Assembly (NCBI RefSeq): GCF_900105155.1 | Contig: NZ_LT629762.1 | Location: 4,120,501 to 4,184,500 of the forward strand | Direction: 5' to 3' | Origin: Pseudomonas prosekii | GTDB taxonomy: Bacteria > Pseudomonadota > Gammaproteobacteria > Pseudomonadales > Pseudomonadaceae | Length of the DNA: 64,000 nucleotides | Part shown: positions 1 through 64,000 of the stretch, in pieces | Position numbering within the stretch: the first letter of the stretch is position 1 | Layout: every line of letters starts with the position of its first letter | Notes under the pieces: generated by a model | The model's database searches: none | Seen by the model: the letters and a program-made list of their open reading frames with translations, nothing else | Told to the model about the DNA's origin: nothing | Made by a program: the position numbers and the translations under genes

Positions 1-6
1 TGATTA

Positions 7-1101
7 ATGGTTAATGCCTTTGCCCATCTGACCACCGTAGGCAGTGGCAGTTACGCGCCGGACGACGTGCACTTTCTGCTGCAACCCGTCGAAATCGAAG
101 TGACGGACGTTGAAGAGAAAGAGCGCCTGATCCAGACGCAGCAGAAGCATTATTCGGAAATGATCAGCCTGGAATCGGCGCCGACCGAGGTTCACAAAGG
201 CCTGTATCAGCGCGCGATGTCGCAGAACGCGGCACGCATGGCGCGTGACGTTCAGGCATTGGCGCTGGCGCTGGATCAGGCTTATAGCGGGCCGTCGATC
301 GCGCTGGTGTCGTTCGTGCGGGCCGGGTTGCCGCTGGGCGTGTTGCTGCGCCGGGCGCTGCTGGATCTGGGGCGCGACGCGCACCATTACGGCATCAGCA
401 TCGTGCGTGATCGCGGCATCGACATGGTTGCCCTCGAAGCGGTGATTCAGGCTCACGGCGCGGAAAACATCGTTTTCGTCGATGGCTGGACCGGCAAGGG
501 CGCCATCTCCGGCGAAATCCAGCGCAGCCTCAAGGGCGACGAGCGTTTCCCCGAGCAGCCACGCCTTGTGGTGCTCGCCGACCCGTGTGGGCGCGCCTGG
601 CTAGCGGCCTCCGCAGAAGATTGGGTGATTCCGTCGGGGATTCTCGGCGCGACCGTGTCCGGGCTGGTTTCACGCTCGATCTGGCCGACCAACGGTGGCC
701 TGCATGGTTGCGTGGTCTACGATCACTTGCACGAACACGACGTCACGCGCGATTTCATCGAGCAGATTGAAGCCGTGCGTCAGGCACAAGCACCGGTCGT
801 GGCTGCTGCCCCGTGGACCGAAGCGCAGCGCAGTGAGCTGCAAGCCTCGGCGCTGAGCGTCATCGATGCGATTGCCGCCCAGTGGGGTATCAGCAATTTG
901 AACCGAGTGAAGCCGGGCATTGCCGAAGCTACACGGGCGGTGCTGCGCCGGGTGCCGGATCATGTTTTGGTGCGCGATCGCAGCGACCCGGACGTTCAGT
1001 TGCTGATGCACCTGACCGAACGGGCCAACGTCACCGTTGAAGAGATGGGCGCGGCATTGGGGCCCTACCGTGCAGTGACCGTCATCCGGAGTTTGAGCTG
1101 A
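7..1101 (+). CDS. StiP-like / PRTase-TRSP family protein of the ter cluster
   Basis: A 364-residue protein resembling those annotated as cysteine protease StiP family, built on a phosphoribosyltransferase-like fold. An in-frame TGA at bases 1-3 leaves the ATG at 7 as the first possible start. The middle carries a PRTase-like stretch (SFVRAGLPLGVLLRRAL near residue 100, then a strand-rich region with FVDGWTGKGA near 160 where a PRPP-binding loop would sit). Such genes are known to accompany ter operons, where PRTase, HAD, ATP-grasp and CitE-like genes are proposed to make a nucleoside-like metabolite. The next gene starts on its stop codon (TGATG), so translation is probably coupled. The biochemical activity is not established; partner PRTase and ATP-grasp genes would be expected left of the window. 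Confidence 0.75.
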   Translation: MVNAFAHLTTVGSGSYAPDDVHFLLQPVEIEVTDVEEKERLIQTQQKHYSEMISLESAPTEVHKGLYQRAMSQNAARMARDVQALALALDQAYSGPSIALVSFVRAGLPLGVLLRRALLDLGRDAHHYGISIVRDRGIDMVALEAVIQAHGAENIVFVDGWTGKGAISGEIQRSLKGDERFPEQPRLVVLADPCGRAWLAASAEDWVIPSGILGATVSGLVSRSIWPTNGGLHGCVVYDHLHEHDVTRDFIEQIEAVRQAQAPVVAAAPWTEAQRSELQASALSVIDAIAAQWGISNLNRVKPGIAEATRAVLRRVPDHVLVRDRSDPDVQLLMHLTERANVTVEEMGAALGPYRAVTVIRSLS

Positions 1102-2051
1102 TGAAAACACTATCGCCCTACGCACTCGGCGCCACGCTCTACATGCCGGCAACCCGCGAGGATATCCTCGACGTGGTCCTGCACAAAAAACTCCCGGAAC
1201 TGCGCTCGATGGTCGTGTGCCTGGAAGACGCAGTCGCCGAAATCGACGTCGAGACCGCGCTGAGCAACCTGCATAAGTTGCTGCTGTCCATCGATCAGCA
1301 GGGCGGCCGCTCCGAAGACGGCCCGATGTTGTTCGTGCGCCCGCGCGACTCGCAGATGGCTGCGGTGCTCAACGACTGGCCGTTAATGGTGCATGTCGAC
1401 GGTTTTGTCCTGCCGAAGCTGAGCATGTCCAACCTGCGTTCGTGGGAACTGGCGGTGACCAATCCCGATATTTTCCTGATGCCGACCCTGGAAACCCGCG
1501 AGGTGTTTAACCCGGTGGCGATGGTCGAGCTGGGCGCGGCACTCAAGCAGAACCTTGATTCGCGCATTATTGCGCTGCGCATCGGCGGCAATGACTTGCT
1601 CGGTTGTCTGGGCCTGCGCCGCAATCCGGCGACCACGCTTTACAGCACGCCGATGGGTTACGTGATCCAGATGCTGGCCGGAGTCATGGGCTCGCAAGGC
1701 TTTTCGCTGACCGCGCCAGTGTTTGAACGCCTGGCGACGCCGCACCTGCTGATGGAAGAATTGGACCTCGATATTGCCCATGGTCTGGTCGGCAAAACGG
1801 CGATTCATCCGAGCCAGATCAGCACGATTCAGGACAGCTTGCGCGTGAGCCTCGAAGATCTAAATTGTGCCAAATTAATGCTGAATGAAGTCGCGCCCGC
1901 GGTCTTCAATCACAATGACACGATGTGCGAACCAGCAACTCACTACAAATGGGCGACCAATATCCTTGAACGGGCCAAATGGCACGGCGTCAAGCAAGCG
2001 GAGCCGAGCCAAACCGATCAATCCATTCGTCTGGCGGAGGCGGGCCGATGA
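1101..2051 (+). CDS. CitE-like HpcH/HpaI aldolase/citrate lyase family protein
   Basis: A 316-residue TIM-barrel protein of the CitE/HpcH family. Visible family features are VVCLEDAV near residue 33, the metal-site surroundings MPTLETREVF near 127, LRIGGNDLLG near 155 and the AIHPSQI motif near 234. Family members cleave or form C-C or CoA-thioester bonds on small acids with Mg2+; the substrate here is unknown. The ATG overlaps the previous stop by one base, and the end overlaps the HAD gene by an ATGA, so it belongs to one translationally coupled operon with the ter genes. A role in producing the small molecule linked to the ter stress response is inferred from this context. Confidence 0.75.
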   Translation: MKTLSPYALGATLYMPATREDILDVVLHKKLPELRSMVVCLEDAVAEIDVETALSNLHKLLLSIDQQGGRSEDGPMLFVRPRDSQMAAVLNDWPLMVHVDGFVLPKLSMSNLRSWELAVTNPDIFLMPTLETREVFNPVAMVELGAALKQNLDSRIIALRIGGNDLLGCLGLRRNPATTLYSTPMGYVIQMLAGVMGSQGFSLTAPVFERLATPHLLMEELDLDIAHGLVGKTAIHPSQISTIQDSLRVSLEDLNCAKLMLNEVAPAVFNHNDTMCEPATHYKWATNILERAKWHGVKQAEPSQTDQSIRLAEAGR

Positions 2052-2827
2052 CCCAGGAAATGCTAGAAATGGGCCCTGCCGGGGCCAAGGTACTGTCAGT
2101 CTTCGACTTCGATGGCACATTGACTCGGCATGACAGCTTTGTTCCATTTTTGAAATTTGCCTTTGGCAAAGTCGAATTTGCCAAGCGCTTGCCGCGCCTC
2201 GCGGGGCCCGGCGTGCGTTACCTGACGCGGCGTTTGTCGCGCGATGAACTCAAGGCCCGGCTGATCGCCGCGTTCCTGACCGACACCAAGGAAGAATGGG
2301 TGCGGCACAAGGCTGCCGAATTCTGCGGCCAGCACTGGACGCGCCTGATGCGTCCAGCCGGTTTGACCTCCGTGGCCGAAGAAAGGCAGGCCGGCAGCGA
2401 GGTCACCCTGTGTTCGGCCTCGCCGGCACTGGTGCTCAAACCGTTTGCCGATCGCCTCAATATCAAACTGATTGCCACTGAACTGGAAGTCGTCGATGGA
2501 CGCCTGACCGGGCGCATTTCCGGCGACAACTGCCGCTGCGAAGCCAAAGTGCTGCGTCTCGAAGCGGTTTACGGCGATCTCACGCAATACCGTTTGCGCG
2601 CCTGGGGCGACACTCGTGGTGACCACGAACTCCTGGCCGCCGCGCAAGACGCGCATTACCGACATTTCCATCCCGCATGGCGTCGTGGACGCTTTCGGTT
2701 AACCAAGGCTGTGACGAGAACCACCGGCAATGCGCCGTTGACCCCTCGCGCGGTGGCGGACAGCAACGAAAAACCCCAGCAATTGACGACCAACAAGGAG
2801 CGTACCGATGGCCCTAACTCTGACTAA
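2048..2827 (+). CDS. HAD-superfamily phosphatase (HAD-IB/SerB-like) of the ter cluster
   Basis: A 259-residue haloacid dehalogenase hydrolase. Motif I is FDFDGTLTRHDSF near residue 17, motif II is the serine in CSASPALVL, motif III includes the lysine in CEAKVLRLEAV, and motif IV is GDTRGDHELL with both aspartates, so the catalytic set is complete. The ATG at 2048 overlaps the previous stop (ATGA) and follows a GGAGGCGGG ribosome site; an in-frame ATG at 1979 lies inside the upstream gene and is rejected. The last ~45 residues are polar and low in complexity, and the stop lies 20 bases inside the next gene, suggesting the tail was extended by drift. A phosphomonoester substrate is likely but not identifiable. 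Confidence 0.8.
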   Translation: MTQEMLEMGPAGAKVLSVFDFDGTLTRHDSFVPFLKFAFGKVEFAKRLPRLAGPGVRYLTRRLSRDELKARLIAAFLTDTKEEWVRHKAAEFCGQHWTRLMRPAGLTSVAEERQAGSEVTLCSASPALVLKPFADRLNIKLIATELEVVDGRLTGRISGDNCRCEAKVLRLEAVYGDLTQYRLRAWGDTRGDHELLAAAQDAHYRHFHPAWRRGRFRLTKAVTRTTGNAPLTPRAVADSNEKPQQLTTNKERTDGPNSD

Positions 2828-3395
2828 AAACCAATCAATCTCCCTGGAAAAAACCGCTGGCGGTGGCCTCACGGCGATCACGCTTGGCCTCGGCTGGGAC
2901 CCGGAGAAAGCCGGGTTCATGGGCCGTTTGATGGGTAACAGTGGTGAAGTCGACCTCGATGCTTCGTGCATTCTGTTTGATGCCGACCTCAAACCAGTGG
3001 ACCTGGTGTGGTTCCGTCAACTGACCTCCCGTGATGGCTCGATCCAGCACTCCGGCGACAACCGTACCGGCGAAGGCGATGGCGACGATGAAACCATCAC
3101 CGTTGACCTGCAGCGCCTGCCGGCCACCGTCACCTCGCTGGTGTTCACCGTCAACAGCTTCACTGGCCAGAACTTCGAGAAGATCGCCAACGCTTACTGC
3201 CGCATTCTGAACGCGAGCAACAAGACTGAACTGGCGCGCTTCAACCTCTCCGAAAAAGGTCGCCACACTGGCGTGGTCATGGCCAGCCTGGTGCGTGGCA
3301 ACGGCGGCTGGGACTTCAAAGCCATTGGCCAGGTGACCAACGGCCGTACCGCTGACGATCTGGTCAATCTGGCCGTTCAGGCGGTGCGTGCATGA
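2808..3395 (+). CDS. TerD-family protein, TerZ-like
   Basis: A 195-residue single-domain TerD-family protein, probably cytoplasmic. It starts MALTLTKNQ with SLEKT, as is typical, and carries the calcium-binding segments DLDAS near residue 48 and GDNRTGEGDGDDE near 84. The ~10-residue insert between GLGWDP and the DLDAS motif (containing GFMGRLMG) matches the TerZ subtype rather than TerD or TerE. AAGGAG at 2794-2799 serves the ATG at 2808. The stop overlaps the following terA-like gene by ATGA. TerD-family proteins bind Ca2+ and contribute to tellurite, phage and colicin stress phenotypes; the molecular role remains uncertain. Confidence 0.85.
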   Translation: MALTLTKNQSISLEKTAGGGLTAITLGLGWDPEKAGFMGRLMGNSGEVDLDASCILFDADLKPVDLVWFRQLTSRDGSIQHSGDNRTGEGDGDDETITVDLQRLPATVTSLVFTVNSFTGQNFEKIANAYCRILNASNKTELARFNLSEKGRHTGVVMASLVRGNGGWDFKAIGQVTNGRTADDLVNLAVQAVRA

Positions 3396-4576
3396 CGACT
3401 CTGGTTCCTGGCGGCAACGCGCCGGTAGCCACCGGCCAGGTACGGGTCGAGATCAATTACTCGGCGATCCCGGGTGCTGATATCGACGTATCTGCCTTCG
3501 TCCTCAACGCTGCGGGCAAAGTCCGTGGCGACACCGATATGTGCTTCTACGGCCAGACCAACGTGCTGGGCGGAACCGTGCAGATGACCGAGTCGTCTGC
3601 CGGTCGCGCAGTGTTCACGCTGGATCTGTCGCGTCTGGACGCGGTGGTCGACAAAGTTGCGCTGACCGCGACCATCTACGAAAACAAAGCCAGTTTTGAC
3701 CGTGTATCGCAGTTGGCGCTGAGCGTCACTGGCGGTATCGACGCGCAAATTCCTACCAGCGGCATGAAAGAAACCGCGCTGATTCTTGGCGAGTTCTACC
3801 GTCGCCAGGGTGAGTGGAAATTCCGCTGCGTCGCGCAGGGTTTTGCCGGTGGCCTCGAGCCATTGGCCAAGCACTTCGGCGTCGAAGTCGCCGCGCCAGC
3901 TCCTGCTCCGGCCCCGGTCGCGGCGCCTGCTCCTGCGCCAGTGGCGGCACCTGCCGCACCGGCACCCGTGAAGTCGTCGGTCAGCCTGAGCAAAATCACC
4001 CTCGACAAGACCCGCTCTTCGATCAGCCTGGAGAAAACCGCTGCAGGCTTCGGCGAGATCAAGGTCAACCTCAACTGGAACAAAGGCAAGGGCGGCGGGT
4101 TCTTCTCGCGCAACACTTCGATTGACCTCGACGTCGGTTGCCTTTACGAGTTGCAGGACGGCACCAAAGGTGTGGTCCAGGCGTTGGGCAACTGCTTCGG
4201 CGAGCTGGATTACGCGCCTTTCATTCAGTTGAAGGGCGACGACCGCACCGGCGCGGTCAGCGATGGCGAATGGCTGCACATCAACGGCCGTCACTGGAGT
4301 GAAGTCCGCCGAGTGCTGGTGTTTGCCTTCATTTATGAAGGTGCCCCGAACTGGCGCGAGACGGATGGCGTGGTAACAATATATGTTCCGGACCAGCCGC
4401 CGATCGAAGTTCGCTTGAACGAAGAAGGCGGGCGCCTCGGCATGTGTGCCATCGCGCTGTTGGAAAACGAGGCGGGCGGGGTAAAAGTAAGTCGTCGGGT
4501 CGATTTCCACAAAGGTCATTCGGTCATGGACAAGGCTTACGGTTGGGGCATGCGCTGGGCGGCGGGTTCCAAGTAA
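3392..4576 (+). CDS. terA: TerA-like protein with two TerD-related domains
   Basis: A 394-residue protein with two diverged TerD folds (about 1-165 and 200-390) joined by an Ala/Pro-rich linker (about 168-193). Length and layout match TerA of tellurite-resistance clusters. The N-terminal domain keeps IDVSAFVLN but lacks the acidic GDN-x-GDGDDE calcium loop; the C-terminal domain keeps DLDVG and GDDRTG but with a weakened acidic tail, so Ca2+ binding is likely reduced compared with its TerD neighbours. The ATG overlaps the stop of the TerZ-like gene. It sits between terZ and terB as in classical ter operons. Confidence 0.8.
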   Translation: MTTLVPGGNAPVATGQVRVEINYSAIPGADIDVSAFVLNAAGKVRGDTDMCFYGQTNVLGGTVQMTESSAGRAVFTLDLSRLDAVVDKVALTATIYENKASFDRVSQLALSVTGGIDAQIPTSGMKETALILGEFYRRQGEWKFRCVAQGFAGGLEPLAKHFGVEVAAPAPAPAPVAAPAPAPVAAPAAPAPVKSSVSLSKITLDKTRSSISLEKTAAGFGEIKVNLNWNKGKGGGFFSRNTSIDLDVGCLYELQDGTKGVVQALGNCFGELDYAPFIQLKGDDRTGAVSDGEWLHINGRHWSEVRRVLVFAFIYEGAPNWRETDGVVTIYVPDQPPIEVRLNEEGGRLGMCAIALLENEAGGVKVSRRVDFHKGHSVMDKAYGWGMRWAAGSK

Positions 4577-4623
4577 TTATTTGAAACGGCGGGCCGATCC
4601 GGTCCGCCCTAGAGGTGAACGAC

Positions 4624-5073
4624 ATGTTGTCATGGTTGAAAACAAACGCGGCGCTGGCCCGCGAGAAACTGTCCACCGAAGTGGGCAAGTTCAAGAACAA
4701 GGAGTTCATGGAAGCGGTAGCCAACAGCTGCGCGATGGTTGCGGCAGCGGATGGTGAAGTCAGCTCGGCTGAAAAGATGAAGATGACCGGGTTCATCAAC
4801 AACTCGCCAGAACTGAAAGTGTTCAACCTGACCGACGTCATCAAGGTTTTCAATGACGCTTGCGGCAAGTTCGAATTCGACTTCCAGATCGGCCAGGCCG
4901 AAGCTCTGAAAGTTATCAGCAAAATAAAGGGCAAGGATGGCGCTGGTCGCCTGCTCGTTCGTGTTGCCTGCGCCATTGGCGCCTCGGATGGCAATTTCGA
5001 TGACAAGGAAAAGGCCGTCTGCCGCCTGATTTGCCTTGAGCTGGGTTTACCCCCGGCAGACTTTGAACTCTAA
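4624..5073 (+). CDS. terB: TerB tellurite-resistance protein
   Basis: A 149-residue all-helical TerB protein. It contains the two acidic metal-binding segments AAADGEVSSAEKMKM near residue 43 and GASDGNFDDKEKAVCR near 119, typical of TerB domains. AGAGG at 4610-4614 is nine bases from the ATG at 4624; an in-frame GTG at 4615 lies within that ribosome site and is a poorer choice. TerB is reported to associate with TerC at the inner membrane face, and terC follows here after 12 bases. Confidence 0.88.
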   Translation: MLSWLKTNAALAREKLSTEVGKFKNKEFMEAVANSCAMVAAADGEVSSAEKMKMTGFINNSPELKVFNLTDVIKVFNDACGKFEFDFQIGQAEALKVISKIKGKDGAGRLLVRVACAIGASDGNFDDKEKAVCRLICLELGLPPADFEL

Positions 5074-5085
5074 GGAACGCACACT

Positions 5086-6120
5086 GTGGAAGTTACTCAC
5101 CTGGGTTTCCCCCCGCTGACCATCGCTGTATTCGTAGCGCTGGCACTCGGCGCGATGATCCTCGACATGTTCACCCACCGCGGTGACCAGCCGATCAGCC
5201 TCGCCAAAGCGTCGGCGTGGTCGATTTTCTGGATTCTGATCTCGTTCGGTTTTGCAGGCTTCCTGTACTACGAACACGGTCCGGACGTCGCCACCCTGTT
5301 CATCACCGGTTATGCGCTGGAAAAAGTCTTGAGCGTGGACAACCTGTTCGTGTTCATGGCGATTTTCGCCTGGTTCAAGATCCCCAACGGCCTGCGCCAC
5401 CGCGTACTGTACTGGGGCATCATCGGCGCAATCGTATTCCGCCTGATCTTCGTGGCTATCGGTACCGGTTTGCTGGCGCTCGGCCCGTGGGTCGAAGTGG
5501 TCTTCGCCCTGATCGTGGCGTGGACAGCCGTCATGATGCTCAAAGGTGGCGGTGACGACGAGGAGGAAGAGGATTACTCGACGCACATGGCTTACCGCTT
5601 CGCCAAGAAGCTGTTCCCGGTGTGGCCGAAACTGCACGGCCATTCGTTCTTCGTGCGCCGCAAGACGCTGGAAGGCGAACTGAGTAAACCGGAAAACCAA
5701 GGCATGTCCCTGGCGGCCAAGGGTGGTCTGTTCGCGACGCCATTGTTCCTGTGCCTGGTGGTCATGGAAGTGTCCGACGTGCTGTTCGCCTTCGACTCCG
5801 TGCCGGCCGTTATCGCCGTCAGCCGCGAGCCGTTGATCGTGTTCTCGGCCATGCTCTTCGCGATTCTTGGCCTGCGGACCATGTACTTTGTGCTCGAAGC
5901 GCTGAAACGTTACCTTGTGCACTTGGAAAAGGCTGTTATCGCGCTGCTGTTCTTCATCGCCGTAAAACTCGGCTTGAACGCAACCGACCACATCTTCCAC
6001 CACGGCTACAACATCGATCCGAACACCAGTCTGATCATCGTTGTTGTGGTACTGGCCATCGGCATTCTCGCTAGCGTGATCTTCCCGGAAAAGGAAGTAA
6101 CGCAGGCCGATAACCAGTAA
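5086..6120 (+). CDS. terC: TerC integral membrane protein
   Basis: A 344-residue polytopic inner-membrane protein with about eight to nine hydrophobic segments. It carries the two family signatures with intramembrane aspartates, VLSVDNLFVFM near residue 81 and DVLFAFDSVPAV near 230. An acidic cytoplasmic loop (GGDDEEEEDYS) lies near 152. The start is GTG, preceded by AAGGA at 5072-5076, which overlaps the terB stop. TerC proteins are implicated in metal export (manganese in relatives) and in anchoring the Ter complex. Long minus-strand open frames here are shadows. Confidence 0.92.
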   Translation: MEVTHLGFPPLTIAVFVALALGAMILDMFTHRGDQPISLAKASAWSIFWILISFGFAGFLYYEHGPDVATLFITGYALEKVLSVDNLFVFMAIFAWFKIPNGLRHRVLYWGIIGAIVFRLIFVAIGTGLLALGPWVEVVFALIVAWTAVMMLKGGGDDEEEEDYSTHMAYRFAKKLFPVWPKLHGHSFFVRRKTLEGELSKPENQGMSLAAKGGLFATPLFLCLVVMEVSDVLFAFDSVPAVIAVSREPLIVFSAMLFAILGLRTMYFVLEALKRYLVHLEKAVIALLFFIAVKLGLNATDHIFHHGYNIDPNTSLIIVVVVLAIGILASVIFPEKEVTQADNQ

Positions 6121-6153
6121 TTGAAAACGCATTAACCAAAAGGAGTTGTACTC

Positions 6154-6729
6154 ATGGCACTGACTCTTCAAAAAGGCGGCAACCTGTCCCTATCGAAGAC
6201 CGATCCTACGCTGACCAAGATTCTGGTCGGCCTGGGTTGGGACCCTCGCGCAACCGACGGCACGGAGTTTGACCTGGACGCAAGCGCGTTCCTGCTGGGT
6301 GCCAACGGCAAAGTGCGTAGCGACGCCGACTTCATCTTCTACAACCAGCTTAAAAGCGCTGACGGCTCCATCGAGCACACCGGTGACAACCGCACCGGTG
6401 CTGGCGATGGCGATGACGAAGTGCTGAAAATCGATCTGAGCCGCGTTCCGGCCGACATCGACAAAGTCGTGTTCACCGTTACCATCCACGACGCTGATGC
6501 ACGCAAACAAAATTTCGGCCAGGTTGGCGGTTCCTTCATTCGTGTTGTCAATGAAGTCACCAACGCCGAAATTGTGCGTTACGACCTGGCAGAAGACGCT
6601 TCAACCGAAACTGCAATGATCTTCGCCGAGCTGTATCGCAACAATGGCGAGTGGAAATTCCGCGCTGTTGGTTCGGGCTATGCGGGTGGCTTGAAAGCCC
6701 TCGCCAACTCCTACGGTATGAACTTCTAA
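6154..6729 (+). CDS. terD: TerD calcium-binding stress protein
   Basis: A 191-residue protein with full TerD consensus: [14 protein letters not shown] at the start, [17 protein letters not shown] near residue 35 and [13 protein letters not shown] near 77, giving two complete Ca2+-site segments. AAGGAG lies eight to nine bases before the ATG. It follows terC by 33 bases in the same operon and is closely similar to the next gene, which looks like a tandem duplicate. Confidence 0.92.
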
Positions 6730-6759
6730 CCCACGGTTTACTGAATAAGGAATCTGAAA

Positions 6760-7338
6760 ATGGCTGTAAGTCTTTCCAAAGGCGGCAACGTCTCCCTGTC
6801 CAAAGAAGCGCCAGGCCTGGCCGAAGTCATCGTCGGTCTGGGTTGGGATCCACGTGTAACTGACGGCACCGAGTTCGACCTCGACGCATCGATTTTCATC
6901 GTTGGCGAAAACGGCAAAGTGCTCGACGACAACAGCTTCATTTTCTACAACAACAAAAAGTCCGCTGACGGCTCCGTTGAACACATGGGCGACAACCGCT
7001 CCGGTGCCGGCGAAGGCGACGACGAACAAGTGACCGTTAAACTGACTTCCCTGGCACCGCTGGTGAAGAAGTTGGTGTTCGCTGTCACCATCCACGACTC
7101 CGATGCACGCAAGCAGAACTTCGGCCAGGTTTCCAACGGCTACATCCGCGTTATGAACAAGGCTGACGGCAAAGAACTGGCACGTTTCGACCTGAGCGAA
7201 GACGCTTCGACCGAAACTGCGATGATCTTTGGCGAGCTGTATCGCAGCGGTGAAGAGTTCAAGTTCAAGGCAATCGGCCAAGGTTTCGCTGGCGGCCTGA
7301 AGCCTCTGGCTGAAGCCCACGGTGTGAGCATCGGCTAA
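6760..7338 (+). CDS. terE: TerE-like (TerD-family) stress protein
   Basis: A 192-residue paralogue of the upstream TerD, with the same order of motifs ([58 protein letters not shown]). AAGGA lies before the ATG. As the last gene of the operon before a strong terminator, its position fits TerE. The choice between D and E names for the two neighbours is by position and convention only. Confidence 0.85.
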
Positions 7339-7351
7339 CCCTCACGGGTGC

Positions 7352-7385
7352 AAAAAAGCCCCGCTTTCGAGCGGGGCTTTTTTTT
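7352..7385 (+). terminator. Rho-independent terminator of the ter operon
   Basis: An A-run, a GCCCCGCT/AGCGGGGC stem and eight T residues follow the terE stop. The A-run on the other side means it can also serve the convergent vWA gene. Confidence 0.9.
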
Positions 7386-7409
7386 GCCTCGGCGCTGAAG
7401 GGCGCGGCG

Positions 7410-8681
7410 TCAGAGAATGATCCCTTTGGCCTTCGCATCCTTCAGCCACTGCGGGAATTCTTCCATCAGCTTGTCGTACAGCTGCTCTTCGCTGATGTCG
7501 TGCAAGTCATCGAGGGCGAAGAACCCGCAGTTATCCACAACCCGGCCGGTCATGGTGTCGAGTTTTTCCAGGATCCCGTAGTTGTGTCCGCCGATGCCGA
7601 CGAATTGCCAGAAGATCGGCAGCTTGGCGGCTTCGATCATCAGTTTTTTGATCGCGCCACTCGCGGACACGCCGCCATCACTGATGAACAGGATGTACAC
7701 CGGCGTGGTGTCGCGGGACTTTTTATAGAAGTCGATCACCTTCTTGATCGCCTTCGGTTCTTCGTTGTAACGCGCGCCAATTTTCCAGTCCTTCCAACCT
7801 TGGCTATCGGTGTTGATGAAGTCTTTGTGGTTGGCCAGGGTCACGGCGGACAGCTGCAATGTTTCGGCGCCGAAGGCCCAGCAATCGAGGGTGCCGTCAT
7901 CGTCGAAGTGCAGCGCCAGCGGCAATAGGCGATTGACCACTTCCTGAACGCGACCGGAAGTGTATTGATGATTCATCGAGCCAGACGCATCGAGCACCAG
8001 GCCAACCCGTGCTTTAACGTCAGTGAGCTTGGCTTTTTCGAGGCTGATCTGCGCTTTCTTCGCCAGGCTGATCAAGTGCGGCGCGGCGCTGCCAATCTTC
8101 TTCTCAAGCGAAACGCTGCTGGTAACCGCAGCGGGTGCCGGCGTTGGCGTTGGCGTTGGCGCGGCCGGTTCGTCCGCTACATCACCACCGAAGTGTTTCA
8201 CCAGCGCTTCAAGGCCTGCGTTGAAGCCTTGCAGATTGGACGCCAAGCGCCATTCGCCCGACTTGCGGTACAACTCGACGACCATGATGGCTTTCTCGTC
8301 GGCGAAGGTCGCGCCCGAGAACGGACATTGCGCCAACACTTCGCCCGACAGGCTCTTGATGCTGAAACTGCTGGCCTGAATGTCGCGCATCGCGCCAGCG
8401 CCATCAATTGAAGTAGTGAAAACCAGCCGATCAATACTTGCCGGCAACTTCGCCAAGTCCAGCGTGAAATCGCCGCCATTGGCCATGCTCACACTGTTGC
8501 ACGGCGTCGTCGGTTGGTTGAAAAACACCATGTAACGATCATCCGACAGCTTGCCCTGGGCATCGATGCCGAAGCACACAAAGTCGAGTACATGCGGCGA
8601 CTGAACGTTGATCGAGAGGATAAGTTGCGAGCCTGACATGAGGCTGGACAAAGGCAGGCGTTGTCCTTGGCTGATTTGCAT
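7410..8681 (-). CDS. TerD-domain plus vWA-domain protein (TerF-like)
   Basis: A 423-residue fusion: a TerD-like domain (about 1-170), a Pro/Ala-rich linker (near 178-195), and a vWA domain (about 220-423) with an intact MIDAS motif DASGSMN near residue 244 and a later FISDGG. The chosen ATG at 8681 follows AGGGAC and gives the family-like start MQISQGQRL; a longer frame to 8780 adds an unrelated stretch. TerF/TerY-type vWA proteins are thought to be metal-dependent scaffolds in ter systems. It is transcribed convergently to the main operon, so it has its own promoter. Confidence 0.82.
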   Translation of the reverse strand: MQISQGQRLPLSSLMSGSQLILSINVQSPHVLDFVCFGIDAQGKLSDDRYMVFFNQPTTPCNSVSMANGGDFTLDLAKLPASIDRLVFTTSIDGAGAMRDIQASSFSIKSLSGEVLAQCPFSGATFADEKAIMVVELYRKSGEWRLASNLQGFNAGLEALVKHFGGDVADEPAAPTPTPTPAPAAVTSSVSLEKKIGSAAPHLISLAKKAQISLEKAKLTDVKARVGLVLDASGSMNHQYTSGRVQEVVNRLLPLALHFDDDGTLDCWAFGAETLQLSAVTLANHKDFINTDSQGWKDWKIGARYNEEPKAIKKVIDFYKKSRDTTPVYILFISDGGVSASGAIKKLMIEAAKLPIFWQFVGIGGHNYGILEKLDTMTGRVVDNCGFFALDDLHDISEEQLYDKLMEEFPQWLKDAKAKGIIL

Positions 8682-8883
8682 GTTCCGTCCCTGTAATGGC
8701 TGCGCCGTGCAAGCGGCGGTGATTGGAAGTGGCATCGATTGAATAAAAGTGCAGCCGATTATGCGCGAGCAACCCGTCATTTGCCCGGACCAAATGGATC
8801 AGCGGCGCTGATTGTTTCGCCCGCGCGGCCACGCTAATCTGCGCACCGCTTGGCCAATCGCCGTTCAAACAGGGAACAGTTAT

Positions 8884-9633
8884 ATGAACATTCAGCGCTT
8901 CTATCCTTCATTGCGTCGCTTGATAACAATCGAAGCGATCTTCCTGCTTCTGCTCACGCCATTAGTTGCTCACGCAGAAGTGACCGAGGAAGAGGTGGCC
9001 GACAATTGCCAGAAGATCAGCGAGTATTCCGCCGAGGGCGGCAAGTTCTACAAACTCAAGCAATACGCCAAGGCGCGGGCGCAGTACGAGCAGCAGGTCG
9101 GCTGGTCCGAGAGTTGTCAGCTCGACGAAGACAAAATTGCGATGGCCTATAACAACGTCGCACTGACCTACATCCACGAGGGCAACTACCTCAAGGCGCG
9201 GGCATGGCTGAGCATCTTGCCCGACGATAAAAAGTCGATCTTCAACCTCGGCAAAATCAGCGCCGAGGTGAACAAGGCGCTGGCCAAGTTGCCGACGAAA
9301 ACCGAAGGCCAGTATTGGCAATACGCAGGCGCTTCGTTGTGGAACAGCATGACCATCGAGCCACAAGGCAAGCGTTACAAAATCGACTTCCAGGGTTATT
9401 ACGCCGGCCTGATGGCCATGTATTCCGGGCCTAACATTGGCGAGTTTTCGGCACTGGTCGAGATCAATAACGGCAAGGCGCATTACGCCATGAGCGCTGA
9501 CGACGATGGTGACTGCGCTTACGATTTCGATATCCAGAAAGAGCAGCTCACGGTCAAACGCACGGCCGGCGAGTGGTGCGGTTTTGGCCACAACGTCGGC
9601 GCCGACGGCGTTTATCACCGGGTCGAGCTGTAG
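8884..9633 (+). CDS. Predicted periplasmic TPR-like protein, unknown function
   Basis: A 249-residue protein with a clear Sec signal peptide (arginines, then IEAIFLLLLTPL and a probable AHA|E cleavage near residue 31). Residues about 35-110 resemble TPR helices (KFYKLKQYAKARAQYEQQ; AYNNVALTYIHEGNYLKARAWL). The C-terminal half is strand-rich with aromatic residues and no recognised domain. The ATG at 8884 was chosen over an upstream in-frame ATG at 8812 because the signal peptide starts here and AGGGAA precedes it. It is divergent from the vWA ter gene; a link to the ter response is possible but only by position. Confidence 0.6.
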   Translation: MNIQRFYPSLRRLITIEAIFLLLLTPLVAHAEVTEEEVADNCQKISEYSAEGGKFYKLKQYAKARAQYEQQVGWSESCQLDEDKIAMAYNNVALTYIHEGNYLKARAWLSILPDDKKSIFNLGKISAEVNKALAKLPTKTEGQYWQYAGASLWNSMTIEPQGKRYKIDFQGYYAGLMAMYSGPNIGEFSALVEINNGKAHYAMSADDDGDCAYDFDIQKEQLTVKRTAGEWCGFGHNVGADGVYHRVEL

Positions 9634-9652
9634 TCAGAAAAGCTGCAGCTAT

Positions 9653-9678
9653 AAAAAAGCCCCGAAACATTCGGGGCT
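9653..9678 (-). terminator. Terminator of the fds operon
   Basis: A GCCCCGAA/TTCGGGGC hairpin followed, on the minus strand, by six T residues. It lies just past the fdsD stop; the plus-strand side lacks a T-run. Confidence 0.85.
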
Positions 9679-9694
9679 GATTCCACGCAAAAAG

Positions 9695-9916
9695 CTAAGC
9701 CTCCCAGCCCGCCCCGCTGACCGCTTCCTGCGCCAGTGGGTGCAGATTTTCGCCGTGATGTTCGGTTTGCCAGGCCAGCAACTCCTTGCGCATGCCGGGC
9801 GTCCAGAACATCTGCAGGTGATTGCGTACGCCGAGCACGGCTTCGGCGTGATCCGGCTGGCCGGCAAAATACTGGGCGATCTGGTTGACCATCTTGATCA
9901 AATTCTCCGTGCTCAT
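9695..9916 (-). CDS. fdsD: Formate dehydrogenase delta subunit
   Basis: A 73-residue small subunit encoded last in the operon, overlapping the alpha gene by ATGA. It has the family-like start MSTENLIKMVNQIAQYF and a central NHLQMFWTPGMR segment. FdsD proteins are small helical subunits needed for assembly or stability of soluble NAD-dependent formate dehydrogenases. No metal-binding cysteines are seen. Longer frames in the same phase are shadows of the alpha gene. Confidence 0.85.
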   Translation of the reverse strand: MSTENLIKMVNQIAQYFAGQPDHAEAVLGVRNHLQMFWTPGMRKELLAWQTEHHGENLHPLAQEAVSGAGWEA

Positions 9917-12795
9917 CGGCGCACCTCCGCTTTCGCGCCACGGGCCTGGCGCCGTTCGTCGAGCAGGCGTTGCTGGTTGTCGCTGAACGCCTGATAGCGT
10001 TTTTGCCACTCGGAAGGGTGGTAGACGCGGCTCACTTCCACGGCCGTGACCTTGTATTCCGGGCAGTTGGTCGCCCAATCCGAGTTGTCGGTGGTGATCA
10101 CGTTGGCCCCCGATTCCGGGAAGTGGAATGTCGTGTACACCACGCCCGGCGCCACCCGTTCGGTGACCCGCGCGCGCAACACCGTTTGCCCGGCGCGGCT
10201 GCCGATGCCGACCCAATCGCCTTCGTTGATGCCACGGCTCTCGGCGTCGGTCGGGTGGATTTCCAGGCGGTCCTCGTCGTGCCATGCGACGTTCTCGGTG
10301 CGCCGGGTTTGCGCGCCGACGTTGTACTGACTGAGGATCCGTCCGGTGGTCAGCAGCAGCGGATAACGGTTGTTGACCTTCTCCTCGGTCGGCACATAAC
10401 CGGTGAGCATGAAGCGTCCCTTGCCACGCACGAACTGCTCGATGTGCATGGTCGGCGTGCCGTCCGGCGCCGCCGCGTTGCACGGCCATTGCAGGCTGCC
10501 GTGGCGGTCGAGTTCGGCGTAGCTGACGTTGGTGAAGGTCGGCGTCAGGCTGGCGATTTCATCCATGATTTGCGACGGATGCTGGTAGTTCATCGGGTAA
10601 CCCAGCGCGTTGGCCAGCGCCACCGTGCCTTCCCAGTCAGCCTTGCCGCCCAGCGGTTCCATGACCTTGCGCACGCGCGAAATGCGTCGTTCGGCGTTGG
10701 TGAACGTGCCGTCCTTTTCCAGAAACGAGCTGCCCGGCAGAAACACATGGGCGAACTTCGCGGTTTCGTTGAGGAAAATATCCTGCACCACCACGCATTC
10801 CATGGCCGACAGCGCCGCCGTCACGTGTTGGGTATTCGGGTCGCTCTGGGCAATGTCTTCGCCCTGGCAATACAAACCCTTGAAACTGCCGCCCAACGCC
10901 GCTTCGAACATGTTCGGAATGCGCAGACCCGGATCGGGTTGCAGCGTTACGTTCCACGCTTGTTCGAATTGCGTGCGCACCACCTCATTGGAAATGTGCC
11001 GGTAGCCGGGCAACTCGTGCGGGAACGAGCCCATGTCGCACGAGCCCTGAACGTTGTTTTGCCCACGCAACGGATTGACGCCGACACCTTCGCGACCAAT
11101 GTTGCCGGTGGCCATCGCGAGGTTGGCGATGCCCATCACCGCCGTACTGCCTTGGCTGTGTTCAGTCACACCCAAGCCGTAATAGATCGCTGCATTACCG
11201 GCGCTCGCGTACAGGCGGGCGGCTGCGCGGATGTCGGCCGGGGCGACGCCGCAGATCTCGCCGAGCACTTCCGGCGAATTATCGGCGCGGCTGACCTGTT
11301 CGCGCCAACGGGCGAAATCGCTGCCCTCGCAACGGGCGTCGATAAACGCCTGATCGAGTAAACCCTCGGTGACGATGACGTGCGCCAAGGCATTGAGCAT
11401 GGCGACGTTGGTGCCGGGGCGCAGGGCCAGATGCAGCTCGGCGCGCGCGTGCACCGAATCCACCAGATCAATGCGCCTTGGGTCGATAACAATCAGCCGC
11501 GCGCCTTCACGCAAACGGCGTTTGAGTTGCGAAGCGAACACCGGGTGCGCGTCGCTCGGGTTGGCGCCCATCACCAGGATCACGTCGGCCTTCATCACCG
11601 AATCGAAACTCTGCGTGCCGGCGGACTCGCCCAAGGTTTGTTTCAAGCCATAACCGGTCGGCGAGTGGCAAACCCGCGCGCAGGTGTCGACGTTGTTATT
11701 GCCGAACGCGGCGCGCACCAGTTTTTGCACCAGATAGGTTTCTTCGTTGGTGCAACGGCTGGACGTGATGCCGCCAATCGAGTCGCGGCCGTAGGTTTGC
11801 TGCAATCGGCGGAATTCGCTGGCGGCGTAGGTCACCGCTTCGTCCCAGCTGACTTCCTGCCACGGGTCGCTGATGTGCTGGCGGATCATCGGTTTGGTGA
11901 TGCGGTCCGGGTGCGTCGCGTAACCCCAGGCGAACCGGCCCTTGACGCAGGAATGGCCGTGGTTGGCCTGACCGTTTTTATCCGGAACCATGCGCACCAG
12001 TTGGTCGCCCTTCATCTCGGCGCGGAACGAGCAGCCGACGCCGCAATAGGCGCACGTGGTGATCACGCTGTGTTCGGGTTGGCCGAGTTCGACCACGCTT
12101 TTTTCCATCAGCGTCGCGGTCGGGCAGGCCTGCACGCAAGCGCCGCAGGACACGCATTCGGAGTCGAGGAAGTTGTCGCCACCGGCCGCCGCGATCCGCG
12201 ATTCAAAACCGCGCCCGGTGATGGTCAGGGCGAACGTGCCTTGGGTTTCCTCGCAGGCGCGCACGCAGCGGTTGCACACGATGCACTTGCTCGGGTCGTA
12301 GTCGAAATACGGGTTGGACGTGTCCTTGACGTCGGCCAGATGGTTGTCGCCCTCGTAGCCGTAACGCACTTCGCGCAGGCCGACTTGCCCGGCGACGGTT
12401 TGTAACTCGCAGTTGCCATTGGCCGAGCACGTCAGGCAGTCCAGCGGGTGATCGGAGATGTACAACTCCATGACGTTGCGCCGCAGCGTCGCCAGTTTTG
12501 GCGTCTGCGTGTGCACGCTCATGCCTTCGCTGACCGGCGTGGTGCACGACGCCGGATAACCGCGCATGCCGTCGATTTCCACCAGGCACATGCGGCACGA
12601 GCCGAAGGCTTCGAGGCTGTCGGTGGCGCAGAGTTTTGGAATGGTCGTGCCGAGCAGCGCGGCGGCGCGCATCACCGAAGTGCCTTCGGGCACGCTGATG
12701 CTGCGCCCATCGATGTTCAGCGTGACTTGCACCTGGCTATCGCGCGCAGGCGTTCCAAGGTCAATGTCGGTTTTCGGGTCGAAGAGGGTGATCAT
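9913..12795 (-). CDS. fdsA: NAD-dependent formate dehydrogenase alpha subunit (bis-MGD, Fe-S)
   Basis: A 960-residue catalytic subunit oxidising formate to CO2. In order: an N-terminal [2Fe-2S] domain (CATDSLEAFGSCRMC near residue 58), a His/Cys-ligated cluster region (DHPLDCLTCSANGNCEL), two ferredoxin-type [4Fe-4S] motifs (CIVCNRCVRACEE and CVSCGACVQACP), then the molybdopterin domain with its own [4Fe-4S] motif CAYCGVGC. The Mo ligand is a cysteine (ARVCHSPTGYG), so no selenocysteine is needed. The ATG at 12795 overlaps the beta stop (ATGA). Substrate arginine and histidine neighbours follow the cysteine as expected. Size and domain order match FdsA. Confidence 0.93.
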   Translation of the reverse strand: MITLFDPKTDIDLGTPARDSQVQVTLNIDGRSISVPEGTSVMRAAALLGTTIPKLCATDSLEAFGSCRMCLVEIDGMRGYPASCTTPVSEGMSVHTQTPKLATLRRNVMELYISDHPLDCLTCSANGNCELQTVAGQVGLREVRYGYEGDNHLADVKDTSNPYFDYDPSKCIVCNRCVRACEETQGTFALTITGRGFESRIAAAGGDNFLDSECVSCGACVQACPTATLMEKSVVELGQPEHSVITTCAYCGVGCSFRAEMKGDQLVRMVPDKNGQANHGHSCVKGRFAWGYATHPDRITKPMIRQHISDPWQEVSWDEAVTYAASEFRRLQQTYGRDSIGGITSSRCTNEETYLVQKLVRAAFGNNNVDTCARVCHSPTGYGLKQTLGESAGTQSFDSVMKADVILVMGANPSDAHPVFASQLKRRLREGARLIVIDPRRIDLVDSVHARAELHLALRPGTNVAMLNALAHVIVTEGLLDQAFIDARCEGSDFARWREQVSRADNSPEVLGEICGVAPADIRAAARLYASAGNAAIYYGLGVTEHSQGSTAVMGIANLAMATGNIGREGVGVNPLRGQNNVQGSCDMGSFPHELPGYRHISNEVVRTQFEQAWNVTLQPDPGLRIPNMFEAALGGSFKGLYCQGEDIAQSDPNTQHVTAALSAMECVVVQDIFLNETAKFAHVFLPGSSFLEKDGTFTNAERRISRVRKVMEPLGGKADWEGTVALANALGYPMNYQHPSQIMDEIASLTPTFTNVSYAELDRHGSLQWPCNAAAPDGTPTMHIEQFVRGKGRFMLTGYVPTEEKVNNRYPLLLTTGRILSQYNVGAQTRRTENVAWHDEDRLEIHPTDAESRGINEGDWVGIGSRAGQTVLRARVTERVAPGVVYTTFHFPESGANVITTDNSDWATNCPEYKVTAVEVSRVYHPSEWQKRYQAFSDNQQRLLDERRQARGAKAEVRR

Positions 12796-14336
12796 TGGTC
12801 GGCCTCCGAGGGCTGCAGACCGAAGTCGGCGGGGAAGTACTTGAGGGCGCTGACCACCGGGAACGGGGCCATGCCGCCCAACGCACACAACGAACCGTAT
12901 TGCATGGTGTCGCACAGGTCCTTGAGGATCAGCGCCTGCGTATCGCGAGCGCTCTGGTCCGGCGCGGCGAGCAAGCGGTCGATGACCTCGACGCCACGGG
13001 TCGAACCGATGCGGCACGGCGTGCATTTGCCACATGATTCCTCGGCGCAGAACTGCAGGGCGAAGCGCGCCATGTGCGCCATGTCCAGCGTGTCGTCCGC
13101 GACCACCACGCCACCGTGGCCGAGCATCGCGCCGATGCCGGCGAACGCTTCGTAGTCCAGCGGCGTGTCGAATTGCGCCGGCGGCACCCACGCGCCGAGC
13201 GGCCCGCCGACTTGCGCGGCTTTCAGCGGTCGGCCACTGGCGGTGCCGCCGCCGTAATCGTCGACCAATTCGCGCAAGGTCAGGCCAAACGCCCGTTCCA
13301 CCAGACCGCCGTGGCGGATGTTGCCGGCCAGTTGAAAAGGCATCGTCCCCAGCGAACGGCCCATGCCGTAATCGCGATAAAACTGCGCGCCTTTGGCCAG
13401 AATCAACGGCACCGAGGCCAGGGTCAGCACGTTGTGCACCAGCGTCGGCAAACCGAACAAACCCTTCAACGCCGGGATCGGTGGCTTGGCGCGGACCACG
13501 CCGCGTTTGCCTTCAAGTGAGTCGAGCAGCGCGGTTTCTTCACCGCAGATGTAAGCGCCGGCGCCGACGCGCACTTCCATATCAAACGCCTGACCGCTGC
13601 CTCCGACATTGGCGCCTAGGTAACCGTTGGCCCGGGCGATCTCCAGCGCTTCGCGCAACGTCGCGACGGCTTGGGGATATTCCGAGCGCACATAAATGTA
13701 GCCGTAGGTGGCGCCGACGGTGATGCCGGCAATCGCCATGCCTTCGATCAGCAGGAAGGGATCGCCCTCCATCAACATGCGGTCGGCGAAGGTGCCGGAG
13801 TCGCCTTCGTCGGCGTTGCACACAATGTATTTCTGCGCCGATTCGGTCGCGCGCACCGTGCGCCATTTGATCCCGGCGGGGAATGCCGCGCCGCCACGGC
13901 CACGCAGGCCTGAGTCGAAAACCTCGGTCGCGGTGAGTTCGCCACCAATGGTGACGGCTCTTTTCAAACCTTCGAAACCACCGTGCTCGCGGTAATCATC
14001 CAGCGACAGCGGCCGGGTGATTCCGGCGCGGGCGAACAACAGGCGTTGTTGCGACTTCAGATAAGGCAGCTCTTCGACCAGGCCCAGCGCCAGTGGATGC
14101 GCGGCGGGGTTACCGTTCAGCGCAGCGAGCACGGAAGGCACGTCGGCAGCGCTCAGCGGACCAAAACCCATCCGGCCTTGCGCCGTGTTCACTTCGAGCA
14201 ATGGCTCCAGCCAATACAGTCCACGGGAGCTGGTGCGTTGCAGATGGTTATCCCCAGGCTGATTGGCCAGCGCCGACGCCACGGCATCGGCGCCCACCGC
14301 GCGGGCCAGCGAATCACTCGGCAAGTAGAGGTTCAT
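12792..14336 (-). CDS. fdsB: NAD-dependent formate dehydrogenase beta subunit (FMN/NAD, NuoF-like)
   Basis: A 514-residue flavoprotein that passes electrons from the Fe-S chain to NAD+. It has an N-terminal extension (about 1-115), then NuoF-like glycine-rich motifs: GLRGRGGAAFPAGIKW for FMN, CNADEGDSGTF and CGEETALLDSLEGKRG for NAD, and the C-terminal [4Fe-4S] ligands ESCGKCTPCR with a later cysteine. The ATG at 14336 overlaps the gamma stop by ATGA. It is one of four coupled genes in an operon. Confidence 0.93.
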   Translation of the reverse strand: MNLYLPSDSLARAVGADAVASALANQPGDNHLQRTSSRGLYWLEPLLEVNTAQGRMGFGPLSAADVPSVLAALNGNPAAHPLALGLVEELPYLKSQQRLLFARAGITRPLSLDDYREHGGFEGLKRAVTIGGELTATEVFDSGLRGRGGAAFPAGIKWRTVRATESAQKYIVCNADEGDSGTFADRMLMEGDPFLLIEGMAIAGITVGATYGYIYVRSEYPQAVATLREALEIARANGYLGANVGGSGQAFDMEVRVGAGAYICGEETALLDSLEGKRGVVRAKPPIPALKGLFGLPTLVHNVLTLASVPLILAKGAQFYRDYGMGRSLGTMPFQLAGNIRHGGLVERAFGLTLRELVDDYGGGTASGRPLKAAQVGGPLGAWVPPAQFDTPLDYEAFAGIGAMLGHGGVVVADDTLDMAHMARFALQFCAEESCGKCTPCRIGSTRGVEVIDRLLAAPDQSARDTQALILKDLCDTMQYGSLCALGGMAPFPVVSALKYFPADFGLQPSEADQ

Positions 14337-14809
14337 ACGTCCTCCCGGCAGGTGTCGAGCAGCGCATCGAGGCGCTCGGCATTCAGCCGCGCGTGCACCT
14401 GACCGTCGAGCTCCAGCGCCGGCGAACAGGCACACGCGCCGAGGCAATAGACCGGACGCAAACTGATGCTGCCGTCGGCGCTGCTGCCGTGATCATCGAG
14501 TTGCAGTCGTTCGCGCAACTGCGCGGCAAGTTGCTCGGCGCCGCGACTTTTGCACGATTCGGCGCGGCACAAACGCAGAATGTGCCGGGCTGGCGGCGCG
14601 GTGCGAAAGTCATGGTAAAAGCTGATCACGCCACTGATCTCGGCCTGACTCTGGTTCAGCGCGTGGGCAATTTCGGGGATCGCGGCATCGGGGATGTAGC
14701 CGATGCCTTGTTGAATCTCATGAAGGATCGGCAATAGCGCGCCGGGGGAGCCTTTGTGGCGCTCCAGCAGGTTGTTGACCATCGGCAGGTTCAACATCTC
14801 ATCAGGCAT
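14333..14809 (-). CDS. fdsG: NAD-dependent formate dehydrogenase gamma subunit (NuoE-like)
   Basis: A 158-residue [2Fe-2S] thioredoxin-like subunit. Four cysteines lie in the order CRAESC ... CLGACACSP, typical of NuoE/FdsG. The ATG at 14809 follows GAGGA and yields the start MPDEMLNLP; the frame runs to 14881 but without a better ribosome site. It is the first gene of the operon, so promoter signals must lie in 14810-15182. No fdhD/fdsC sulfurtransferase gene is adjacent, so the maturation factor must be elsewhere. Confidence 0.9.
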   Translation of the reverse strand: MPDEMLNLPMVNNLLERHKGSPGALLPILHEIQQGIGYIPDAAIPEIAHALNQSQAEISGVISFYHDFRTAPPARHILRLCRAESCKSRGAEQLAAQLRERLQLDDHGSSADGSISLRPVYCLGACACSPALELDGQVHARLNAERLDALLDTCREDV

Positions 14810-15182
14810 ACAGCATTCCTCACGGTCACGGACATACCAGAAGGTCGTCGGTTGTCCGAAAGTGTCGGCTGCGGCATTCACACCACGTCACGGTTTCGTG
14901 GCATTTTCAGGCCGTTGGCCAGGCACCCTGAGCGGGCATCTTGTTGGGCCCGGTACGGTCTTCGCCGCACCTCTTCAGGGCATAAATCGCAGCTTGCCAC
15001 GGCGCTTTCAATTCAACTGCACAAAAGCGACGTGCTCGGTTCTTTCCACGACCTCGCGTTAAGTCTAGAAGAGCGCAGGCAAAGCCGTGGGTTGTCGGAA
15101 ATGTTTTGTGGCACAAGCGCGGCGCACCCGCTGTCTATAGTCAACGTACGATGCAACCCGACGAGATCGCAGAGGAACCCAC
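14810..15182. other. Divergent intergenic region, fds operon / secreted protein
   Basis: A 373-base stretch between the divergent fdsG and the gene at 15183. It must hold both promoters, but I could not identify convincing -35/-10 or -24/-12 pairs, nor an open frame with a good ribosome site. Nothing else is recognisable. Confidence 0.5.
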
Positions 15183-15671
15183 ATGAACAAAGCCATCCTG
15201 CCGGCGCTGGTCATCCTGATCGCCGCGCAAGCCCCGGCCTACGCCATCAACGACAAATACCGCAAGCAACTCGAGCAATCCGGCTGCACGCAAGTCAGCG
15301 AAGCCCAGGGCTGCGATATCCACAAGAGCAAAGCGGAAAACGCCAAGGCCGGTTTCACCAATCCCGCCCTGGAATCCGCCACCGACCCCGCCACCGACCC
15401 CGCCGCAGACACCGCAACCACGCCAACGCCTTACGCCGGGCAGTGGGTGGCCAAAAGTGAGGCGGGCAAAACCGTCGCGACGATTCGCATCGATGCCAAG
15501 GAACAGGTTTGGGTCAACGGCGAACGCGTCAACGCCAAGCGCACCGACGGCACGTTGCAGTTCCGCCACGGCAAATTCCTCTTCACCCTCCAGGGCGACC
15601 GGCGCCTGCAAAACCAGGATTACTGGATGGACAGCGATGCCGGCACCAAGGGACCGATTCAGATTGAATAG
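15183..15671 (+). CDS. Predicted exported protein, unknown function
   Basis: A 162-residue protein with a short Sec signal peptide (LPALVILIAAQAPAYA, cleavage near residue 21). The mature part has two cysteines (near 34 and 44) that could form a disulfide, then an acidic/Thr/Pro linker with DPATDPATDP-like repeats (near 66-85), then a strand-rich C-terminal domain with YAGQWVAKSEAGKTV and KDAKEQVW-type segments. AGGAACCC lies before the ATG. No family is recognised; the gene precedes the PH-domain gene by 32 bases and they may be cotranscribed. Confidence 0.55.
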   Translation: MNKAILPALVILIAAQAPAYAINDKYRKQLEQSGCTQVSEAQGCDIHKSKAENAKAGFTNPALESATDPATDPAADTATTPTPYAGQWVAKSEAGKTVATIRIDAKEQVWVNGERVNAKRTDGTLQFRHGKFLFTLQGDRRLQNQDYWMDSDAGTKGPIQIE

Positions 15672-15703
15672 CCAGCACAGCACTTCAACAACAGGAGCGG
15701 CAC

Positions 15704-16072
15704 ATGATTGATTTCAACAACAAGGGATTCTTCAAACTCAAGCAGAACGAGGAATACGCCGAACGCGTGTCCGACCTTTTGCTCGACGGCGAACATGTCA
15801 TCGACTCTTACAAATCCATGCGCGACGGCGTCGTGTTCACCAACAAACGCATCATCGCCGTCAACGTGCAGGGCATCACCGGCAGCAAAAAAGACTTCAC
15901 CTCGCTGCCGTACAAAAACATCGTCGCGTACTCGGTGGAAACCTCCGGCACCTTCGATCTGGATTCAGAGCTGGAGATCTACTTCTCGTCGCTGGGCAAA
16001 GTGAAATTCGAATTCACCGGCAGAACATCAACGGTCGCCATCTCCAAACTCATCTCCCAACACGTGCTCTGA
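15704..16072 (+). CDS. Bacterial PH-domain protein
   Basis: A 122-residue protein that looks like a single bacterial pleckstrin-homology domain: LLDGEHVIDSYKSMRDGVVFTNKRIIAVNVQGITGSKKDFTSLPYKNIVAYSVET is the typical strand pattern, with the F/LTNKRI signature near residue 46. CAGGAG precedes the ATG. Such proteins are cytosolic, ring-forming in some structures, and their role is not known. Confidence 0.75.
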   Translation: MIDFNNKGFFKLKQNEEYAERVSDLLLDGEHVIDSYKSMRDGVVFTNKRIIAVNVQGITGSKKDFTSLPYKNIVAYSVETSGTFDLDSELEIYFSSLGKVKFEFTGRTSTVAISKLISQHVL

Positions 16073-16081
16073 CCCCAACGC

Positions 16082-16107
16082 AAAAAGCCCCGAAAACTCG
16101 GGGCTAA
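16082..16107 (-). terminator. Terminator after the orphan DUF3077 gene
   Basis: A GCCCCGA/TCGGGGC stem with a T-run on the minus strand, so best suited to transcripts from the DUF3077 gene; may also weakly stop the PH-domain transcript. Confidence 0.75.
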
Positions 16108-16130
16108 ATACTCTATAGGGGTGGGGCGAC

Positions 16131-16164
16131 ATCTGTGGGAGCAAAGCTTGCTCGCGAAAGCGAT
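16131..16164. repeat. Single REP element
   Basis: A lone copy of the Pseudomonas GTGGGAGC...GCTTGCTCGCGA palindromic repeat, related to the paired copies at 45.8 and 48.5 kb. Confidence 0.7.
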
Positions 16165-16224
16165 ACATCAGCCAACACCGAACCCGACTGACACCCCCTC
16201 GCAAGCAACCCCATCCCCCAATGG

Positions 16225-16542
16225 CTACCCCCCAACCACCTCCGCCGCCCGCTCCGGCGCCACAGTCCCCGCTCGATCCCGATCCCGCTCCATCACTTTC
16301 ACCGCATCATCAACCACCGCCTTACTCAACGACGTCAAATAATGCGCCGCCCACGCCTGCCGGTCGGGATGGCTGGCATAAGCCGCATCCTTAGTCAGCG
16401 CTTTAGCCAGGGACAGAAAGTCCGAAGCCATCGCCAACGCGTCGACCATGGGCACGCCGCGAGTAATGTGGAACAGCGGTTGATCGGAACAGTAAATGGC
16501 CGGAGTGAGGCCGATGGTTTTGAGCTCGGATGGGTTAGTCAT
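16225..16542 (-). CDS. DUF3077 family protein (orphan RNA-controlled module)
   Basis: A 105-residue protein with the DUF3077 pattern: a conserved LFHITRGVPMVDALAMAS segment near residue 23, a helical stretch, and HYLTSLSKAVVDDAV near 67. It aligns in layout with the 34488-34760 product of the integrative element. The ATG overlaps the stop of a 38-codon ORF (ATGA), so its translation should depend on that ORF. The leader upstream is a twin of the element's immunity-like leader although no other phage gene is nearby. Function is unknown; by position it could correspond to the small genes before alpha in phage P4. Confidence 0.75.
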   Translation of the reverse strand: MTNPSELKTIGLTPAIYCSDQPLFHITRGVPMVDALAMASDFLSLAKALTKDAAYASHPDRQAWAAHYLTSLSKAVVDDAVKVMERDRDRAGTVAPERAAEVVGG

Positions 16543-16655
16543 TGGGCTTCTCCGGTGGTGGAGAGGCAAAGGGGTAGGGCGGGTGAGGCGATACGCGATC
16601 GGGGATTGCGTAGTGGGGAAGGGCAAAATTTGTACGGATTGCTGGTGGTTTTCAT
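16539..16655 (-). CDS. 38-residue leader ORF coupled to DUF3077
   Basis: A 38-codon ORF starting MKTTSNPYKF, with ATCAAGGA at 16664-16671 as ribosome site eight bases before the ATG, and a stop overlapping the DUF3077 start. The element's equivalent ORF (35038-35199) starts MQHALNPFKN, so the NP-(Y/F)-K core, position and overlap are shared while the rest has diverged. This suggests a translated regulatory or toxic peptide rather than a chance frame. Its ribosome site is complementary to the loop of the upstream structured RNA. Confidence 0.6.
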   Translation of the reverse strand: MKTTSNPYKFCPSPLRNPRSRIASPALPLCLSTTGEAQ

Positions 16656-16706
16656 GGTCAACGTCCTTGATGTCGGGAGCTGCCACGCTTTCGTTACCAC
16701 ACGAAT

Positions 16707-16790
16707 GGGTGACAGCTGTGCGCAGGGTGGTAAACCGGGAATCAAGGAAACCGGCACGTCCGAAGACGTCCCACGCACAGCTGCCATAAC
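16707..16790 (-). ncRNA. C4/P4-CI-like antisense RNA, orphan copy
   Basis: Read on the minus strand, an outer stem (GCAGCTGTGCG with CGCACAGCTG) encloses two hairpins: ACGTC-TTCG-GACGT, and CCGGT...CCGG with loop TTCCTTGATTC. The element's copy at 35254-35337 folds alike with different stem sequences (GGGTTGCG with CGCAATCC), that is, with compensatory changes. The loop octamer TCCTTGAT (16741-16748) is complementary to the ribosome site of the 38-codon ORF at 16664-16671. The three-stem shape and its place in a leader resemble the C4 antisense RNA family; assignment needs a covariance-model search. Confidence 0.65.
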
Positions 16791-16806
16791 TCACGCGTGC
16801 AGGCAC

Positions 16807-16846
16807 AAAAAAAGCGCCTGCAATCGTGATGGGGCGCTGTAGCGCC
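16807..16846 (-). promoter_or_regulatory. Leader attenuator: overlapping antiterminator and terminator
   Basis: On the minus strand GGCGC-TACA-GCGCC (16833-16846) is followed by GCGCC...GGCGC (16814-16837) and seven T residues (16807-16813). The two hairpins share one GCGCC arm and cannot form together. TCAAGG adjoining the first hairpin can pair with CCTTGA of the antisense loop, which would free the terminator. Confidence 0.65.
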
Positions 16847-16899
16847 TTGAATAACACGGGTTACCACACCCGGTCGCTGAATTGGCAGCGACGGTGGGG

Positions 16900-16928
16900 A
16901 GGTTATCGTGGAGATCTTCTTAGCGCAA
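16900..16928 (-). promoter_or_regulatory. Promoter of the orphan RNA-DUF3077 module
   Basis: Minus-strand -35 TTGCGC (16923-16928) and -10 TAACCT (16900-16905) with a 17-base spacer. A 5' hairpin, GTCGCTG/CAGCGAC at 16873-16892, starts right after the predicted +1. The layout matches the 35447-35475 promoter base for base in spacing. Confidence 0.6.
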
Positions 16929-17143
16929 CCTTCGAAAACCTGGGTGATTGTGCTCAACCCCAGTAAATACTGGCGTCCGAAACGCGCTGAAACAGGTTAA
17001 TACCATTGGTCTTGGGTTACATATTTACGCTTCGGCTCGATGGGCATTTACCCCATAATCCCGCGCTCCAATCGTCGGTAGTTCAGCTTCTCGACTAATC
17101 TTCATTCGCTGCAACCCAACTTAAACAGCCAAGGAGAAAGGCA

Positions 17144-17239
17144 ATGACAGATATCTGGAACCAGCGTCAATCGGCTGCCTCTGCGAAGGATGCGGTAGAA
17201 CGTCTGCTGGCCCCATCTGCTTTGTCTGCAACCTTATGA
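17144..17239 (+). CDS. 31-residue leader ORF before the ImmA/IrrE gene
   Basis: A 31-codon ORF (starts MTDIWNQRQSAAS) with an excellent AAGGAGAAAGGC ribosome site and a stop overlapping the next ATG (ATGA). It gives the downstream regulator no independent ribosome site, so the peptide's translation probably sets that of the antitoxin. It is unrelated in sequence to the NPxK leader peptides. It could instead be the relic of a larger gene. Confidence 0.5.
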   Translation: MTDIWNQRQSAASAKDAVERLLAPSALSATL

Positions 17240-18372
17240 GCCAAGCCGCGCTCGTCAATCCAAGCCTGCTCACATGGTCGCGTGAGCGCGCCGGCCTCTC
17301 CACCGAGCAGGTCGCTAAAAAGCTGCCAGTTAAACCGGATCGCGTCGAAGAGTGGGAGGCGGGCGAGGCCAAGCCAACATTCCTACAAGCGCAGAAGTGG
17401 GCGAGCCTCGCGCACATCCCGTTCGGCTTCCTGTTCCTCAAGCAACCTCCCGCCGAACAACTGCCGTTGCCGGACCTGCGCACCGTCGGTGGAATTGCTC
17501 CGCAACGTCCCAGTCTGGAACTGTTGGACACCGTGAGAGATTCCATTCGCAAACGAGACTGGTACCTGGAATACCTGCAACACCAAGAGCATCAGCCGCT
17601 GGCATTTGTCGGCCGTTTCAACAGCCGCTCCAGCGTCGCAGAAGTGGTGGCCGATATCCGCCAGACATTGGGCGTTCACCCCGACATCGCTCGACTGGAT
17701 TACGACAAGTACACCCGCGCCTTGATTGAAGCAGCAGAGGCGGCGGGCCTATTGGTCATGCGCAGCGGCATTGCGCTGGGCAGTACTCATCGCAAACTTG
17801 AAGTCAGCGAATTCCGCGGTTTTGCGATCAGCAATGTCTTCGCGCCAGTGGTATTTATTTATAGTTCCGATGCTCCCACTGCCAGGCTCTTCACCTTACT
17901 CCACGAACTTGCCCATATCTGGATAGGTAGCAGTGGCGTATCGGACGGAAACAGCGCAAATGGTCGTGACGAAGAACGATTCTGCAACGCAGTGGCCGGT
18001 GAGTTTCTCGCCCCTGAAGTCCAATTCCGCGCGCTGTGGAACGCAGAAATAGATTGGGAAGAGAACCTGGCGCCGCTAGCCACTCGGTTTCACATCAGTA
18101 AATTAGCGATCGGTCGCCGCGCCTGTGATTTGGGTTACATAAGCCAAGCACAATACAGCGCTTACTATCGAATGATCCTCAAGGCTTTCCAGAATGAAAA
18201 GGGTGGCGCGGGCGACTACTACCGTAACGCCACCGCAAAAAACAGTCCGCGCCTGAGCAAGGCAGTGCTGACTGAAGCAATGAGCGGCAGGATGCTGCTA
18301 CGCGAGGCAGGGAATTTGCTCGGTGTGCAACCTGCCAAATTAAGGACCCTCGCCAATAAGATCTCGGAATGA
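17236..18372 (+). CDS. XRE-family regulator with ImmA/IrrE metallopeptidase domain (probable antitoxin)
   Basis: A 378-residue protein. Residues about 9-60 form an XRE helix-turn-helix (RERAGLSTEQVAKKLPVKPDRVEEWEAG), and the middle holds an M78-type zinc protease motif HELAHIW near residue 223 with a downstream E in DEERFCNAVAGEFLAP. The C-terminal ~80 residues look like a further helical DNA-binding segment (EAMSGRMLLREAGNLLGVQPAKLRTLANK). Such proteins pair with DUF4411 toxins, whose gene overlaps the stop here by ATGA. It probably represses the operon and neutralises the toxin; whether the protease cleaves a repressor is unknown. Confidence 0.82.
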   Translation: MSQAALVNPSLLTWSRERAGLSTEQVAKKLPVKPDRVEEWEAGEAKPTFLQAQKWASLAHIPFGFLFLKQPPAEQLPLPDLRTVGGIAPQRPSLELLDTVRDSIRKRDWYLEYLQHQEHQPLAFVGRFNSRSSVAEVVADIRQTLGVHPDIARLDYDKYTRALIEAAEAAGLLVMRSGIALGSTHRKLEVSEFRGFAISNVFAPVVFIYSSDAPTARLFTLLHELAHIWIGSSGVSDGNSANGRDEERFCNAVAGEFLAPEVQFRALWNAEIDWEENLAPLATRFHISKLAIGRRACDLGYISQAQYSAYYRMILKAFQNEKGGAGDYYRNATAKNSPRLSKAVLTEAMSGRMLLREAGNLLGVQPAKLRTLANKISE

Positions 18373-18866
18373 ATCATTTACTCGACGCTAACACGCTGAT
18401 CGAAGCAAAGAATCGTTACTACGGGATGGCAATCTGTCCTGGATTTTGGCAATGGCTGTTACTCAAAAATGAAGCATTGGCGTTAGCCAGTATTACGCCG
18501 GTTATGGAAGAGCTGACCAAAGGCAATGACGATTTGGCGGGCTGGGCGAAAGGTAACTCCGGTTTCTTTCATTCCACTACAGATGAAGAGACGCAACTGG
18601 CCTTCGGGCAAATTGCCGAGCTTGTAGCAGATCGGGCGCACAGAATGAAAATCGGCGCCATGGAAGAGTTTTTAGCGGGTGCTGATCCCTGGCTGATTGC
18701 GAAAGCGATGACTACAGGGGCGGTGGTTGTTACGCATGAAGTATTAAATCTTGATGCGAAGCGAAAATTTATTATTCCCAATATTTGCAGGGAATTAGGT
18801 GTTGAGTTTCTGAATACGTTTGAGCTGTTGCACAGGCTTGAGGCCAGGTTTGTTTTGCCTGCTTGA
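18369..18866 (+). CDS. DUF4411 family PIN-like toxin
   Basis: A 165-residue PIN-like protein with the first acidic residue in LLDANTLIEAKN (residue 6), central acidic residues in EELTKGNDD, DPWLIAKAM near 117, and VVVTHE near 125, consistent with a metal-dependent RNase site. DUF4411 proteins are typically the toxin partner of XRE-ImmA/IrrE antitoxins, and the two genes overlap here by four bases. RNase activity is inferred from the family only. Confidence 0.78.
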   Translation: MNHLLDANTLIEAKNRYYGMAICPGFWQWLLLKNEALALASITPVMEELTKGNDDLAGWAKGNSGFFHSTTDEETQLAFGQIAELVADRAHRMKIGAMEEFLAGADPWLIAKAMTTGAVVVTHEVLNLDAKRKFIIPNICRELGVEFLNTFELLHRLEARFVLPA

Positions 18867-18960
18867 TATGGTTTGTATTTTTGCTGAGGTTTGTGTTACT
18901 TCGGTCAGCTGCCTGGTTTGCGCGATGGTTTAAGACACCATCGGCGCGATGAGGTGATTT

Positions 18961-19347
18961 ATGAGAAATGTGAGGGATCTCAGTTTGAACTATCCTCTAA
19001 GCCAAACCGAACTGACACGCGTCAGAGCCGCTCTATCAGAGCCGTTTAATGATTTTCCAGTTGATTACGACTACATCGCCGAGCAAGTCAGCGGAGTGGG
19101 CCATCAAACACTTTACGAAATCCTCTATTCAGAAGTGGCGCCCGTTTGCTTCACTAATATTGCGGCTGCAGTGCCTACTGTCTGGACCGGCTTCGATCCA
19201 GACTCGCTCAATGCGATGATCGAAGAAAGGCGTCTAGCCCGCGAGGATAATGGGTTCCGTAGGTTGTTTGATAAGGTGCTTGTACGCTGGCTGAAATATA
19301 ACTACGGGTATGTTTGGGCGGAGATTCTTAAAAGGTTAGAACAATAA
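18961..19347 (+). CDS. Small protein resembling DUF7079, possibly immunity-like
   Basis: A 128-residue predicted cytosolic protein, rich in helices (LSQTELTRVRAALSEPFNDFPVDYDYIAEQVSGVG near the start; WTGFDPDSLNAMIEERR near 80). The pattern recalls DUF7079 proteins, of which some look like immunity proteins, but this is a visual resemblance. A GAGGTG ribosome site precedes the ATG closely. No partner toxin gene is visible beside it. Confidence 0.5.
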   Translation: MRNVRDLSLNYPLSQTELTRVRAALSEPFNDFPVDYDYIAEQVSGVGHQTLYEILYSEVAPVCFTNIAAAVPTVWTGFDPDSLNAMIEERRLAREDNGFRRLFDKVLVRWLKYNYGYVWAEILKRLEQ

Positions 19348-19717
19348 TCCGTCCCGTTCTTGTATGTTGTGGTCTCCGGAAACCTGATCTTGGTATCGAA
19401 GAGAATATTCCTACCGCACTCTCGGACCCCCCCTGACAACAATTTCTACTTCACTATTCTAGGCTGCGCATAAGCGCGCTGTCTCGTCTGTCGCATCCGC
19501 TTTAAGCCCAGTGTTTATTGAGTTTTATATAACATGCGGATTTGACATAGTCATCAGGCTACGGCAGCATTCATCCAAATTGCGCCCGATCCTCTGGTGC
19601 TGGCTTAGTCCGGCATTACGTTCGGGCCTTCTTGTTTGTGGAACATGGAAGTTACCTACACTAGCCCCTCCAAAACTGTTCCGTACACACTCTGGCATGA
19701 GTCCATGCGGGTGCCAT
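19348..19717. other. Non-coding stretch
   Basis: A 370-base gap between converging genes. It has lower GC than the flanks, no clear terminator hairpin and no frame with a ribosome site. I see nothing recognisable. Confidence 0.5.
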
Positions 19718-20272
19718 CTATCTCGAAAACTCAAGAAGTTTGGCAAACACGCGAAGCCCGACATAGTCAGATGGATATTTATATAGACGTCGGTAGTAGC
19801 AATCCCAATAACTGATCATGCGTGCTTCCGTCGTTTGGAAGTACGCCTGATTATCCCGAACGAACCGACCGTAAAGCTCCGGGTCAAGCGTCGGCAGATG
19901 CGCCTCGACTGTCTCAAGAATCTGGATAACGTACTCACCCGTCAGCTGCATCACAAACGGAACCACCCATGCTTCACGGATTGAGATAACCCGTTCCAAA
20001 TGTTGTTGGCGCACATGGCCATCGTGGTGTCGCGTCAAAAGACAGGAATACAAAATGCTCTGAGTTTCAGTCAGGTGGGCAAAGACGCCGTCATAACTCT
20101 GGTCATAAACCCGGTAGGGAATGAATAACTCGTCTCTACCTACGCTGACCTGTATGAATCGATCCGTCGCCAATCGCGCCTGACGAAACCGGCCCATAAC
20201 CTGATCGAGAGCCTTCGCCTCTCGTTCAAGACAAGATGGAAACGCCCGTTGTGCAAGGGGCATGCTCACCAC
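19718..20272 (-). CDS. Hypothetical protein
   Basis: A 184-residue protein without signal peptide or membrane segment, rich in aromatic residues and arginine (RFIQVSVGRDELFIPYRVYDQSYDG near 40; YWDCYYRRLYKYPSDYVG near 155). It may start at GTG 20272, overlapping the upstream stop region, or at ATG 20263. It is coupled to the 110-residue gene upstream, so the pair probably act together. No family recognised. Confidence 0.55.
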   Translation of the reverse strand: MVSMPLAQRAFPSCLEREAKALDQVMGRFRQARLATDRFIQVSVGRDELFIPYRVYDQSYDGVFAHLTETQSILYSCLLTRHHDGHVRQQHLERVISIREAWVVPFVMQLTGEYVIQILETVEAHLPTLDPELYGRFVRDNQAYFQTTEARMISYWDCYYRRLYKYPSDYVGLRVFAKLLEFSR

Positions 20273-20598
20273 TGTATGTCTTTCAGATAGTCCTTTAACG
20301 CAACCAGCGGCGCCTCAAACTCCACCATCGTCCGCACATTACCAAAATCAGTAGCCAACCGATCCAACTCCCGACCCAGCGGCGTATCAACACCACCGAT
20401 AGCCTCCAGCGCCACACCAACACAATGCATCACCCGAAACCGAATCCCCTCAACATCCCCCCGCCGCACCAGCAACCCAAAAACCTCGCGCTCGTAATCA
20501 CTCATGATCGGATCGTCCCGCAGTATCGGGCTCCCATCCTCGGTCTCATAAGCCAGCTTAAGTGCGAAAAGGGCGACAGTTTCCAGCAGCAGTTCCAT
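20266..20598 (-). CDS. Hypothetical protein coupled to the downstream gene
   Basis: A 110-residue acidic, helical protein (starts MELLLETVALFALKLAY) with REVFGLLVRRGDVEGIRFRVMHCVGVALEAIGG in the middle. The ATG at 20598 was chosen because GAGGATT precedes it; an in-frame ATG at 20679 extends into a region with no ribosome site. It lies just outside the left end of the integrative element, so before integration it sat directly downstream of the tRNA-Leu gene. No family recognised. Confidence 0.55.
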   Translation of the reverse strand: MELLLETVALFALKLAYETEDGSPILRDDPIMSDYEREVFGLLVRRGDVEGIRFRVMHCVGVALEAIGGVDTPLGRELDRLATDFGNVRTMVEFEAPLVALKDYLKDIQW

Positions 20599-20720
20599 TG
20601 AGTGAATCCTCGATTTATCAGCCGAGCGGTTCAGGGGCGGGGTGCGCAAGCGAGACTTGAAAATCTCGCCGGCCAGCACCTCAGGGAGCGAATCACCGCC
20701 AATCCACTTTTCTACAGGCG

Positions 20721-20750
20721 AAAAAAAAGGCCTTGCAAAGCAAGACCTTT
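20721..20750 (-). terminator. Displaced terminator of tRNA-Leu
   Basis: On the minus strand AAAGGTCTTGC-TTT-GCAAGGCCTT and eight T residues follow directly after the duplicated tRNA 3' end at 20759-20776. This is where a tRNA terminator belongs, indicating that it was separated from the tRNA gene by the insertion. Confidence 0.75.
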
Positions 20751-20758
20751 CTTAATTT

Positions 20759-20776
20759 TGGTGCCCGAGGGAGACT
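20759..20776. repeat. Distal attachment-site copy
   Basis: TGGTGCCCGAGGGAGACT repeats the 3' end of the tRNA-Leu gene at 39412-39430, differing by one missing C. The displaced terminator lies immediately outside, which supports its identity as the distal att site. Confidence 0.8.
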
Positions 20777-20823
20777 GTAGGCATCCATATAATCCGTGGC
20801 TTGCAGCTAAGTTATGCACCTAG

Positions 20824-20842
20824 GGATACAAGCAGGGATACA
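20824..20842. repeat. Internal end repeat (possible integrase arm site)
   Basis: GGATACAAGCAGGGATACA occurs here, 48 bases inside the left att site, and again at 39278-39296, about 115 bases inside the right one, in the same orientation. Shared subterminal repeats are expected for integrase or excisionase arm sites. Confidence 0.6.
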
Positions 20843-20885
20843 AATTCAGTTTTGCTGCCCTGATGATGCCCGATCAGCTCGGTGC

Positions 20886-21794
20886 TTACCAGCTGAGTTC
20901 AGCGACCAGCCCGCAGATGAGGCGATGATCGGTGACGTTGAAATAAGTCGGATCTTGTTCGTCTTGCTCTCCGATGAAAAATGCGTAGGCGCGTTTTTTG
21001 GATTTGCTTTTTTTCTCCTTGATACCTTCCTCGCGCACGACCTCCATCTCATTCTGTACCTTCGTCCGTTTGTAATTGGACCACTGGGACCAACAGATGC
21101 GAAGCATGTATTTGCGCACTAGCTGTCGCTCGGAGTTCCATTCACCAGCAGAAAGCTGGATCACCAATGAATCATCTATTGCTTGAGCCTTTGCCCAGGC
21201 AAGCTCCGCATAGAAAACTTTTGAACGAGAAAATTGCTCGATGCCTGCGTTTGCAGCCCCCAATTTTTTAAAGGCAGTCAGATACGTCTTATCCTCGATC
21301 CCGGGAATGTCTAATGACATGTTTCTGTCGAAGGGGAAATTGATGAACGCACGACAAATCGGCCGGATCGTGTTGGACGGTCTTCGCCCGGCTGGCCTCG
21401 TCGTACCATCATCCGAATTGGTACGGGTGGTGCTCTTGCTACCAGTCTGTGCAGGTGACTTCGGCAAGGTAGGGTCTACTGAAGTACGTTCGTCCTTAAG
21501 GATCAATCTCGAAGGGGACAAGCCTGGGCTCGTTTCCAATTCATTGCGAACGCTGCCTTTGCGCCCGCTTGCAACCGTTTTCCGTTCCCCATCTACGTCG
21601 CAACCCTCTACATGATCCGTTTTAGGGAATAGGCTGAAGTGCGGCCGCTTTAGATTAGTTTTGAGATACGACGCCGGGTAAACGGGCTTCTTGCACCCGC
21701 TACATTCATAGCCATCCCGGTCAACGTGTGGAAGCATCCATAAGTCTTCAGCCTCTACAATTTCCTTTGTGTACCTATCCCGAGCTGATTCCAT
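20886..21794 (-). CDS. Unknown protein with CoiA-like zinc-finger motif
   Basis: A 302-residue protein. Near the N-terminus CSGCKKPVYP...RPHF...HVEGCD (about 32-66) has the C-x2-C / HF / H-x3-C spacing of zinc ribbons seen in CoiA-like proteins. A low-complexity Ser/Thr/Arg linker (about 80-145) leads to a C-terminal domain with LVIQLSAGEWNSERQLVRKYM and a Lys-rich patch (KEKKSKSKKRAYAFF). AlphaN-terminal start at 21794 lacks a strong ribosome site. It is the leftmost element gene, a typical cargo position; a nuclease or defence role is only a guess. Confidence 0.5.
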   Translation of the reverse strand: MESARDRYTKEIVEAEDLWMLPHVDRDGYECSGCKKPVYPASYLKTNLKRPHFSLFPKTDHVEGCDVDGERKTVASGRKGSVRNELETSPGLSPSRLILKDERTSVDPTLPKSPAQTGSKSTTRTNSDDGTTRPAGRRPSNTIRPICRAFINFPFDRNMSLDIPGIEDKTYLTAFKKLGAANAGIEQFSRSKVFYAELAWAKAQAIDDSLVIQLSAGEWNSERQLVRKYMLRICWSQWSNYKRTKVQNEMEVVREEGIKEKKSKSKKRAYAFFIGEQDEQDPTYFNVTDHRLICGLVAELSW

Positions 21795-21856
21795 CCTGCC
21801 TCTCCAAAAATCGTAGTCTTTCCGTAACTTAACATGCTTCAGTCCTACAAAAAGCT

Positions 21857-22276
21857 GCCGGGGCCCCTGAGGCTTTTATCTCAACACGGGGTCGGAAACC
21901 CGCGGGACTGCGTTAGTGGAAGGATTTCAAAGTTACTGAAATTTCAGCCATTGAAATCGAAAGAATTCTGCTGAAAAAAGGCCATCGTTACCGCACCGGT
22001 AACGATGGTCTTTTGTGTTGATGATTATGGACACCTTGGGCCGTCAACCGGTCAACCTGTCAACCAATGTAAAAAAATCAGCCCCTACCGAGATCACGCG
22101 GGTTCTTTGCCCCGTACCCATTCGAAATGCCCAGGGTCCCCAGCGAGCTACCAAGGGATAGGGCAAATGCACAGGTGAACAGCAGTTCACCGGGTTCACC
22201 TGTTCACTAAGCTGTGCACTTTTCCGCTAACACGATCACGCGGGTTTCCGACCCCGTGTCTCTCTCATTCGCTCAG
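21857..22276. repeat. Long interrupted inverted repeat flanking the putative origin
   Basis: CACGGGGTCGGAAACCCGCG and a CCGGGGCCCCTGAG arm (21857-21906) recur inverted at about 22230-22287. A further partial copy (GATCACGCGGGTT...CCCCGTACC) lies at 22095-22122 in direct orientation with the right arm. Confidence 0.7.
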
Positions 22277-22480
22277 GGGCCCCCGGCTTCTGAGGGAATA
22301 TCTTCGCTGGTGGAACGCGTTGCCTAAGGGGGGCGGGGCGGATGTACAGAAAACGACGTGTAACTGGTGTTACAGGTGTAGCGGTTCAATTCAAACTATT
22401 GATTTTATTGAATAAAGTAAGCGTTACACTTGCTCGCGCTTTCTGAGGTTCTCGGTGTAACAATTACAAAAGGTGTAACG
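21907..22480. promoter_or_regulatory. Putative replication origin: clustered iterons
   Basis: No convincing gene lies in 21795-22800. It holds a hairpin (CCATCGTTACCG/CGGTAACGATGG, 21987-22012), three tandem GTCAACC units (22038-22062), four GGTGAAC-type units in both orientations (22172-22207), and at least five GTGTAAC-type units (22356-22478) around an AT-rich patch. Phage P4 alpha binds GGTGAACAG iterons, and this element encodes an alpha-like primase-helicase. The call is an inference from repeat density and similarity. Confidence 0.55.
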
Positions 22481-22800
22481 TTTTTAGCTTGCGTGCTTAA
22501 TCGGACATGGTCCGCATCCGGTCCCACGGCACTGAGCGACTCATTGAGCGGACAGCCAAATACAGGTGCTTTTTGCTTTCTCTTCATACCTGATCGTGTT
22601 ACTGGCGGGCATGGCGCTGATCGATCAACCGAGCAAAACGAGATCTGTTCTCCCATCACGGATCGGCGGTAAGTCCAATTAATCCTACGAAGGTTATCTA
22701 TGCATCCCTATGGCCTTCTGCCGGCATTCATGGGGGCGGGCTGTACCGGGTATCATTTGCGATCTAAGGAATTGCACATACACAGAAAAGGAATCAAGGA

Positions 22801-24126
22801 TTGAGCGGCTACGTGCCAAACGCGCCCAAGGGCCTCCGCTACAGCGGTGTAGAACCTGAAGACACTCATGCCCGGCGTTGGGCTGAGTACAAGGACATTC
22901 CCACCAAAGACCACCCCAAACCAAACAGTTTGGGATGTGTGTTCGCCAAGAGCTGCGATCTGCCTGACGGTGTGATCGATCACAAAAAGCCGTCTGGCTT
23001 CATCCCTGTTGAGAAGGTAGGCAATTACGGTGAGTTAGCCATTCTCGGTGGCCATGAAACGGACGCACAGGGAAACATTCCACTCAAGAAAATCAGCGGT
23101 TCACTACCTGCAACGCTGGGAACACTTATTTTAGGCGGGGTTGCCGCATCAGCCGCTACTGTCTCCTGTGGTGGTTTGTGCACTGCTGGTGCTGCTGTAG
23201 CCACTGAATCTGCTGCAACTGGGGCGGCTGGTGGAACCGGGGTTCTCACTGCGGGTGTGGCTGCAGGTACTTTGGCAGGTATTGTTGCCATGATGTGGCC
23301 GTCGAGCCTGGGCGATAGCAGCCTGTATACAGACGAGCAGCTCAAATCCCTTAAAGAAGGCCGCACACGCGTTCGGATACATGTCGAACAGCAAGCAGAT
23401 GGCACCTTGAAGGGATACGGGTACAACACTCAGAAGCGCGCCGACTGGGAGATGATTCCGGTGGTGCAATTCGTTGAGCAAAGTTCTCAGCAGGTGGCAG
23501 ATTTTGGCAACGGGGTAACGCTGATTTGGACGCCAGCCATTGACCCATCCAGCACCTCAGGAATTCCACCGTTAGAGGGCGCACCCCAAACACCCCAAAT
23601 ATGGATTTATCCGCCTACGGAACAGGCAGATAACATCATCGTCAGCCCGATCTACCCCGATGAATACAAAGACTTCATCCTTGTGTTCCCGCCTGACTCC
23701 GGTATCTCGCCGCTATACATCGTTATCAGTGCCCGTCATGCGCCGGGGATAGCTACAGGGAGGGGCGAGGATGTAACAGGTGTCTGGCTCGCAGATGCTA
23801 GTGTCGGGCTAGGTGCGCCGATCCCTACGCGGATAGCGGACGCATTGCGAGGCCAAAGTTTCGGAACGTTCGATAGCTTCAGGCGGGCTTTTTGGAAAGC
23901 TGTAAGTAACGATCCGGAGTTACTCAGCCAACTGAGCGAGGACGATCAGGCGCGTGTGCTAACTGGTAATGCGCCTACGGTTCGATTCAGAGATTCGGTA
24001 GGAAAACGAGTGACGTTCGAAATACACCATGTCGAACGAATCGTAGACGGTGGGGCGGTGTACGACGCGGATAACTTGAGGGTGAATACTCCACGAAACC
24101 ACATTGACCTTCACAAGAGAAAGTAG
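22801..24126 (+). CDS. Short S-type pyocin-like HNH DNase
   Basis: A 441-residue bacteriocin-like protein. The N-terminal ~100 residues are polar, the next ~65 are Ala/Gly-rich and hydrophobic (near 105-165), a strand-rich pyocin-S-like domain follows (about 175-330), and the C-terminal ~110 are a colicin E-type HNH nuclease ending in FEIHHVERIVDGGAVYDADNLRVNTPRNHIDLHKRK-like order with HH, N and H-x3-H in place. The start is TTG with AAAAGGA eight bases before. At 441 residues it is shorter than E colicins or pyocins S1/S2, and no separate receptor-binding domain is evident. An immunity gene follows by seven bases. Confidence 0.82.
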   Translation: MSGYVPNAPKGLRYSGVEPEDTHARRWAEYKDIPTKDHPKPNSLGCVFAKSCDLPDGVIDHKKPSGFIPVEKVGNYGELAILGGHETDAQGNIPLKKISGSLPATLGTLILGGVAASAATVSCGGLCTAGAAVATESAATGAAGGTGVLTAGVAAGTLAGIVAMMWPSSLGDSSLYTDEQLKSLKEGRTRVRIHVEQQADGTLKGYGYNTQKRADWEMIPVVQFVEQSSQQVADFGNGVTLIWTPAIDPSSTSGIPPLEGAPQTPQIWIYPPTEQADNIIVSPIYPDEYKDFILVFPPDSGISPLYIVISARHAPGIATGRGEDVTGVWLADASVGLGAPIPTRIADALRGQSFGTFDSFRRAFWKAVSNDPELLSQLSEDDQARVLTGNAPTVRFRDSVGKRVTFEIHHVERIVDGGAVYDADNLRVNTPRNHIDLHKRK

Positions 24127-24133
24127 GCACAAC

Positions 24134-24388
24134 ATGGAAGATATTTCTGATTTTACCGAAGTCGAATTCATCGCCTTCATCAAAAACATACGAGTCGTTA
24201 ACAAGGGCGGCACGGACGATGAGCTAGGTGAATTGCTTGTGCAGTTCAGCAAGCTCGCGGGCCATCCAGATGGTTACGACCTTATTTTTCACCCAGAACC
24301 CGGTGCAGACAACTCTGCCGAAGGTATCACTAAGACGGTGAAGGAATGGCGCGCTGCTAACGGGCTATCGGCATTCAAAGAGGACTGA
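24134..24388 (+). CDS. Colicin E/pyocin DNase immunity protein (Im9-like)
   Basis: An 84-residue acidic protein. FTEVEFIAFIKNI near the start, LVQFSKLAGHPDGYDLIFHPEPGADNSAEGI in the middle and VKEWRAANGLSAFK at the end match the four-helix Im2/Im9 pattern, including the conserved helix III tyrosine pair equivalent (HPDGYDLIF). It should bind and block the HNH domain of the upstream pyocin. It is cotranscribed with it. Confidence 0.9.
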   Translation: MEDISDFTEVEFIAFIKNIRVVNKGGTDDELGELLVQFSKLAGHPDGYDLIFHPEPGADNSAEGITKTVKEWRAANGLSAFKED

Positions 24389-24716
24389 TTCAGATCCTGG
24401 CCCATTACGCGACGTTAGCTGCCAGACCACCCGGTAAATGCTGCGTTTATTCAGAAGGATTGCAACATGCACGGATTGGGGTAGGGCGCACTGGTGGCAA
24501 CAGCGGCAGCAGACAGTGCATTCACGCTCGCGTTAATGCACCCGATCCCCCTGCAAGGGAGGTGCATCCGTTTCGCGGACGACTCTCTGTCGCGACCGGC
24601 AGATAGCGGCCAATAACGGACAGTGACCGGTATTTGTGGTTTAGGAGCCGTTCGAATGCGCCGAACGTGGCAGGCCGAAATCGGCGAGAATTTTTTAATG
24701 GTGAAACGCGATCGAG
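24389..24716. other. Intergenic stretch with degenerate repeats
   Basis: A 328-base gap between the immunity gene and the convergent GGDEF-EAL gene. ATGCACGGATTGGGG at 24466 runs into TAG at once. The segment around 24585-24640 resembles a common Pseudomonas intergenic relic (GACTCTCTGTCGCGACCGGCAG). No terminator with a T-run is clear. Confidence 0.45.
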
Positions 24717-26726
24717 CTACTTGCGCTCTCGCTGTACATACCACTGCGTGAACGCTTCGGCACTTACCGGTCGGCAGACATGAAACCCTTGGGCCATGTC
24801 GCAATGATAATCGCCCAGCGCATCGAGCACGTCGGCAGTTTCTACGCCTTCAGCAATGACCGTCATGCCAAGGTTGTGACCCAGATCGACGACGCTCCGT
24901 ACGATGAGCTCGTTGGCTTGATCGCTTTGCATCGCCAGTACAAAGGATTTGTCGATCTTGAGTTCGCTGATGGGCAAATCCTTCAACTGAGCCAGGCTCG
25001 TGTAGCCGACGCCGAAATCATCGATGGCGATGTGGATGCCCATCCCATGTAACTGTCTCAGGATGGTCCGGGCCGCGTAGGAATCGAGCATGATCGCGGA
25101 CTCGGTCACTTCGAGCATGAGCATGTTCGGCGTCAGATTATAATGCTCAAGCAGATCGATTATCTGAACCACCAATTTGTCGTCCAGCAGGTTGCGTGCA
25201 GAAATGTTCACGGCGACCGGTATGCATAGCCCCGCATCAATCCAGGCCCGCGCCTGGGACAGCGCGAGGTTCAGCACGTATTGAGTCAGGGTGCCGATGA
25301 TCCCGGTCAATTCGGCAAACGGAATGAACTCATCCGGATTCACCAGGCCGCGCACTGGATGCTGCCAGCGCACCAAGGCTTCGACGCCAGTCACTTTTCC
25401 TGTGCTCAGGCTGACCTTGGGCTGGTACTCCAAGAACAATTCGCGGCGCTCCAGACCTCGCCGTAGTTCGCCAAGCATGGCCAGGCGTTCCGGAGAACGC
25501 CGATCCGTTCCCGGGTCGTAGGCGAGGACACACTTTCCCTGTTTTTTGGCGGCATACATAGCGATGTCGGCACGCTGCAGGAGCGTCGATGGATCGTCAC
25601 CGTGCAGCCCGGACACCACTACCCCGAAGCTGGCCTCGACATCCAGTTCGACCCCATCGATTTCGAACGCTGCGGTAATCGCCGTATGCAGCCGTTGCGC
25701 TGCTTTCAACGCGCCTTCCAAGCCTTCGACGCAGGGAAGCAAAATTGCAAACTCATCGCCACCCAACCGGGCGACCGTGTCGATTTCCCGAGCTTCGTTG
25801 ATCAGTCGCTTGCCGATCAGGTCGAGCAGGCGGTCTCCATAGTGATGCCCCAGGGTGTCGTTGACTTCCTTGAACCGATCCAGGTCAATAAGCAACAGGC
25901 CCGTGGTTGACCCTTGGCGACGGCCAAGGCGCATCGCCTGCTCGAAACGGTCCGCCAGCAGTGTTCGGTTGGCGAGCCCTGTCAGCTTGTCATGCAACGA
26001 AGCGTGCAAGGCGTTCTTGCGTTGACTGTCGAGTTCGAATCGTGTGCGCCGCAGCACTTCGGCGAACAAGCCGGCCAATAGCAGTCCCGCGATAAAAACG
26101 ATGGGCGTGGTACTGGCGTTGAAGGACTCCCGTGAACGCAGCTTCTCCAGCGCCACGATCGACTCCTGGTGGTGAGCGGCTGCTGCTTGCAGGACGGCGT
26201 TTTCAATCTTTTCGAACAGCGGGTCGGCCTCCTCGCTGTCAATGCGGCGCGCCCGCAAGGCATCTCCATGATCTACGGCATCGAACATTTTGTAGATGCT
26301 TTCCAGATAGGGAGTCAGTGACGTGCGAACATCCTCGACAAGCAGATGGTCGGGAGGCGTTCCGGAGCGGTGAACACGCTCTAGCGCAGTGCCGAGTTGA
26401 GCTAGGCTATCGTTGAAGTTATGCAATATGGAAGGCCCGGGGTCCAGCCGATACTTGTGTTCTAAAGACTCGAGGGCCAGCACGGCAGTCGCAGCCGCTG
26501 AGTAGTGGTCAGACAGAACGCTCGAGGCAATCGCCTGCTCCCCCAGACGTCCGGTGGTAATGGAAGACCATACCGCGAAGCTGCTAATTACTAGCAGCAC
26601 GCCAACCAGACCATGGCGCGCCCACTTACTGGGAATTGCTTTACTCCAACGGAGGAAATTAGGCGTGTCACTCACTTGCACAAGGGTTTCAGGAACCTGC
26701 GAACCTGCCGGCGGTAAATTGCTCAT
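24717..26726 (-). CDS. Membrane-bound GGDEF-EAL protein (c-di-GMP turnover)
   Basis: A 669-residue inner-membrane protein. Transmembrane segments near 38-58 and 205-225 flank a periplasmic helical sensor. The GGDEF domain (about 240-400) has RLGGDEFAIL intact with an I-site RxxD (REID) five residues before it. The EAL domain (about 415-665) has EALVRWQHP, VNISARNL, LEVTES, DDFGVGYTSL, LKIDKSFV and AEGVET, all catalytic residues present. Both synthesis and breakdown of c-di-GMP are thus possible. The ATG follows GAGGTAAC. It lies divergent to the BdlA-like receptor, across an 850-base AT-rich gap, as element cargo. Confidence 0.88.
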   Translation of the reverse strand: MSNLPPAGSQVPETLVQVSDTPNFLRWSKAIPSKWARHGLVGVLLVISSFAVWSSITTGRLGEQAIASSVLSDHYSAAATAVLALESLEHKYRLDPGPSILHNFNDSLAQLGTALERVHRSGTPPDHLLVEDVRTSLTPYLESIYKMFDAVDHGDALRARRIDSEEADPLFEKIENAVLQAAAAHHQESIVALEKLRSRESFNASTTPIVFIAGLLLAGLFAEVLRRTRFELDSQRKNALHASLHDKLTGLANRTLLADRFEQAMRLGRRQGSTTGLLLIDLDRFKEVNDTLGHHYGDRLLDLIGKRLINEAREIDTVARLGGDEFAILLPCVEGLEGALKAAQRLHTAITAAFEIDGVELDVEASFGVVVSGLHGDDPSTLLQRADIAMYAAKKQGKCVLAYDPGTDRRSPERLAMLGELRRGLERRELFLEYQPKVSLSTGKVTGVEALVRWQHPVRGLVNPDEFIPFAELTGIIGTLTQYVLNLALSQARAWIDAGLCIPVAVNISARNLLDDKLVVQIIDLLEHYNLTPNMLMLEVTESAIMLDSYAARTILRQLHGMGIHIAIDDFGVGYTSLAQLKDLPISELKIDKSFVLAMQSDQANELIVRSVVDLGHNLGMTVIAEGVETADVLDALGDYHCDMAQGFHVCRPVSAEAFTQWYVQRERK

Positions 26727-27577
26727 GCGTTACCTCACGTAGTCGTGAATGATTCCATTCTTATTGGCAATTTCCACCAAAATTTAAGTTTAGACGAAGA
26801 ATGCAATTAACGCTGAAATGCTGCGAAATTTTTCGCATGATATTCATTGCAATTAATAATAACTATTTGATAAGAGTCATTTATTAATAGTTTTTATTTA
26901 GATTAATTCCAACCCCCAAAACCTATTTTGTCTACGCCATGGATTCTATTGGACTTAAGCCGTATTCTGGAGACCAACGGACAAACGGACCGAATGCGAC
27001 TCTCATTCTAGAACTGCAAGTTATTTCTTATAATTTATTCCGTTGATATTTGAACTGAGGATTTTTGGAAACATTTCCGTGAGTTGTCATCCTGTATTTT
27101 TTCGTAATAAGTTAATTACGCATAGTCCTCTACTGATAGAAAAATTTTCCGAGGATGAAAGAACTCCTAAAAAGCACTATTCCCTCCCACCGACTGTACT
27201 AAAATGCACGGATCCAACCAGAAATATCGTGAGCGCCTCCAAAGTCTCAGCTGATTCATTAATGAGTTTTTACCCATTTAATGAACTCTTTGACTGTCCC
27301 GACATCGGCATTTCGCCGAAATGCTATTTTTCGCGGAGGGCGGGTGTGGGTCGGTTGCAGCCCTTCGCCACGAGCAGCAACCGGCCAGAAGCAGCCTTTC
27401 GAGGAGGGCAGATTTACTCATTTCAGTAAAAATATGGCAATAATGCGAACGTTTGTGGTGGGGGACGTCTTTTCTCAGTCTAATGTCCAAAGCAGATATT
27501 TTGCGCTATACATAAAGCTTCATGCAGGAAAAATAAATACATAGCCTAGTACCAGCTGAATATCAAGGACGTTAGTC
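26727..27577. other. AT-rich divergent intergenic region
   Basis: An 851-base stretch of markedly low GC between two divergent signalling genes. It must hold both promoters. The 27345-27405 segment (GGTCGGTTGCAGCCCTTCG...AACCGGCCAGAAGCAGCC) is a recurring Pseudomonas intergenic relic also seen near 29755-29815. A 128-codon frame at 27043 lacks a ribosome site and family traits. Confidence 0.5.
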
Positions 27578-28888
27578 ATGTTTAATAGCGCTATAAGAAA
27601 TGAACTAGAGCAAAACAAAAAAGAGTTAGCGATCTATAAGCAGATAATTGATGCGCTTAATGAGGAAACCATGGCGCTGACAGTTGACGAGAACTTTATA
27701 ATTATAGATGCTAATTCAAAGTTTCTCAGCGAGCTTGGTTACACTAGTAAAGATATAGGCCGCCCTCTCGGCGAGATTGTTCCGGCCTACGTGGTGGACT
27801 TGCCATGTTATAAAAATTTACGTAGCGCTGTAAAGAACGGAACTTCGGTTAGTGATAACTATCGTTTTTTACATGGCGACGGTAGCTTGGCATGGATAAG
27901 AGGTGTCTGGCAGCCTATCCGAGACGCAAGTGGGAAATTAATAAATATAAAATGTTTTGGGAATATCATTACCAATTCGATGAATTTAGCACGTGAAAAT
28001 GAGGCATTGATAAGCGCATTGTCCCGCTCGACTGCAGTGATTGAATTCGATCTTAATGGTGTGGTATTGAGCGCGAATGAACCATTTTTGAGAGTTATGG
28101 ATTACAGAATTGATGAGATCAAGGGGAAACATCATAGGATTTTTTGTGAGCCTGAAGAAACGTCAATGCCGGCTTATACTGAGTTTTGGAACTCACTCAA
28201 TAGGGGGCAGTTTGCCACCGGTCGCTTCAAACGTATCAATAGCCATGGCGCTACCGTATGGCTAGAGGCCTCATACAATCCTGTGTATGACGCACAAAAC
28301 AAACTCTATAAATTCGTGAAATTCGCCACGGTCATCACTGATCAAGTGAATCGCGAAGCAGAAGTCAATGACGCAGCTAGTATCGCTTACGAAATATCCC
28401 AGAAAACCGATGCTACTGCTCAGGAGGGAGCCTCGGTAGTTCGAGAAACTGTCGACACGATGCAGCGTATATCAAAGGTAATGCTCTCGGCTTCTCAGGG
28501 TATCGAGGATCTGGGCAAACAATCTCTGCTTATTAGCTCAATGGTTCAAACTATTGGAAGCATCGCACAACAAACAAATCTATTAGCGCTTAATGCTGCG
28601 ATAGAAGCTGCTCGAGCAGGAGAGCAAGGTCGAGGGTTTGCAGTGGTCGCCGATGAGGTTAGGCAGTTAGCGGGGCGTACTAGCGCTGCAACAGAAGAGA
28701 TTGTCACTGTTGTGGGCAAGAACCAAGACTTGGTAAATAAAGCGATACAGGACATGGCAAGCAGTAAGCAACAAGCGGAGCAAGGTCTGAAATTAGCGAA
28801 CCAAGCGGGCTTGGTTATCGTTGAGATTCAGGAGGGTGCAAAGCAAGTGGTGAGCGCAGTAGGTCGTTTCGCCAGTCAGCTTAAATAA
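27578..28888 (+). CDS. Soluble PAS-PAS methyl-accepting protein (BdlA-like)
   Basis: A 436-residue cytoplasmic chemoreceptor. It has a PAS domain (about 25-130), a second PAS domain (about 145-255, with the PAC-like [18 protein letters not shown]), and a short MCP signalling domain with the hairpin tip [37 protein letters not shown]. No transmembrane segment is seen. Size and layout match BdlA (417 residues in P. aeruginosa), which links c-di-GMP to biofilm dispersal. AAGGAC precedes the ATG. The coding region is AT-rich compared with core genes, a sign of transfer. Its GGDEF-EAL neighbour makes a c-di-GMP role plausible. Confidence 0.85.
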
Positions 28889-28947
28889 AGGCTGTAGGGG
28901 CCAAACTCATTAGCGTCACGTTCACCTATTTTAACGTCGCTTTTGTC

Positions 28948-28989
28948 AAAAAGGCTCCTACACTTAAATTAGAGGTAGGGCCTTTTTTA
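28948..28989 (+). terminator. Terminator after the BdlA-like gene
   Basis: An imperfect AAAAAGGCTCCTAC/GTAGGGCCTTTTTT hairpin ending in six T residues. Confidence 0.65.
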
Positions 28990-29088
28990 GGTCTGACCGG
29001 AAAGCAGGCTGCTGACAAGGGATTCACCAGCCCCCCCACATAACGGCTCTACGCACGTCCATCGCTCACGTAAGAAGGAAATTACGCT

Positions 29089-29628
29089 GTGTCACTTACT
29101 CTCGATCCAGAAACTCAACAGGCATTTGAGAAACTGATGATTGCCGCTCAGAACGACACCAAGCAGGGCCGCATGGTAGCCAGTTTTCTATTCACCTTGT
29201 GGAACGCCGGAAGGGATGTTCGCTCCGCCGTGACCGACTTGTGGGGGTTGGATCCAGAGATCACCCGCGCATGCGCCCAGCTATTTACGTGGCTGAACAA
29301 TAATAAAGTTTTCGCCGAACAATTTGGCAGCCCGGGCGCCAGTGGAAGCGCTGTCCAGCGCTTGGCAAGGTGGAGTATGACTTTAAATCGCGATTTGGCG
29401 TCGCCGGTGGATGATAGGGCGACAAGCAATTTTGCGCTGGGACTGTGGAATGACAGGTGGCTTATGAGTGACGAAGCCGTACGCTGTAGTTATTGCCTGG
29501 CCACCCAATTGCCCAGCAATGCCCACGTTCCGTTGGAACACTGCGATGGCTGTGAGATTAGCGACTTTCACTACCCGTTGCGGGATCTGGCGGCGATCCT
29601 AGGGACTGCGTTCGGCGACTCTGCCTGA
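29089..29628 (+). CDS. Hypothetical protein, DUF7673-like N-terminus, CxxC motifs
   Basis: A 179-residue protein. The start (SLTLDPETQQAFEKLMIAAQNDTKQGRMVASFLFTLWNAG) resembles small proteins common on Pseudomonas islands (DUF7673). The C-terminal part has CSYC near 137 and CDGC near 157, which could bind zinc. Starts at GTG 29089 with AAGAAGGA nearby. It is convergent with the MvaT-family gene. Function unknown. Confidence 0.5.
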   Translation: MSLTLDPETQQAFEKLMIAAQNDTKQGRMVASFLFTLWNAGRDVRSAVTDLWGLDPEITRACAQLFTWLNNNKVFAEQFGSPGASGSAVQRLARWSMTLNRDLASPVDDRATSNFALGLWNDRWLMSDEAVRCSYCLATQLPSNAHVPLEHCDGCEISDFHYPLRDLAAILGTAFGDSA

Positions 29629-29675
29629 ATGACGTGTTTTCCAATCAGGCGTTACCAATAACGTCGCTTATGTTC

Positions 29676-29716
29676 AAAAGGCCCCCAAACTTATGCCAGG
29701 TGCGGGGGCCTCTTCG
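29676..29716 (+). terminator. Probable terminator after the 29089 gene
   Basis: AAAAGGCCCCC ... GGGGGCCTCTT stem-loop with a weak T-run. AACGTCGCTT precedes it, as it does the terminator at 28948. Confidence 0.5.
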
Positions 29717-29919
29717 TGAGCCTCCGTTCAATCATCGGAATGAGAGGTTCGTGTGCGGTCTCGCGAAGGGCAGCTTTTGGCCGATAGCAGCCTTTCGCGA
29801 AGGTCGATATGGCCGAAGACTTTCGTTAATCCCTCTCGCGGGGAAAGCTATAATTGCGGAACATTGTCGCCACCAAGCTATCAGACAACGTGGATATTTT
29901 TGGGTTATGGGCCAGCAAC

Positions 29920-29945
29920 AAAAAGGGCCCGACTGGGCCCTTTTT
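29920..29945 (-). terminator. Terminator of the mvaT-like gene
   Basis: A symmetrical AAAAAGGGCCC/GGGCCCTTTTT hairpin 16 bases beyond the mvaT-like stop, with T-runs in both directions. Confidence 0.85.
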
Positions 29946-29960
29946 CAGGTGAAGCTATTT

Positions 29961-30326
29961 TTACTTCTTCAGCCATCCCTCGACGACGTCGGCGCCGTGT
30001 TCTTCTTTCCACTCTTTCAAAGCTTTGTGATTCCCACCTTTGGTTTCGATGACTTCACCGGTATTCGGGTTTTTGTAGATCTTCAGTTCGCGTGGCTTGC
30101 GTATGCTGGCGGCCGGAGCTGCGGCTTGGCGACGAGCCGTTGGCTGCGGATCCAACAAATTGATGATGTGCTTCAGGCTGAAGCCATAGTGCTCGAGCAG
30201 CTTGCGCAGCTTTGTGTCGAACTCGATTTCTTTCTTCAGACCTTCATCACCTTTCAGTGCTTCCAGTGCCTGGAGTTGCTCGGCGAGATGTTTTTCCAGT
30301 TGGCGAAATTCTGCGATTTTGGACAT
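29961..30326 (-). CDS. MvaT/MvaU-family xenogeneic silencer encoded on the element
   Basis: A 121-residue protein with an N-terminal coiled coil (about 3-60; FRQLEKHLAEQLQALEALKGDE), a linker, and the C-terminal DNA-binding domain with the signature KNPNTGEVIETKGGNHKALKEWKEEHG. These bind AT-rich DNA and replace H-NS in pseudomonads. It is diverged from chromosomal MvaT in the oligomerisation domain. AAAGGA precedes ATG 30326. On this element it could silence the AT-rich cargo or modulate host MvaT by forming mixed oligomers. Confidence 0.88.
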   Translation of the reverse strand: MSKIAEFRQLEKHLAEQLQALEALKGDEGLKKEIEFDTKLRKLLEHYGFSLKHIINLLDPQPTARRQAAAPAASIRKPRELKIYKNPNTGEVIETKGGNHKALKEWKEEHGADVVEGWLKK

Positions 30327-30395
30327 TGTGTTTCCTTTGCTCAGAGTGGTCATGCGTGGTTATTAAGATAGGTTGTGCTCGTTACAAAATCAGCG

Positions 30396-30584
30396 CTATT
30401 TCCGGCGATTCAGCTGGCTCTCAATATGCGCCATTTCCGCGTTAATCGCGTTGATGGTCAGTGTTTGTATCTGATTGGTTTGACCCGCTCCCGCGTTAAT
30501 GGTCTTTAGCAGGGCATTGAGGTAAGCCTTCCGAGTATTGAGTGTGTCAGACCAGCTCGCGCTGTTCTGTAGTGGCTTGTTCAT
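30396..30584 (-). CDS. Small hypothetical protein of the replication operon
   Basis: A 62-residue helical protein (starts MNKPLQNSASW). ATG 30584 is preceded by AAGGA at a normal distance; two further upstream in-frame ATGs are worse. It overlaps the end of the coiled-coil gene by 38 bases in another frame, typical for compact phage-type operons. Function unknown. Confidence 0.5.
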   Translation of the reverse strand: MNKPLQNSASWSDTLNTRKAYLNALLKTINAGAGQTNQIQTLTINAINAEMAHIESQLNRRK

Positions 30585-31491
30585 TGTGTTCATCCTTGCG
30601 TTGTTCTGCATTGCTCAGATCTTCGGGCTGTCGCGGTATTGGCAGACTGTTGAGCTGGACTAAGTCCCGCGCGCTGTATTGACGAGAGCGGTCTATTAGC
30701 TCGTGCCACCCCCACCGCCCATGATTTTCGCCTCGCTCGGGTACGGCCAGTTTCATAAGCCCTACCGGGTCATGTCCCAGCAGGTTGTAGTTGGCCCACA
30801 GCTTGCCACCCACCTCTAACAACGCTTTTGCGGCCTCGTTCCATTGCTCCTCCAGCACTGTCTGCGAAAGCCAGAGCGCGGTACGTTCTATCCCTTGATG
30901 CTTTTCTTGTGCTTCGGCGATGTATTTATCTACGGTGACCAGCTCCTGCTCCAGAGCAGCCATGATCAGGTGTTGCCGACGGTTATGTTCGGCGGCGGCT
31001 GTCAGATTCTTCGCGGCCTTTTGTGCGTCGGCGTTGGCGGTCTGCTCGCCTTCGGTGTCGCCCCAAGCGACGGCCTGCGCGTACGCAGTGGCTGCGTCCG
31101 TTTCGGCCTGACGGGCTTTGGCCATGTCCTCAACTGCTTGTTGTTGGATCTGTGCCAGGCGGGTGCTGAGGCTCTGCCGCTTTTCGTTGAGCTCCTGCTC
31201 ATCCGCTTTCCAGTTATCCATCGCCTCGATGTAACCCACCATCAAGGAATCGCAATTGGCGAGGTCTTCACGGCGGATGATCTTCCGATTTAGAAGATCG
31301 GCATTGTTGTTGCGGGAATCAAAATTCCGTTTCAGCTCGTCGTACTTGTTCCGTAGTTCGCGCTTGCGATCCGGCTCGATGAGGTCTTCACTTTCCAGTA
31401 CGGCCTCAAGTGGCAGCATTTCGGCGTGCAGTCGTTCTGCCTCGCTCAGCAGTTGGTCGCGACTGTTTTTCAGCTCTTGAATCTCGTTCAT
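30547..31491 (-). CDS. Coiled-coil protein of the element
   Basis: A 314-residue protein that is almost all heptad-like coiled coil over residues 1-200 (NEIQELKNSRDQLLSEAERLHAEM; KRQSLSTRLAQIQQQAVEDMAKARQAETDAATAYAQA), then a short globular end with WGWHELIDRSRQYSARDLVQLN. AGGCAAGACAA precedes the ATG weakly. It follows the primase-helicase by 93 bases in the same direction. No family recognised; a structural or replication-accessory role is possible. Confidence 0.6.
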   Translation of the reverse strand: MNEIQELKNSRDQLLSEAERLHAEMLPLEAVLESEDLIEPDRKRELRNKYDELKRNFDSRNNNADLLNRKIIRREDLANCDSLMVGYIEAMDNWKADEQELNEKRQSLSTRLAQIQQQAVEDMAKARQAETDAATAYAQAVAWGDTEGEQTANADAQKAAKNLTAAAEHNRRQHLIMAALEQELVTVDKYIAEAQEKHQGIERTALWLSQTVLEEQWNEAAKALLEVGGKLWANYNLLGHDPVGLMKLAVPERGENHGRWGWHELIDRSRQYSARDLVQLNSLPIPRQPEDLSNAEQRKDEHNEQATTEQRELV

Positions 31492-31584
31492 TTGTCTTGC
31501 CTCTGTCTAATTCGAATGTGGGTTGGTTGCATGGCTGGCGAGGCCGGGAATCAGCCGGCGCTACCTCGATCAGCAGAGATGCCC

Positions 31585-34491
31585 TCAGGCAGCCCGAGCC
31601 TCGCTCTCAGCCAATCCCGGAATTGTTTTCACGATGTAGCAGCGTTGCGTGCCCAAACCGGGTAACCGGATCAAACTCGACGCTTTGCCATCGCCTCCCG
31701 GTTCCAGTACGCCGCGCTGTAGCAGTTCCTTGTTCACGGCATTGATGTTCATCCCTCGGAAGATCTCCGAGCGCCATGCTTCGGGCAGCACGTAGTAGGT
31801 GTTGGTGGTGTGCAGGGCGTCACCCAAGCCGTGCTCCAGCGTCTTGCGAAAACCGAGGCGGTCGATGGTGCGCGGGCCGTGCTCGTCGATTTTTGCCGCC
31901 GCCGATTCCCAGCGGGTGAAACGGCTTTCGCCGAAGCGCTCGATGACCTGGCGCAGCCGCGCCAAGATCGCATCACCTTCAAAGTTCCCGGCGCCGCCAC
32001 GCTCATTCATCCAGGCGTTGAGGCACACGCGAGCGGCGGTGGTCGCAGTTCCATCAGGCCAGCCAGTGATCCCCATCGCCGTGGCCAGCTCACCTGCTGC
32101 GGCCGCGAGGCCGAAGCGAGCAGCCGCGCGGTGTGCCTGCCCACTGGCCGAGGCCGGTAGTGACTGGGCGATAAAGCCTTCCAGCGTGTGGCGCAGGATG
32201 GCGGACCAACCGTGACGTTTGCCCGGTTCGCACAGCGCGGTCAAAAAGGCAGTAAGCGGTGTGCCGTAGTATTTGGCTACCCGTGCTTTGAGGGCGTCGG
32301 CGAGTGCCGCCGCATCCTCAAAACCGTTGAGTGCGTCGAACATGCCGAGGCCTTTGCTCGCATCGGCCGGGACCGCGAGCATGCGTACTTCCATGCCCGC
32401 TTTCAGCTCCTTGTTGGCTTCGGCCATGTGCTGAGCCAGTGTCTTCTCGCCGGTGGAGAGAAACAGCAAACGCCACTCCTGTACCTGTCGGCCTGCTTGC
32501 CCTCGATCATTGGCGCGTGCCTTGCCGGTGCCGTTGCCGAGCATGTACACCGTCTCGCCAATGATGCGCGGATCGCACATGCCGATTTCATCGAGCACCA
32601 GAAGGCCGTCGGAATGCGCGGCGGCGATGGATTCCAGCGCGTTATCCGTAGAGCGCCACGAACGTACCAGACGCGGCCCGCCGTAGATCGAGGCGGCGAC
32701 TTGCAGGTGCGTGGTTTTGCCGCCTGAGCTGTCGCCGTACAAGTGGAAGCCGCCCGACTCATGGCCGAGCATGTGCAGCAGCGGCCCCGCAAAGGCCACG
32801 CCGACGACAAACGCCAGACGATGGTTGCCGATGCACAAGGCGCCGATCTGCTCTTGCCACTGCTCAAGGGAGCCTGCTTCGCTGATCGGCGGAAGCTGAG
32901 AGCCCGCCTCGTAGAAGTGCAGGTGTTCGCTGTGCGCGCCGACCTGTTGCTCGGGCAGCAGAAACGCGCTGTCATGCCAGCCCAACCGGGTAACCAATCG
33001 TGCCCGTTGCGCGCTGTCGAAACCGCCGAGGTAACTTTGCAGGTCGTTGCGTGCATTGCGCCCTGACCGACTACCGGCAAGACGCAGACCCATGTCCACC
33101 AGCGGGCCGAGTACATCCTTGCCGAAGTCGCCGGTCATGGTGCGCGCCGGAATGTTCCAGCGTTTTTTTGCGCCGTCGGGGTCGTCGAACTCGACCAGCA
33201 GACCCCAGTTCTGGCCTTTGTCGTCGCGGGTACGAGCCAGGATTTCCAGAGGCGAACACACCGGCCGCGCCTCGCCATCATCGCCGGAATAAAATACACC
33301 CTCTGACGTGAGGCGAAAGCCACCGGGCATCAGGTCATTTTTCGGTTTGGCGGGACGCTTGGTGGCTATTTTTGTCTTCGGTTCCGGCTTGGTTTCGGCC
33401 TGCTCAGGCTCCGTCTTTTGGATATCCAAACCGAACAGTTCTCCGCTGCTTTCCAGCTCGGCGAAGTGCGCCGCCGTCCAGCCTTTAGCGAGCGCATCGG
33501 CGGCGTCGTCGCCTTCGTCCCATTGACCACCTTTGGCAAAGGCAGCGCGTTCGTTCTTCAGCGTGGGCTTGCGTTTGAACACTTCCAGCGCGATGACTCG
33601 AACCGAGGCGGCGCCGATTTCGCGCAGCTTGTCGGCGACGGCTTCCATGCAGGCTTTGCCGCTGGCGTCGTTGTCTGGCCACAACAATACGTCGCGGCCG
33701 TTGAGCGGTGTCAGGTCGGCTTTGTGCCAGGAGTTGGAACCGTTCGGCCAGCAGGTGGCCACGTAACCGGGCATCAGTTCTGCGGCGGCATCGGCAGCTT
33801 TCTCGCCTTCGCAGAGAATAACCGGTGCGTCACTGCGCCGGGTCAGTTCGTCAAGGCGCAGCAGTGGACGCGGATCCGGCAGGCCCTGCCAGCGCCATTG
33901 CGTGGTCTGGCCATCGGCACGCTGACACCATGTCAGGGGTGCAAACACCTTCTTCGTTTTGCCGTCCTCGTCAAGGGCGAGGTCGAAGCGGTAGAGCGCC
34001 ATGAGCGGTTGGCCTTGCGCATCACGGTAGATCCACACCTTGGACGGCGCGCCGTGCTGCCGGTGCTTGACCAGGCACTTGTTCATGGCCTCAGCCGGGA
34101 TCGGCTGAATGGCACTCCACTCAGGCGCTTTCGACTTGGCGGGCGCGGGATTTGAGTTGGCGGCACCGGGCGAAACTTTGAGCAGGTCTGCCAGTTTGTT
34201 GCAGGCCTCGACGTCGGTGCCGCCGTCCAGATAGCGCACCAAATCGATCAGGTCGCCACCCTTGTCGCCGGTGGCGAAGTCGGCCCACGTGCCTTTGCTC
34301 AAATTGATCTTCAGCGAACCGGCGCGCTTGTCGCTGCGGGTCGGATTGGGAGCGGTGTATTCCTTGCCGCCGTCCACACGCTTGCCATTGGGCAGCAAGT
34401 GCGACAGCACACGACCAATATCTTTCAGCGCGGCGCTTTTCACATCAGCAAAGCTCGGGCGTTTCACGGAGTTGCTTGGGCGTTGGCTCAT
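31585..34491 (-). CDS. TOPRIM-DUF927 primase-helicase (P4 alpha-like)
   Basis: A 968-residue replication protein. The N-terminal ~100 residues are a primase-type zinc-less domain (GGKEYTAPNPTRSDKRAGSL), followed by a TOPRIM domain (VILCEGEKAADA near 222 and LLWPDNDASG near 262), then a DUF927 helicase domain with Walker A GDSSGGKTTHLQ near 590 and Walker B-like LLVLDEIGM near 650. The enzyme should prime and unwind element DNA, like alpha of phage P4. The ATG overlaps the DUF3077 stop by ATGA, so its expression follows the RNA-controlled leader. Confidence 0.85.
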   Translation of the reverse strand: MSQRPSNSVKRPSFADVKSAALKDIGRVLSHLLPNGKRVDGGKEYTAPNPTRSDKRAGSLKINLSKGTWADFATGDKGGDLIDLVRYLDGGTDVEACNKLADLLKVSPGAANSNPAPAKSKAPEWSAIQPIPAEAMNKCLVKHRQHGAPSKVWIYRDAQGQPLMALYRFDLALDEDGKTKKVFAPLTWCQRADGQTTQWRWQGLPDPRPLLRLDELTRRSDAPVILCEGEKAADAAAELMPGYVATCWPNGSNSWHKADLTPLNGRDVLLWPDNDASGKACMEAVADKLREIGAASVRVIALEVFKRKPTLKNERAAFAKGGQWDEGDDAADALAKGWTAAHFAELESSGELFGLDIQKTEPEQAETKPEPKTKIATKRPAKPKNDLMPGGFRLTSEGVFYSGDDGEARPVCSPLEILARTRDDKGQNWGLLVEFDDPDGAKKRWNIPARTMTGDFGKDVLGPLVDMGLRLAGSRSGRNARNDLQSYLGGFDSAQRARLVTRLGWHDSAFLLPEQQVGAHSEHLHFYEAGSQLPPISEAGSLEQWQEQIGALCIGNHRLAFVVGVAFAGPLLHMLGHESGGFHLYGDSSGGKTTHLQVAASIYGGPRLVRSWRSTDNALESIAAAHSDGLLVLDEIGMCDPRIIGETVYMLGNGTGKARANDRGQAGRQVQEWRLLFLSTGEKTLAQHMAEANKELKAGMEVRMLAVPADASKGLGMFDALNGFEDAAALADALKARVAKYYGTPLTAFLTALCEPGKRHGWSAILRHTLEGFIAQSLPASASGQAHRAAARFGLAAAAGELATAMGITGWPDGTATTAARVCLNAWMNERGGAGNFEGDAILARLRQVIERFGESRFTRWESAAAKIDEHGPRTIDRLGFRKTLEHGLGDALHTTNTYYVLPEAWRSEIFRGMNINAVNKELLQRGVLEPGGDGKASSLIRLPGLGTQRCYIVKTIPGLAESEARAA

Positions 34492-34760
34492 GCGTCAGCC
34501 CTCGACAAAAACAGCGCGTCGTTGATGTCGTCGATCAGGGCTTTGGCCATCTCGCCGAGGTACAGAGCAGGCCAACTGAAACGGTCACCTTGGTCGCTCA
34601 TGGCAGCGTCGAAGTTGAGCTGGTTAGCGTGATGCTGGAGCAGGGAAACCATCTCCAGTGCATCCTCGACCGGAACACCGGCATTGACCCGAAACAGCTT
34701 CAAATCGGTGGCATTTACGCGAGTGAATGTGGCGTGGCCACGGGTGGTGGAAGTGGTCAT
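34488..34760 (-). CDS. DUF3077 family protein
   Basis: A 90-residue protein with the family core LKLFRVNAGVPVEDALEM (near residue 20) and LYLGEMAKALIDDINDAL (near 66). It overlaps its neighbours on both sides by ATGA. The same family forms the output of the orphan module at 16.2 kb. Function unknown; position equals that of the small early genes before P4 alpha. Confidence 0.75.
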   Translation of the reverse strand: MTTSTTRGHATFTRVNATDLKLFRVNAGVPVEDALEMVSLLQHHANQLNFDAAMSDQGDRFSWPALYLGEMAKALIDDINDALFLSRADA

Positions 34761-35041
34761 AGCGCACCGCCTTTTTGCATGGCAGGCGTCGAGGTGTTGT
34801 CAGCGTGCAAAGCGAGGGTTTTGATCAGGCCGAGGGTGCCGCGTACGTCCCAAAGGACGGCTGCGATCACATGATTGGCGAGGCGCGAGGATTCGTTTTC
34901 GAAGTGCTCCTCAAGCAGCGTCAGCACCGAGTCGGCGCGAGCAATGGCGCAGGTGATGGCGTCGATCGGTACACCGGCTTCAACAGTTGGATTAACGCAT
35001 AGCAAATCTTCAGGAAGTGAAAAGCTCAAGGCGTTGTTCAT
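34757..35041 (-). CDS. Hypothetical protein, distant DUF3077 look-alike
   Basis: A 94-residue helical protein with LLCVNPTVEAGVPIDAIT near residue 13, recalling the V-x-AGVP-x-DA core of the DUF3077 proteins, followed by NHVIAAVLWDVRGTLGLIKTL. It may be a diverged duplicate. The ATG overlaps the stop of the 53-codon leader ORF. Confidence 0.6.
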   Translation of the reverse strand: MNNALSFSLPEDLLCVNPTVEAGVPIDAITCAIARADSVLTLLEEHFENESSRLANHVIAAVLWDVRGTLGLIKTLALHADNTSTPAMQKGGAL

Positions 35042-35199
35042 TGGGCACCGCCTGCGGTTTCGAGTGCGCGGGCTTTGGCCATGTGAGCGTTGTAACGGGA
35101 GAGGCGCGTAGCGAGGCTGGAGTTGGCGTGTAAAGCGGCGAGAGCCATTGCACGATGTGCAGCGGCGCGATTTTTGAACGGATTGAGGGCGTGTTGCAT
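35038..35199 (-). CDS. 53-residue leader ORF of the replication operon
   Basis: A 53-codon ORF (starts MQHALNPFKN, ends TAGGAQ) with ribosome site AAGGAG nine bases before the ATG. The site lies in GTACAAGGAG, perfectly complementary over ten bases to the loop of the antisense RNA upstream. Its stop overlaps the next start (ATGA), so blocking this site should shut down the whole operon down to the primase. The NP-(Y/F)-K core is shared with the 38-codon ORF at 16.6 kb. Confidence 0.7.
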   Translation of the reverse strand: MQHALNPFKNRAAAHRAMALAALHANSSLATRLSRYNAHMAKARALETAGGAQ

Positions 35200-35253
35200 T
35201 TGTGAAGGCTCCTTGTACTGAGGAACCGCCACCGTCTGCCGCCAAGCAGATTA

Positions 35254-35337
35254 GGGTGACGGATTGCGCAGGATTGGCGGACCGGCGTACAAGGAGACCG
35301 GCGCACCCGAGGGTGCTCCTACGCAACCCGCCATAAC
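35254..35337 (-). ncRNA. C4/P4-CI-like antisense RNA of the element
   Basis: On the minus strand the outer stem GCGGGTTGCG pairs with CGCAATCCG..., enclosing a hairpin GCACC-CTC-GGGTGC and a second hairpin GCCGGT...GCCGGT-type with loop CTCCTTGTAC (35287-35296 on the plus strand as GTACAAGGAG). The loop pairs perfectly with the ribosome site at 35209-35218, and eight of its bases pair with GTACAAGG at 35393-35400 beside the antiterminator. This two-target layout matches phage P4 CI RNA. The 16707-16790 copy has the same fold with covarying stems. Confidence 0.7.
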
Positions 35338-35353
35338 ACGGGAATGCGGGCAC

Positions 35354-35394
35354 AAAAAAAGCGCCTGCAATCGTAATGGGGGCGCTGTTGCGCC
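35354..35394 (-). promoter_or_regulatory. Leader attenuator: overlapping antiterminator and terminator
   Basis: GGCGC-AACA-GCGCC (35381-35394) and the terminator GCGCC...GGCGC (35361-35385) with seven T residues (35354-35360) share an arm and exclude each other. The antisense-loop target GTACAAGG abuts the first hairpin. Confidence 0.65.
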
Positions 35395-35446
35395 TTGTAC
35401 TGTTTGGACCGCCAAGCCCAATCGCTGAATTTGCAGCGACGACCAG

Positions 35447-35475
35447 AGAGTAACGTCCGATTTTTGAAAGTGCAA
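35447..35475 (-). promoter_or_regulatory. Promoter of the RNA-controlled replication operon
   Basis: Minus-strand -35 TTGCAC (35470-35475) and -10 TACTCT (35447-35452) with a 17-base spacer. A TCGCTG/CAGCGA hairpin (35421-35440) follows at the expected transcript 5' end. The leader is about 240 bases to the first ORF, the same as in the 16.9-kb module. Confidence 0.65.
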
Positions 35476-35575
35476 CTGCGTTGATGACTTGCGGTTTTTT
35501 CAGGTGCGGCATAAATTGTTCGTGCATGTAGATTTACCTCAACGCCTTCGGATCGCCCCCGGAGGCGTTTTCGTT

Positions 35576-35881
35576 TCAGGCGTGGGCTTCCCAGCGCAGG
35601 GACAGGAGGGGCAGGAAGCCGCCGTTGAGCATGGATCGTGCGTCTTCGTAGGCTTGCGTTTGCTGGCCTTCATCAACGATCACGGCTCCGGTCTTTTCGC
35701 AGTGGAGGGAGAGGGCGCACCAGGTGCCGTCGGCCCAGCTGAGTACGCTAACGACACGGCCTTGTTTATCCTGCTGGCTGCGGTAGCGCTCAAGGCGCTG
35801 CATGAGGCGGGGCGAAAAGCCAATTCGGCGCAGTACTGAAAATGGGTGCATCAGGGTGTTGTCGGCGTTCTTTTGGCTCAT
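35576..35881 (-). CDS. Hypothetical element protein
   Basis: A 101-residue protein (starts MSQKNADNTL) with SVLSWADGTWCALSLHCEKTGAVIVD in the middle. The ATG at 35881 overlaps the stop of the upstream gene. A hairpin (AACGCCT/AGGCGTT) follows at 35541-35571 without a minus-strand T-run. Last gene of the AlpA-led operon. Function unknown. Confidence 0.55.
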   Translation of the reverse strand: MSQKNADNTLMHPFSVLRRIGFSPRLMQRLERYRSQQDKQGRVVSVLSWADGTWCALSLHCEKTGAVIVDEGQQTQAYEDARSMLNGGFLPLLSLRWEAHA

Positions 35882-36486
35882 GCTGCCTCCTGCGCCAAGG
35901 CAAACAGCGGCGCTGGTGTTTCGCCTTTGAGCCAAGCCAGTATCTTGCTGTCCTCGGCGCAACGTCGGCGGTATTTGACGGCCATCACATCGCGACGTTG
36001 TGCCAGACATTCGTCCACGTACTCGGTCAGATCCGAGGTCAAGCGCAAGCTGTGGTGAAGGTTCTCGGTAGCGGTCTTTTCCACTGCGAGATCCGCATCC
36101 GTAATGCGCTGCCAGACCGCCGGATCGTTCGCGTATCCAGCCGATTGATCCACCAGCCAGTAGGTGACCCAGTCGGTTATACCTCGCGTTTTCAGTGAGG
36201 CGAGGCGGCTATGGCTCATCGCGAAATAACCGGTGCCGTGGACGCTCGAAAATTCTCTGCGCACCGCGTTTTTGCGGATCAGTTCGGGGAGTTCCCAAGG
36301 ATTGGCTTTCAGCGGTAGAACGAGGCCGTCAGGGCTGAAAAAGAACGCTTCCTGCTCTTCGCCGTTCCAACTCAAGCCCGCGATGGTCCGATGACGCCAG
36401 TTGATAGCGCCGGGTTGATAGAGGCGGAATCCGATGCTGTACGAGTCGAGAAACGGCCCTTTGAAAGGGCAATAATTGCGCTTCAT
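35878..36486 (-). CDS. Hypothetical element protein
   Basis: A 202-residue soluble protein (starts MKRNYCPFKGPFLDSYSIG) with repeated aromatic residues in the first half and a helical, basic second half (EYVDECLAQRRDVMAVKYRRRCAEDSKILAWLKG). It overlaps both neighbours by ATGA, so it is coexpressed with AlpA. No family recognised. Confidence 0.6.
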   Translation of the reverse strand: MKRNYCPFKGPFLDSYSIGFRLYQPGAINWRHRTIAGLSWNGEEQEAFFFSPDGLVLPLKANPWELPELIRKNAVRREFSSVHGTGYFAMSHSRLASLKTRGITDWVTYWLVDQSAGYANDPAVWQRITDADLAVEKTATENLHHSLRLTSDLTEYVDECLAQRRDVMAVKYRRRCAEDSKILAWLKGETPAPLFALAQEAA

Positions 36487-36737
36487 GCGGCCACCAAATC
36501 ACGCGCAGCGATGCGCGCTCGTGTCCATGCCTGTACCTCTCCCAATACCCATGCAACCGGAGCACTTCGGGCGTTGCTGGTACTCAGCTTCACTGGAAGC
36601 GGAAATCCACTCTCAGGTTGGCGCATGAGCTTGTAGATAGTCGGGCGAGCAAGCCCAACGATTGATACCACCTCGGGCATGCGGATGAGAGTCGTGGCGG
36701 GGTCGTGTGAAGCAAGGTGTCTTATTGCGGTAGTCAT
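36483..36737 (-). CDS. AlpA-family transcriptional regulator
   Basis: An 84-residue small winged-helix/HTH protein with the family core LIRMPEVVSIVGLARPTIYKLM and the later WVLGEVQAWTRARIA. AlpA-type proteins usually activate or act as excisionase for integrases of P4-like elements. It is the first gene of an operon with two unknowns and lies between the integrase and the replication module. Confidence 0.88.
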   Translation of the reverse strand: MTTAIRHLASHDPATTLIRMPEVVSIVGLARPTIYKLMRQPESGFPLPVKLSTSNARSAPVAWVLGEVQAWTRARIAARDLVAA

Positions 36738-36820
36738 AGCGATCCAAACCTGCGTTTATTGAGACGACAGGCCATACGCTACGGAGAGGGAGGGGAGCGG
36801 ACTGTGTCCATTCCCTTTTT

Positions 36821-37759
36821 TTATTTGAGTGGTCGAAGACCTAGTGCAGTCAAATGATCACGGATGGTTTTCTTGGTGCCGTGAACGGTCTGGTCGAACA
36901 GCAGGTTGGTTAGCTCTGCATCTGTAAGGTTTCGTTTCTCGATTCGCCGACCTGCAATAATTTGCTCAGCGGCTGCCTTTATGGTCAAGCGCCGATACAT
37001 TGTCTCTGTTTGTATTTTAGAGCTGGCATCTTGATTACCTCTGCCAGCCTCTTGTCCCCGCTTAGATGCCTTCGCTGAGAAAGCGTCGTCCAGTAGTTGG
37101 AGAATCAGACTCGATGTGTTGAAGCCATTCTTGGATACGTCGATGCTCTCCACCTGGCGATAGAGGTTTGCCATCAACAATGTCTGATTAGCCTCACCTT
37201 TTAAGGTGGCAAACTGCTCTCTCGCTTCTATTTCAAGCCCCGCGCGGCGATGTCGTTCTTTATCGATTAAGGTCGCGTATTGGCGTGGTGAGTCTTTTCT
37301 TAGCCCCTCTATCAGATCCGCGTCCATATCGTAGGTAGCGAGCTCCAGCTCGAAGAGCCAATTTGCAAGTATTTCCACAGCTTGTACGCCTAGTACCAGC
37401 GCAAAAGCTGCAGCGAGTTGTGAATTTGTAGCTGGATGATCGACCCCAAGAAAACCTCGAATCACGTTAGGCAATGATGCGGCCTCCGCAGAGCTTGCAC
37501 GGTCATTGACTTCATTACGGAGCCGGAACAAGGTTCTTGTTACGGATTCCGCGCAGGGTACATAGGAGCCATCCTCCAGCCAGAACGAAGTTGCAGTGTC
37601 GATGAGGTAGAAAGCTTCTCGGAAATGTTCCTGGAAATGGGGATACAACGCTAGCTCACGCACAGCTAGTTCAACCTCATCGAGGTCCCAAACTAGGCAC
37701 TTCACGTCAGTCCCTGCGATTTCTAGTTCTTCAGCTTCAATGCCTAGCTCGATATCCAT
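36821..37759 (-). CDS. Hypothetical protein of the integrative element
   Basis: A 312-residue acidic, helical protein without membrane segments. Visible parts are an acidic start (IELGIEAEELEIAG), LAAAFALVLGVQAVEILANWLFELE near 128-152, and a basic C-terminal segment (about 250-312: MYRRLTIKAAAEQIIAGRRIEKRNLTDAELTNLLFDQTVHG) that could be a helix-turn-helix. It lies just downstream of the GTGTAAC repeat cluster. No family recognised. Confidence 0.55.
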   Translation of the reverse strand: MDIELGIEAEELEIAGTDVKCLVWDLDEVELAVRELALYPHFQEHFREAFYLIDTATSFWLEDGSYVPCAESVTRTLFRLRNEVNDRASSAEAASLPNVIRGFLGVDHPATNSQLAAAFALVLGVQAVEILANWLFELELATYDMDADLIEGLRKDSPRQYATLIDKERHRRAGLEIEAREQFATLKGEANQTLLMANLYRQVESIDVSKNGFNTSSLILQLLDDAFSAKASKRGQEAGRGNQDASSKIQTETMYRRLTIKAAAEQIIAGRRIEKRNLTDAELTNLLFDQTVHGTKKTIRDHLTALGLRPLK

Positions 37760-37854
37760 TTAGGCTGCCCCTCGCCCCGAGACCGGCGCGCTGTTCCAGC
37801 GTCGTGGATTGGGTAAAGCGACTGCCGACAGGAAGTGCTCGAGGATATTTCTGT

Positions 37855-37980
37855 TACACGACCTCGTGTCGTTACACTTGAGGTGTTCGAGACGCGGACA
37901 ACGTGTAACTGATAAATAACTCATGATTATCAACGATTTAGCTTGAGTCGTTACACCTGTAACACCAGTTACACCGATTT
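37855..37980. repeat. GTGTAAC repeat cluster (second copy of origin-type repeats)
   Basis: At least six GTGTAAC units in both orientations, including 37952-37974, an exact 23-base inverted copy of 22358-22380. CGTTACACTTG and ACGTGTAACTG are also shared between the two clusters. A second site used in replication, like P4 crr, is possible. Confidence 0.65.
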
Positions 37981-38004
37981 TTGAGGGGGGGCGATTACGT
38001 GCAT

Positions 38005-39246
38005 TCATACTGCCTTTCCAAACTGTCCCTGCACCACATTACCCGCTGCCATTTGCTCAAGGTGGTCGGCATACCACTGCATCATCACAACACGCTGTTC
38101 AAGATATTGAGCCTTGTTATATACCCCTGAAATACCTTCCTCTTTGTGGGCAAGCTGCGCCTCAACGTGTTCTTTAGGCCAGCCATGTTCGCGAAGCAAC
38201 GTGCTCGCTGTGTGGCGAGTCCCGTGTCCAACAAGACGACCTTTGTAGCCTATGGTGGCGAAAACCTTGTTGATTGTGTTTTCACTAATGGTCGGATTTT
38301 TTGCTCCGACTCCTGGGAAGAGCCAGCGGTTGCGACCGGTTAAGCAGTACAGCTCTTTCAGTGCCGTAACGGCTTGGTGAGGAAGCGGGCATACAAAATC
38401 CCGGCGCATCTTCATCTTGGCAGCAGGTGTGATCCAAATGGCTTTCTCAAAGTCGAATTCTTTCCATTCAGCCAATCGAACCATGCCGGGTCGTGATGCA
38501 GTCCATATACAAAGCCATGCAGCGGTGCGGGCTGTCAGTCTGCTTGGTGTGTTTCTGAGCGCTTGGAGGAATTCAGCCAGCTCAGGCTCCAGCAAATGTG
38601 GATGCTGCTGGGTCTTAGGAGCCTGTGCTGCAATATCACGTAGGCGGCTGCCCGGATCGTTTTCGGTGAGCCCTAGGCCAATGGCTCGGCCGAAGATTTG
38701 ATTGATCCAAGTGCGGCACTTTTCCGCCACGTTGTGTGCGTTTCGGGCTTCGAGGGATGCCTGGAGTTCTGCGCAGTCGGTACGGGTGATTTCGTCGAGG
38801 GGCTTATCCCCCAATGCCGGGAGGATGTCCTTGTCGAGGTAAGTGCGGATTTTGTTAAGAGTGGAGGGAGCGAGGCCTTTTTCTTCTTTGGCCTTGAGCC
38901 AAGCTTCAGCAGCAGCTCTGAAGGTCCGAGTCCTGGCAGCGTCAATGGCAGCTTTGGCGGAGCGTTTCTGCTCGAGAGGATCGGCGCCGCTGCTAACTAC
39001 CTTGCGTAGTTCGGCAGCTTTGTCCCGTGCCAACGCACCACTTACTTCTGGGTAACCCCCGAGCCCCATCCAAGCCCAGTTGCCCGTCGGACGTTTGTAG
39101 CGGAGCTGCCAAGATTTTCCACCATCAGGTTTAACCCTGAAGTAGAGGCCGTTGCCGTCCAGTTCTCGGTATTCCTTTGATTCCGGCTCCAATCCCGCAA
39201 GTGTTGTGTCAGCGAGAGGGCGACGCTTGATGTCTGCGCGCTTCAT
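38005..39246 (-). CDS. int: Tyrosine integrase (P4-type, DUF4102 arm-binding N-terminus)
   Basis: A 413-residue site-specific recombinase. The N-terminus (GLYFRVKPDGGKSWQLRYKRP) is the arm-binding domain of P4-type integrases, followed by a core-binding domain (about 95-185) and the catalytic domain with R in TASRPGMVR, HGTRHTAST, LAHKE and the nucleophile in YNKAQYL. ATG 39246 gives the usual family start MKRADIKRRPLAD; a longer frame to 39342 reads through subterminal repeats and is rejected. It lies 165 bases from the tRNA-Leu gene in which the element sits. Confidence 0.93.
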   Translation of the reverse strand: MKRADIKRRPLADTTLAGLEPESKEYRELDGNGLYFRVKPDGGKSWQLRYKRPTGNWAWMGLGGYPEVSGALARDKAAELRKVVSSGADPLEQKRSAKAAIDAARTRTFRAAAEAWLKAKEEKGLAPSTLNKIRTYLDKDILPALGDKPLDEITRTDCAELQASLEARNAHNVAEKCRTWINQIFGRAIGLGLTENDPGSRLRDIAAQAPKTQQHPHLLEPELAEFLQALRNTPSRLTARTAAWLCIWTASRPGMVRLAEWKEFDFEKAIWITPAAKMKMRRDFVCPLPHQAVTALKELYCLTGRNRWLFPGVGAKNPTISENTINKVFATIGYKGRLVGHGTRHTASTLLREHGWPKEHVEAQLAHKEEGISGVYNKAQYLEQRVVMMQWYADHLEQMAAGNVVQGQFGKAV

Positions 39247-39277
39247 CCTTGTATCCCAAAGTTCGGTATTTTTCTCA

Positions 39278-39325
39278 GGATACAAGCAGGGATACAGGGA
39301 TACAACGGATAAAGGGATACAGGGG
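39278..39325. repeat. Subterminal GGGATACA repeats
   Basis: Four GGGATACA/GGATACA units; the first two, GGATACAAGCAGGGATACA (39278-39296), recur at 20824-20842 inside the other end. Likely integrase or AlpA/Xis binding sites. Confidence 0.6.
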
Positions 39326-39340
39326 TAGATAGCCAGACAC

Positions 39341-39367
39341 AAAAAAACCGGCTCAAGTGGCCGGTTT
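39341..39367 (-). terminator. Element-supplied terminator of tRNA-Leu
   Basis: AAACCGGC-CACTTGA-GCCGG and seven T residues on the minus strand, 44 bases after the tRNA 3' end. It replaces the terminator moved to 20.7 kb. Confidence 0.8.
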
Positions 39368-39411
39368 CTCTGGGTCTGATAGTCTGGTAGAGACTTTCAG
39401 ATACTGCTATA

Positions 39412-39496
39412 TGGTGCCCCGAGGGAGACTCGAACTCCCACTTCTTGCGAAAACGGATTTTGAATCCGCCGCGTCTACCAATTCCGCCATCAGGGC
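39412..39496 (-). tRNA. tRNA-Leu (CAA)
   Basis: An 85-base tRNA with acceptor GCCCTGA, D-arm GCGGAATTGGTAGACGC, anticodon loop TTCAAAA (anticodon CAA, reading UUG), a long variable arm, T-loop GTTCGAGTC and encoded CCA. The type-II variable arm and G at the discriminating positions fit leucine. Its 3' end is the attachment site of the element. Confidence 0.95.
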
Positions 39497-39509
39497 TCAA
39501 TGGCGGCGA

Positions 39510-39538
39510 AGTATAGAGATGAGATTACCGTTGGTCAA
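39510..39538 (-). promoter_or_regulatory. Promoter of tRNA-Leu
   Basis: Minus-strand -35 TTGACC (39533-39538), 17-base spacer and -10 TATACT (39510-39515), followed by a GC-rich stretch, as usual for stable RNA genes. Confidence 0.75.
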
Positions 39539-39604
39539 TCACCTTTCATGGTCTATTTTCACTATTTCCGCTAGACTTCCGGCCCCTGCTAGACGAACTC
39601 CATC

Positions 39605-41799
<2,195 letters not shown>

Positions 41800-41842
41800 G
41801 TTTTCTGACCCCAAGATTCAACATTTGCAACTGGAGTGCTAA

Positions 41843-42181
41843 ATGAGCTTTTTTATCTCTAATGCCATGGCCGACGCTGCTGCACCGGCAGCTGCAGGCC
41901 CGATGGGCGGCGGCTTTGAGTGGATTTTCCTGGTTGGCTTTCTGGTCATCTTCTACCTGATGATCTGGCGTCCACAGGCCAAGCGCGCCAAAGAACAGAA
42001 AAACCTGCTCGGCAGCCTGCAAAAAGGCGACGAAGTTGTGACCACCGGTGGTATCGCCGGCAAGATCACTAAAGTGGCAGACGATTTCGTGGTTCTGGAA
42101 GTTTCCGACACTGTCGAAATGAAGTTCCAGAAAGGCGCCATCGCCGCCACGCTGCCAAAAGGCACGCTCAAAGCGATCTAA
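41843..42181 (+). CDS. yajC: Preprotein translocase subunit YajC
   Basis: A 112-residue inner-membrane protein with one transmembrane helix (WIFLVGFLVIFYLMIW, about 30-46) after a Gly/Ala-rich periplasmic start, and a soluble domain with KGDEVVTTGGIAGKITKV. YajC associates with SecDF-YidC. It lies 43 bases after tgt and before secD. Confidence 0.95.
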   Translation: MSFFISNAMADAAAPAAAGPMGGGFEWIFLVGFLVIFYLMIWRPQAKRAKEQKNLLGSLQKGDEVVTTGGIAGKITKVADDFVVLEVSDTVEMKFQKGAIAATLPKGTLKAI

Positions 42182-42244
42182 GTTTCAACTTCTACTCAAT
42201 CGACGGGGCGCGCAAGGCGCCCCGCGTCATAAGCGGGCGGCGTG

Positions 42245-44113
42245 ATGCTGAACAAATACCCTCTGTGGAAATACATTCTGATCCTGGCGGTGCTGGCGGT
42301 CGGTCTGATTTATTCCGCTCCCAATTTATACCCTGATGACCCGGCCATTCAGGTCAGCGGTGCGAGCACTGCGCTGCAAGTCAATCAGGCTGATCTGGAC
42401 CGTGTGAGCGTTGCGCTCAAAGAGTCCGGGATCGACGTCAAGGCGACTTCGCTGACGGCGGGCGGCAAGGGCGGTCTGATTCGCCTGGTCAAGGCTGAAG
42501 ATCAATTGCCGGCCAAAGACGTCGTGCGCAAGGCATTGGGTGATGACTACGTCGTTGCACTGAACCTGGCACAAACCACCCCGCAATGGCTGCGCAGCCT
42601 TGGCGCGCACCCGATGAAGCTGGGTCTGGACTTGTCCGGTGGTGTGCACTTCCTGCTGGAAGTGGACATGGACAAAGCCCTCGACGCACGTCTGAAAGTG
42701 TACGAAGGCGATGTGAAAAGCCTGTTGCGTAAAGAGAAACTGCGCTATCGCAGCCTGCCGCAACTCAACGGTGCCATTCAGCTGGGCTTCACCGATGAAG
42801 CTGCCCGCGAACAGGCCCGTGCGCTGGTCCGCAAGAACTTCAACGATTTCGACATTGTTCCGGCCGACCTCAATGGCCAACCGGTACTGCGTCTGGCGAT
42901 GACCCCGGCCAAGCTGGCGGAAATCCGTGAATACTCCATCAAGCAGAACTTGACCACGGTACGTAACCGCGTCAACGAGCTGGGTGTTGCCGAGCCGATC
43001 GTTCAGCGTCAGGGCGCCAACCGCATTGTGGTTGAGCTGCCGGGCGTGCAAGACACCGCAGAAGCCAAGCGTATTCTCGGCAAGACGGCCAACCTCGAAT
43101 TCCGTCTGGCTGCAGAGCCGGGTGCTTCGAAAGCCACTTCCGAAAGTTTCGAATTCCGCGAGGGCAATCGTCCTCCAGCGCAGATCGAGCGTGGCTTGAT
43201 CATCACTGGCGACCAGGTCACTGACGCCAAGGCTGGTTTCGGCGAACACGGTACGCCTGAAGTGAACATCCGTCTGGATGGCCACGGTGGCGAGCTGATG
43301 AGTCGTGCGACTCGCAGCAACGTCGGTCGCAGCATGGCGGTAATCTTCATCGAGCAACGTCCGATCACCACCTACACCAAGCAGATGGTCAACGGTGTCG
43401 AGAAAGACGTACCGGTTCAGACGTTCAAGGAAGAGAAGCGCATCATCAGCCTCGCGACCATTCAGTCGCCGCTGGGTGCTCAATTCCGCATCACTGGCCT
43501 CAACGGTCAGGGCGAATCGTCCGAGCTGGCGCTGTTGCTGCGTGCCGGTGGTCTGGCCGCGCCGATGTACTTCGCTGAAGAGCGCACCATTGGCCCGAGC
43601 CTGGGTGCGGACAACATCACCAAAGGTATCGATGCTTCGCTGTGGGGCATGCTGTTTGTCTCGCTGTTCATCATTGCCATCTACCGTTTCTTCGGCGTCA
43701 TCGCTACGGTCGCGCTGGGTGTGAACATGGTGCTGTTGCTGGCGCTGATGTCGCTGCTGGGTGCAACGCTGACCCTGCCGGGTATCGCCGGTATCGTCTT
43801 GACGATGGGTATGGCGGTCGACGCAAACGTTCTGATCTTCTCGCGGATTCGTGAAGAGATTGCGGCGGGCATGACCATCCAGCGTGCAATCAACGAAGGC
43901 TTCGGCCGGGCATTCACCGCAATTCTCGACGCCAACCTGACCACGTTGCTGGTCGGCGGGATTCTCTTTGCGATGGGCACCGGCCCGGTCAAAGGTTTCG
44001 CAGTGACCATGTCCCTCGGGATCTTTACCTCGATGTTCACGGCCATCATGGTGACCCGCGCGATGGTCAACCTGATCTTCGGCGGTCGTGACTTCAAGAA
44101 GTTGTGGATTTAA
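42245..44113 (+). CDS. secD: Protein translocase subunit SecD
   Basis: A 622-residue RND-type membrane protein that drives late steps of Sec export with the proton motive force. It has one N-terminal helix, a large periplasmic P1 domain (about 40-440) with GLDLSGGVHFLLEVD near 121, and five C-terminal helices including GMAVDANVLIFSRIREE. ATG 42245 gives the known start MLNKYPLWKY; GTG 42242 precedes it by one codon. Confidence 0.95.
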   Translation: MLNKYPLWKYILILAVLAVGLIYSAPNLYPDDPAIQVSGASTALQVNQADLDRVSVALKESGIDVKATSLTAGGKGGLIRLVKAEDQLPAKDVVRKALGDDYVVALNLAQTTPQWLRSLGAHPMKLGLDLSGGVHFLLEVDMDKALDARLKVYEGDVKSLLRKEKLRYRSLPQLNGAIQLGFTDEAAREQARALVRKNFNDFDIVPADLNGQPVLRLAMTPAKLAEIREYSIKQNLTTVRNRVNELGVAEPIVQRQGANRIVVELPGVQDTAEAKRILGKTANLEFRLAAEPGASKATSESFEFREGNRPPAQIERGLIITGDQVTDAKAGFGEHGTPEVNIRLDGHGGELMSRATRSNVGRSMAVIFIEQRPITTYTKQMVNGVEKDVPVQTFKEEKRIISLATIQSPLGAQFRITGLNGQGESSELALLLRAGGLAAPMYFAEERTIGPSLGADNITKGIDASLWGMLFVSLFIIAIYRFFGVIATVALGVNMVLLLALMSLLGATLTLPGIAGIVLTMGMAVDANVLIFSRIREEIAAGMTIQRAINEGFGRAFTAILDANLTTLLVGGILFAMGTGPVKGFAVTMSLGIFTSMFTAIMVTRAMVNLIFGGRDFKKLWI

Positions 44114-44122
44114 GGGGCTGCC

Positions 44123-45037
44123 ATGTTACGTACAATCAACTTCATGGGCGTTCGCAACTTCGCGTTCGGCGTCACATTGTTTCTTACCGTACTGGCATTG
44201 TTCAGTGTCGCCACCAAGGGCATGAACTGGGGTCTGGACTTCACCGGCGGTACGCTCATCGAGCTGACCTACGAGCGTCCGGCCGATGTGACCAAGGTGC
44301 GTACCCAACTGACTGAGTCGGGTTACCACGAAGCCATCGTGCAGAGTTTCGGTGCAACTACCGACTTGCTGGTGCGTATGCCTGGCGAAGACCCGCAACT
44401 GGGTCACCAGGTTGCCGAAGCGCTGTTGAAGGTTGGCGGCGATAACCCGGCAACGGTCAAGCGCGTCGAGTTCGTTGGCCCGCAGGTCGGTGAAGAACTG
44501 CGCGACCAGGGCGGCCTCGGCATGCTGATGGCGCTCGGCGGGATCCTGATCTACCTGGCTTTCCGCTTTCAGTGGAAGTTCGCGGTCGGCGCGATTGTTT
44601 CGCTGATCCACGACGTGATCGTGACCATCGGTATCCTGTCGTTCTTCCAGATCACCTTCGATCTGACAGTGCTGGCGGCGGTATTGGCGATCATCGGTTA
44701 CTCGCTGAACGACACCATTGTGGTATTCGACCGAGTTCGTGAGAACTTCCGTGTACTGCGCAAGGCCAGCTTGATCGACAACATCAACATTTCGACCACG
44801 CAAACCCTGCTGCGGACCATGGCCACCTCGATCTCCACCTTGCTGGCGATTGCGGCGCTGTTGTTCTTCGGTGGCGATAACTTGTTCGGCTTCTCCATCG
44901 CCCTGTTTATCGGTGTATTGGCGGGTACTTACTCGTCGATCTACATCGCCAACGTGGTGCTGATCTGGCTTAACCTGAGCAGCGAGGATTTGATTCCTCC
45001 TGCGGCGACCGATAAGGAAGTCGACGACCGCCCATAA
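44123..45037 (+). CDS. secF: Protein translocase subunit SecF
   Basis: A 304-residue partner of SecD. One N-terminal helix, a short periplasmic domain starting GLDFTGGTLIEL, and five C-terminal helices with SLNDTIVVFDRVREN. It starts nine bases after the secD stop, and a strong terminator follows. Confidence 0.95.
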   Translation: MLRTINFMGVRNFAFGVTLFLTVLALFSVATKGMNWGLDFTGGTLIELTYERPADVTKVRTQLTESGYHEAIVQSFGATTDLLVRMPGEDPQLGHQVAEALLKVGGDNPATVKRVEFVGPQVGEELRDQGGLGMLMALGGILIYLAFRFQWKFAVGAIVSLIHDVIVTIGILSFFQITFDLTVLAAVLAIIGYSLNDTIVVFDRVRENFRVLRKASLIDNINISTTQTLLRTMATSISTLLAIAALLFFGGDNLFGFSIALFIGVLAGTYSSIYIANVVLIWLNLSSEDLIPPAATDKEVDDRP

Positions 45038-45065
45038 CGGCAATCGTCGCTCCAGCTGTCGGCCG

Positions 45066-45099
45066 AAAAGGCGCGAGTATTGAACTCGCGCCTTTTTTT
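45066..45099 (+). terminator. Terminator of the yajC-secDF operon
   Basis: An AAAGGCGCGAGT/ACTCGCGCC stem and seven T residues. Confidence 0.9.
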
Positions 45100-45159
45100 A
45101 TGCTCCAAGGCTGGGAGAAGCGCGGGCATTGACCCGCATGTGATGATCAGGAGGTTCAT

Positions 45160-45708
45160 GTGAACAAGTCGTTGCTGGTTGGTGCGGTATTGGGTGCTGT
45201 CGGTGTGACTGCCGGGGGCGCTGTTGCCACCTACAGCCTGGTTAAAAGCGGCCCTGAGTATGCGCAAGTATTGGCCGTTGAACCGGTTAAAACACAGATC
45301 AAGACTCCACGTGAAGTGTGCAAGGACGTTGCAGTGACGCGGCAAGCGCCGGTCAAGGATCAACACCAGATTCTCGGCACGGCCATTGGTGCTGTGGCGG
45401 GCGGCCTGCTCGGTAACCAGGTCGGCGGCGGCACGGGCAAGAAGATTGCGACCGTGGCCGGTGCAGTCGGCGGTGGTTACGCAGGTAACAAGGTCCAGGA
45501 AGGCATGCAGAATCGCGACACCTACACCACGACGCAGACCCGGTGTAACACCGTGAATGACATCAGCGACAAGGTAGTAGGTTACGACGTGCGTTATTCG
45601 CTGGATGGCAAGGAAGGCAAAGTGCGCATGGATCGCGATCCGGGTAACCAGATTCCGGTGGATAAGGAAGGCAAACTGGTCCTGTCGCAGAACGAGCCGG
45701 CAAACTGA
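45160..45708 (+). CDS. Glycine-zipper 2TM-domain protein
   Basis: A 182-residue envelope protein. The N-terminus has a hydrophobic anchor or signal (LLVGAVLGAVGVTAGGAVATY), the middle a glycine-zipper repeat (GTAIGAVAGGLLGNQVGGG...AGAVGGGYAGNKVQ, near 72-113) of the Rick_17kDa type. The C-terminal part has two cysteines flanking it. The start is GTG behind AGGAGG. Related proteins are outer-membrane or periplasmic structural proteins; exact role unknown. Confidence 0.75.
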   Translation: MNKSLLVGAVLGAVGVTAGGAVATYSLVKSGPEYAQVLAVEPVKTQIKTPREVCKDVAVTRQAPVKDQHQILGTAIGAVAGGLLGNQVGGGTGKKIATVAGAVGGGYAGNKVQEGMQNRDTYTTTQTRCNTVNDISDKVVGYDVRYSLDGKEGKVRMDRDPGNQIPVDKEGKLVLSQNEPAN

Positions 45709-45733
45709 TCGGCTGATTGCGAGCGTTAACAAG

Positions 45734-45757
45734 AAGCACCCGAAAGGGTGCTTTTTT
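45734..45757 (+). terminator. Terminator of the glycine-zipper gene
   Basis: AAGCACCC-GAAA-GGGTGCTT with six T residues. Confidence 0.88.
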
Positions 45758-45790
45758 GTGCCCGCAATTTGAGCGACACAGCAAAACCCT

Positions 45791-45880
45791 TGTAGGAGTG
45801 AGCCTGCTCGCGATAGCCATGTATCAGTCACCACTGGTTTCGAATGAAAGATTGCTATCGCGAGCAGGCTCACTCCTACA
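45791..45880. repeat. REP doublet (REPIN)
   Basis: Two perfect inverted 27-base arms (45791-45817 and 45854-45880; TGTAGGAGTGAGCCTGCTCG at the outer end) separated by 36 bases. This is the classical mobile REPIN form of pseudomonads. Confidence 0.9.
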
Positions 45881-45917
45881 TGGGGGCAGCGGTGTGGCAG
45901 GTGCAAATCCCAGGCAT

Positions 45918-45948
45918 AAAAAAAGCACCCCGAAAGGTGCTTTTTTTT
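45918..45948. terminator. Bidirectional terminator downstream of suhB
   Basis: Seven A residues, AGCACC-CCGAAA-GGTGCT and eight T residues, 12 bases past the suhB stop. Confidence 0.88.
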
Positions 45949-45960
45949 GGGGCTGTTCGC

Positions 45961-46779
45961 TTAGCGTTTCAGCGAAGCCGGCAGGTGCGGCTGGATCGCC
46001 GTCAGCACTGCTTTGAAGCATTTGGTGTTACCGGCAACAACGTGACCTTTCTCAAGGAAGTCGTGACCGCCGGTGAAGTCGCTCACCAAGCCACCAGCTT
46101 CCTGGATCAGCAGGGCGCCTGCAGCCATGTCCCACTCGGACAGGCCCGACTCCCAGAACGCGTCGAAACGACCGGCAGCCACGTAAGCCAGGTCCAGGCT
46201 AGCCGAGCCAGCACGGCGGATGCCGGCGGTCTGGCCAACCAGAGCGCGGAACATGCCCAGATAGTTGTCGAGGTTGTCCATCTGGTCGTCACGGAACGGG
46301 AAGCCGGTGCCGAGCAGGGCGCCGTCGAGGCTGGTGCGACCGCTGACGCGCAGACGACGACCGTTCAGTTGAGCGCCGCGACCACGGCTGGCGGTGAATT
46401 CTTCCTGGCGAACCGGGTCCAGAACCACTGCGTGTTCCAGGCGACCGCGGTATTTGCAGGCGATGCTGACAGCAAAGTGTGGAATGCCGCGCAGGAAGTT
46501 GGTGGTGCCGTCCAGCGGATCGATGATCCACAGGTACTCTTCGCCTTCGATGCCGTTGCCGGCGTGCATGCCGGTTTCTTCACCGAGGATCGAGTGGTTC
46601 GGGTAAGCCTTGCGCAGCGCGTCGATGATTTTCTGTTCAGCGGCGCGGTCCACCTCGGATACGTAATCCTTGGCGTCTTTTTCGTCGACCTTGATGGTAT
46701 CCAGGCGCTCGATGGAGCGGAAGATCAATTCACTGGCGCTGCGGGCGGCGCGCAGCGCGATATTCAGCATGGGCTGCAT
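45961..46779 (-). CDS. suhB: Inositol-1-monophosphatase
   Basis: A 272-residue Mg2+-dependent phosphatase. Metal and substrate motifs are EEtg-type GEETGMHAG near 70, IDPLDGTTNF near 86 and EWDMAAGALLIQEAGG near 214. SuhB homologues also act in rRNA antitermination and in P. aeruginosa influence virulence regulation. It is divergent to trmJ, the conserved Pseudomonas order. The ATG follows a GGTGAC(A)-type weak site. Confidence 0.93.
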   Translation of the reverse strand: MQPMLNIALRAARSASELIFRSIERLDTIKVDEKDAKDYVSEVDRAAEQKIIDALRKAYPNHSILGEETGMHAGNGIEGEEYLWIIDPLDGTTNFLRGIPHFAVSIACKYRGRLEHAVVLDPVRQEEFTASRGRGAQLNGRRLRVSGRTSLDGALLGTGFPFRDDQMDNLDNYLGMFRALVGQTAGIRRAGSASLDLAYVAAGRFDAFWESGLSEWDMAAGALLIQEAGGLVSDFTGGHDFLEKGHVVAGNTKCFKAVLTAIQPHLPASLKR

Positions 46780-46925
46780 GGATGTGTCACCTAAGGTTGT
46801 TAAAGAAAGCCGGGCATTCTATCAGAAAGTTTGTTCAGGAGAAGGTCGGTGTTCGCTTTCATAGCTTAACGGTAGGTTGAGCTGTAAGATTCGGCTCCCC
46901 TTTATTGTGTTCGAGAGCGCTGCCC

Positions 46926-47696
46926 GTGCTGCATAACATTCGTGTCGTCCTGGTCAATACCAGCCATCCCGGCAACATCGGCGGGGCTGCGCGTGCCATG
47001 AAGAACATGGGCCTGTCGCGGCTGGTGCTGGTCGAGCCGCGGCTGTTCCCGCACCACGAGGCTGACGCCCGCGCCTCCGGTGCCGGCGACATCCTTGAAA
47101 ACGCGCAAGTCGTCGCCACCCTCGAAGATGCCTTGGTCGGCTGCAATCTGGTGCTCGGCACCAGCGCCCGCGACCGGCGTATTCCGTGGCCGCTGCTCGA
47201 TCCGCGCGAATGCGGTACGAAAGTCGTCGAGGAAGCGGCGGGTGGCGCAGAGATCGCTCTGGTGTTCGGTCGTGAAGACTCCGGCCTGACCAATGAAGAG
47301 CTGCAGCGATGTCATTATCACGTGCACATCCCATCAGACCCTGAGTTCAGTTCGCTGAACCTTGGGACGGCGGTGCAGGTGTTGAGTTATGAAGTGCGCA
47401 TGTCTTGGCTGGCGGCCCAAGGCCAGCCGAGCAAGGTCGAGAAGGAAGAAGTGGCCTCCGTCAAAAGCGCTGAGCTGGCGACCATGGATGAGCTGGAGCG
47501 CTTCTATGAGCACCTGGAGCAAACCCTGGTGGCCATCGAATTCCTCGATCCGGAAAAACCACGGCACTTGATGGCGCGCCTGCGCCGGTTGTACGGACGA
47601 AGCTCGGTCAGCCGGGCGGAAATGAATATATTGCGTGGCATCCTCACGGAAACCCAGAAAGCGGCCCGTGGTGAGCTTCTTAAGCGGAAGGATTAA
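46926..47696 (+). CDS. trmJ: tRNA (cytidine/uridine-2'-O-)-methyltransferase TrmJ
   Basis: A 256-residue SPOUT methyltransferase that methylates position 32 of several tRNAs. Motifs are [19 protein letters not shown] at the start, LGTSARDRR near 83, [15 protein letters not shown] near 117 and [17 protein letters not shown] near 148. GTG 46926 gives the family start [11 protein letters not shown]; the frame extends to a TTG at 46905 that is less likely. Confidence 0.92.
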
Positions 47697-47698
47697 AA

Positions 47699-48475
47699 AT
47701 GTTCGAGCGTTTGCGTGAAGATATCCAAAGTGTTTTCCACCGTGATCCGGCAGCGCGTAACGCTTTTGAAGTCCTGACTTGCTACCCCGGCCTGCATGCC
47801 ATCTGGATTCATCGCTTGTCGGCCGCCCTGTGGGGCTTCGGCTGGAAGTGGCTGGCGCGGCTGGTGTCGAACTTCGGTCGGTGGTTGACCGGGATCGAGA
47901 TTCACCCCGGCGCCAAGGTTGGTCGGCGCTTCTTTATCGATCACGGCATGGGCATCGTCATCGGCGAAACTGCTGAAATCGGCAATGACGTCACTCTGTA
48001 TCAAGGCGTGACGCTGGGCGGCACCAGTTGGAATAAAGGCAAGCGCCACCCGACGCTGGAAGATGGTGTTGTGGTGGGCGCGGGCGCCAAGGTGCTCGGC
48101 CCGTTCACTGTCGGCGCCGGGGCCAAGGTCGGCTCCAACGCGGTGGTGACCAAGGCTGTTCCGCCGGGCGCGACAGTCGTCGGGATTCCGGGGCGGATCA
48201 TCGTCAAGTCCGATGACGAGCAGGACGCCAAGCGCAAAGCCATGGCCGAGAAGATCGGTTTTGATGCTTACGGCGTCGGCGAAGACATGCCCGACCCGGT
48301 GGCTCGCGCGATTGGCCAGTTGCTGGATCATTTGCAGGCGGTCGACGGGCGCCTGGAAGGGATGTGCGGGGCGTTGAAGGACCTGGGCAGCAATTACTGC
48401 GCGAAGGACCTGCCTGAATTGCGCGAAGAAGACTTCGACTGCGTCAAGGGCAAGGATCAGAGCCAGGCCAGCTGA
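47699..48475 (+). CDS. cysE: Serine O-acetyltransferase
   Basis: A 258-residue enzyme forming O-acetylserine for cysteine synthesis. The N-terminus has helices and the C-terminal half left-handed beta-helix hexapeptide repeats with the catalytic [15 protein letters not shown] and YQGVTLGGT. It starts two bases after trmJ. Location ahead of the Isc operon ties cysteine supply to iron-sulfur assembly, as in other pseudomonads. Confidence 0.93.
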
Positions 48476-48490
48476 GACCGAGTTGTTCCG

Positions 48491-48580
48491 TTCGCGGGCA
48501 AGCTCGCTCCTACAGGGATTTTTGGTGTTCACCCGATCGTTGTTTCAACCGAGACCCTGTGGGAGCGAGCCTGCTCGCGA
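48491..48580. repeat. REP doublet
   Basis: Two inverted REP copies, 48491-48514 and 48557-48581, both with GGAGCGAGC/GCTCGCTCC cores, less perfect than the 45.8-kb pair. Confidence 0.8.
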
Positions 48581-48651
48581 TGAGCGATAACTCGGTTCCA
48601 CTGGCTGTCCACAGCCAGCCTTTGCTATGATGCGCGCGCTCTTTTGCGGGT

Positions 48652-48701
48652 AAACCTGACTAAAGTACTAGGTCTTATAGTTGACTTAAATACTCGGGAA
48701 T
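48652..48701 (+). promoter_or_regulatory. IscR binding sites upstream of iscR
   Basis: ATAGTTGACTTAAATACTCG-type 25-mer at 48677-48701 fits the type 1 IscR box (ATAssyyGACTrwwwyAGTcrrstAT). A second, weaker match (ACCTGACTAAAGTACTAGGT) lies directly upstream at 48654-48673. They imply [2Fe-2S]-IscR autorepression. Confidence 0.75.
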
Positions 48702-48741
48702 TGCATACTCGCCCCCATTCCGAACTCCGTGGTAATTGTCC

Positions 48742-49233
48742 ATGAGACTGACTACAAAAGGCCGATACGCCGTGACCGCCATGCTTGACCTGGCGTTGCA
48801 CGCGCAGCACGGGCCGGTGTCCCTGGCCGATATCTCCGAGCGCCAAGGCATCTCCCTGTCCTACCTCGAACAGCTTTTCGCCAAATTGCGCCGCAGCAAT
48901 CTGGTTTCCAGCGTTCGTGGCCCCGGCGGCGGCTACCAGCTGTCCCGCGAGATGCAGGGCATCCAGGTCGCCCAGGTGATCGATGCAGTAAACGAATCGG
49001 TCGATGCGACCAAATGTCAGGGGCAGGGCGATTGCCATTCCGGCGACACCTGTCTGACCCACCACTTGTGGTGTGATCTGAGCCTGCAGATTCACGAATT
49101 TCTGAGTGGTATCAGCTTGGCTGACCTTGTGACTCGCCGTGAGGTGCAAGAAGTAGCCCAGCGTCAGGACCAGCGCCGTTGCAATGGCAAGGCGCCACGC
49201 CTGGACAAGATTGAAGCGTCCGCCGTCGAATGA
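48742..49233 (+). CDS. iscR: Fe-S cluster regulator IscR
   Basis: A 163-residue Rrf2-family repressor. The winged helix includes [26 protein letters not shown]; the three cluster cysteines are in [14 protein letters not shown] (residues about 92-104) followed by the histidine ligand in THHLW. ATG 48742 gives the family start [14 protein letters not shown] 48736 is rejected. First gene of the isc operon. Confidence 0.95.
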
Positions 49234-49283
49234 CAGCCAAAGAGCTAGCGGCACGCCAGCCAGCCTGATTTAGGAGATAGTCC

Positions 49284-50498
49284 ATGAAATTGCCGATTTA
49301 CCTTGATTACTCTGCGACAACCCCGGTTGATCCGCGCGTCGCGCAAAAGATGAGTGAATGCCTGCTGGTCGACGGAAACTTCGGTAACCCGGCGTCCCGT
49401 TCCCACGTATTCGGCTGGAAAGCTGAAGAGTCCGTCGAAAACGCTCGTCGTCAGGTCGCCGACCTGGTCAACGCCGATCCGCGTGAAATCGTCTGGACCT
49501 CCGGTGCCACCGAGTCCGACAACCTGGCAATCAAGGGTGCGGCGCATTTCTATGCGACCAAGGGCAAACACCTGATCACCACCAAGATTGAGCACAAGGC
49601 TGTCCTCGACACCATGCGCCAACTGGAGCGTGAAGGTTTCGAAGTGACCTACCTCGAGCCTCAGACCGATGGCCTGGTTACTCCGGCCATGATCGAAGCC
49701 GCACTGCGTGAAGACACTATCCTGGTGTCGGTCATGCACGTGAACAACGAAATCGGCACCATCAACGACATCGAAGCGATCGGCGAACTGACCCGTTCCA
49801 AGGGCATTCTGTTCCACGTCGACGCTGCTCAGTCCACCGGCAAAGTCGAAATCGACCTGTCGAAGCTGAAAGTCGACCTGATGTCGTTCTCCGCACACAA
49901 AACCTACGGCCCTAAAGGCATCGGCGCGCTGTACGTCAGCCGCAAGCCGCGTGTTCGCATCGAAGCGGGCATGCACGGCGGCGGTCACGAACGTGGCATG
50001 CGTTCCGGTACTCTGGCAACTCACCAGATCGTCGGCATGGGTGAAGCCTTCCGTGTAGCCAAGGAAGACATGGCTGCCGAAAACGTGCGCATCAAAGCCT
50101 TGAGCGACCGCTTCTTCAAACAGGTCGAAGACCTCGAAGAGCTGTACATCAACGGCAGCATGACCGCCCGCGTACCGCACAACCTGAACCTGAGCTTCAA
50201 CTACGTCGAAGGCGAGTCGCTGATCATGGCGCTCAAGGATCTGGCGGTTTCGTCCGGTTCGGCCTGCACCTCGGCGTCCCTTGAGCCTTCGTACGTACTG
50301 CGCGCCCTGGGCCGCAACGACGAACTGGCACACAGCTCGATCCGCTTCACCTTCGGCCGTTTCACCACCGAAGAAGAAATCGATTACGCCGCGCAGAAAG
50401 TCTGCGAGGCCGTTACCAAGCTGCGCACCTTGTCGCCGCTGTGGGACATGTACAAAGACGGTGTCGACATTTCGAAAATCGAGTGGGCGGCACACTGA
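49284..50498 (+). CDS. iscS: Cysteine desulfurase
   Basis: A 404-residue PLP enzyme taking sulfur from cysteine. The PLP lysine lies in [14 protein letters not shown] near 206 and the active cysteine in [21 protein letters not shown] near 328. AGGAGATA precedes the ATG. Sulfur goes to IscU and to tRNA thiolation. Confidence 0.96.
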
Positions 50499-50581
50499 TT
50501 TCAAGTCGCCGCAAACCGGCCTTGTAAACCCAGGTTTTCAAGGCTCAAGAGCGACTCTCTGATGAGTGAGGATTAAGAATC

Positions 50582-50968
50582 ATGGCTTACAGCGAAAAGG
50601 TCATCGACCACTACGAGAACCCGCGCAACGTCGGCAAGATGAACGCGGAAGACCCGGATGTCGGCACTGGCATGGTCGGCGCTCCGGCGTGCGGCGACGT
50701 GATGCGTCTGCAGATCAAGGTCAACGAGCAAGGCATCATCGAAGACGCCAAGTTCAAGACTTACGGCTGCGGTTCGGCAATCGCCTCCAGCTCCCTGGCG
50801 ACCGAGTGGATGAAAGGCAAGACTCTGGATGAAGCAGAGACCATCAAGAACACTCAGCTGGCCGAAGAACTGGCCTTGCCGCCAGTGAAAATTCACTGCT
50901 CCGTACTCGCTGAAGACGCTATCAAGGCGGCCGTTCGCGACTACAAGCAGAAGAAAGGCTTGATCTGA
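50582..50968 (+). CDS. iscU: Fe-S scaffold IscU
   Basis: A 128-residue scaffold with the three cysteines in [18 protein letters not shown] and [11 protein letters not shown], the essential aspartate beside the first, and the LPPVK motif recognised by HscA. Normal length. Confidence 0.96.
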
Positions 50969-51002
50969 CTTTCAAGATTTGGCGACGAGTAAGGAGTCAC
51001 CG

Positions 51003-51326
51003 ATGGCTATCAGCATGACAGAAGCGGCAGCTCAACACGTGCGACGCTCCCTCAACGGGCGCGGCAAAGGTGAAGGGATTCGCCTGGGTGTTCGCACCAC
51101 AGGCTGTTCCGGCCTTGCCTACGTGCTGGAGTTTGTCGACGAGGTAGTGGCAGAGGATCAGGTGTTCGAAAGTCACGGCGAGAAAGTGATCATCGACCCG
51201 AAAAGCCTCGCTTACCTGGACGGCACCGAGCTCGATTTCGTCAAGGAAGGGTTGAACGAAGGCTTCAAGTTCAACAATCCCAACGTACGCGGTGAATGTG
51301 GCTGCGGCGAAAGCTTCAACATCTGA
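51003..51326 (+). CDS. iscA: Fe-S carrier IscA
   Basis: A 107-residue A-type carrier with cysteines in TTGCSGLAY and [15 protein letters not shown] lies before ATG 51003; an in-frame upstream start at 50979 is inside the leader. Confidence 0.95.
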
Positions 51327-51334
51327 GGCTGCGC

Positions 51335-51856
51335 GTGGGTACTCCTTGTCATTTCGCCTTATTTGAACTGCAGCCGAGCTTCCGTCTGGATCTCGAGCAG
51401 TTGGCTACGCGCTATCGTGAGTTGGCGCGTGGTGTTCATCCGGACCGCTTTGCCGACGCTTCCGAGCGTGAGCAGCGGCTGGCGCTCGAGCAATCCGCGA
51501 ACCTCAACGAGGCTTACCAGACGCTCAAAAACCCCCCGAAACGCGCGCGCTACTTGCTCGCCATGGGTGGTCGCGAGTTGCCGCTGGAAGTCACGGTGCA
51601 TGATCCGGAGTTTCTTCTGCAGCAGATGCAATGGCGCGAAGAGCTCGAAGACCTGCAAGACAGCGCGGACATGGACGGCATTGTCGTTTTCAAGCGCCGC
51701 TTGAAGGTCGCGCAGGATGAACTGAACGAAAGCTTCGCAGCCTGTTGGGATGACGCAGCGCAACGTGAACAGGCCGAACGCCTGATGCGGCGCATGCAGT
51801 TCCTCGACAAGCTCACCTACGAAGTGCGCCAGTTAGAAGAGCGCCTCGACGATTAA
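51335..51856 (+). CDS. hscB: Co-chaperone HscB
   Basis: A 173-residue J-domain protein. The GTG start gives the family sequence [16 protein letters not shown]; the HPD loop is in GVHPDRFAD near 32, and the C-terminal half is the IscU-binding helical bundle. It brings IscU to HscA. Confidence 0.93.
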
Positions 51857-51907
51857 CCCAGTGCCGCTCCGGTCGCACGCCTGATATACAGATAAGTCCT
51901 GATCACG

Positions 51908-53770
51908 ATGGCCCTACTGCAGATCGCCGAACCCGGCCAAAGTCCTCAACCGCACCAGCGTCGTCTGGCTGTGGGGATCGACTTGGGCACTACCAATTCG
52001 CTGGTCGCTGCATTGCGCAGTGGTCTTTCCGAACCTTTGGCCGGCGCCGACGGGCAGGTCATCCTGCCGTCGGCGGTGCGCTATCACGCCGATCACGTCG
52101 AAGTTGGCGAATCCGCCAAACTGGCTGCCGCCGGCGATCCCCTGAATACCGTGCTGTCGGTCAAGCGCTTGATGGGTCGTGGTCTGTCCGACGTCAAGCA
52201 ATTGGGCGATCAACTGCCGTACCGCTTTGTCGGCGGCGAATCGCACATGCCGTTCATCGACACCGTGCAGGGCCCGAAAAGCCCGGTCGAAGTCTCCGCC
52301 GAAATCCTCAAGGTGCTGCGTCAGCGCGCCGAGGCGACGTTGGGTGGTGAGCTGGTCGGCGCGGTGATTACCGTTCCGGCCTATTTCGACGACGCTCAGC
52401 GCCAAGCCACCAAGGATGCCGCCAAACTGGCCGGCCTCACCGTGCTGCGTCTGCTCAATGAGCCGACCGCTGCTGCCGTGGCTTACGGTCTGGATCAACA
52501 CGCTGAAGGCCTGGTCGCGATTTACGACTTGGGCGGCGGCACCTTCGATATTTCGATTCTGCGCCTCACCGGCGGTGTCTTCGAAGTGCTGGCCACCGGT
52601 GGCGACAGCGCCCTGGGCGGCGATGACTTCGACCACGCCATTGCTGGCTGGATCATCGAGAGCGCCGGGTTGTCCGCTGATCTCGATCCCGGCGCGCAAC
52701 GCCATTTGCTGCAAACCGCCTGCGCGGCCAAAGAAGCGCTGACCACGGTCGCCAGCGTTGAAGTCGCTTACGGTGACTGGAAAGCCCAACTGACTCGCGA
52801 AGCCTTTGATGCGCTGATCGAGCCAATGGTCGCCCGCAGCCTGAAAGCCTGCCGTCGCGCCGTGCGTGATTCCGGTATCGAACTGGATGAAGTGCACGCG
52901 GTGGTCATGGTTGGCGGTTCGACCCGTGTACCGCGCGTTCGCGATGCGGTGGCTGAAGCGTTTGGTCGCCAGCCGCTGACTGAAATCGATCCGGATCAAG
53001 TGGTGGCCATCGGTGCCGCGATCCAGGCCGATACGCTGGCGGGCAACAAGCGCGATGGCGGCGAATTGCTGCTGCTCGACGTGATTCCGTTGTCCCTCGG
53101 GTTGGAAACCATGGGCGGCCTGATGGAGAAGGTGATTCCGCGCAACACCACCATCCCCGTCGCTCGCGCCCAGGACTTCACCACTTATAAAGATGGCCAG
53201 TCGGCCATGGCGATTCACGTTCTGCAGGGTGAGCGCGAGCTGATCAGCGACTGCCGCTCCCTCGCACGCTTCGAATTGCGTGGCATTCCAGCAATGGTCG
53301 CCGGTGCAGCGAAGATTCGCGTGACCTTCCAGGTCGATGCCGACGGCCTGCTCAGTGTCGCGGCGCGTGAATTGGGCTCGGGTGTTGAAGCCAGCATTCA
53401 GGTCAAGCCGTCCTACGGCCTGACCGACGGCGAAATCACCAAGATGCTCAAGGATTCGTTCGAATACGCCAACGACGACAAAGTCGCCCGCGTATTGCGC
53501 GAGCAGCAAGTCGATGCCCAGCGTCTGCTCGAAGCCGTGCAGGGCGCCCTCGATGTCGATGGCGAAAGCCTGCTCGACGCCGAAGAGCGCATGGTCATCG
53601 AAATGCAGATGCAGGAACTGACCGAATTGATGAAAGGCACCGATGGTTTCGCCATCGAGCAGCAGACCAAGCGTCTGTCGCAAGTGACCGATGCCTTTGC
53701 TGCCCGCCGCCTGGACTCGACGGTGAAAGCCGCGCTGGCGGGGCGCAACCTGAATGAGATTGAGGAATAA
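51908..53770 (+). CDS. hscA: Hsp70-type chaperone HscA
   Basis: A 620-residue Hsp70 specialised for Fe-S cluster transfer. Phosphate loops [13 protein letters not shown] near 24 and [13 protein letters not shown] near 203, and the hinge [16 protein letters not shown] near 335, are intact; the substrate domain contains [18 protein letters not shown]. It acts on IscU via the LPPVK motif. Confidence 0.95.
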
Positions 53771-53772
53771 CG

Positions 53773-54114
53773 ATGCCGCAGGTCATTTTTCTGCCACACG
53801 AGAAGTTTTGCCCGGACGGCATGGTTGTCGAAGCTGAGCCAGGAACGTCTATTCTTGATCTGGCGCACGAGCACCATATCGAAATGGAAAACGCTTGCGG
53901 CGGCGTCTGCGCGTGCACCACGTGCCATTGCCTGATTCGCGAGGGTTTCGACTCGCTGGAAGAGGCCGACGAGCTGGAAGAAGACTTCCTCGATCGTGCG
54001 TGGGGCCTGGAAGCGCAGTCGCGCCTGGCTTGTCAGGCGATTGTCGGGACTGAAGACCTGACCGTTGAGATTCCGAAATATTCGCTTAACCATGCGGCCG
54101 AAGCGCCGCACTGA
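53773..54114 (+). CDS. fdx: ISC-type [2Fe-2S] ferredoxin
   Basis: A 113-residue ferredoxin supplying electrons for cluster assembly. Cluster cysteines are in CGGVCACTTCHC near 42-53 and LACQ near 89. It starts two bases after hscA. Confidence 0.95.
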   Translation: MPQVIFLPHEKFCPDGMVVEAEPGTSILDLAHEHHIEMENACGGVCACTTCHCLIREGFDSLEEADELEEDFLDRAWGLEAQSRLACQAIVGTEDLTVEIPKYSLNHAAEAPH

Positions 54115-54128
54115 CTGGTAAGACTGTC

Positions 54129-54329
54129 ATGAGCTACGGTTGGAATGATGTTCAACGTATTGCAGAAGAGTTGGCCGAGGCCCACTCCGATGTCGATCCG
54201 TATTCTGTAGGGTTCGTTCGTCTGCAGCAGATGATCCTGGAACTGCCTGACTTCGATGGCACCTCTGGCCGTGTCGGCGAGAAGGTGCTGGAAGCGGTTC
54301 AGGAGCTCTGGGCCAAAGAATTGGACTGA
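54129..54329 (+). CDS. iscX: IscX (YfhJ) regulator of Fe-S assembly
   Basis: A 66-residue acidic protein with YGWNDVQRIAEELAEAHSDVDP and LPDFDG, typical of IscX, which binds IscS and iron and tunes cysteine desulfurase. Last gene of the isc operon. Confidence 0.93.
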   Translation: MSYGWNDVQRIAEELAEAHSDVDPYSVGFVRLQQMILELPDFDGTSGRVGEKVLEAVQELWAKELD

Positions 54330-54357
54330 TCGTCCCGCAGGTTAGGCAATACCCAAG

Positions 54358-54388
54358 AACCCGCGTATAATTCGCGGGTTTAATTTTT
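54358..54388 (+). terminator. isc-operon terminator with a -10 element in its loop
   Basis: AACCCGCG/CGCGGGTT stem with loop TATAATT and a following T-rich tract. The loop holds a perfect -10 TATAAT (54366-54371), upstream of ndk, with only a weak -35 at 54342. Confidence 0.65.
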
Positions 54389-54416
54389 CGCAAATTACCG
54401 TTTCTGGAGTTACACC

Positions 54417-54842
54417 ATGGCTGTTCAACGTACTTTCTCCATCATCAAGCCTGACGCTGTTGCAAAAAACGTCATCGGCGAGATCACCACTCGTTTCGAA
54501 AAAGCTGGCCTGCGCGTTGTAGCTTCGAAACTCAAGCAACTGTCCAAAGCTGAAGCTGAAGGCTTCTACGCTGAGCACAGCGCTCGTGGTTTCTTCGGCG
54601 ACCTGGTTGCTTTCATGATCTCCGGCCCGGTTGTTGTTCAGGTTCTGGAAGGCGAAAACGCTATCGCTCTGAACCGTGAGCTGATGGGCGCTACCAACCC
54701 TAAAGAAGCTGCTGCCGGCACCATCCGCGCTGACTTCGCTGATTCCATCGACGCCAACGCTGTGCACGGTTCGGACTCCGAAGCCGCTGCTGCTCGCGAA
54801 ATCTCGTACTTCTTCGCAGCTACTGAAGTAACCACTCGCTAA
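54417..54842 (+). CDS. ndk: Nucleoside diphosphate kinase
   Basis: A 141-residue kinase that balances NTP pools. The phosphorylated histidine is in NAVHGSDS near 117, and the start [17 protein letters not shown] is typical. TGGAG precedes the ATG. It probably has its own promoter within the isc terminator hairpin. Confidence 0.96.
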
Positions 54843-54870
54843 GCATTGGCTTATGAGTGAAGGTGAATCC

Positions 54871-56019
54871 ATGACTACATCGACTGTAAAAACTAACCTG
54901 CTGGGTCTGACTCAGCTGGAAATGGAAAAATTCTTCGACTCAATCGGGGAGAAGCGTTTCCGTGCCGGTCAGGTAATGAAATGGATTCACCACCTTGGCG
55001 TCGATGATTTCGACGCCATGACGAACGTCAGCAAAGCCTTGCGCGACAAGCTCAAGGCGATTGCTGAAGTTCGCGGTCCTGAAGTCGTCAGCGAGGACAT
55101 TTCCACCGACGGCACCCGTAAATGGGTGGTGCGCGTGGCGTCCGGCAGCTGCGTCGAGACCGTTTACATTCCCCAGGGCAAACGCGGCACATTGTGCGTT
55201 TCGTCCCAGGCAGGCTGTGCCCTGGATTGCAGTTTCTGCTCCACCGGCAAGCAAGGTTTCAACAGCAACCTCACCGCCGCCGAAGTCATCGGCCAAGTGT
55301 GGATTGCCAATAAATCGTTCGGCAGCATCCCGGCGACCGCCGACCGTGCCATCACCAACGTGGTGATGATGGGCATGGGTGAGCCGCTGCTGAACTTCGA
55401 CAACGTCGTGGCCGCCATGCATCTGATGATGGATGACCTGGGCTACGGGATTTCCAAGCGCCGCGTGACCCTGTCCACTTCGGGCGTGGTGCCGATGATC
55501 GATGAGCTGGCCAAGCACATCGACGTCTCCCTGGCGTTGTCGCTGCACGCACCGAATGACGCATTGCGTAACCAATTGGTGCCGATCAACAAGAAGTATC
55601 CGCTTAAGATGCTGCTCGAATCTTGCCAGCGCTACATGGCGACCTTGGGCGAGAAGCGTGTGTTGACCATTGAGTACACCATGCTCAAGGACATCAACGA
55701 CAAGGTTGAGCATGCGGTCGAGATGATCGAACTGCTGAAAAATGTCCCGTGCAAAATCAACTTGATTCCGTTCAACCCGTTCCCGCATTCCGGCTATGAG
55801 CGCCCAAGCAACAACGCCATTCGCCGTTTCCAGGATCAGCTTCACCATGCCGGCTTCAACGTCACCGTGCGCACCACGCGTGGTGAAGACATTGATGCCG
55901 CGTGTGGCCAATTGGTAGGACAGGTGCTGGATCGCACCCGTCGCAGCGAACGTTATATCGCGGTGCGTGAATTGAGCGCCGACAACGATATGGCGCAAAA
56001 CGCAGCGAACAATAACTAA
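54871..56019 (+). CDS. rlmN: 23S rRNA/tRNA adenine-C2 methyltransferase RlmN
   Basis: A 382-residue radical SAM enzyme methylating A2503 of 23S rRNA and A37 of some tRNAs. The CX3CX2C cluster motif is CALDCSFC near 121; the two mechanistic cysteines lie at SSQAGC and DAACGQL. ATG 54871 behind AAGGTGA gives the family start [15 protein letters not shown] 54853 is six codons earlier. Confidence 0.94.
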
Positions 56020-56031
56020 GAGAGGGTCTCT

Positions 56032-56790
56032 ATGTCCCTGCGCTTTGCGCTGCTTGTGCTGTTGGCCAGCCTGTGTGCTGGTTGTGTCCTGTCGGGCGAT
56101 TTCAACCCGATGAAGACCAGCAAGGGCCGCGACGAAGCGCGTGCCGCCTACGTGCAGCTGGGGCTGGGATACTTGCAGCAAGGGATGACTGAACGGGCGA
56201 AAGTGCCATTGAAAAAGGCGCTGGAGCTGGATGATTCCGACCCGGACGCCAACGCGGCGCTGGGTCTGGTGTTTCAGGCCGAAATGGAACCGGAGCTGGC
56301 GGATCAGCATTTTCGCAAGGCGCTGTCCTCGCGCCCCAAAGACGCTCGCATCCTCAACAACTACGGCAGTTTTCTTTTCGAAGAAAAGCGTTACAAGGAA
56401 GCTTACGAGCGCTTTGAGCAAGCCGCCGCCGATACCCTGTATCCTGAGCGTTCGCGGGTTTTCGAGAACCTCGGCATGACCGCTTCCAGGCTTGGCCAGC
56501 GTGATCTGGCGCAGCAGCAACTGGAAAAAGCCCTGCGTTTGAACCGCCAACAACCACGCGCATTGCTGGAAATGGCTGAGTTGTCTTACGAAGACAGGCA
56601 TTATGTGCCCGCGCGTGACTATTACGACCGTTTTAGCCTGCTCACCGAACAAAATGCACGTAGTCTATTGCTCGGCGTTCGGCTGGCAAAAGTGTTTGAA
56701 GATCGCGACAAGGCCGCCAGTTTTGGCCTGCAATTAAAACGACTCTATCCCGGTACGCCGGAATATCAGCAATACCTGTCGGAGCAATGA
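56032..56790 (+). CDS. pilF: Type IV pilus biogenesis/stability lipoprotein PilF (PilW)
   Basis: A 252-residue outer-membrane lipoprotein with lipobox LCAGC (Cys near 18) and six TPR-like repeats (for example YVQLGLGYLQQGMTERAKVPLKKALELDDSD). It is the pilotin for the PilQ secretin. The stop overlaps rodZ by ATGA. Confidence 0.92.
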   Translation: MSLRFALLVLLASLCAGCVLSGDFNPMKTSKGRDEARAAYVQLGLGYLQQGMTERAKVPLKKALELDDSDPDANAALGLVFQAEMEPELADQHFRKALSSRPKDARILNNYGSFLFEEKRYKEAYERFEQAAADTLYPERSRVFENLGMTASRLGQRDLAQQQLEKALRLNRQQPRALLEMAELSYEDRHYVPARDYYDRFSLLTEQNARSLLLGVRLAKVFEDRDKAASFGLQLKRLYPGTPEYQQYLSEQ

Positions 56791-57806
56791 TGAAAGCGGC
56801 GCATCCCGAAGTTGTAGCAGCGAATCGCGTTAATCCCGGTGAAACACTGCGCCAGGCCCGCGAAAGCAATGGCTGGTCGCTGGCCGAAGTGGCCCTCAAG
56901 CTCAACCTCACCGTCAATTCCCTGAGCAATCTGGAAGCCGGCGCTTTCGACAAGCTGCCGGGGCATACCTTCGCTCGCGGTTACATTCGCGCGTACGCCA
57001 AATTGCTCGGCATGGACCAGACCGTTCTGGTTCAGCAATTCGACCAGTCCACCGGCACCGACTCCCAAGGCAGCAACGTCCACAGCCTGGGCCGTATCGA
57101 AGAGCCGGTGCGGGTTTCCCACACTATTTTGCGCATTGTCAGCCTGCTGTTGCTGGTCGCCGTGGTCGTCGGCGGTTTTTTCTGGTGGCAGGATCAAACC
57201 TCCCAGCGCAATCAGGACATCGCCAGCACCACCCCGGCGCATGTCGAAATCGAAGGCGCTGACGGCACCACGCAATCGCATCCGCTCGACGAGCCGGAGG
57301 ATCAGGCCGTCGTCGAAGGTCAGACCGAGGCCGGCACCGCGCTGGCGCTGCCGCAATCCGAAGCATCAACCGAATCGTCGACCGAAGCTGAAGCGACCGC
57401 GCCAGCAGTTGCACCGACTACGCCGGCCGCCGCGCCGACTGCTCCGGTTGCTGCCGCTCCTGCGACACCGGCTCCGGCCGCACCTGTTGCACCGGCAGCG
57501 AGCGCTCCGGTCGTCGCTACGACACCTGCTGCACCCTCTGCACCTGCCGCCGCCCCAGTGGCCGGCGAAGGTCAGGTTCAATTGCAATTCACTGCTGATT
57601 GCTGGACGCAAGTGACCGATGGCAACGGCAAAGTGCTGTTGAGCGGTCTTAAGCGCAAAGGCGAAAACGTTTCCGTCAGCGGCAAACCGCCGTTTGCTGT
57701 GCGTCTGGGCTTCGCCCGTGGCGCGCAGGTCAGTTACAACGGTCAAGTGGTTGATGTCGCTCCGTTCACCAGTGGCGAGACTGCTCGCCTGAAGTTGGGT
57801 CAATAA
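56787..57806 (+). CDS. rodZ: RodZ-like cytoskeletal HTH membrane protein
   Basis: A 339-residue protein. An N-terminal HTH_25 domain (about 12-85; TLRQARESNGWSLAEVALKLNL), one transmembrane helix (ILRIVSLLLLVAVVVGGFFWW), a long Ala/Pro-rich periplasmic linker (about 195-265), and a C-terminal beta domain (DUF4115; CWTQVTDGNGKVLLSGLKRKG). It anchors MreB for rod shape. The linker is low-complexity and likely length-variable among strains. Confidence 0.9.
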   Translation: MMKAAHPEVVAANRVNPGETLRQARESNGWSLAEVALKLNLTVNSLSNLEAGAFDKLPGHTFARGYIRAYAKLLGMDQTVLVQQFDQSTGTDSQGSNVHSLGRIEEPVRVSHTILRIVSLLLLVAVVVGGFFWWQDQTSQRNQDIASTTPAHVEIEGADGTTQSHPLDEPEDQAVVEGQTEAGTALALPQSEASTESSTEAEATAPAVAPTTPAAAPTAPVAAAPATPAPAAPVAPAASAPVVATTPAAPSAPAAAPVAGEGQVQLQFTADCWTQVTDGNGKVLLSGLKRKGENVSVSGKPPFAVRLGFARGAQVSYNGQVVDVAPFTSGETARLKLGQ

Positions 57807-57809
57807 GTC

Positions 57810-58919
57810 ATGCACGGCGAATCTCCAATCAAACGTCGCGAATCCCGCAAGATTTGGGTCGGTAACGTGCCTGTTGGCGGCGATGCGCCCATCGCTGTGC
57901 AGAGCATGACCAACAGCGACACCAATGACGTGGCCGCCACCGTGGCCCAGATCAACCGCCTGGAAGCTGCCGGCGTCGATATCGTGCGCATTTCGGTGCC
58001 GGACATGGACGCTGCCGAGGCTTTCGGCAAGATCAAGCAACTGGTCAAAGTGCCGTTGGTGGCCGACATCCATTTCGACTACAAGATCGCTTTGCGCGTA
58101 GCCGAACTGGGCGTTGACTGCCTGCGCATCAACCCGGGCAATATCGGGCGTGAAGATCGCGTGCGTGCGGTGGTCGATGCCGCCCGTGACCGCGGGATTC
58201 CGATCCGCATCGGCGTCAACGCCGGTTCCCTGGAAAAAGACCTGCAAAAGAAATACGGCGAGCCGACGCCAGCCGCGCTGGTGGAATCGGCGTTGCGCCA
58301 CGTCGAACACCTGGAACGCCTGAATTTCAAGGACTTCAAGGTCAGCGTGAAGGCTTCCGACGTGTTCATGGCCGTCGCCGCCTACCGCTTGCTGGCCAAG
58401 GAAATCGTCCAGCCGCTGCACTTGGGCATCACCGAAGCCGGTGGTTTGCGTTCAGGCACGGTGAAATCCGCCGTGGGCCTCGGTATGCTGCTCGCCGAAG
58501 GGATTGGCGATACTATTCGCATCTCGTTGGCGGCTGACCCGGTCGAGGAAGTGAAAGTCGGCTACGACATTCTCAAATCCCTGCACTTGCGTTCCCGTGG
58601 CATCAACTTCATCGCCTGCCCTAGCTGCTCGCGGCAGAACTTCGATGTGGTCAAAACCATGAACGAGCTGGAAGGGCGCCTCGAAGATCTGCTGGTGCCG
58701 CTGGATGTCGCGGTTATCGGTTGCGTGGTCAACGGGCCGGGTGAAGCCAAGGAAGCCCATATCGGCTTGACCGGCGGCACGCCCAACCTGATTTACATCG
58801 ACGGCAAGCCGTCGCAGAAACTGACGAATGAAAATCTGGTGGATGAGCTTGAACGCTTGATCCGCCAGAAAGCGGCCGAGAAGGTCGAAGCTGACGCAGC
58901 GGTTATCGTGCGCGGCTGA
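57810..58919 (+). CDS. ispG: 4-hydroxy-3-methylbut-2-enyl diphosphate synthase
   Basis: A 369-residue [4Fe-4S] enzyme of the MEP isoprenoid pathway. Cluster ligands are in [13 protein letters not shown] and [16 protein letters not shown]-barrel N-terminal motifs ([19 protein letters not shown]) are intact. It starts three bases after rodZ. Confidence 0.96.
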
Positions 58920-58955
58920 GCCGACTGAAGAGCCGAACGAATTTAAGGATTTATA

Positions 58956-60245
58956 GTGAGCAAGTCTCTGCAAGCCATTCGTGGCATGAACGACATCCTG
59001 CCCGAGCAGACGCCCCTGTGGCGTCATTTCGAGGGCACCGTCTCGCGTCTGCTGGATAACTACGGTTACAAGCAGATCCGCATGCCGATCGTCGAGTTCA
59101 CCGAGCTGTTCAAACGCTCCATCGGTGAAGTGACCGACATCGTCGAAAAAGAGATGTACACCTTCGACGACCGCAACGGCGATTCGCTGACCCTGCGCCC
59201 TGAAGGCACGGCGGCCTGCGTGCGTGCGGTGCTCGAACACGGCATCACCGGCGGCGGCCAAGTGCAGAAGCTTTGGTACATCGGCCCGATGTTCCGCCAC
59301 GAACGTCCGCAGAAAGGCCGTTATCGCCAGTTTCACCAGATCGGCGTCGAAGTGTTCAACCTCGACGGTCCGGACATTGACGCCGAACTGATCATCCTGA
59401 CCTGGCGCCTGTGGGGTGAGCTGGGTATCCGTGATGCGGTCAAGCTTGAACTCAACAGCCTGGGCACCAGCGAGTCGCGCGGCCGTTATCGCGAAGCGCT
59501 GGTCGAGTTCCTGTCCGCGCACCTGGACAAGCTCGACGAAGACAGCCAGCGTCGTCTGAAGACCAATCCACTGCGCGTGCTCGACACCAAGAACGCTGAT
59601 ACTCAGGCGATTCTGGTCGATGCGCCGAAAATGGCCGACTACCTCGACGACGAATCGCGCGTGCATTTCGAGGGCCTCAAGGCGCGCCTCGATGCGGCCG
59701 GCGTACCTTTCGTGATCAACCCGAAGCTGGTTCGCGGGCTCGATTACTACAGCAAGACCGTTTTCGAATGGGTTACCGACAAGTTGGGCGCTCAAGGCAC
59801 CGTGTGTGCCGGTGGACGTTACGACGGACTGGTCGAGCAGATGGGCGGCAAGCCGACCCCGGGCGTTGGTTTCGCCATGGGCATCGAGCGTCTGGTGCTG
59901 TTGCTGGAAACCCTGGAGCAGATCCCGCAAGAGATCTCCCGTCAGGTCGACGTCTACCTCTGCGCCTTCGGTGAAGCCGCCGAGCTGGCCGGATTGGCCC
60001 TGAGTGAACGCGTTCGTGACCAATTGCCCAACCTGCGCCTGCAAGTCAATGCTGGCGCCGGCAGTTTCAAAAGCCAGTTCAAGAAAGCCGACAAGAGCGG
60101 TGCGCTGTTTGCGCTGATCCTCGGTGACGACGAGATGGCCCAGCAAGTGGTAGGTTTCAAACCCTTGCGTGGCCAAGGCGAACAACAAAGCATTGCCTGG
60201 GATGCGCTCGCTGCACACCTGGCCACCTGCGTCGTGCAGGGTTGA
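58956..60245 (+). CDS. hisS: Histidyl-tRNA synthetase
   Basis: A 429-residue class II synthetase. Motif 2 is [20 protein letters not shown] near 112, the histidine-specific loops [15 protein letters not shown] and [16 protein letters not shown] are present, and motif 3 is [12 protein letters not shown]. The start is GTG behind AAGGAT. Confidence 0.96.
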
Positions 60246-60285
60246 AGCTGTCAAACAGCCGATTTAGCGATTAAGGAGTATTGGG

Positions 60286-60927
60286 GTGTCGAGTAACGAA
60301 GACGAACAACTGGCGGATTTGAAGGACTGGTGGACACGCAACGGCAAGCCCCTGGTCACTGGCGGCCTGTTGGCGCTGGTCATCGTGTTCGGCTGGCAGG
60401 CCTGGCACAAATATCAGGGCAACCAGTCGCAAGGCGCCTCGATTCTCTATCAGCAACTGCTGGAAACCACGCTGACGCCTGACGGCAAGCCTGATGCGGC
60501 GCGGGTTTCGGAACTGGCTGGCAAGCTCAACAGCGAGTACGGCGGTTCTGCCTACGCGCAATACGGCAGCCTGTTCGTGGCCAAAGTTGCGGTCGACAGC
60601 GGCAAGCTGGATGACGCCGCTACCGAGCTGAAAGCGGTCCACGACAAACCAGCCAACCCGGCGCTGGGCGAAATCGCCCGTCAGCGTCTGGCCCAAGTGC
60701 TGGCTGCGCAGAACAAGGTCGAAGAGGCCCTGAAACTGCTTGAAGGCGATGCCGACAAGTCGTTCCTGGCCACTCGCGAAGAACTCAAGGGCGACCTGCT
60801 GGTGCAGTTGGGTCGTACTGATGAAGCCAACGCGGCGTATCAAAAAGCCAAGGCAGCACTGTCGGACGAAGCGGCAGTCGGCGGCCTCCAAATCAAGCTG
60901 GACGACCTGGCCAAAGGGGATGCGTGA
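60286..60927 (+). CDS. YfgM-family ancillary SecYEG translocon protein
   Basis: A 213-residue membrane-anchored protein with one helix (LVTGGLLALVIVFGWQAW, about 24-41) and a periplasmic TPR-like domain (about 70-210). YfgM binds the Sec translocon and periplasmic chaperones. GTG start behind AAGGAG. Overlaps the region before bamB, its usual neighbour. Confidence 0.9.
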   Translation: MSSNEDEQLADLKDWWTRNGKPLVTGGLLALVIVFGWQAWHKYQGNQSQGASILYQQLLETTLTPDGKPDAARVSELAGKLNSEYGGSAYAQYGSLFVAKVAVDSGKLDDAATELKAVHDKPANPALGEIARQRLAQVLAAQNKVEEALKLLEGDADKSFLATREELKGDLLVQLGRTDEANAAYQKAKAALSDEAAVGGLQIKLDDLAKGDA

Positions 60928-60928
60928 C

Positions 60929-62071
60929 GTGATCCGTTGGAAACATGCAGCATTGCTGGCTCTGGCCATTTTGGCCGCGGGTTGCAGCAGCAACAGCAAA
61001 AAAGAATTGCCGCCGGCTGAGCTGGTCGACTTCAAAGAAGAAGTGGTCCTGCAAAAGCAGTGGAGTCGTTCGATCGGTGACGGTCAGGGCGAAACCTACA
61101 ACATGCTGGTTCCGGCAATCGAAGGCGATTCCATCTACGCGGCCGACGTCACTGGCGTCGTCATGGCGATGGATCGCAGCACCGGCAACGTGAAGTGGGA
61201 ACAGGATCTTGATCTGCCCGTTTCCGGCGCCGTGGGTGTGGGTTACGGTCTGGTCATGATCGGTACGCTCAAGGGCGAAATCGTCGCGCTGGATTCCAGC
61301 AGCGGTGAAGAGAAATGGCGCGCTCGCGTGTCCAGCGAAGTGCTCGCACCGCCGGCCAACAACGGCGACGTTGTGGTGATCCAGACTCAGGACGATCGCC
61401 TGATCGGCCTGGACGCGGCGACCGGTACGCAGCGCTGGTTGTATGACAGCACGCCAGCGGTCCTGACATTGCGCGGCACCAGTGCGCCAATCGTCACCAA
61501 CCGCCTCGCGGTGGCTGGCCTGTCGACCGGTAAAGTGGTTGCGCTCGATATTTCCAACGGCGTGCCGGTGTGGGAACAACGAGTGGCGATCCCGCAAGGT
61601 CGCTCGGAACTGGAGCGCGTAGTCGATATCGACGGCGGCTTGCTGTTGTCCGGCGAAACGCTGTACGTCGCCAGCTATCAGGGTCGCGTTGCGGCACTGG
61701 ACCTGCAAAGCGGTCGTCAGCTGTGGCAGCGTGATGCTTCCAGCTACGCCGGTGTCGCCCAGGGTTTTGGCAGCGTCTACGTAAGCCTGTCTTCGGGCAC
61801 CGTTGAAGGCGTCGACGAACGTTCCACCACAGCCTTGTGGAGCAACGATTCGCTGGCTCGCCGTCAACTGTCGGCTCCGGAAGTGTTCTCCAGCTACGTT
61901 GCAGTCGGCGACATGGAAGGCTACCTGCACCTGCTGAGCCAGGTGGACGGTCGCTTCGTCGGCCGCGAACGCATCGACAGCGACGGCCTGCGCGCTCGTC
62001 CGCTGGTGGTGGGTGACACGATTTATGTGTATGGCAACAGTGGCAAACTGGAAGCCCTGACCATCAAGTAA
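60929..62071 (+). CDS. bamB: Outer membrane assembly lipoprotein BamB
   Basis: A 380-residue beta-propeller lipoprotein of the BAM complex. Lipobox LAAGC (Cys near 17) and repeated PQQ-like blades (VMAMDRSTGNVKWEQ, IVALDSSSGEEKWRA, LIGLDAATGTQRWLY, VAALDLQSGRQLWQR). GTG 60929 with AGGGG nine bases upstream gives the family start and length; ATG 60920 is three codons earlier. Confidence 0.93.
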   Translation: MIRWKHAALLALAILAAGCSSNSKKELPPAELVDFKEEVVLQKQWSRSIGDGQGETYNMLVPAIEGDSIYAADVTGVVMAMDRSTGNVKWEQDLDLPVSGAVGVGYGLVMIGTLKGEIVALDSSSGEEKWRARVSSEVLAPPANNGDVVVIQTQDDRLIGLDAATGTQRWLYDSTPAVLTLRGTSAPIVTNRLAVAGLSTGKVVALDISNGVPVWEQRVAIPQGRSELERVVDIDGGLLLSGETLYVASYQGRVAALDLQSGRQLWQRDASSYAGVAQGFGSVYVSLSSGTVEGVDERSTTALWSNDSLARRQLSAPEVFSSYVAVGDMEGYLHLLSQVDGRFVGRERIDSDGLRARPLVVGDTIYVYGNSGKLEALTIK

Positions 62072-62078
62072 CAACTAT

Positions 62079-62174
62079 GCTTGGGGTTTAACCCCCAAGC
62101 GGCCTTGCTCTGCAAGGCTCGCAGCGCTTTCAAGCGTTGCCCCGAGCACCAGCCGCTGCCTCGCAGCGGCTTTT
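62079..62174 (+). terminator. Hairpin pair between bamB and der
   Basis: A perfect GCTTGGGG/CCCCAAGC hairpin (62079-62100) without T-run, and AGCCGCTG/CAGCGGCT with TTTT (62151-62174), the likelier terminator. Confidence 0.6.
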
Positions 62175-62206
62175 GTATTTTCTGAAATAACGAAGTGGAG
62201 AGCCGC

Positions 62207-63676
62207 ATGGTTCCCGTAATCGCCCTGGTGGGCCGACCGAACGTCGGCAAGTCCACCTTGTTCAACCGCCTGACCAGGACTCGCGACGCCATCGTCGGCG
62301 ACTTGTCCGGTCTGACCCGTGATCGCCAATACGGTGAGGCCAAGTGGCAAGGGCGTTCCTACATTCTGGTCGACACCGGCGGTATCTCCGGTGATGAGCA
62401 CGGTATGGACGAAAAAATGGCCGAGCAGTCGCTGCTGGCCATTGAAGAAGCCGATGTCGTTCTGTTCCTGGTAGATGCCAAGGCCGGTTTTACCGCCGCC
62501 GACCAGATGATCGCCGAGCATTTGCGCAAACGTAACAAGCGTTCCTACGTGGTTGCCAACAAGGTCGACAACATCGACCCGGAAATGGCCCGCGCCGAGT
62601 TCGCTCCGTTGGGCATGGGCCACGCGATCCCGATCGCCGGTGCACATGGTCGTGGCATCACGCAGATGCTGGAAATCGCCCTGAGCGACTTCCCGAAAGA
62701 CGATGACGAGCTGGAAGAAGGCGAGGAAGAGATCGTTGCCGAAGGCGAGGAAGCCAAGCGCATTCCTGGCCCTAGCGAAAAAGACGGGATCAAGATCGCC
62801 ATCATCGGCCGGCCGAACGTCGGCAAGTCGACCCTGGTCAACCGCATGCTCGGTGAAGACCGGGTGATCGTCTATGACGAGCCTGGCACCACCCGCGACA
62901 GTATCTACATCCCGTTCGAGCGTAACGACGAGAAGTACACGCTGATCGACACCGCTGGTGTGCGCAAGCGCGGCAAGATCCACGAAGAAGTTGAAAAGTT
63001 CTCCGTGGTCAAAACCCTGCAGGCGATCAAAGACGCCAACGTGGTGATCTTCGTGATGGACGCCCGCGAAGGCGTGGTCGACCACGACCTCAACCTGCTG
63101 GGCTTCGCCATTGAGTCGGGTCGTGCGCTGGTGATCGCGATCAACAAGTGGGACGGCATGACCCCTAGCGAGCGCGAGTTCGTCAAGGTTGAACTGCAAC
63201 GTCGGCTGTTCTTCGTCGACTACGCCGACATCCACTTCATCTCGGCGCTGCACGGCACGGGCGTGGGCAACCTCTACGCCTCCGTACAGAACTCGTTCAA
63301 GTCCGCGGTTACCCGCTGGCCAACCAACCGCCTGACCACGATCCTCGAAGATGCGGTCAGCGAGCACGCGCCGCCGATGGTCAACAACCGCCGGATCAAG
63401 CTGCGTTATGCCCACTTGGGTGGTGCCAACCCGCCGATCATCGTGATCCACGGTAACCAGATCGAGAAGGTGCCGAAGTCTTACGTGCGTTATCTGGAAA
63501 ACACTTACCGTCGTGTCTTGAAGCTGGTCGGTACGCCGATCCGCATCGAGTTCAAGGGCGGCGAGAACCCGTACGAAGGTAACAAGACCTCGCTCACCGA
63601 CCGTCAGGTCAACAAGAAGCGCCGCATGATGTCGCACCACAAGAAAGCCGACAAAAAGCGCCGCGACAAGCGATAA
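62207..63676 (+). CDS. der: Ribosome-assembly GTPase Der (EngA)
   Basis: A 489-residue protein with two tandem GTPase domains: G1 [12 protein letters not shown] and G1 [13 protein letters not shown]3 DTGGI and DTAGV, G4 NKVD and NKWD, and a C-terminal KH domain ending in a Lys/Arg-rich tail. It acts in 50S maturation. ATG 62207 follows GGAGA; GTG 62195 is rejected. Confidence 0.96.
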
Positions 63677-63682
63677 AAGCAG

Positions 63683-63818
63683 TTGCAAGCGGCAAGCCAC
63701 AAGCTGCGAGTAACAGCGGAAAGGGTCCTGATCAGGGCCCTTTTTTGCGTCTGAGGGTTTGCTGCGTGAGGTCTTGCCGCTTGACCTCTTGCCGCTTGCG
63801 GCTTGAAACTTGCGGCTC
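63683..63818. repeat. Imperfect CAAGCGGCAAGC-type inverted repeats
   Basis: GCAAGCGGCAAGCC-like blocks at 63683-63710 and, inverted, at 63775-63816 surround the der terminator. Simple Pseudomonas intergenic repeat. Confidence 0.5.
63719..63746 (+). terminator. Terminator of der
   Basis: AAAGGGTCCTGATCAGGGCCC stem with six T residues. Confidence 0.85.
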
Positions 63819-63836
63819 ACCTGCAAGGGGCTACCG

Positions 63837-64000
63837 ATGATCACCAGTAAGCTGCCGAATGTCGGCATCACTATCTTCACGCAGATGTCTCAGCTCGCGG
63901 CGCAGACTGGGGCGATCAACCTGTCCCAGGGCTTTCCCGATTTCGATGCCCCGCAAGCCTTGTGCGATGCGGTCGGCCAGCACATCGCCAAGGGCCACAA
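63837..64000 (+). CDS. Class I/II PLP aminotransferase, N-terminal fragment
   Basis: Only the first 54 codons are in the window: MITSKLPNVGITIFTQMSQL, then AINLSQGFPDFDAP, the usual N-terminal motif of methionine/kynurenine-type aminotransferases (YbdL-like). AAGGGG precedes the ATG. The reading frame is open to the window edge. Confidence 0.85.
   Translation, partial: MITSKLPNVGITIFTQMSQLAAQTGAINLSQGFPDFDAPQALCDAVGQHIAKGH

Follow-up and report, generated by a model that had tools for sequence, protein, structure and literature searches.

The leader of a replication operon in the analysed stretch of Pseudomonas prosekii DNA (the window, 64,000 nucleotides) carries an antisense RNA of the C4 family together with four sites that pair with it, and related modules form an array across Pseudomonas genomes. 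Taken as a whole, the data are probably best explained by a C4 module of the P1/P7 type that silences the replication operon in the manner of phage P4 and that has been multiplied as cassettes with distinct pairing codes. The focal locus is a new member of the known C4 family; what appears to be a new variant is the Pseudomonas array, with its recurrent gene partners and swapped codes. The sequence, the fold, the four-site pairing and the joint change of loops and targets are direct observations, and the P4-style immunity switch that the initial annotation had read into this leader is supported, with repression, termination and immunity as its predicted consequences.

Analysis of the minus strand placed the C4 antisense RNA (RF01695) at 35252–35338, where the Rfam model scores 82.8 bits against a gathering score of 45. 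The RNA folds with a minimum free energy of −46.2 kcal/mol (z −4.84), and none of 200 shuffles was equally stable. The initial annotation had described a three-stem RNA at this position and had suggested a search with the Rfam C4 model; the stable fold and the model match both bear it out. Upstream on the same strand lies the c4-a1b1 motif (RF03163, 35401–35453, 49.5 bits against a gathering score of 46.7), which contains the pairing site b1 and the 5' hairpin that had also been proposed. Computation of the possible pairings revealed that the a' loop of the C4 RNA, CTCCTTGTAC, forms ten Watson-Crick pairs with the site a2, GTACAAGGAG (35209–35218, minus strand), which covers the Shine-Dalgarno sequence of ORF1 (ATG at 35199), and eight with the site a1, GTACAAGG (35393–35400, minus strand). 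A second arm, b' (CCGCCAA), is complementary to TTGGCGG, a seven-base sequence present on the minus strand at both b1 (35409–35415) and b2 (35239–35245). The ten-base pairing with the ORF1 ribosome site was found as annotated, and so was the eight-base pairing, with the correction that a1 does not abut the antiterminator and instead overlaps the first two bases of its arm. When both flanks were base-shuffled 20,000 times, a match of at least 8 arose upstream in 0.415% and one of at least 10 downstream in 0.02% of the shuffles, and the two never arose jointly. Among 120 loops of other C4s set against the focal flanks, one attained 8 upstream and none attained 10 downstream. A chance origin of the pairing is ruled out by these shuffles together with the permutation tests described below. 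The dinucleotide GG at positions 7–8 of the RNA is invariant in all 21 C4s of this genome.

The leader in front of the C4 RNA contains promoter-like and terminator-like signals, all on the minus strand. A promoter-like element, TTGCAC-N17-TACTCT, was read from the sequence at 35447–35475, and a motif of the same type stands at other C4 loci: TTGnnn-N17-TAnnnT occurs within 200 bases upstream of the C4 in 80 of 121 loci, against a mean of 4.9 and a maximum of 13 loci after base-shuffling, and 73 of these 80 sites lie 140–111 bases before the C4. Other spacings (14–16 and 18–20) yielded 1–18 sites each, and the N17 motif was not found upstream of 41 of the 121 C4s, including 7 of the 21 in this genome. 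An antiterminator-like hairpin, GGCGC/GCGCC (35381–35394), and an intrinsic-terminator-like hairpin followed by seven T (35354–35386, from sequence reading and a script search) have the GCGCC arm in common. The minimum free energy structure of the leader includes the antiterminator and lacks the terminator, and without the C4 the leader folds weakly better than its shuffles (z −1.47, with 22 of 200 as stable). A consensus scan of the minus strand listed neither a promoter nor a terminator at the focal leader; the terminator is absent from it because its loop of 15 exceeds the limit of 8 set in the tool. Of the initial reading of this region, the promoter with a 17-base spacer holds as a recurrent motif and not as a listed consensus promoter, and the two hairpins with their common arm exist, with the terminator missing from the lowest-energy fold. 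With gene types assigned by N-terminal patterns, the script detected a terminator at 9 of the 121 loci, comprising 7 of the 10 whose leader ORF is coupled, the second C4 locus of the window (c05), and 1 of 74 of the DUF6124 type. The terminator is therefore an apparent trait of the satellite-type subclass.

The genes behind the leader form a coupled operon on the minus strand. It consists of ORF1, a 53-aa leader ORF (35038–35199), ORF2, which encodes 94 aa without a Pfam match (34757–35041), ORF3, a DUF3077 gene (34488–34760, 81.7 bits), and a primase-helicase gene (DUF927, 31585–34491). From their coordinates, consecutive genes overlap by four bases each, which agrees with the coupling by ATGA overlaps first proposed, and the DUF927 match establishes that the operon reaches a primase-helicase, within an integrase/AlpA element that resembles the satellite phiAH14b. 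The AlpA-like regulator or excisionase is encoded at 36483–36737 and the tyrosine integrase at 38005–39342, both on the minus strand, the latter adjoining a tRNA-Leu (39412–39496). An ORF1-type leader ORF is also present in c03, c06, c07, G062_04 and phiAH14b. PADLOC, run on 10 proteins, returned a single partial match, to the primase (30.4 bits).

Integrase, AlpA and primase-helicase, the genes expected of a P4-type satellite, are all present, and an attachment pair was not found. There is no exact same-strand 14-mer copy of the tRNA end in the window that could mark a left attachment site, no second copy in the window when as many as 3 mismatches were allowed in 20 bases, and no 9-mer copy in 24001–31500. 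The right edge near 39412 was set by the end of homology with six relatives (L243, L245, L246, L248, L250 and L253), which falls at 39408–39412. The tRNA-Leu(caa) at 39412–39496 is apparently a common insertion site, and by coordinates a C4 lies about 4–14 kb from tRNA-Leu(caa), on the same side, in at least 10 of 59 genomes. Genome G062 has the focal element too, with an unchanged loop and beside the same tRNA; the operon matches at 86.2% and the integrase together with the tRNA and flank at 88.9%. Elsewhere in the window, the gene at 22801–24126 resembles those of S-type pyocins and encodes a colicin/pyocin DNase domain.

The module closely follows the C4 RNAs of phages P1 and P7, in whose immI operon the controlled gene is the antirepressor ant. 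Common to both (RF01695, RF03163) are the three-stem RNA, the a' and b' arms, an upstream a1b1, an a2b2 over the ribosome site and a small leader ORF. The controlled genes differ: the focal operon comprises ORF2, DUF3077 and the DUF927 primase-helicase and has no ant, and the cassettes control DUF6124 or DUF3077 genes, with a Bro-N gene after c04 alone among the loci scanned in this genome. The CI RNA of phage P4 is described as an antisense RNA that is processed out of the replication-operon leader and pairs both up- and downstream (PMC4825925); by that description the focal locus is alike in its leader RNA before a replication operon and in its pairing on both sides, and is unlike it in having a Rho-independent terminator-like hairpin. 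The best phage-record match of the C4 leader is phiAH14b (KU708005, 76.5% over 82%), in which integrase, AlpA, C4 leader (89 bits), leader ORF and primase/helicase stand in the same order, with another loop code and different further genes. phiAH14b is described as a 16.8-kb element that is induced by mitomycin C along with a larger prophage and seemingly uses its capsids; the main text of that paper does not mention antisense, C4 RNA or noncoding.

A second complete C4 module (c05), spanning 16225–17000, was found in the window. Its C4 RNA lies on the minus strand at 16705–16791 (85.4 bits), with an a1b1 motif at 16853–16905, an isrK match at 16807–16892 that reaches the gathering score (50.0), and, 3' of the C4, a gene for a DUF3077 protein on the minus strand (16225–16542, 87.2 bits). 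At 17236–18866, a DUF4411 gene comes after one for an HTH/M78 peptidase, in a toxin-antitoxin-like arrangement. The a' loop of c05 is identical to that of the operon-type locus c01, and the b' arms differ. The initial annotation had the a' pairing right and had missed the b'/b1/b2 arm, this second C4 and the genome-wide array.

The isrK matches bear on a different reading, in which the short terminated a1b1 leader is the main regulator and either acts as a sponge for the C4 RNA or opens the ORF1 site, so that the module would serve mainly as an inducible ON switch. According to PMC4825925, the Gifsy-1 locus isrK-STnc1160-orf45-anrP makes a stable RNA from read-through, and IsrK supplied in trans raises anrP translation 139-fold via a coupled small ORF. 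The focal locus resembles it in its terminated leader and in the small ORF coupled to the next gene, and differs from it in its downstream genes and in an isrK score (RF01394) below gathering (42.6 against 50). Such activation finds support in the isrK model scores at c05 and, just short of gathering, in phiAH14b (48.8) and in the terminator at 7 of 10 leader-ORF loci; against it stands the near absence of that terminator, in the script search, from the DUF6124-type cassettes, although these keep the a1, a2 and C4 pairing. We consider it rather unlikely as the main mode of action, and because it is compatible with repression by C4 it is not a full alternative. The idea of two-level control, of termination and of translation, is not new, since CI-like termination control had already been raised for the very similar Gifsy-1 isrK locus (PMC4825925).

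Comparison of the operon-type loci of the genome (c01, c03, c06, c07 and c09) provided natural variants of the pairing. c03, c06, c07 and c09 have a common leader and four different loops; each loop pairs with its own leader over 8 bases upstream and 9–10 downstream, and with the other leaders over 3–5 on both sides. This joint change of the loop and both targets amounts to compensatory evidence from natural variation in favour of the pairing and indicates that both target sites matter. Operon identity is 81.6% between c07 and c09 (2,956 bases) and 90.0% between c03 and c06 (2,691 bases); among the sibling loci, the family scan beyond the first operon genes covered c09. At L019 and L020 (c11 and c12), a 1,231-base downstream stretch, perhaps an insertion element, is 99.9% identical.

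These loci are part of a large array. The genome (6.09 Mb, one contig) has at least 21 C4 matches, all over gathering, among the best 150 of 1,766 first-look candidates that were scored, which rules out an isolated C4. C4s over gathering were found in at least 137 of 149 sampled Pseudomonas genomes (this one included), and the matches at E≤0.001 per genome (n=138) number 1–5 in 34 genomes, 6–19 in 49, 20–26 in 22 and at least 27 in 33. On rescoring, the 33 richest genomes have at least 27 to at least 55 C4 matches each, and the fullest of them, G049, has at least 55, and 52 of these exceed gathering. Outside this family, one genome was sampled from each of 13 families of the order; at least two of these genomes carry a C4, with one match each. 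None was found in 14 control genomes. That the order contains C4 was known before, since the motif was listed in Proteobacteria by Weinberg and others (PMC2864571) and Pseudomonadales are among its carriers according to PMC5320573; no report of a Pseudomonas C4 array was found in the open-access literature. At six loci (L063, L070, L086, L097, L102 and L108), one or two extra, mostly weaker C4 matches lie 0.3–0.7 kb upstream of the main one, and these are therefore taken as tandem or decaying copies.

Most of the C4s checked stand in front of small genes of two families. By coordinates, a C4 stands no more than about 0.7 kb upstream of 6 of the 7 DUF3077 matches and of 9 of the 12 DUF6124 matches in this genome, one of the latter scoring under the Pfam cut-off. 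Other genes that follow a C4 here are Bro-N (c04) and unnamed small ORFs (c02, c20 and c21). In G049 and G062, a scan of 95 ORFs, with the second ORF taken behind a coupled leader ORF and 5 of 100 loci left out for want of a usable ORF, gave 66 DUF6124, 8 DUF3077 and 4 Bro-N. A C4 lies directly upstream in all 80 named Pseudomonas loci picked by similarity to one DUF6124 protein, the best 80 of at least 457 relatives, a sample that leans to the C4-cassette branch because the query protein came from a C4 cassette. We call the cassettes stand-alone because the ORF lists, over 2.6 kb in this genome and 0.7 kb in G049 and G062, show no long operon. Three DUF6124 matches in this genome, at 469 kb, 1915 kb and 2299 kb, have no Rfam C4 match nearby. 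The protein at 469 kb, a 373-residue open frame, matches both DUF6124 and DUF3077, the two matches overlap weakly in ORF2 of c01, and the profiles of the two families match each other weakly. AlphaFold models of DUF6124 (pLDDT 73.4) and DUF3077 (pLDDT 76.9, 5 sequences) had no PDB match at E≤0.001, and for this reason we claim no function for either family. At the N-terminus of DUF6124 proteins, MFK (residues 1–3) and TPNPP (residues 5–9) are invariant in 33 aligned sequences, and NP near the start is also frequent in the leader ORFs; going by these sequences, the motif may have a common role at the RNA or protein level.

Pairing between each loop and its own targets extends over the whole array. 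For the 21 loci of this genome, the summed self-pairing exceeded all 20,000 permutations both upstream and downstream; by duplex energy, the own target is the best one for 12 of 21 downstream and 4 of 21 upstream, and downstream pairing is weak at c10, c14 and c17. The named DUF6124 loci yielded 48 distinct loops (4 of 80 loops were unparsed and left out), for which the sum was 436.5 downstream, against a permutation maximum of 317.0, and 355.5 upstream, against 303.5. Over the 121 loci of three genomes, which include 45 of 47 G062 matches and 55 G049 matches (3 of them below gathering), and with the a' and b' stretches delimited by position, the pairing of a' with its own targets reached z 26.2 downstream and 18.0 upstream, and that of b' reached z 8.4–15.5. 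The best downstream target starts 30–39 bases past the C4 in 99 of the 121 loci. The own downstream region is unbeaten for 37 of the 121 loops and in the top three for 68, and the own upstream region is unbeaten for 21. By this crude score a single loop is often not exclusive, while the summed pairing is far from random. The stems covary as well: 19 of 26 pairs have changed on both sides among the 21 C4s of this genome, and none of 500 shuffles was as high, with the structure taken from the same alignment.

The match between loops and their own flanks bears on another reading, proposed for the Group 1 sRNAs of Acinetobacter baumannii, in which unrelated host mRNAs are the main targets and are reached in trans. 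The Acinetobacter RNAs are described in PMC5320573 as 21 C4-like RNAs in one genome with a variable a' loop and RNA-seq signs of processing at GGW, much like the at least 21 C4-type RNAs with variable loops found here; the accessible text of that paper proposes trans or phage targets and names none in the RNAs' own flanks. The Pseudomonas array differs in its own targets, its recurrent downstream families and its at least 55 matches in one genome. The many different loops per genome would suit action on host mRNAs; since the pairing of loops with the targets beside them far exceeds what permutation gives, we regard such action as very improbable as the main role.

Nearly all of the 21 C4s of this genome have a separate pairing code. 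Identical loops were found in 1 of 2,685 pairs within genomes and 7 of 4,575 between genomes, and because these raw counts are too few to tell, gene-matched pairs were used. When 183 cassettes from 49 genomes were compared in pairs with genes at least 85% identical, the loop was the same in 0 of 58 within-genome and 32 of 160 between-genome pairs (Fisher p 4e-5, with pairs that are not independent). This comparison omits 18 of 121 loci that lack a first ORF of at least 80 aa, and in it paralogous genes may appear younger than they are through gene conversion. At c12 and c14, for instance, the genes are 99% identical, the leaders 66% and the C4 stems 73%, and the loop identity depends on the aligner (15% by MAFFT, 53% by pairwise alignment with free ends).

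Where the same site could be compared between genomes, with flanks collinear for 300 bases or more to either side, the loop was the same in 8 of 13 pairs and different in 5 of 13; 74 of the 80 named loci entered this count, and some are in several pairs. A looser count (17 same and 42 different of 59) was dropped, as it mixed one-sided and within-genome pairs. In the clearest case, L124 and L128 occupy the same site, with flanks 90 and 93%, genes 97%, C4 stems 81% and loops 31% identical. Their Watson-Crick runs with their own targets are 7 upstream and 10 downstream in L124 and 7 upstream and 6 downstream in L128, and 4–5 across. In its leader module, L128 resembles L108 (88%) more closely than L124 (81%), which suggests that modules are exchanged.

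Distinct loops could also arise if the cassettes were decaying relics, set apart by age and drift and without selection for codes. The ORF after the C4 of c16 (L024) looks broken, some pairings are weak, and gene conversion can give paralogous genes a younger appearance than their leaders. Decay is at odds with four-site pairing that is kept while loops change, with the joint change of the loop and both targets beside a 97% identical gene in L124 and L128, and with the excess of loop sharing between genomes over that among paralogues, subject to the dependence of the pairs. Relics therefore seem an unlikely account of the array, and the codes look as if they are kept distinct within a genome.

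In the preferred reading, silencing by a P1/P7-type C4 module, one transcript from 35475 would carry b1-a1, then C4, then b2-a2 over the ORF1 ribosome site, and the C4 RNA would probably be excised by RNase P. Free C4 would bind b2-a2 on other transcripts through a' and b' and block ORF1, so that the coupled genes down to the primase-helicase would also be silenced, and pairing at a1 would remove two bases from the antiterminator arm, which should tip the balance towards the terminator. An incoming copy with the same code would then be silenced, which amounts to immunity, and an element with another code would escape. In the cassettes multiplied in Pseudomonas, each C4 may silence its own small DUF6124 or DUF3077 gene both in cis and in trans, and the gene would be expressed on arrival in a cell that lacks the code or when C4 falls.

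We tentatively propose, as a possibility somewhat short of probable, that these cassettes form an RNA-coded incompatibility system on the chromosome, of which satellites make use too. Many Pseudomonas genomes would then hold 20–55 distinct C4 cassettes, each made up of promoter, b1-a1, C4, b2-a2 and a DUF6124 or DUF3077 gene and each silencing itself and any incoming cassette or satellite of the same code. The codes would be swapped as a set by recombination while the protein stays unchanged, as in phage immunity or mating types. With a C4 RNA in a satellite-like element of Pseudomonas, the immunity groups of such elements may become readable from sequence. The array connects a phage immunity RNA to DUF3077 and DUF6124, families almost absent from the searchable literature (in the open-access literature no mention of DUF6124 was found and nearly none of DUF3077), and it offers very many natural compensatory variants of a single RNA-RNA pairing. 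Why dozens of mutually distinct small genes each stand behind their own antisense RNA is now a testable question.
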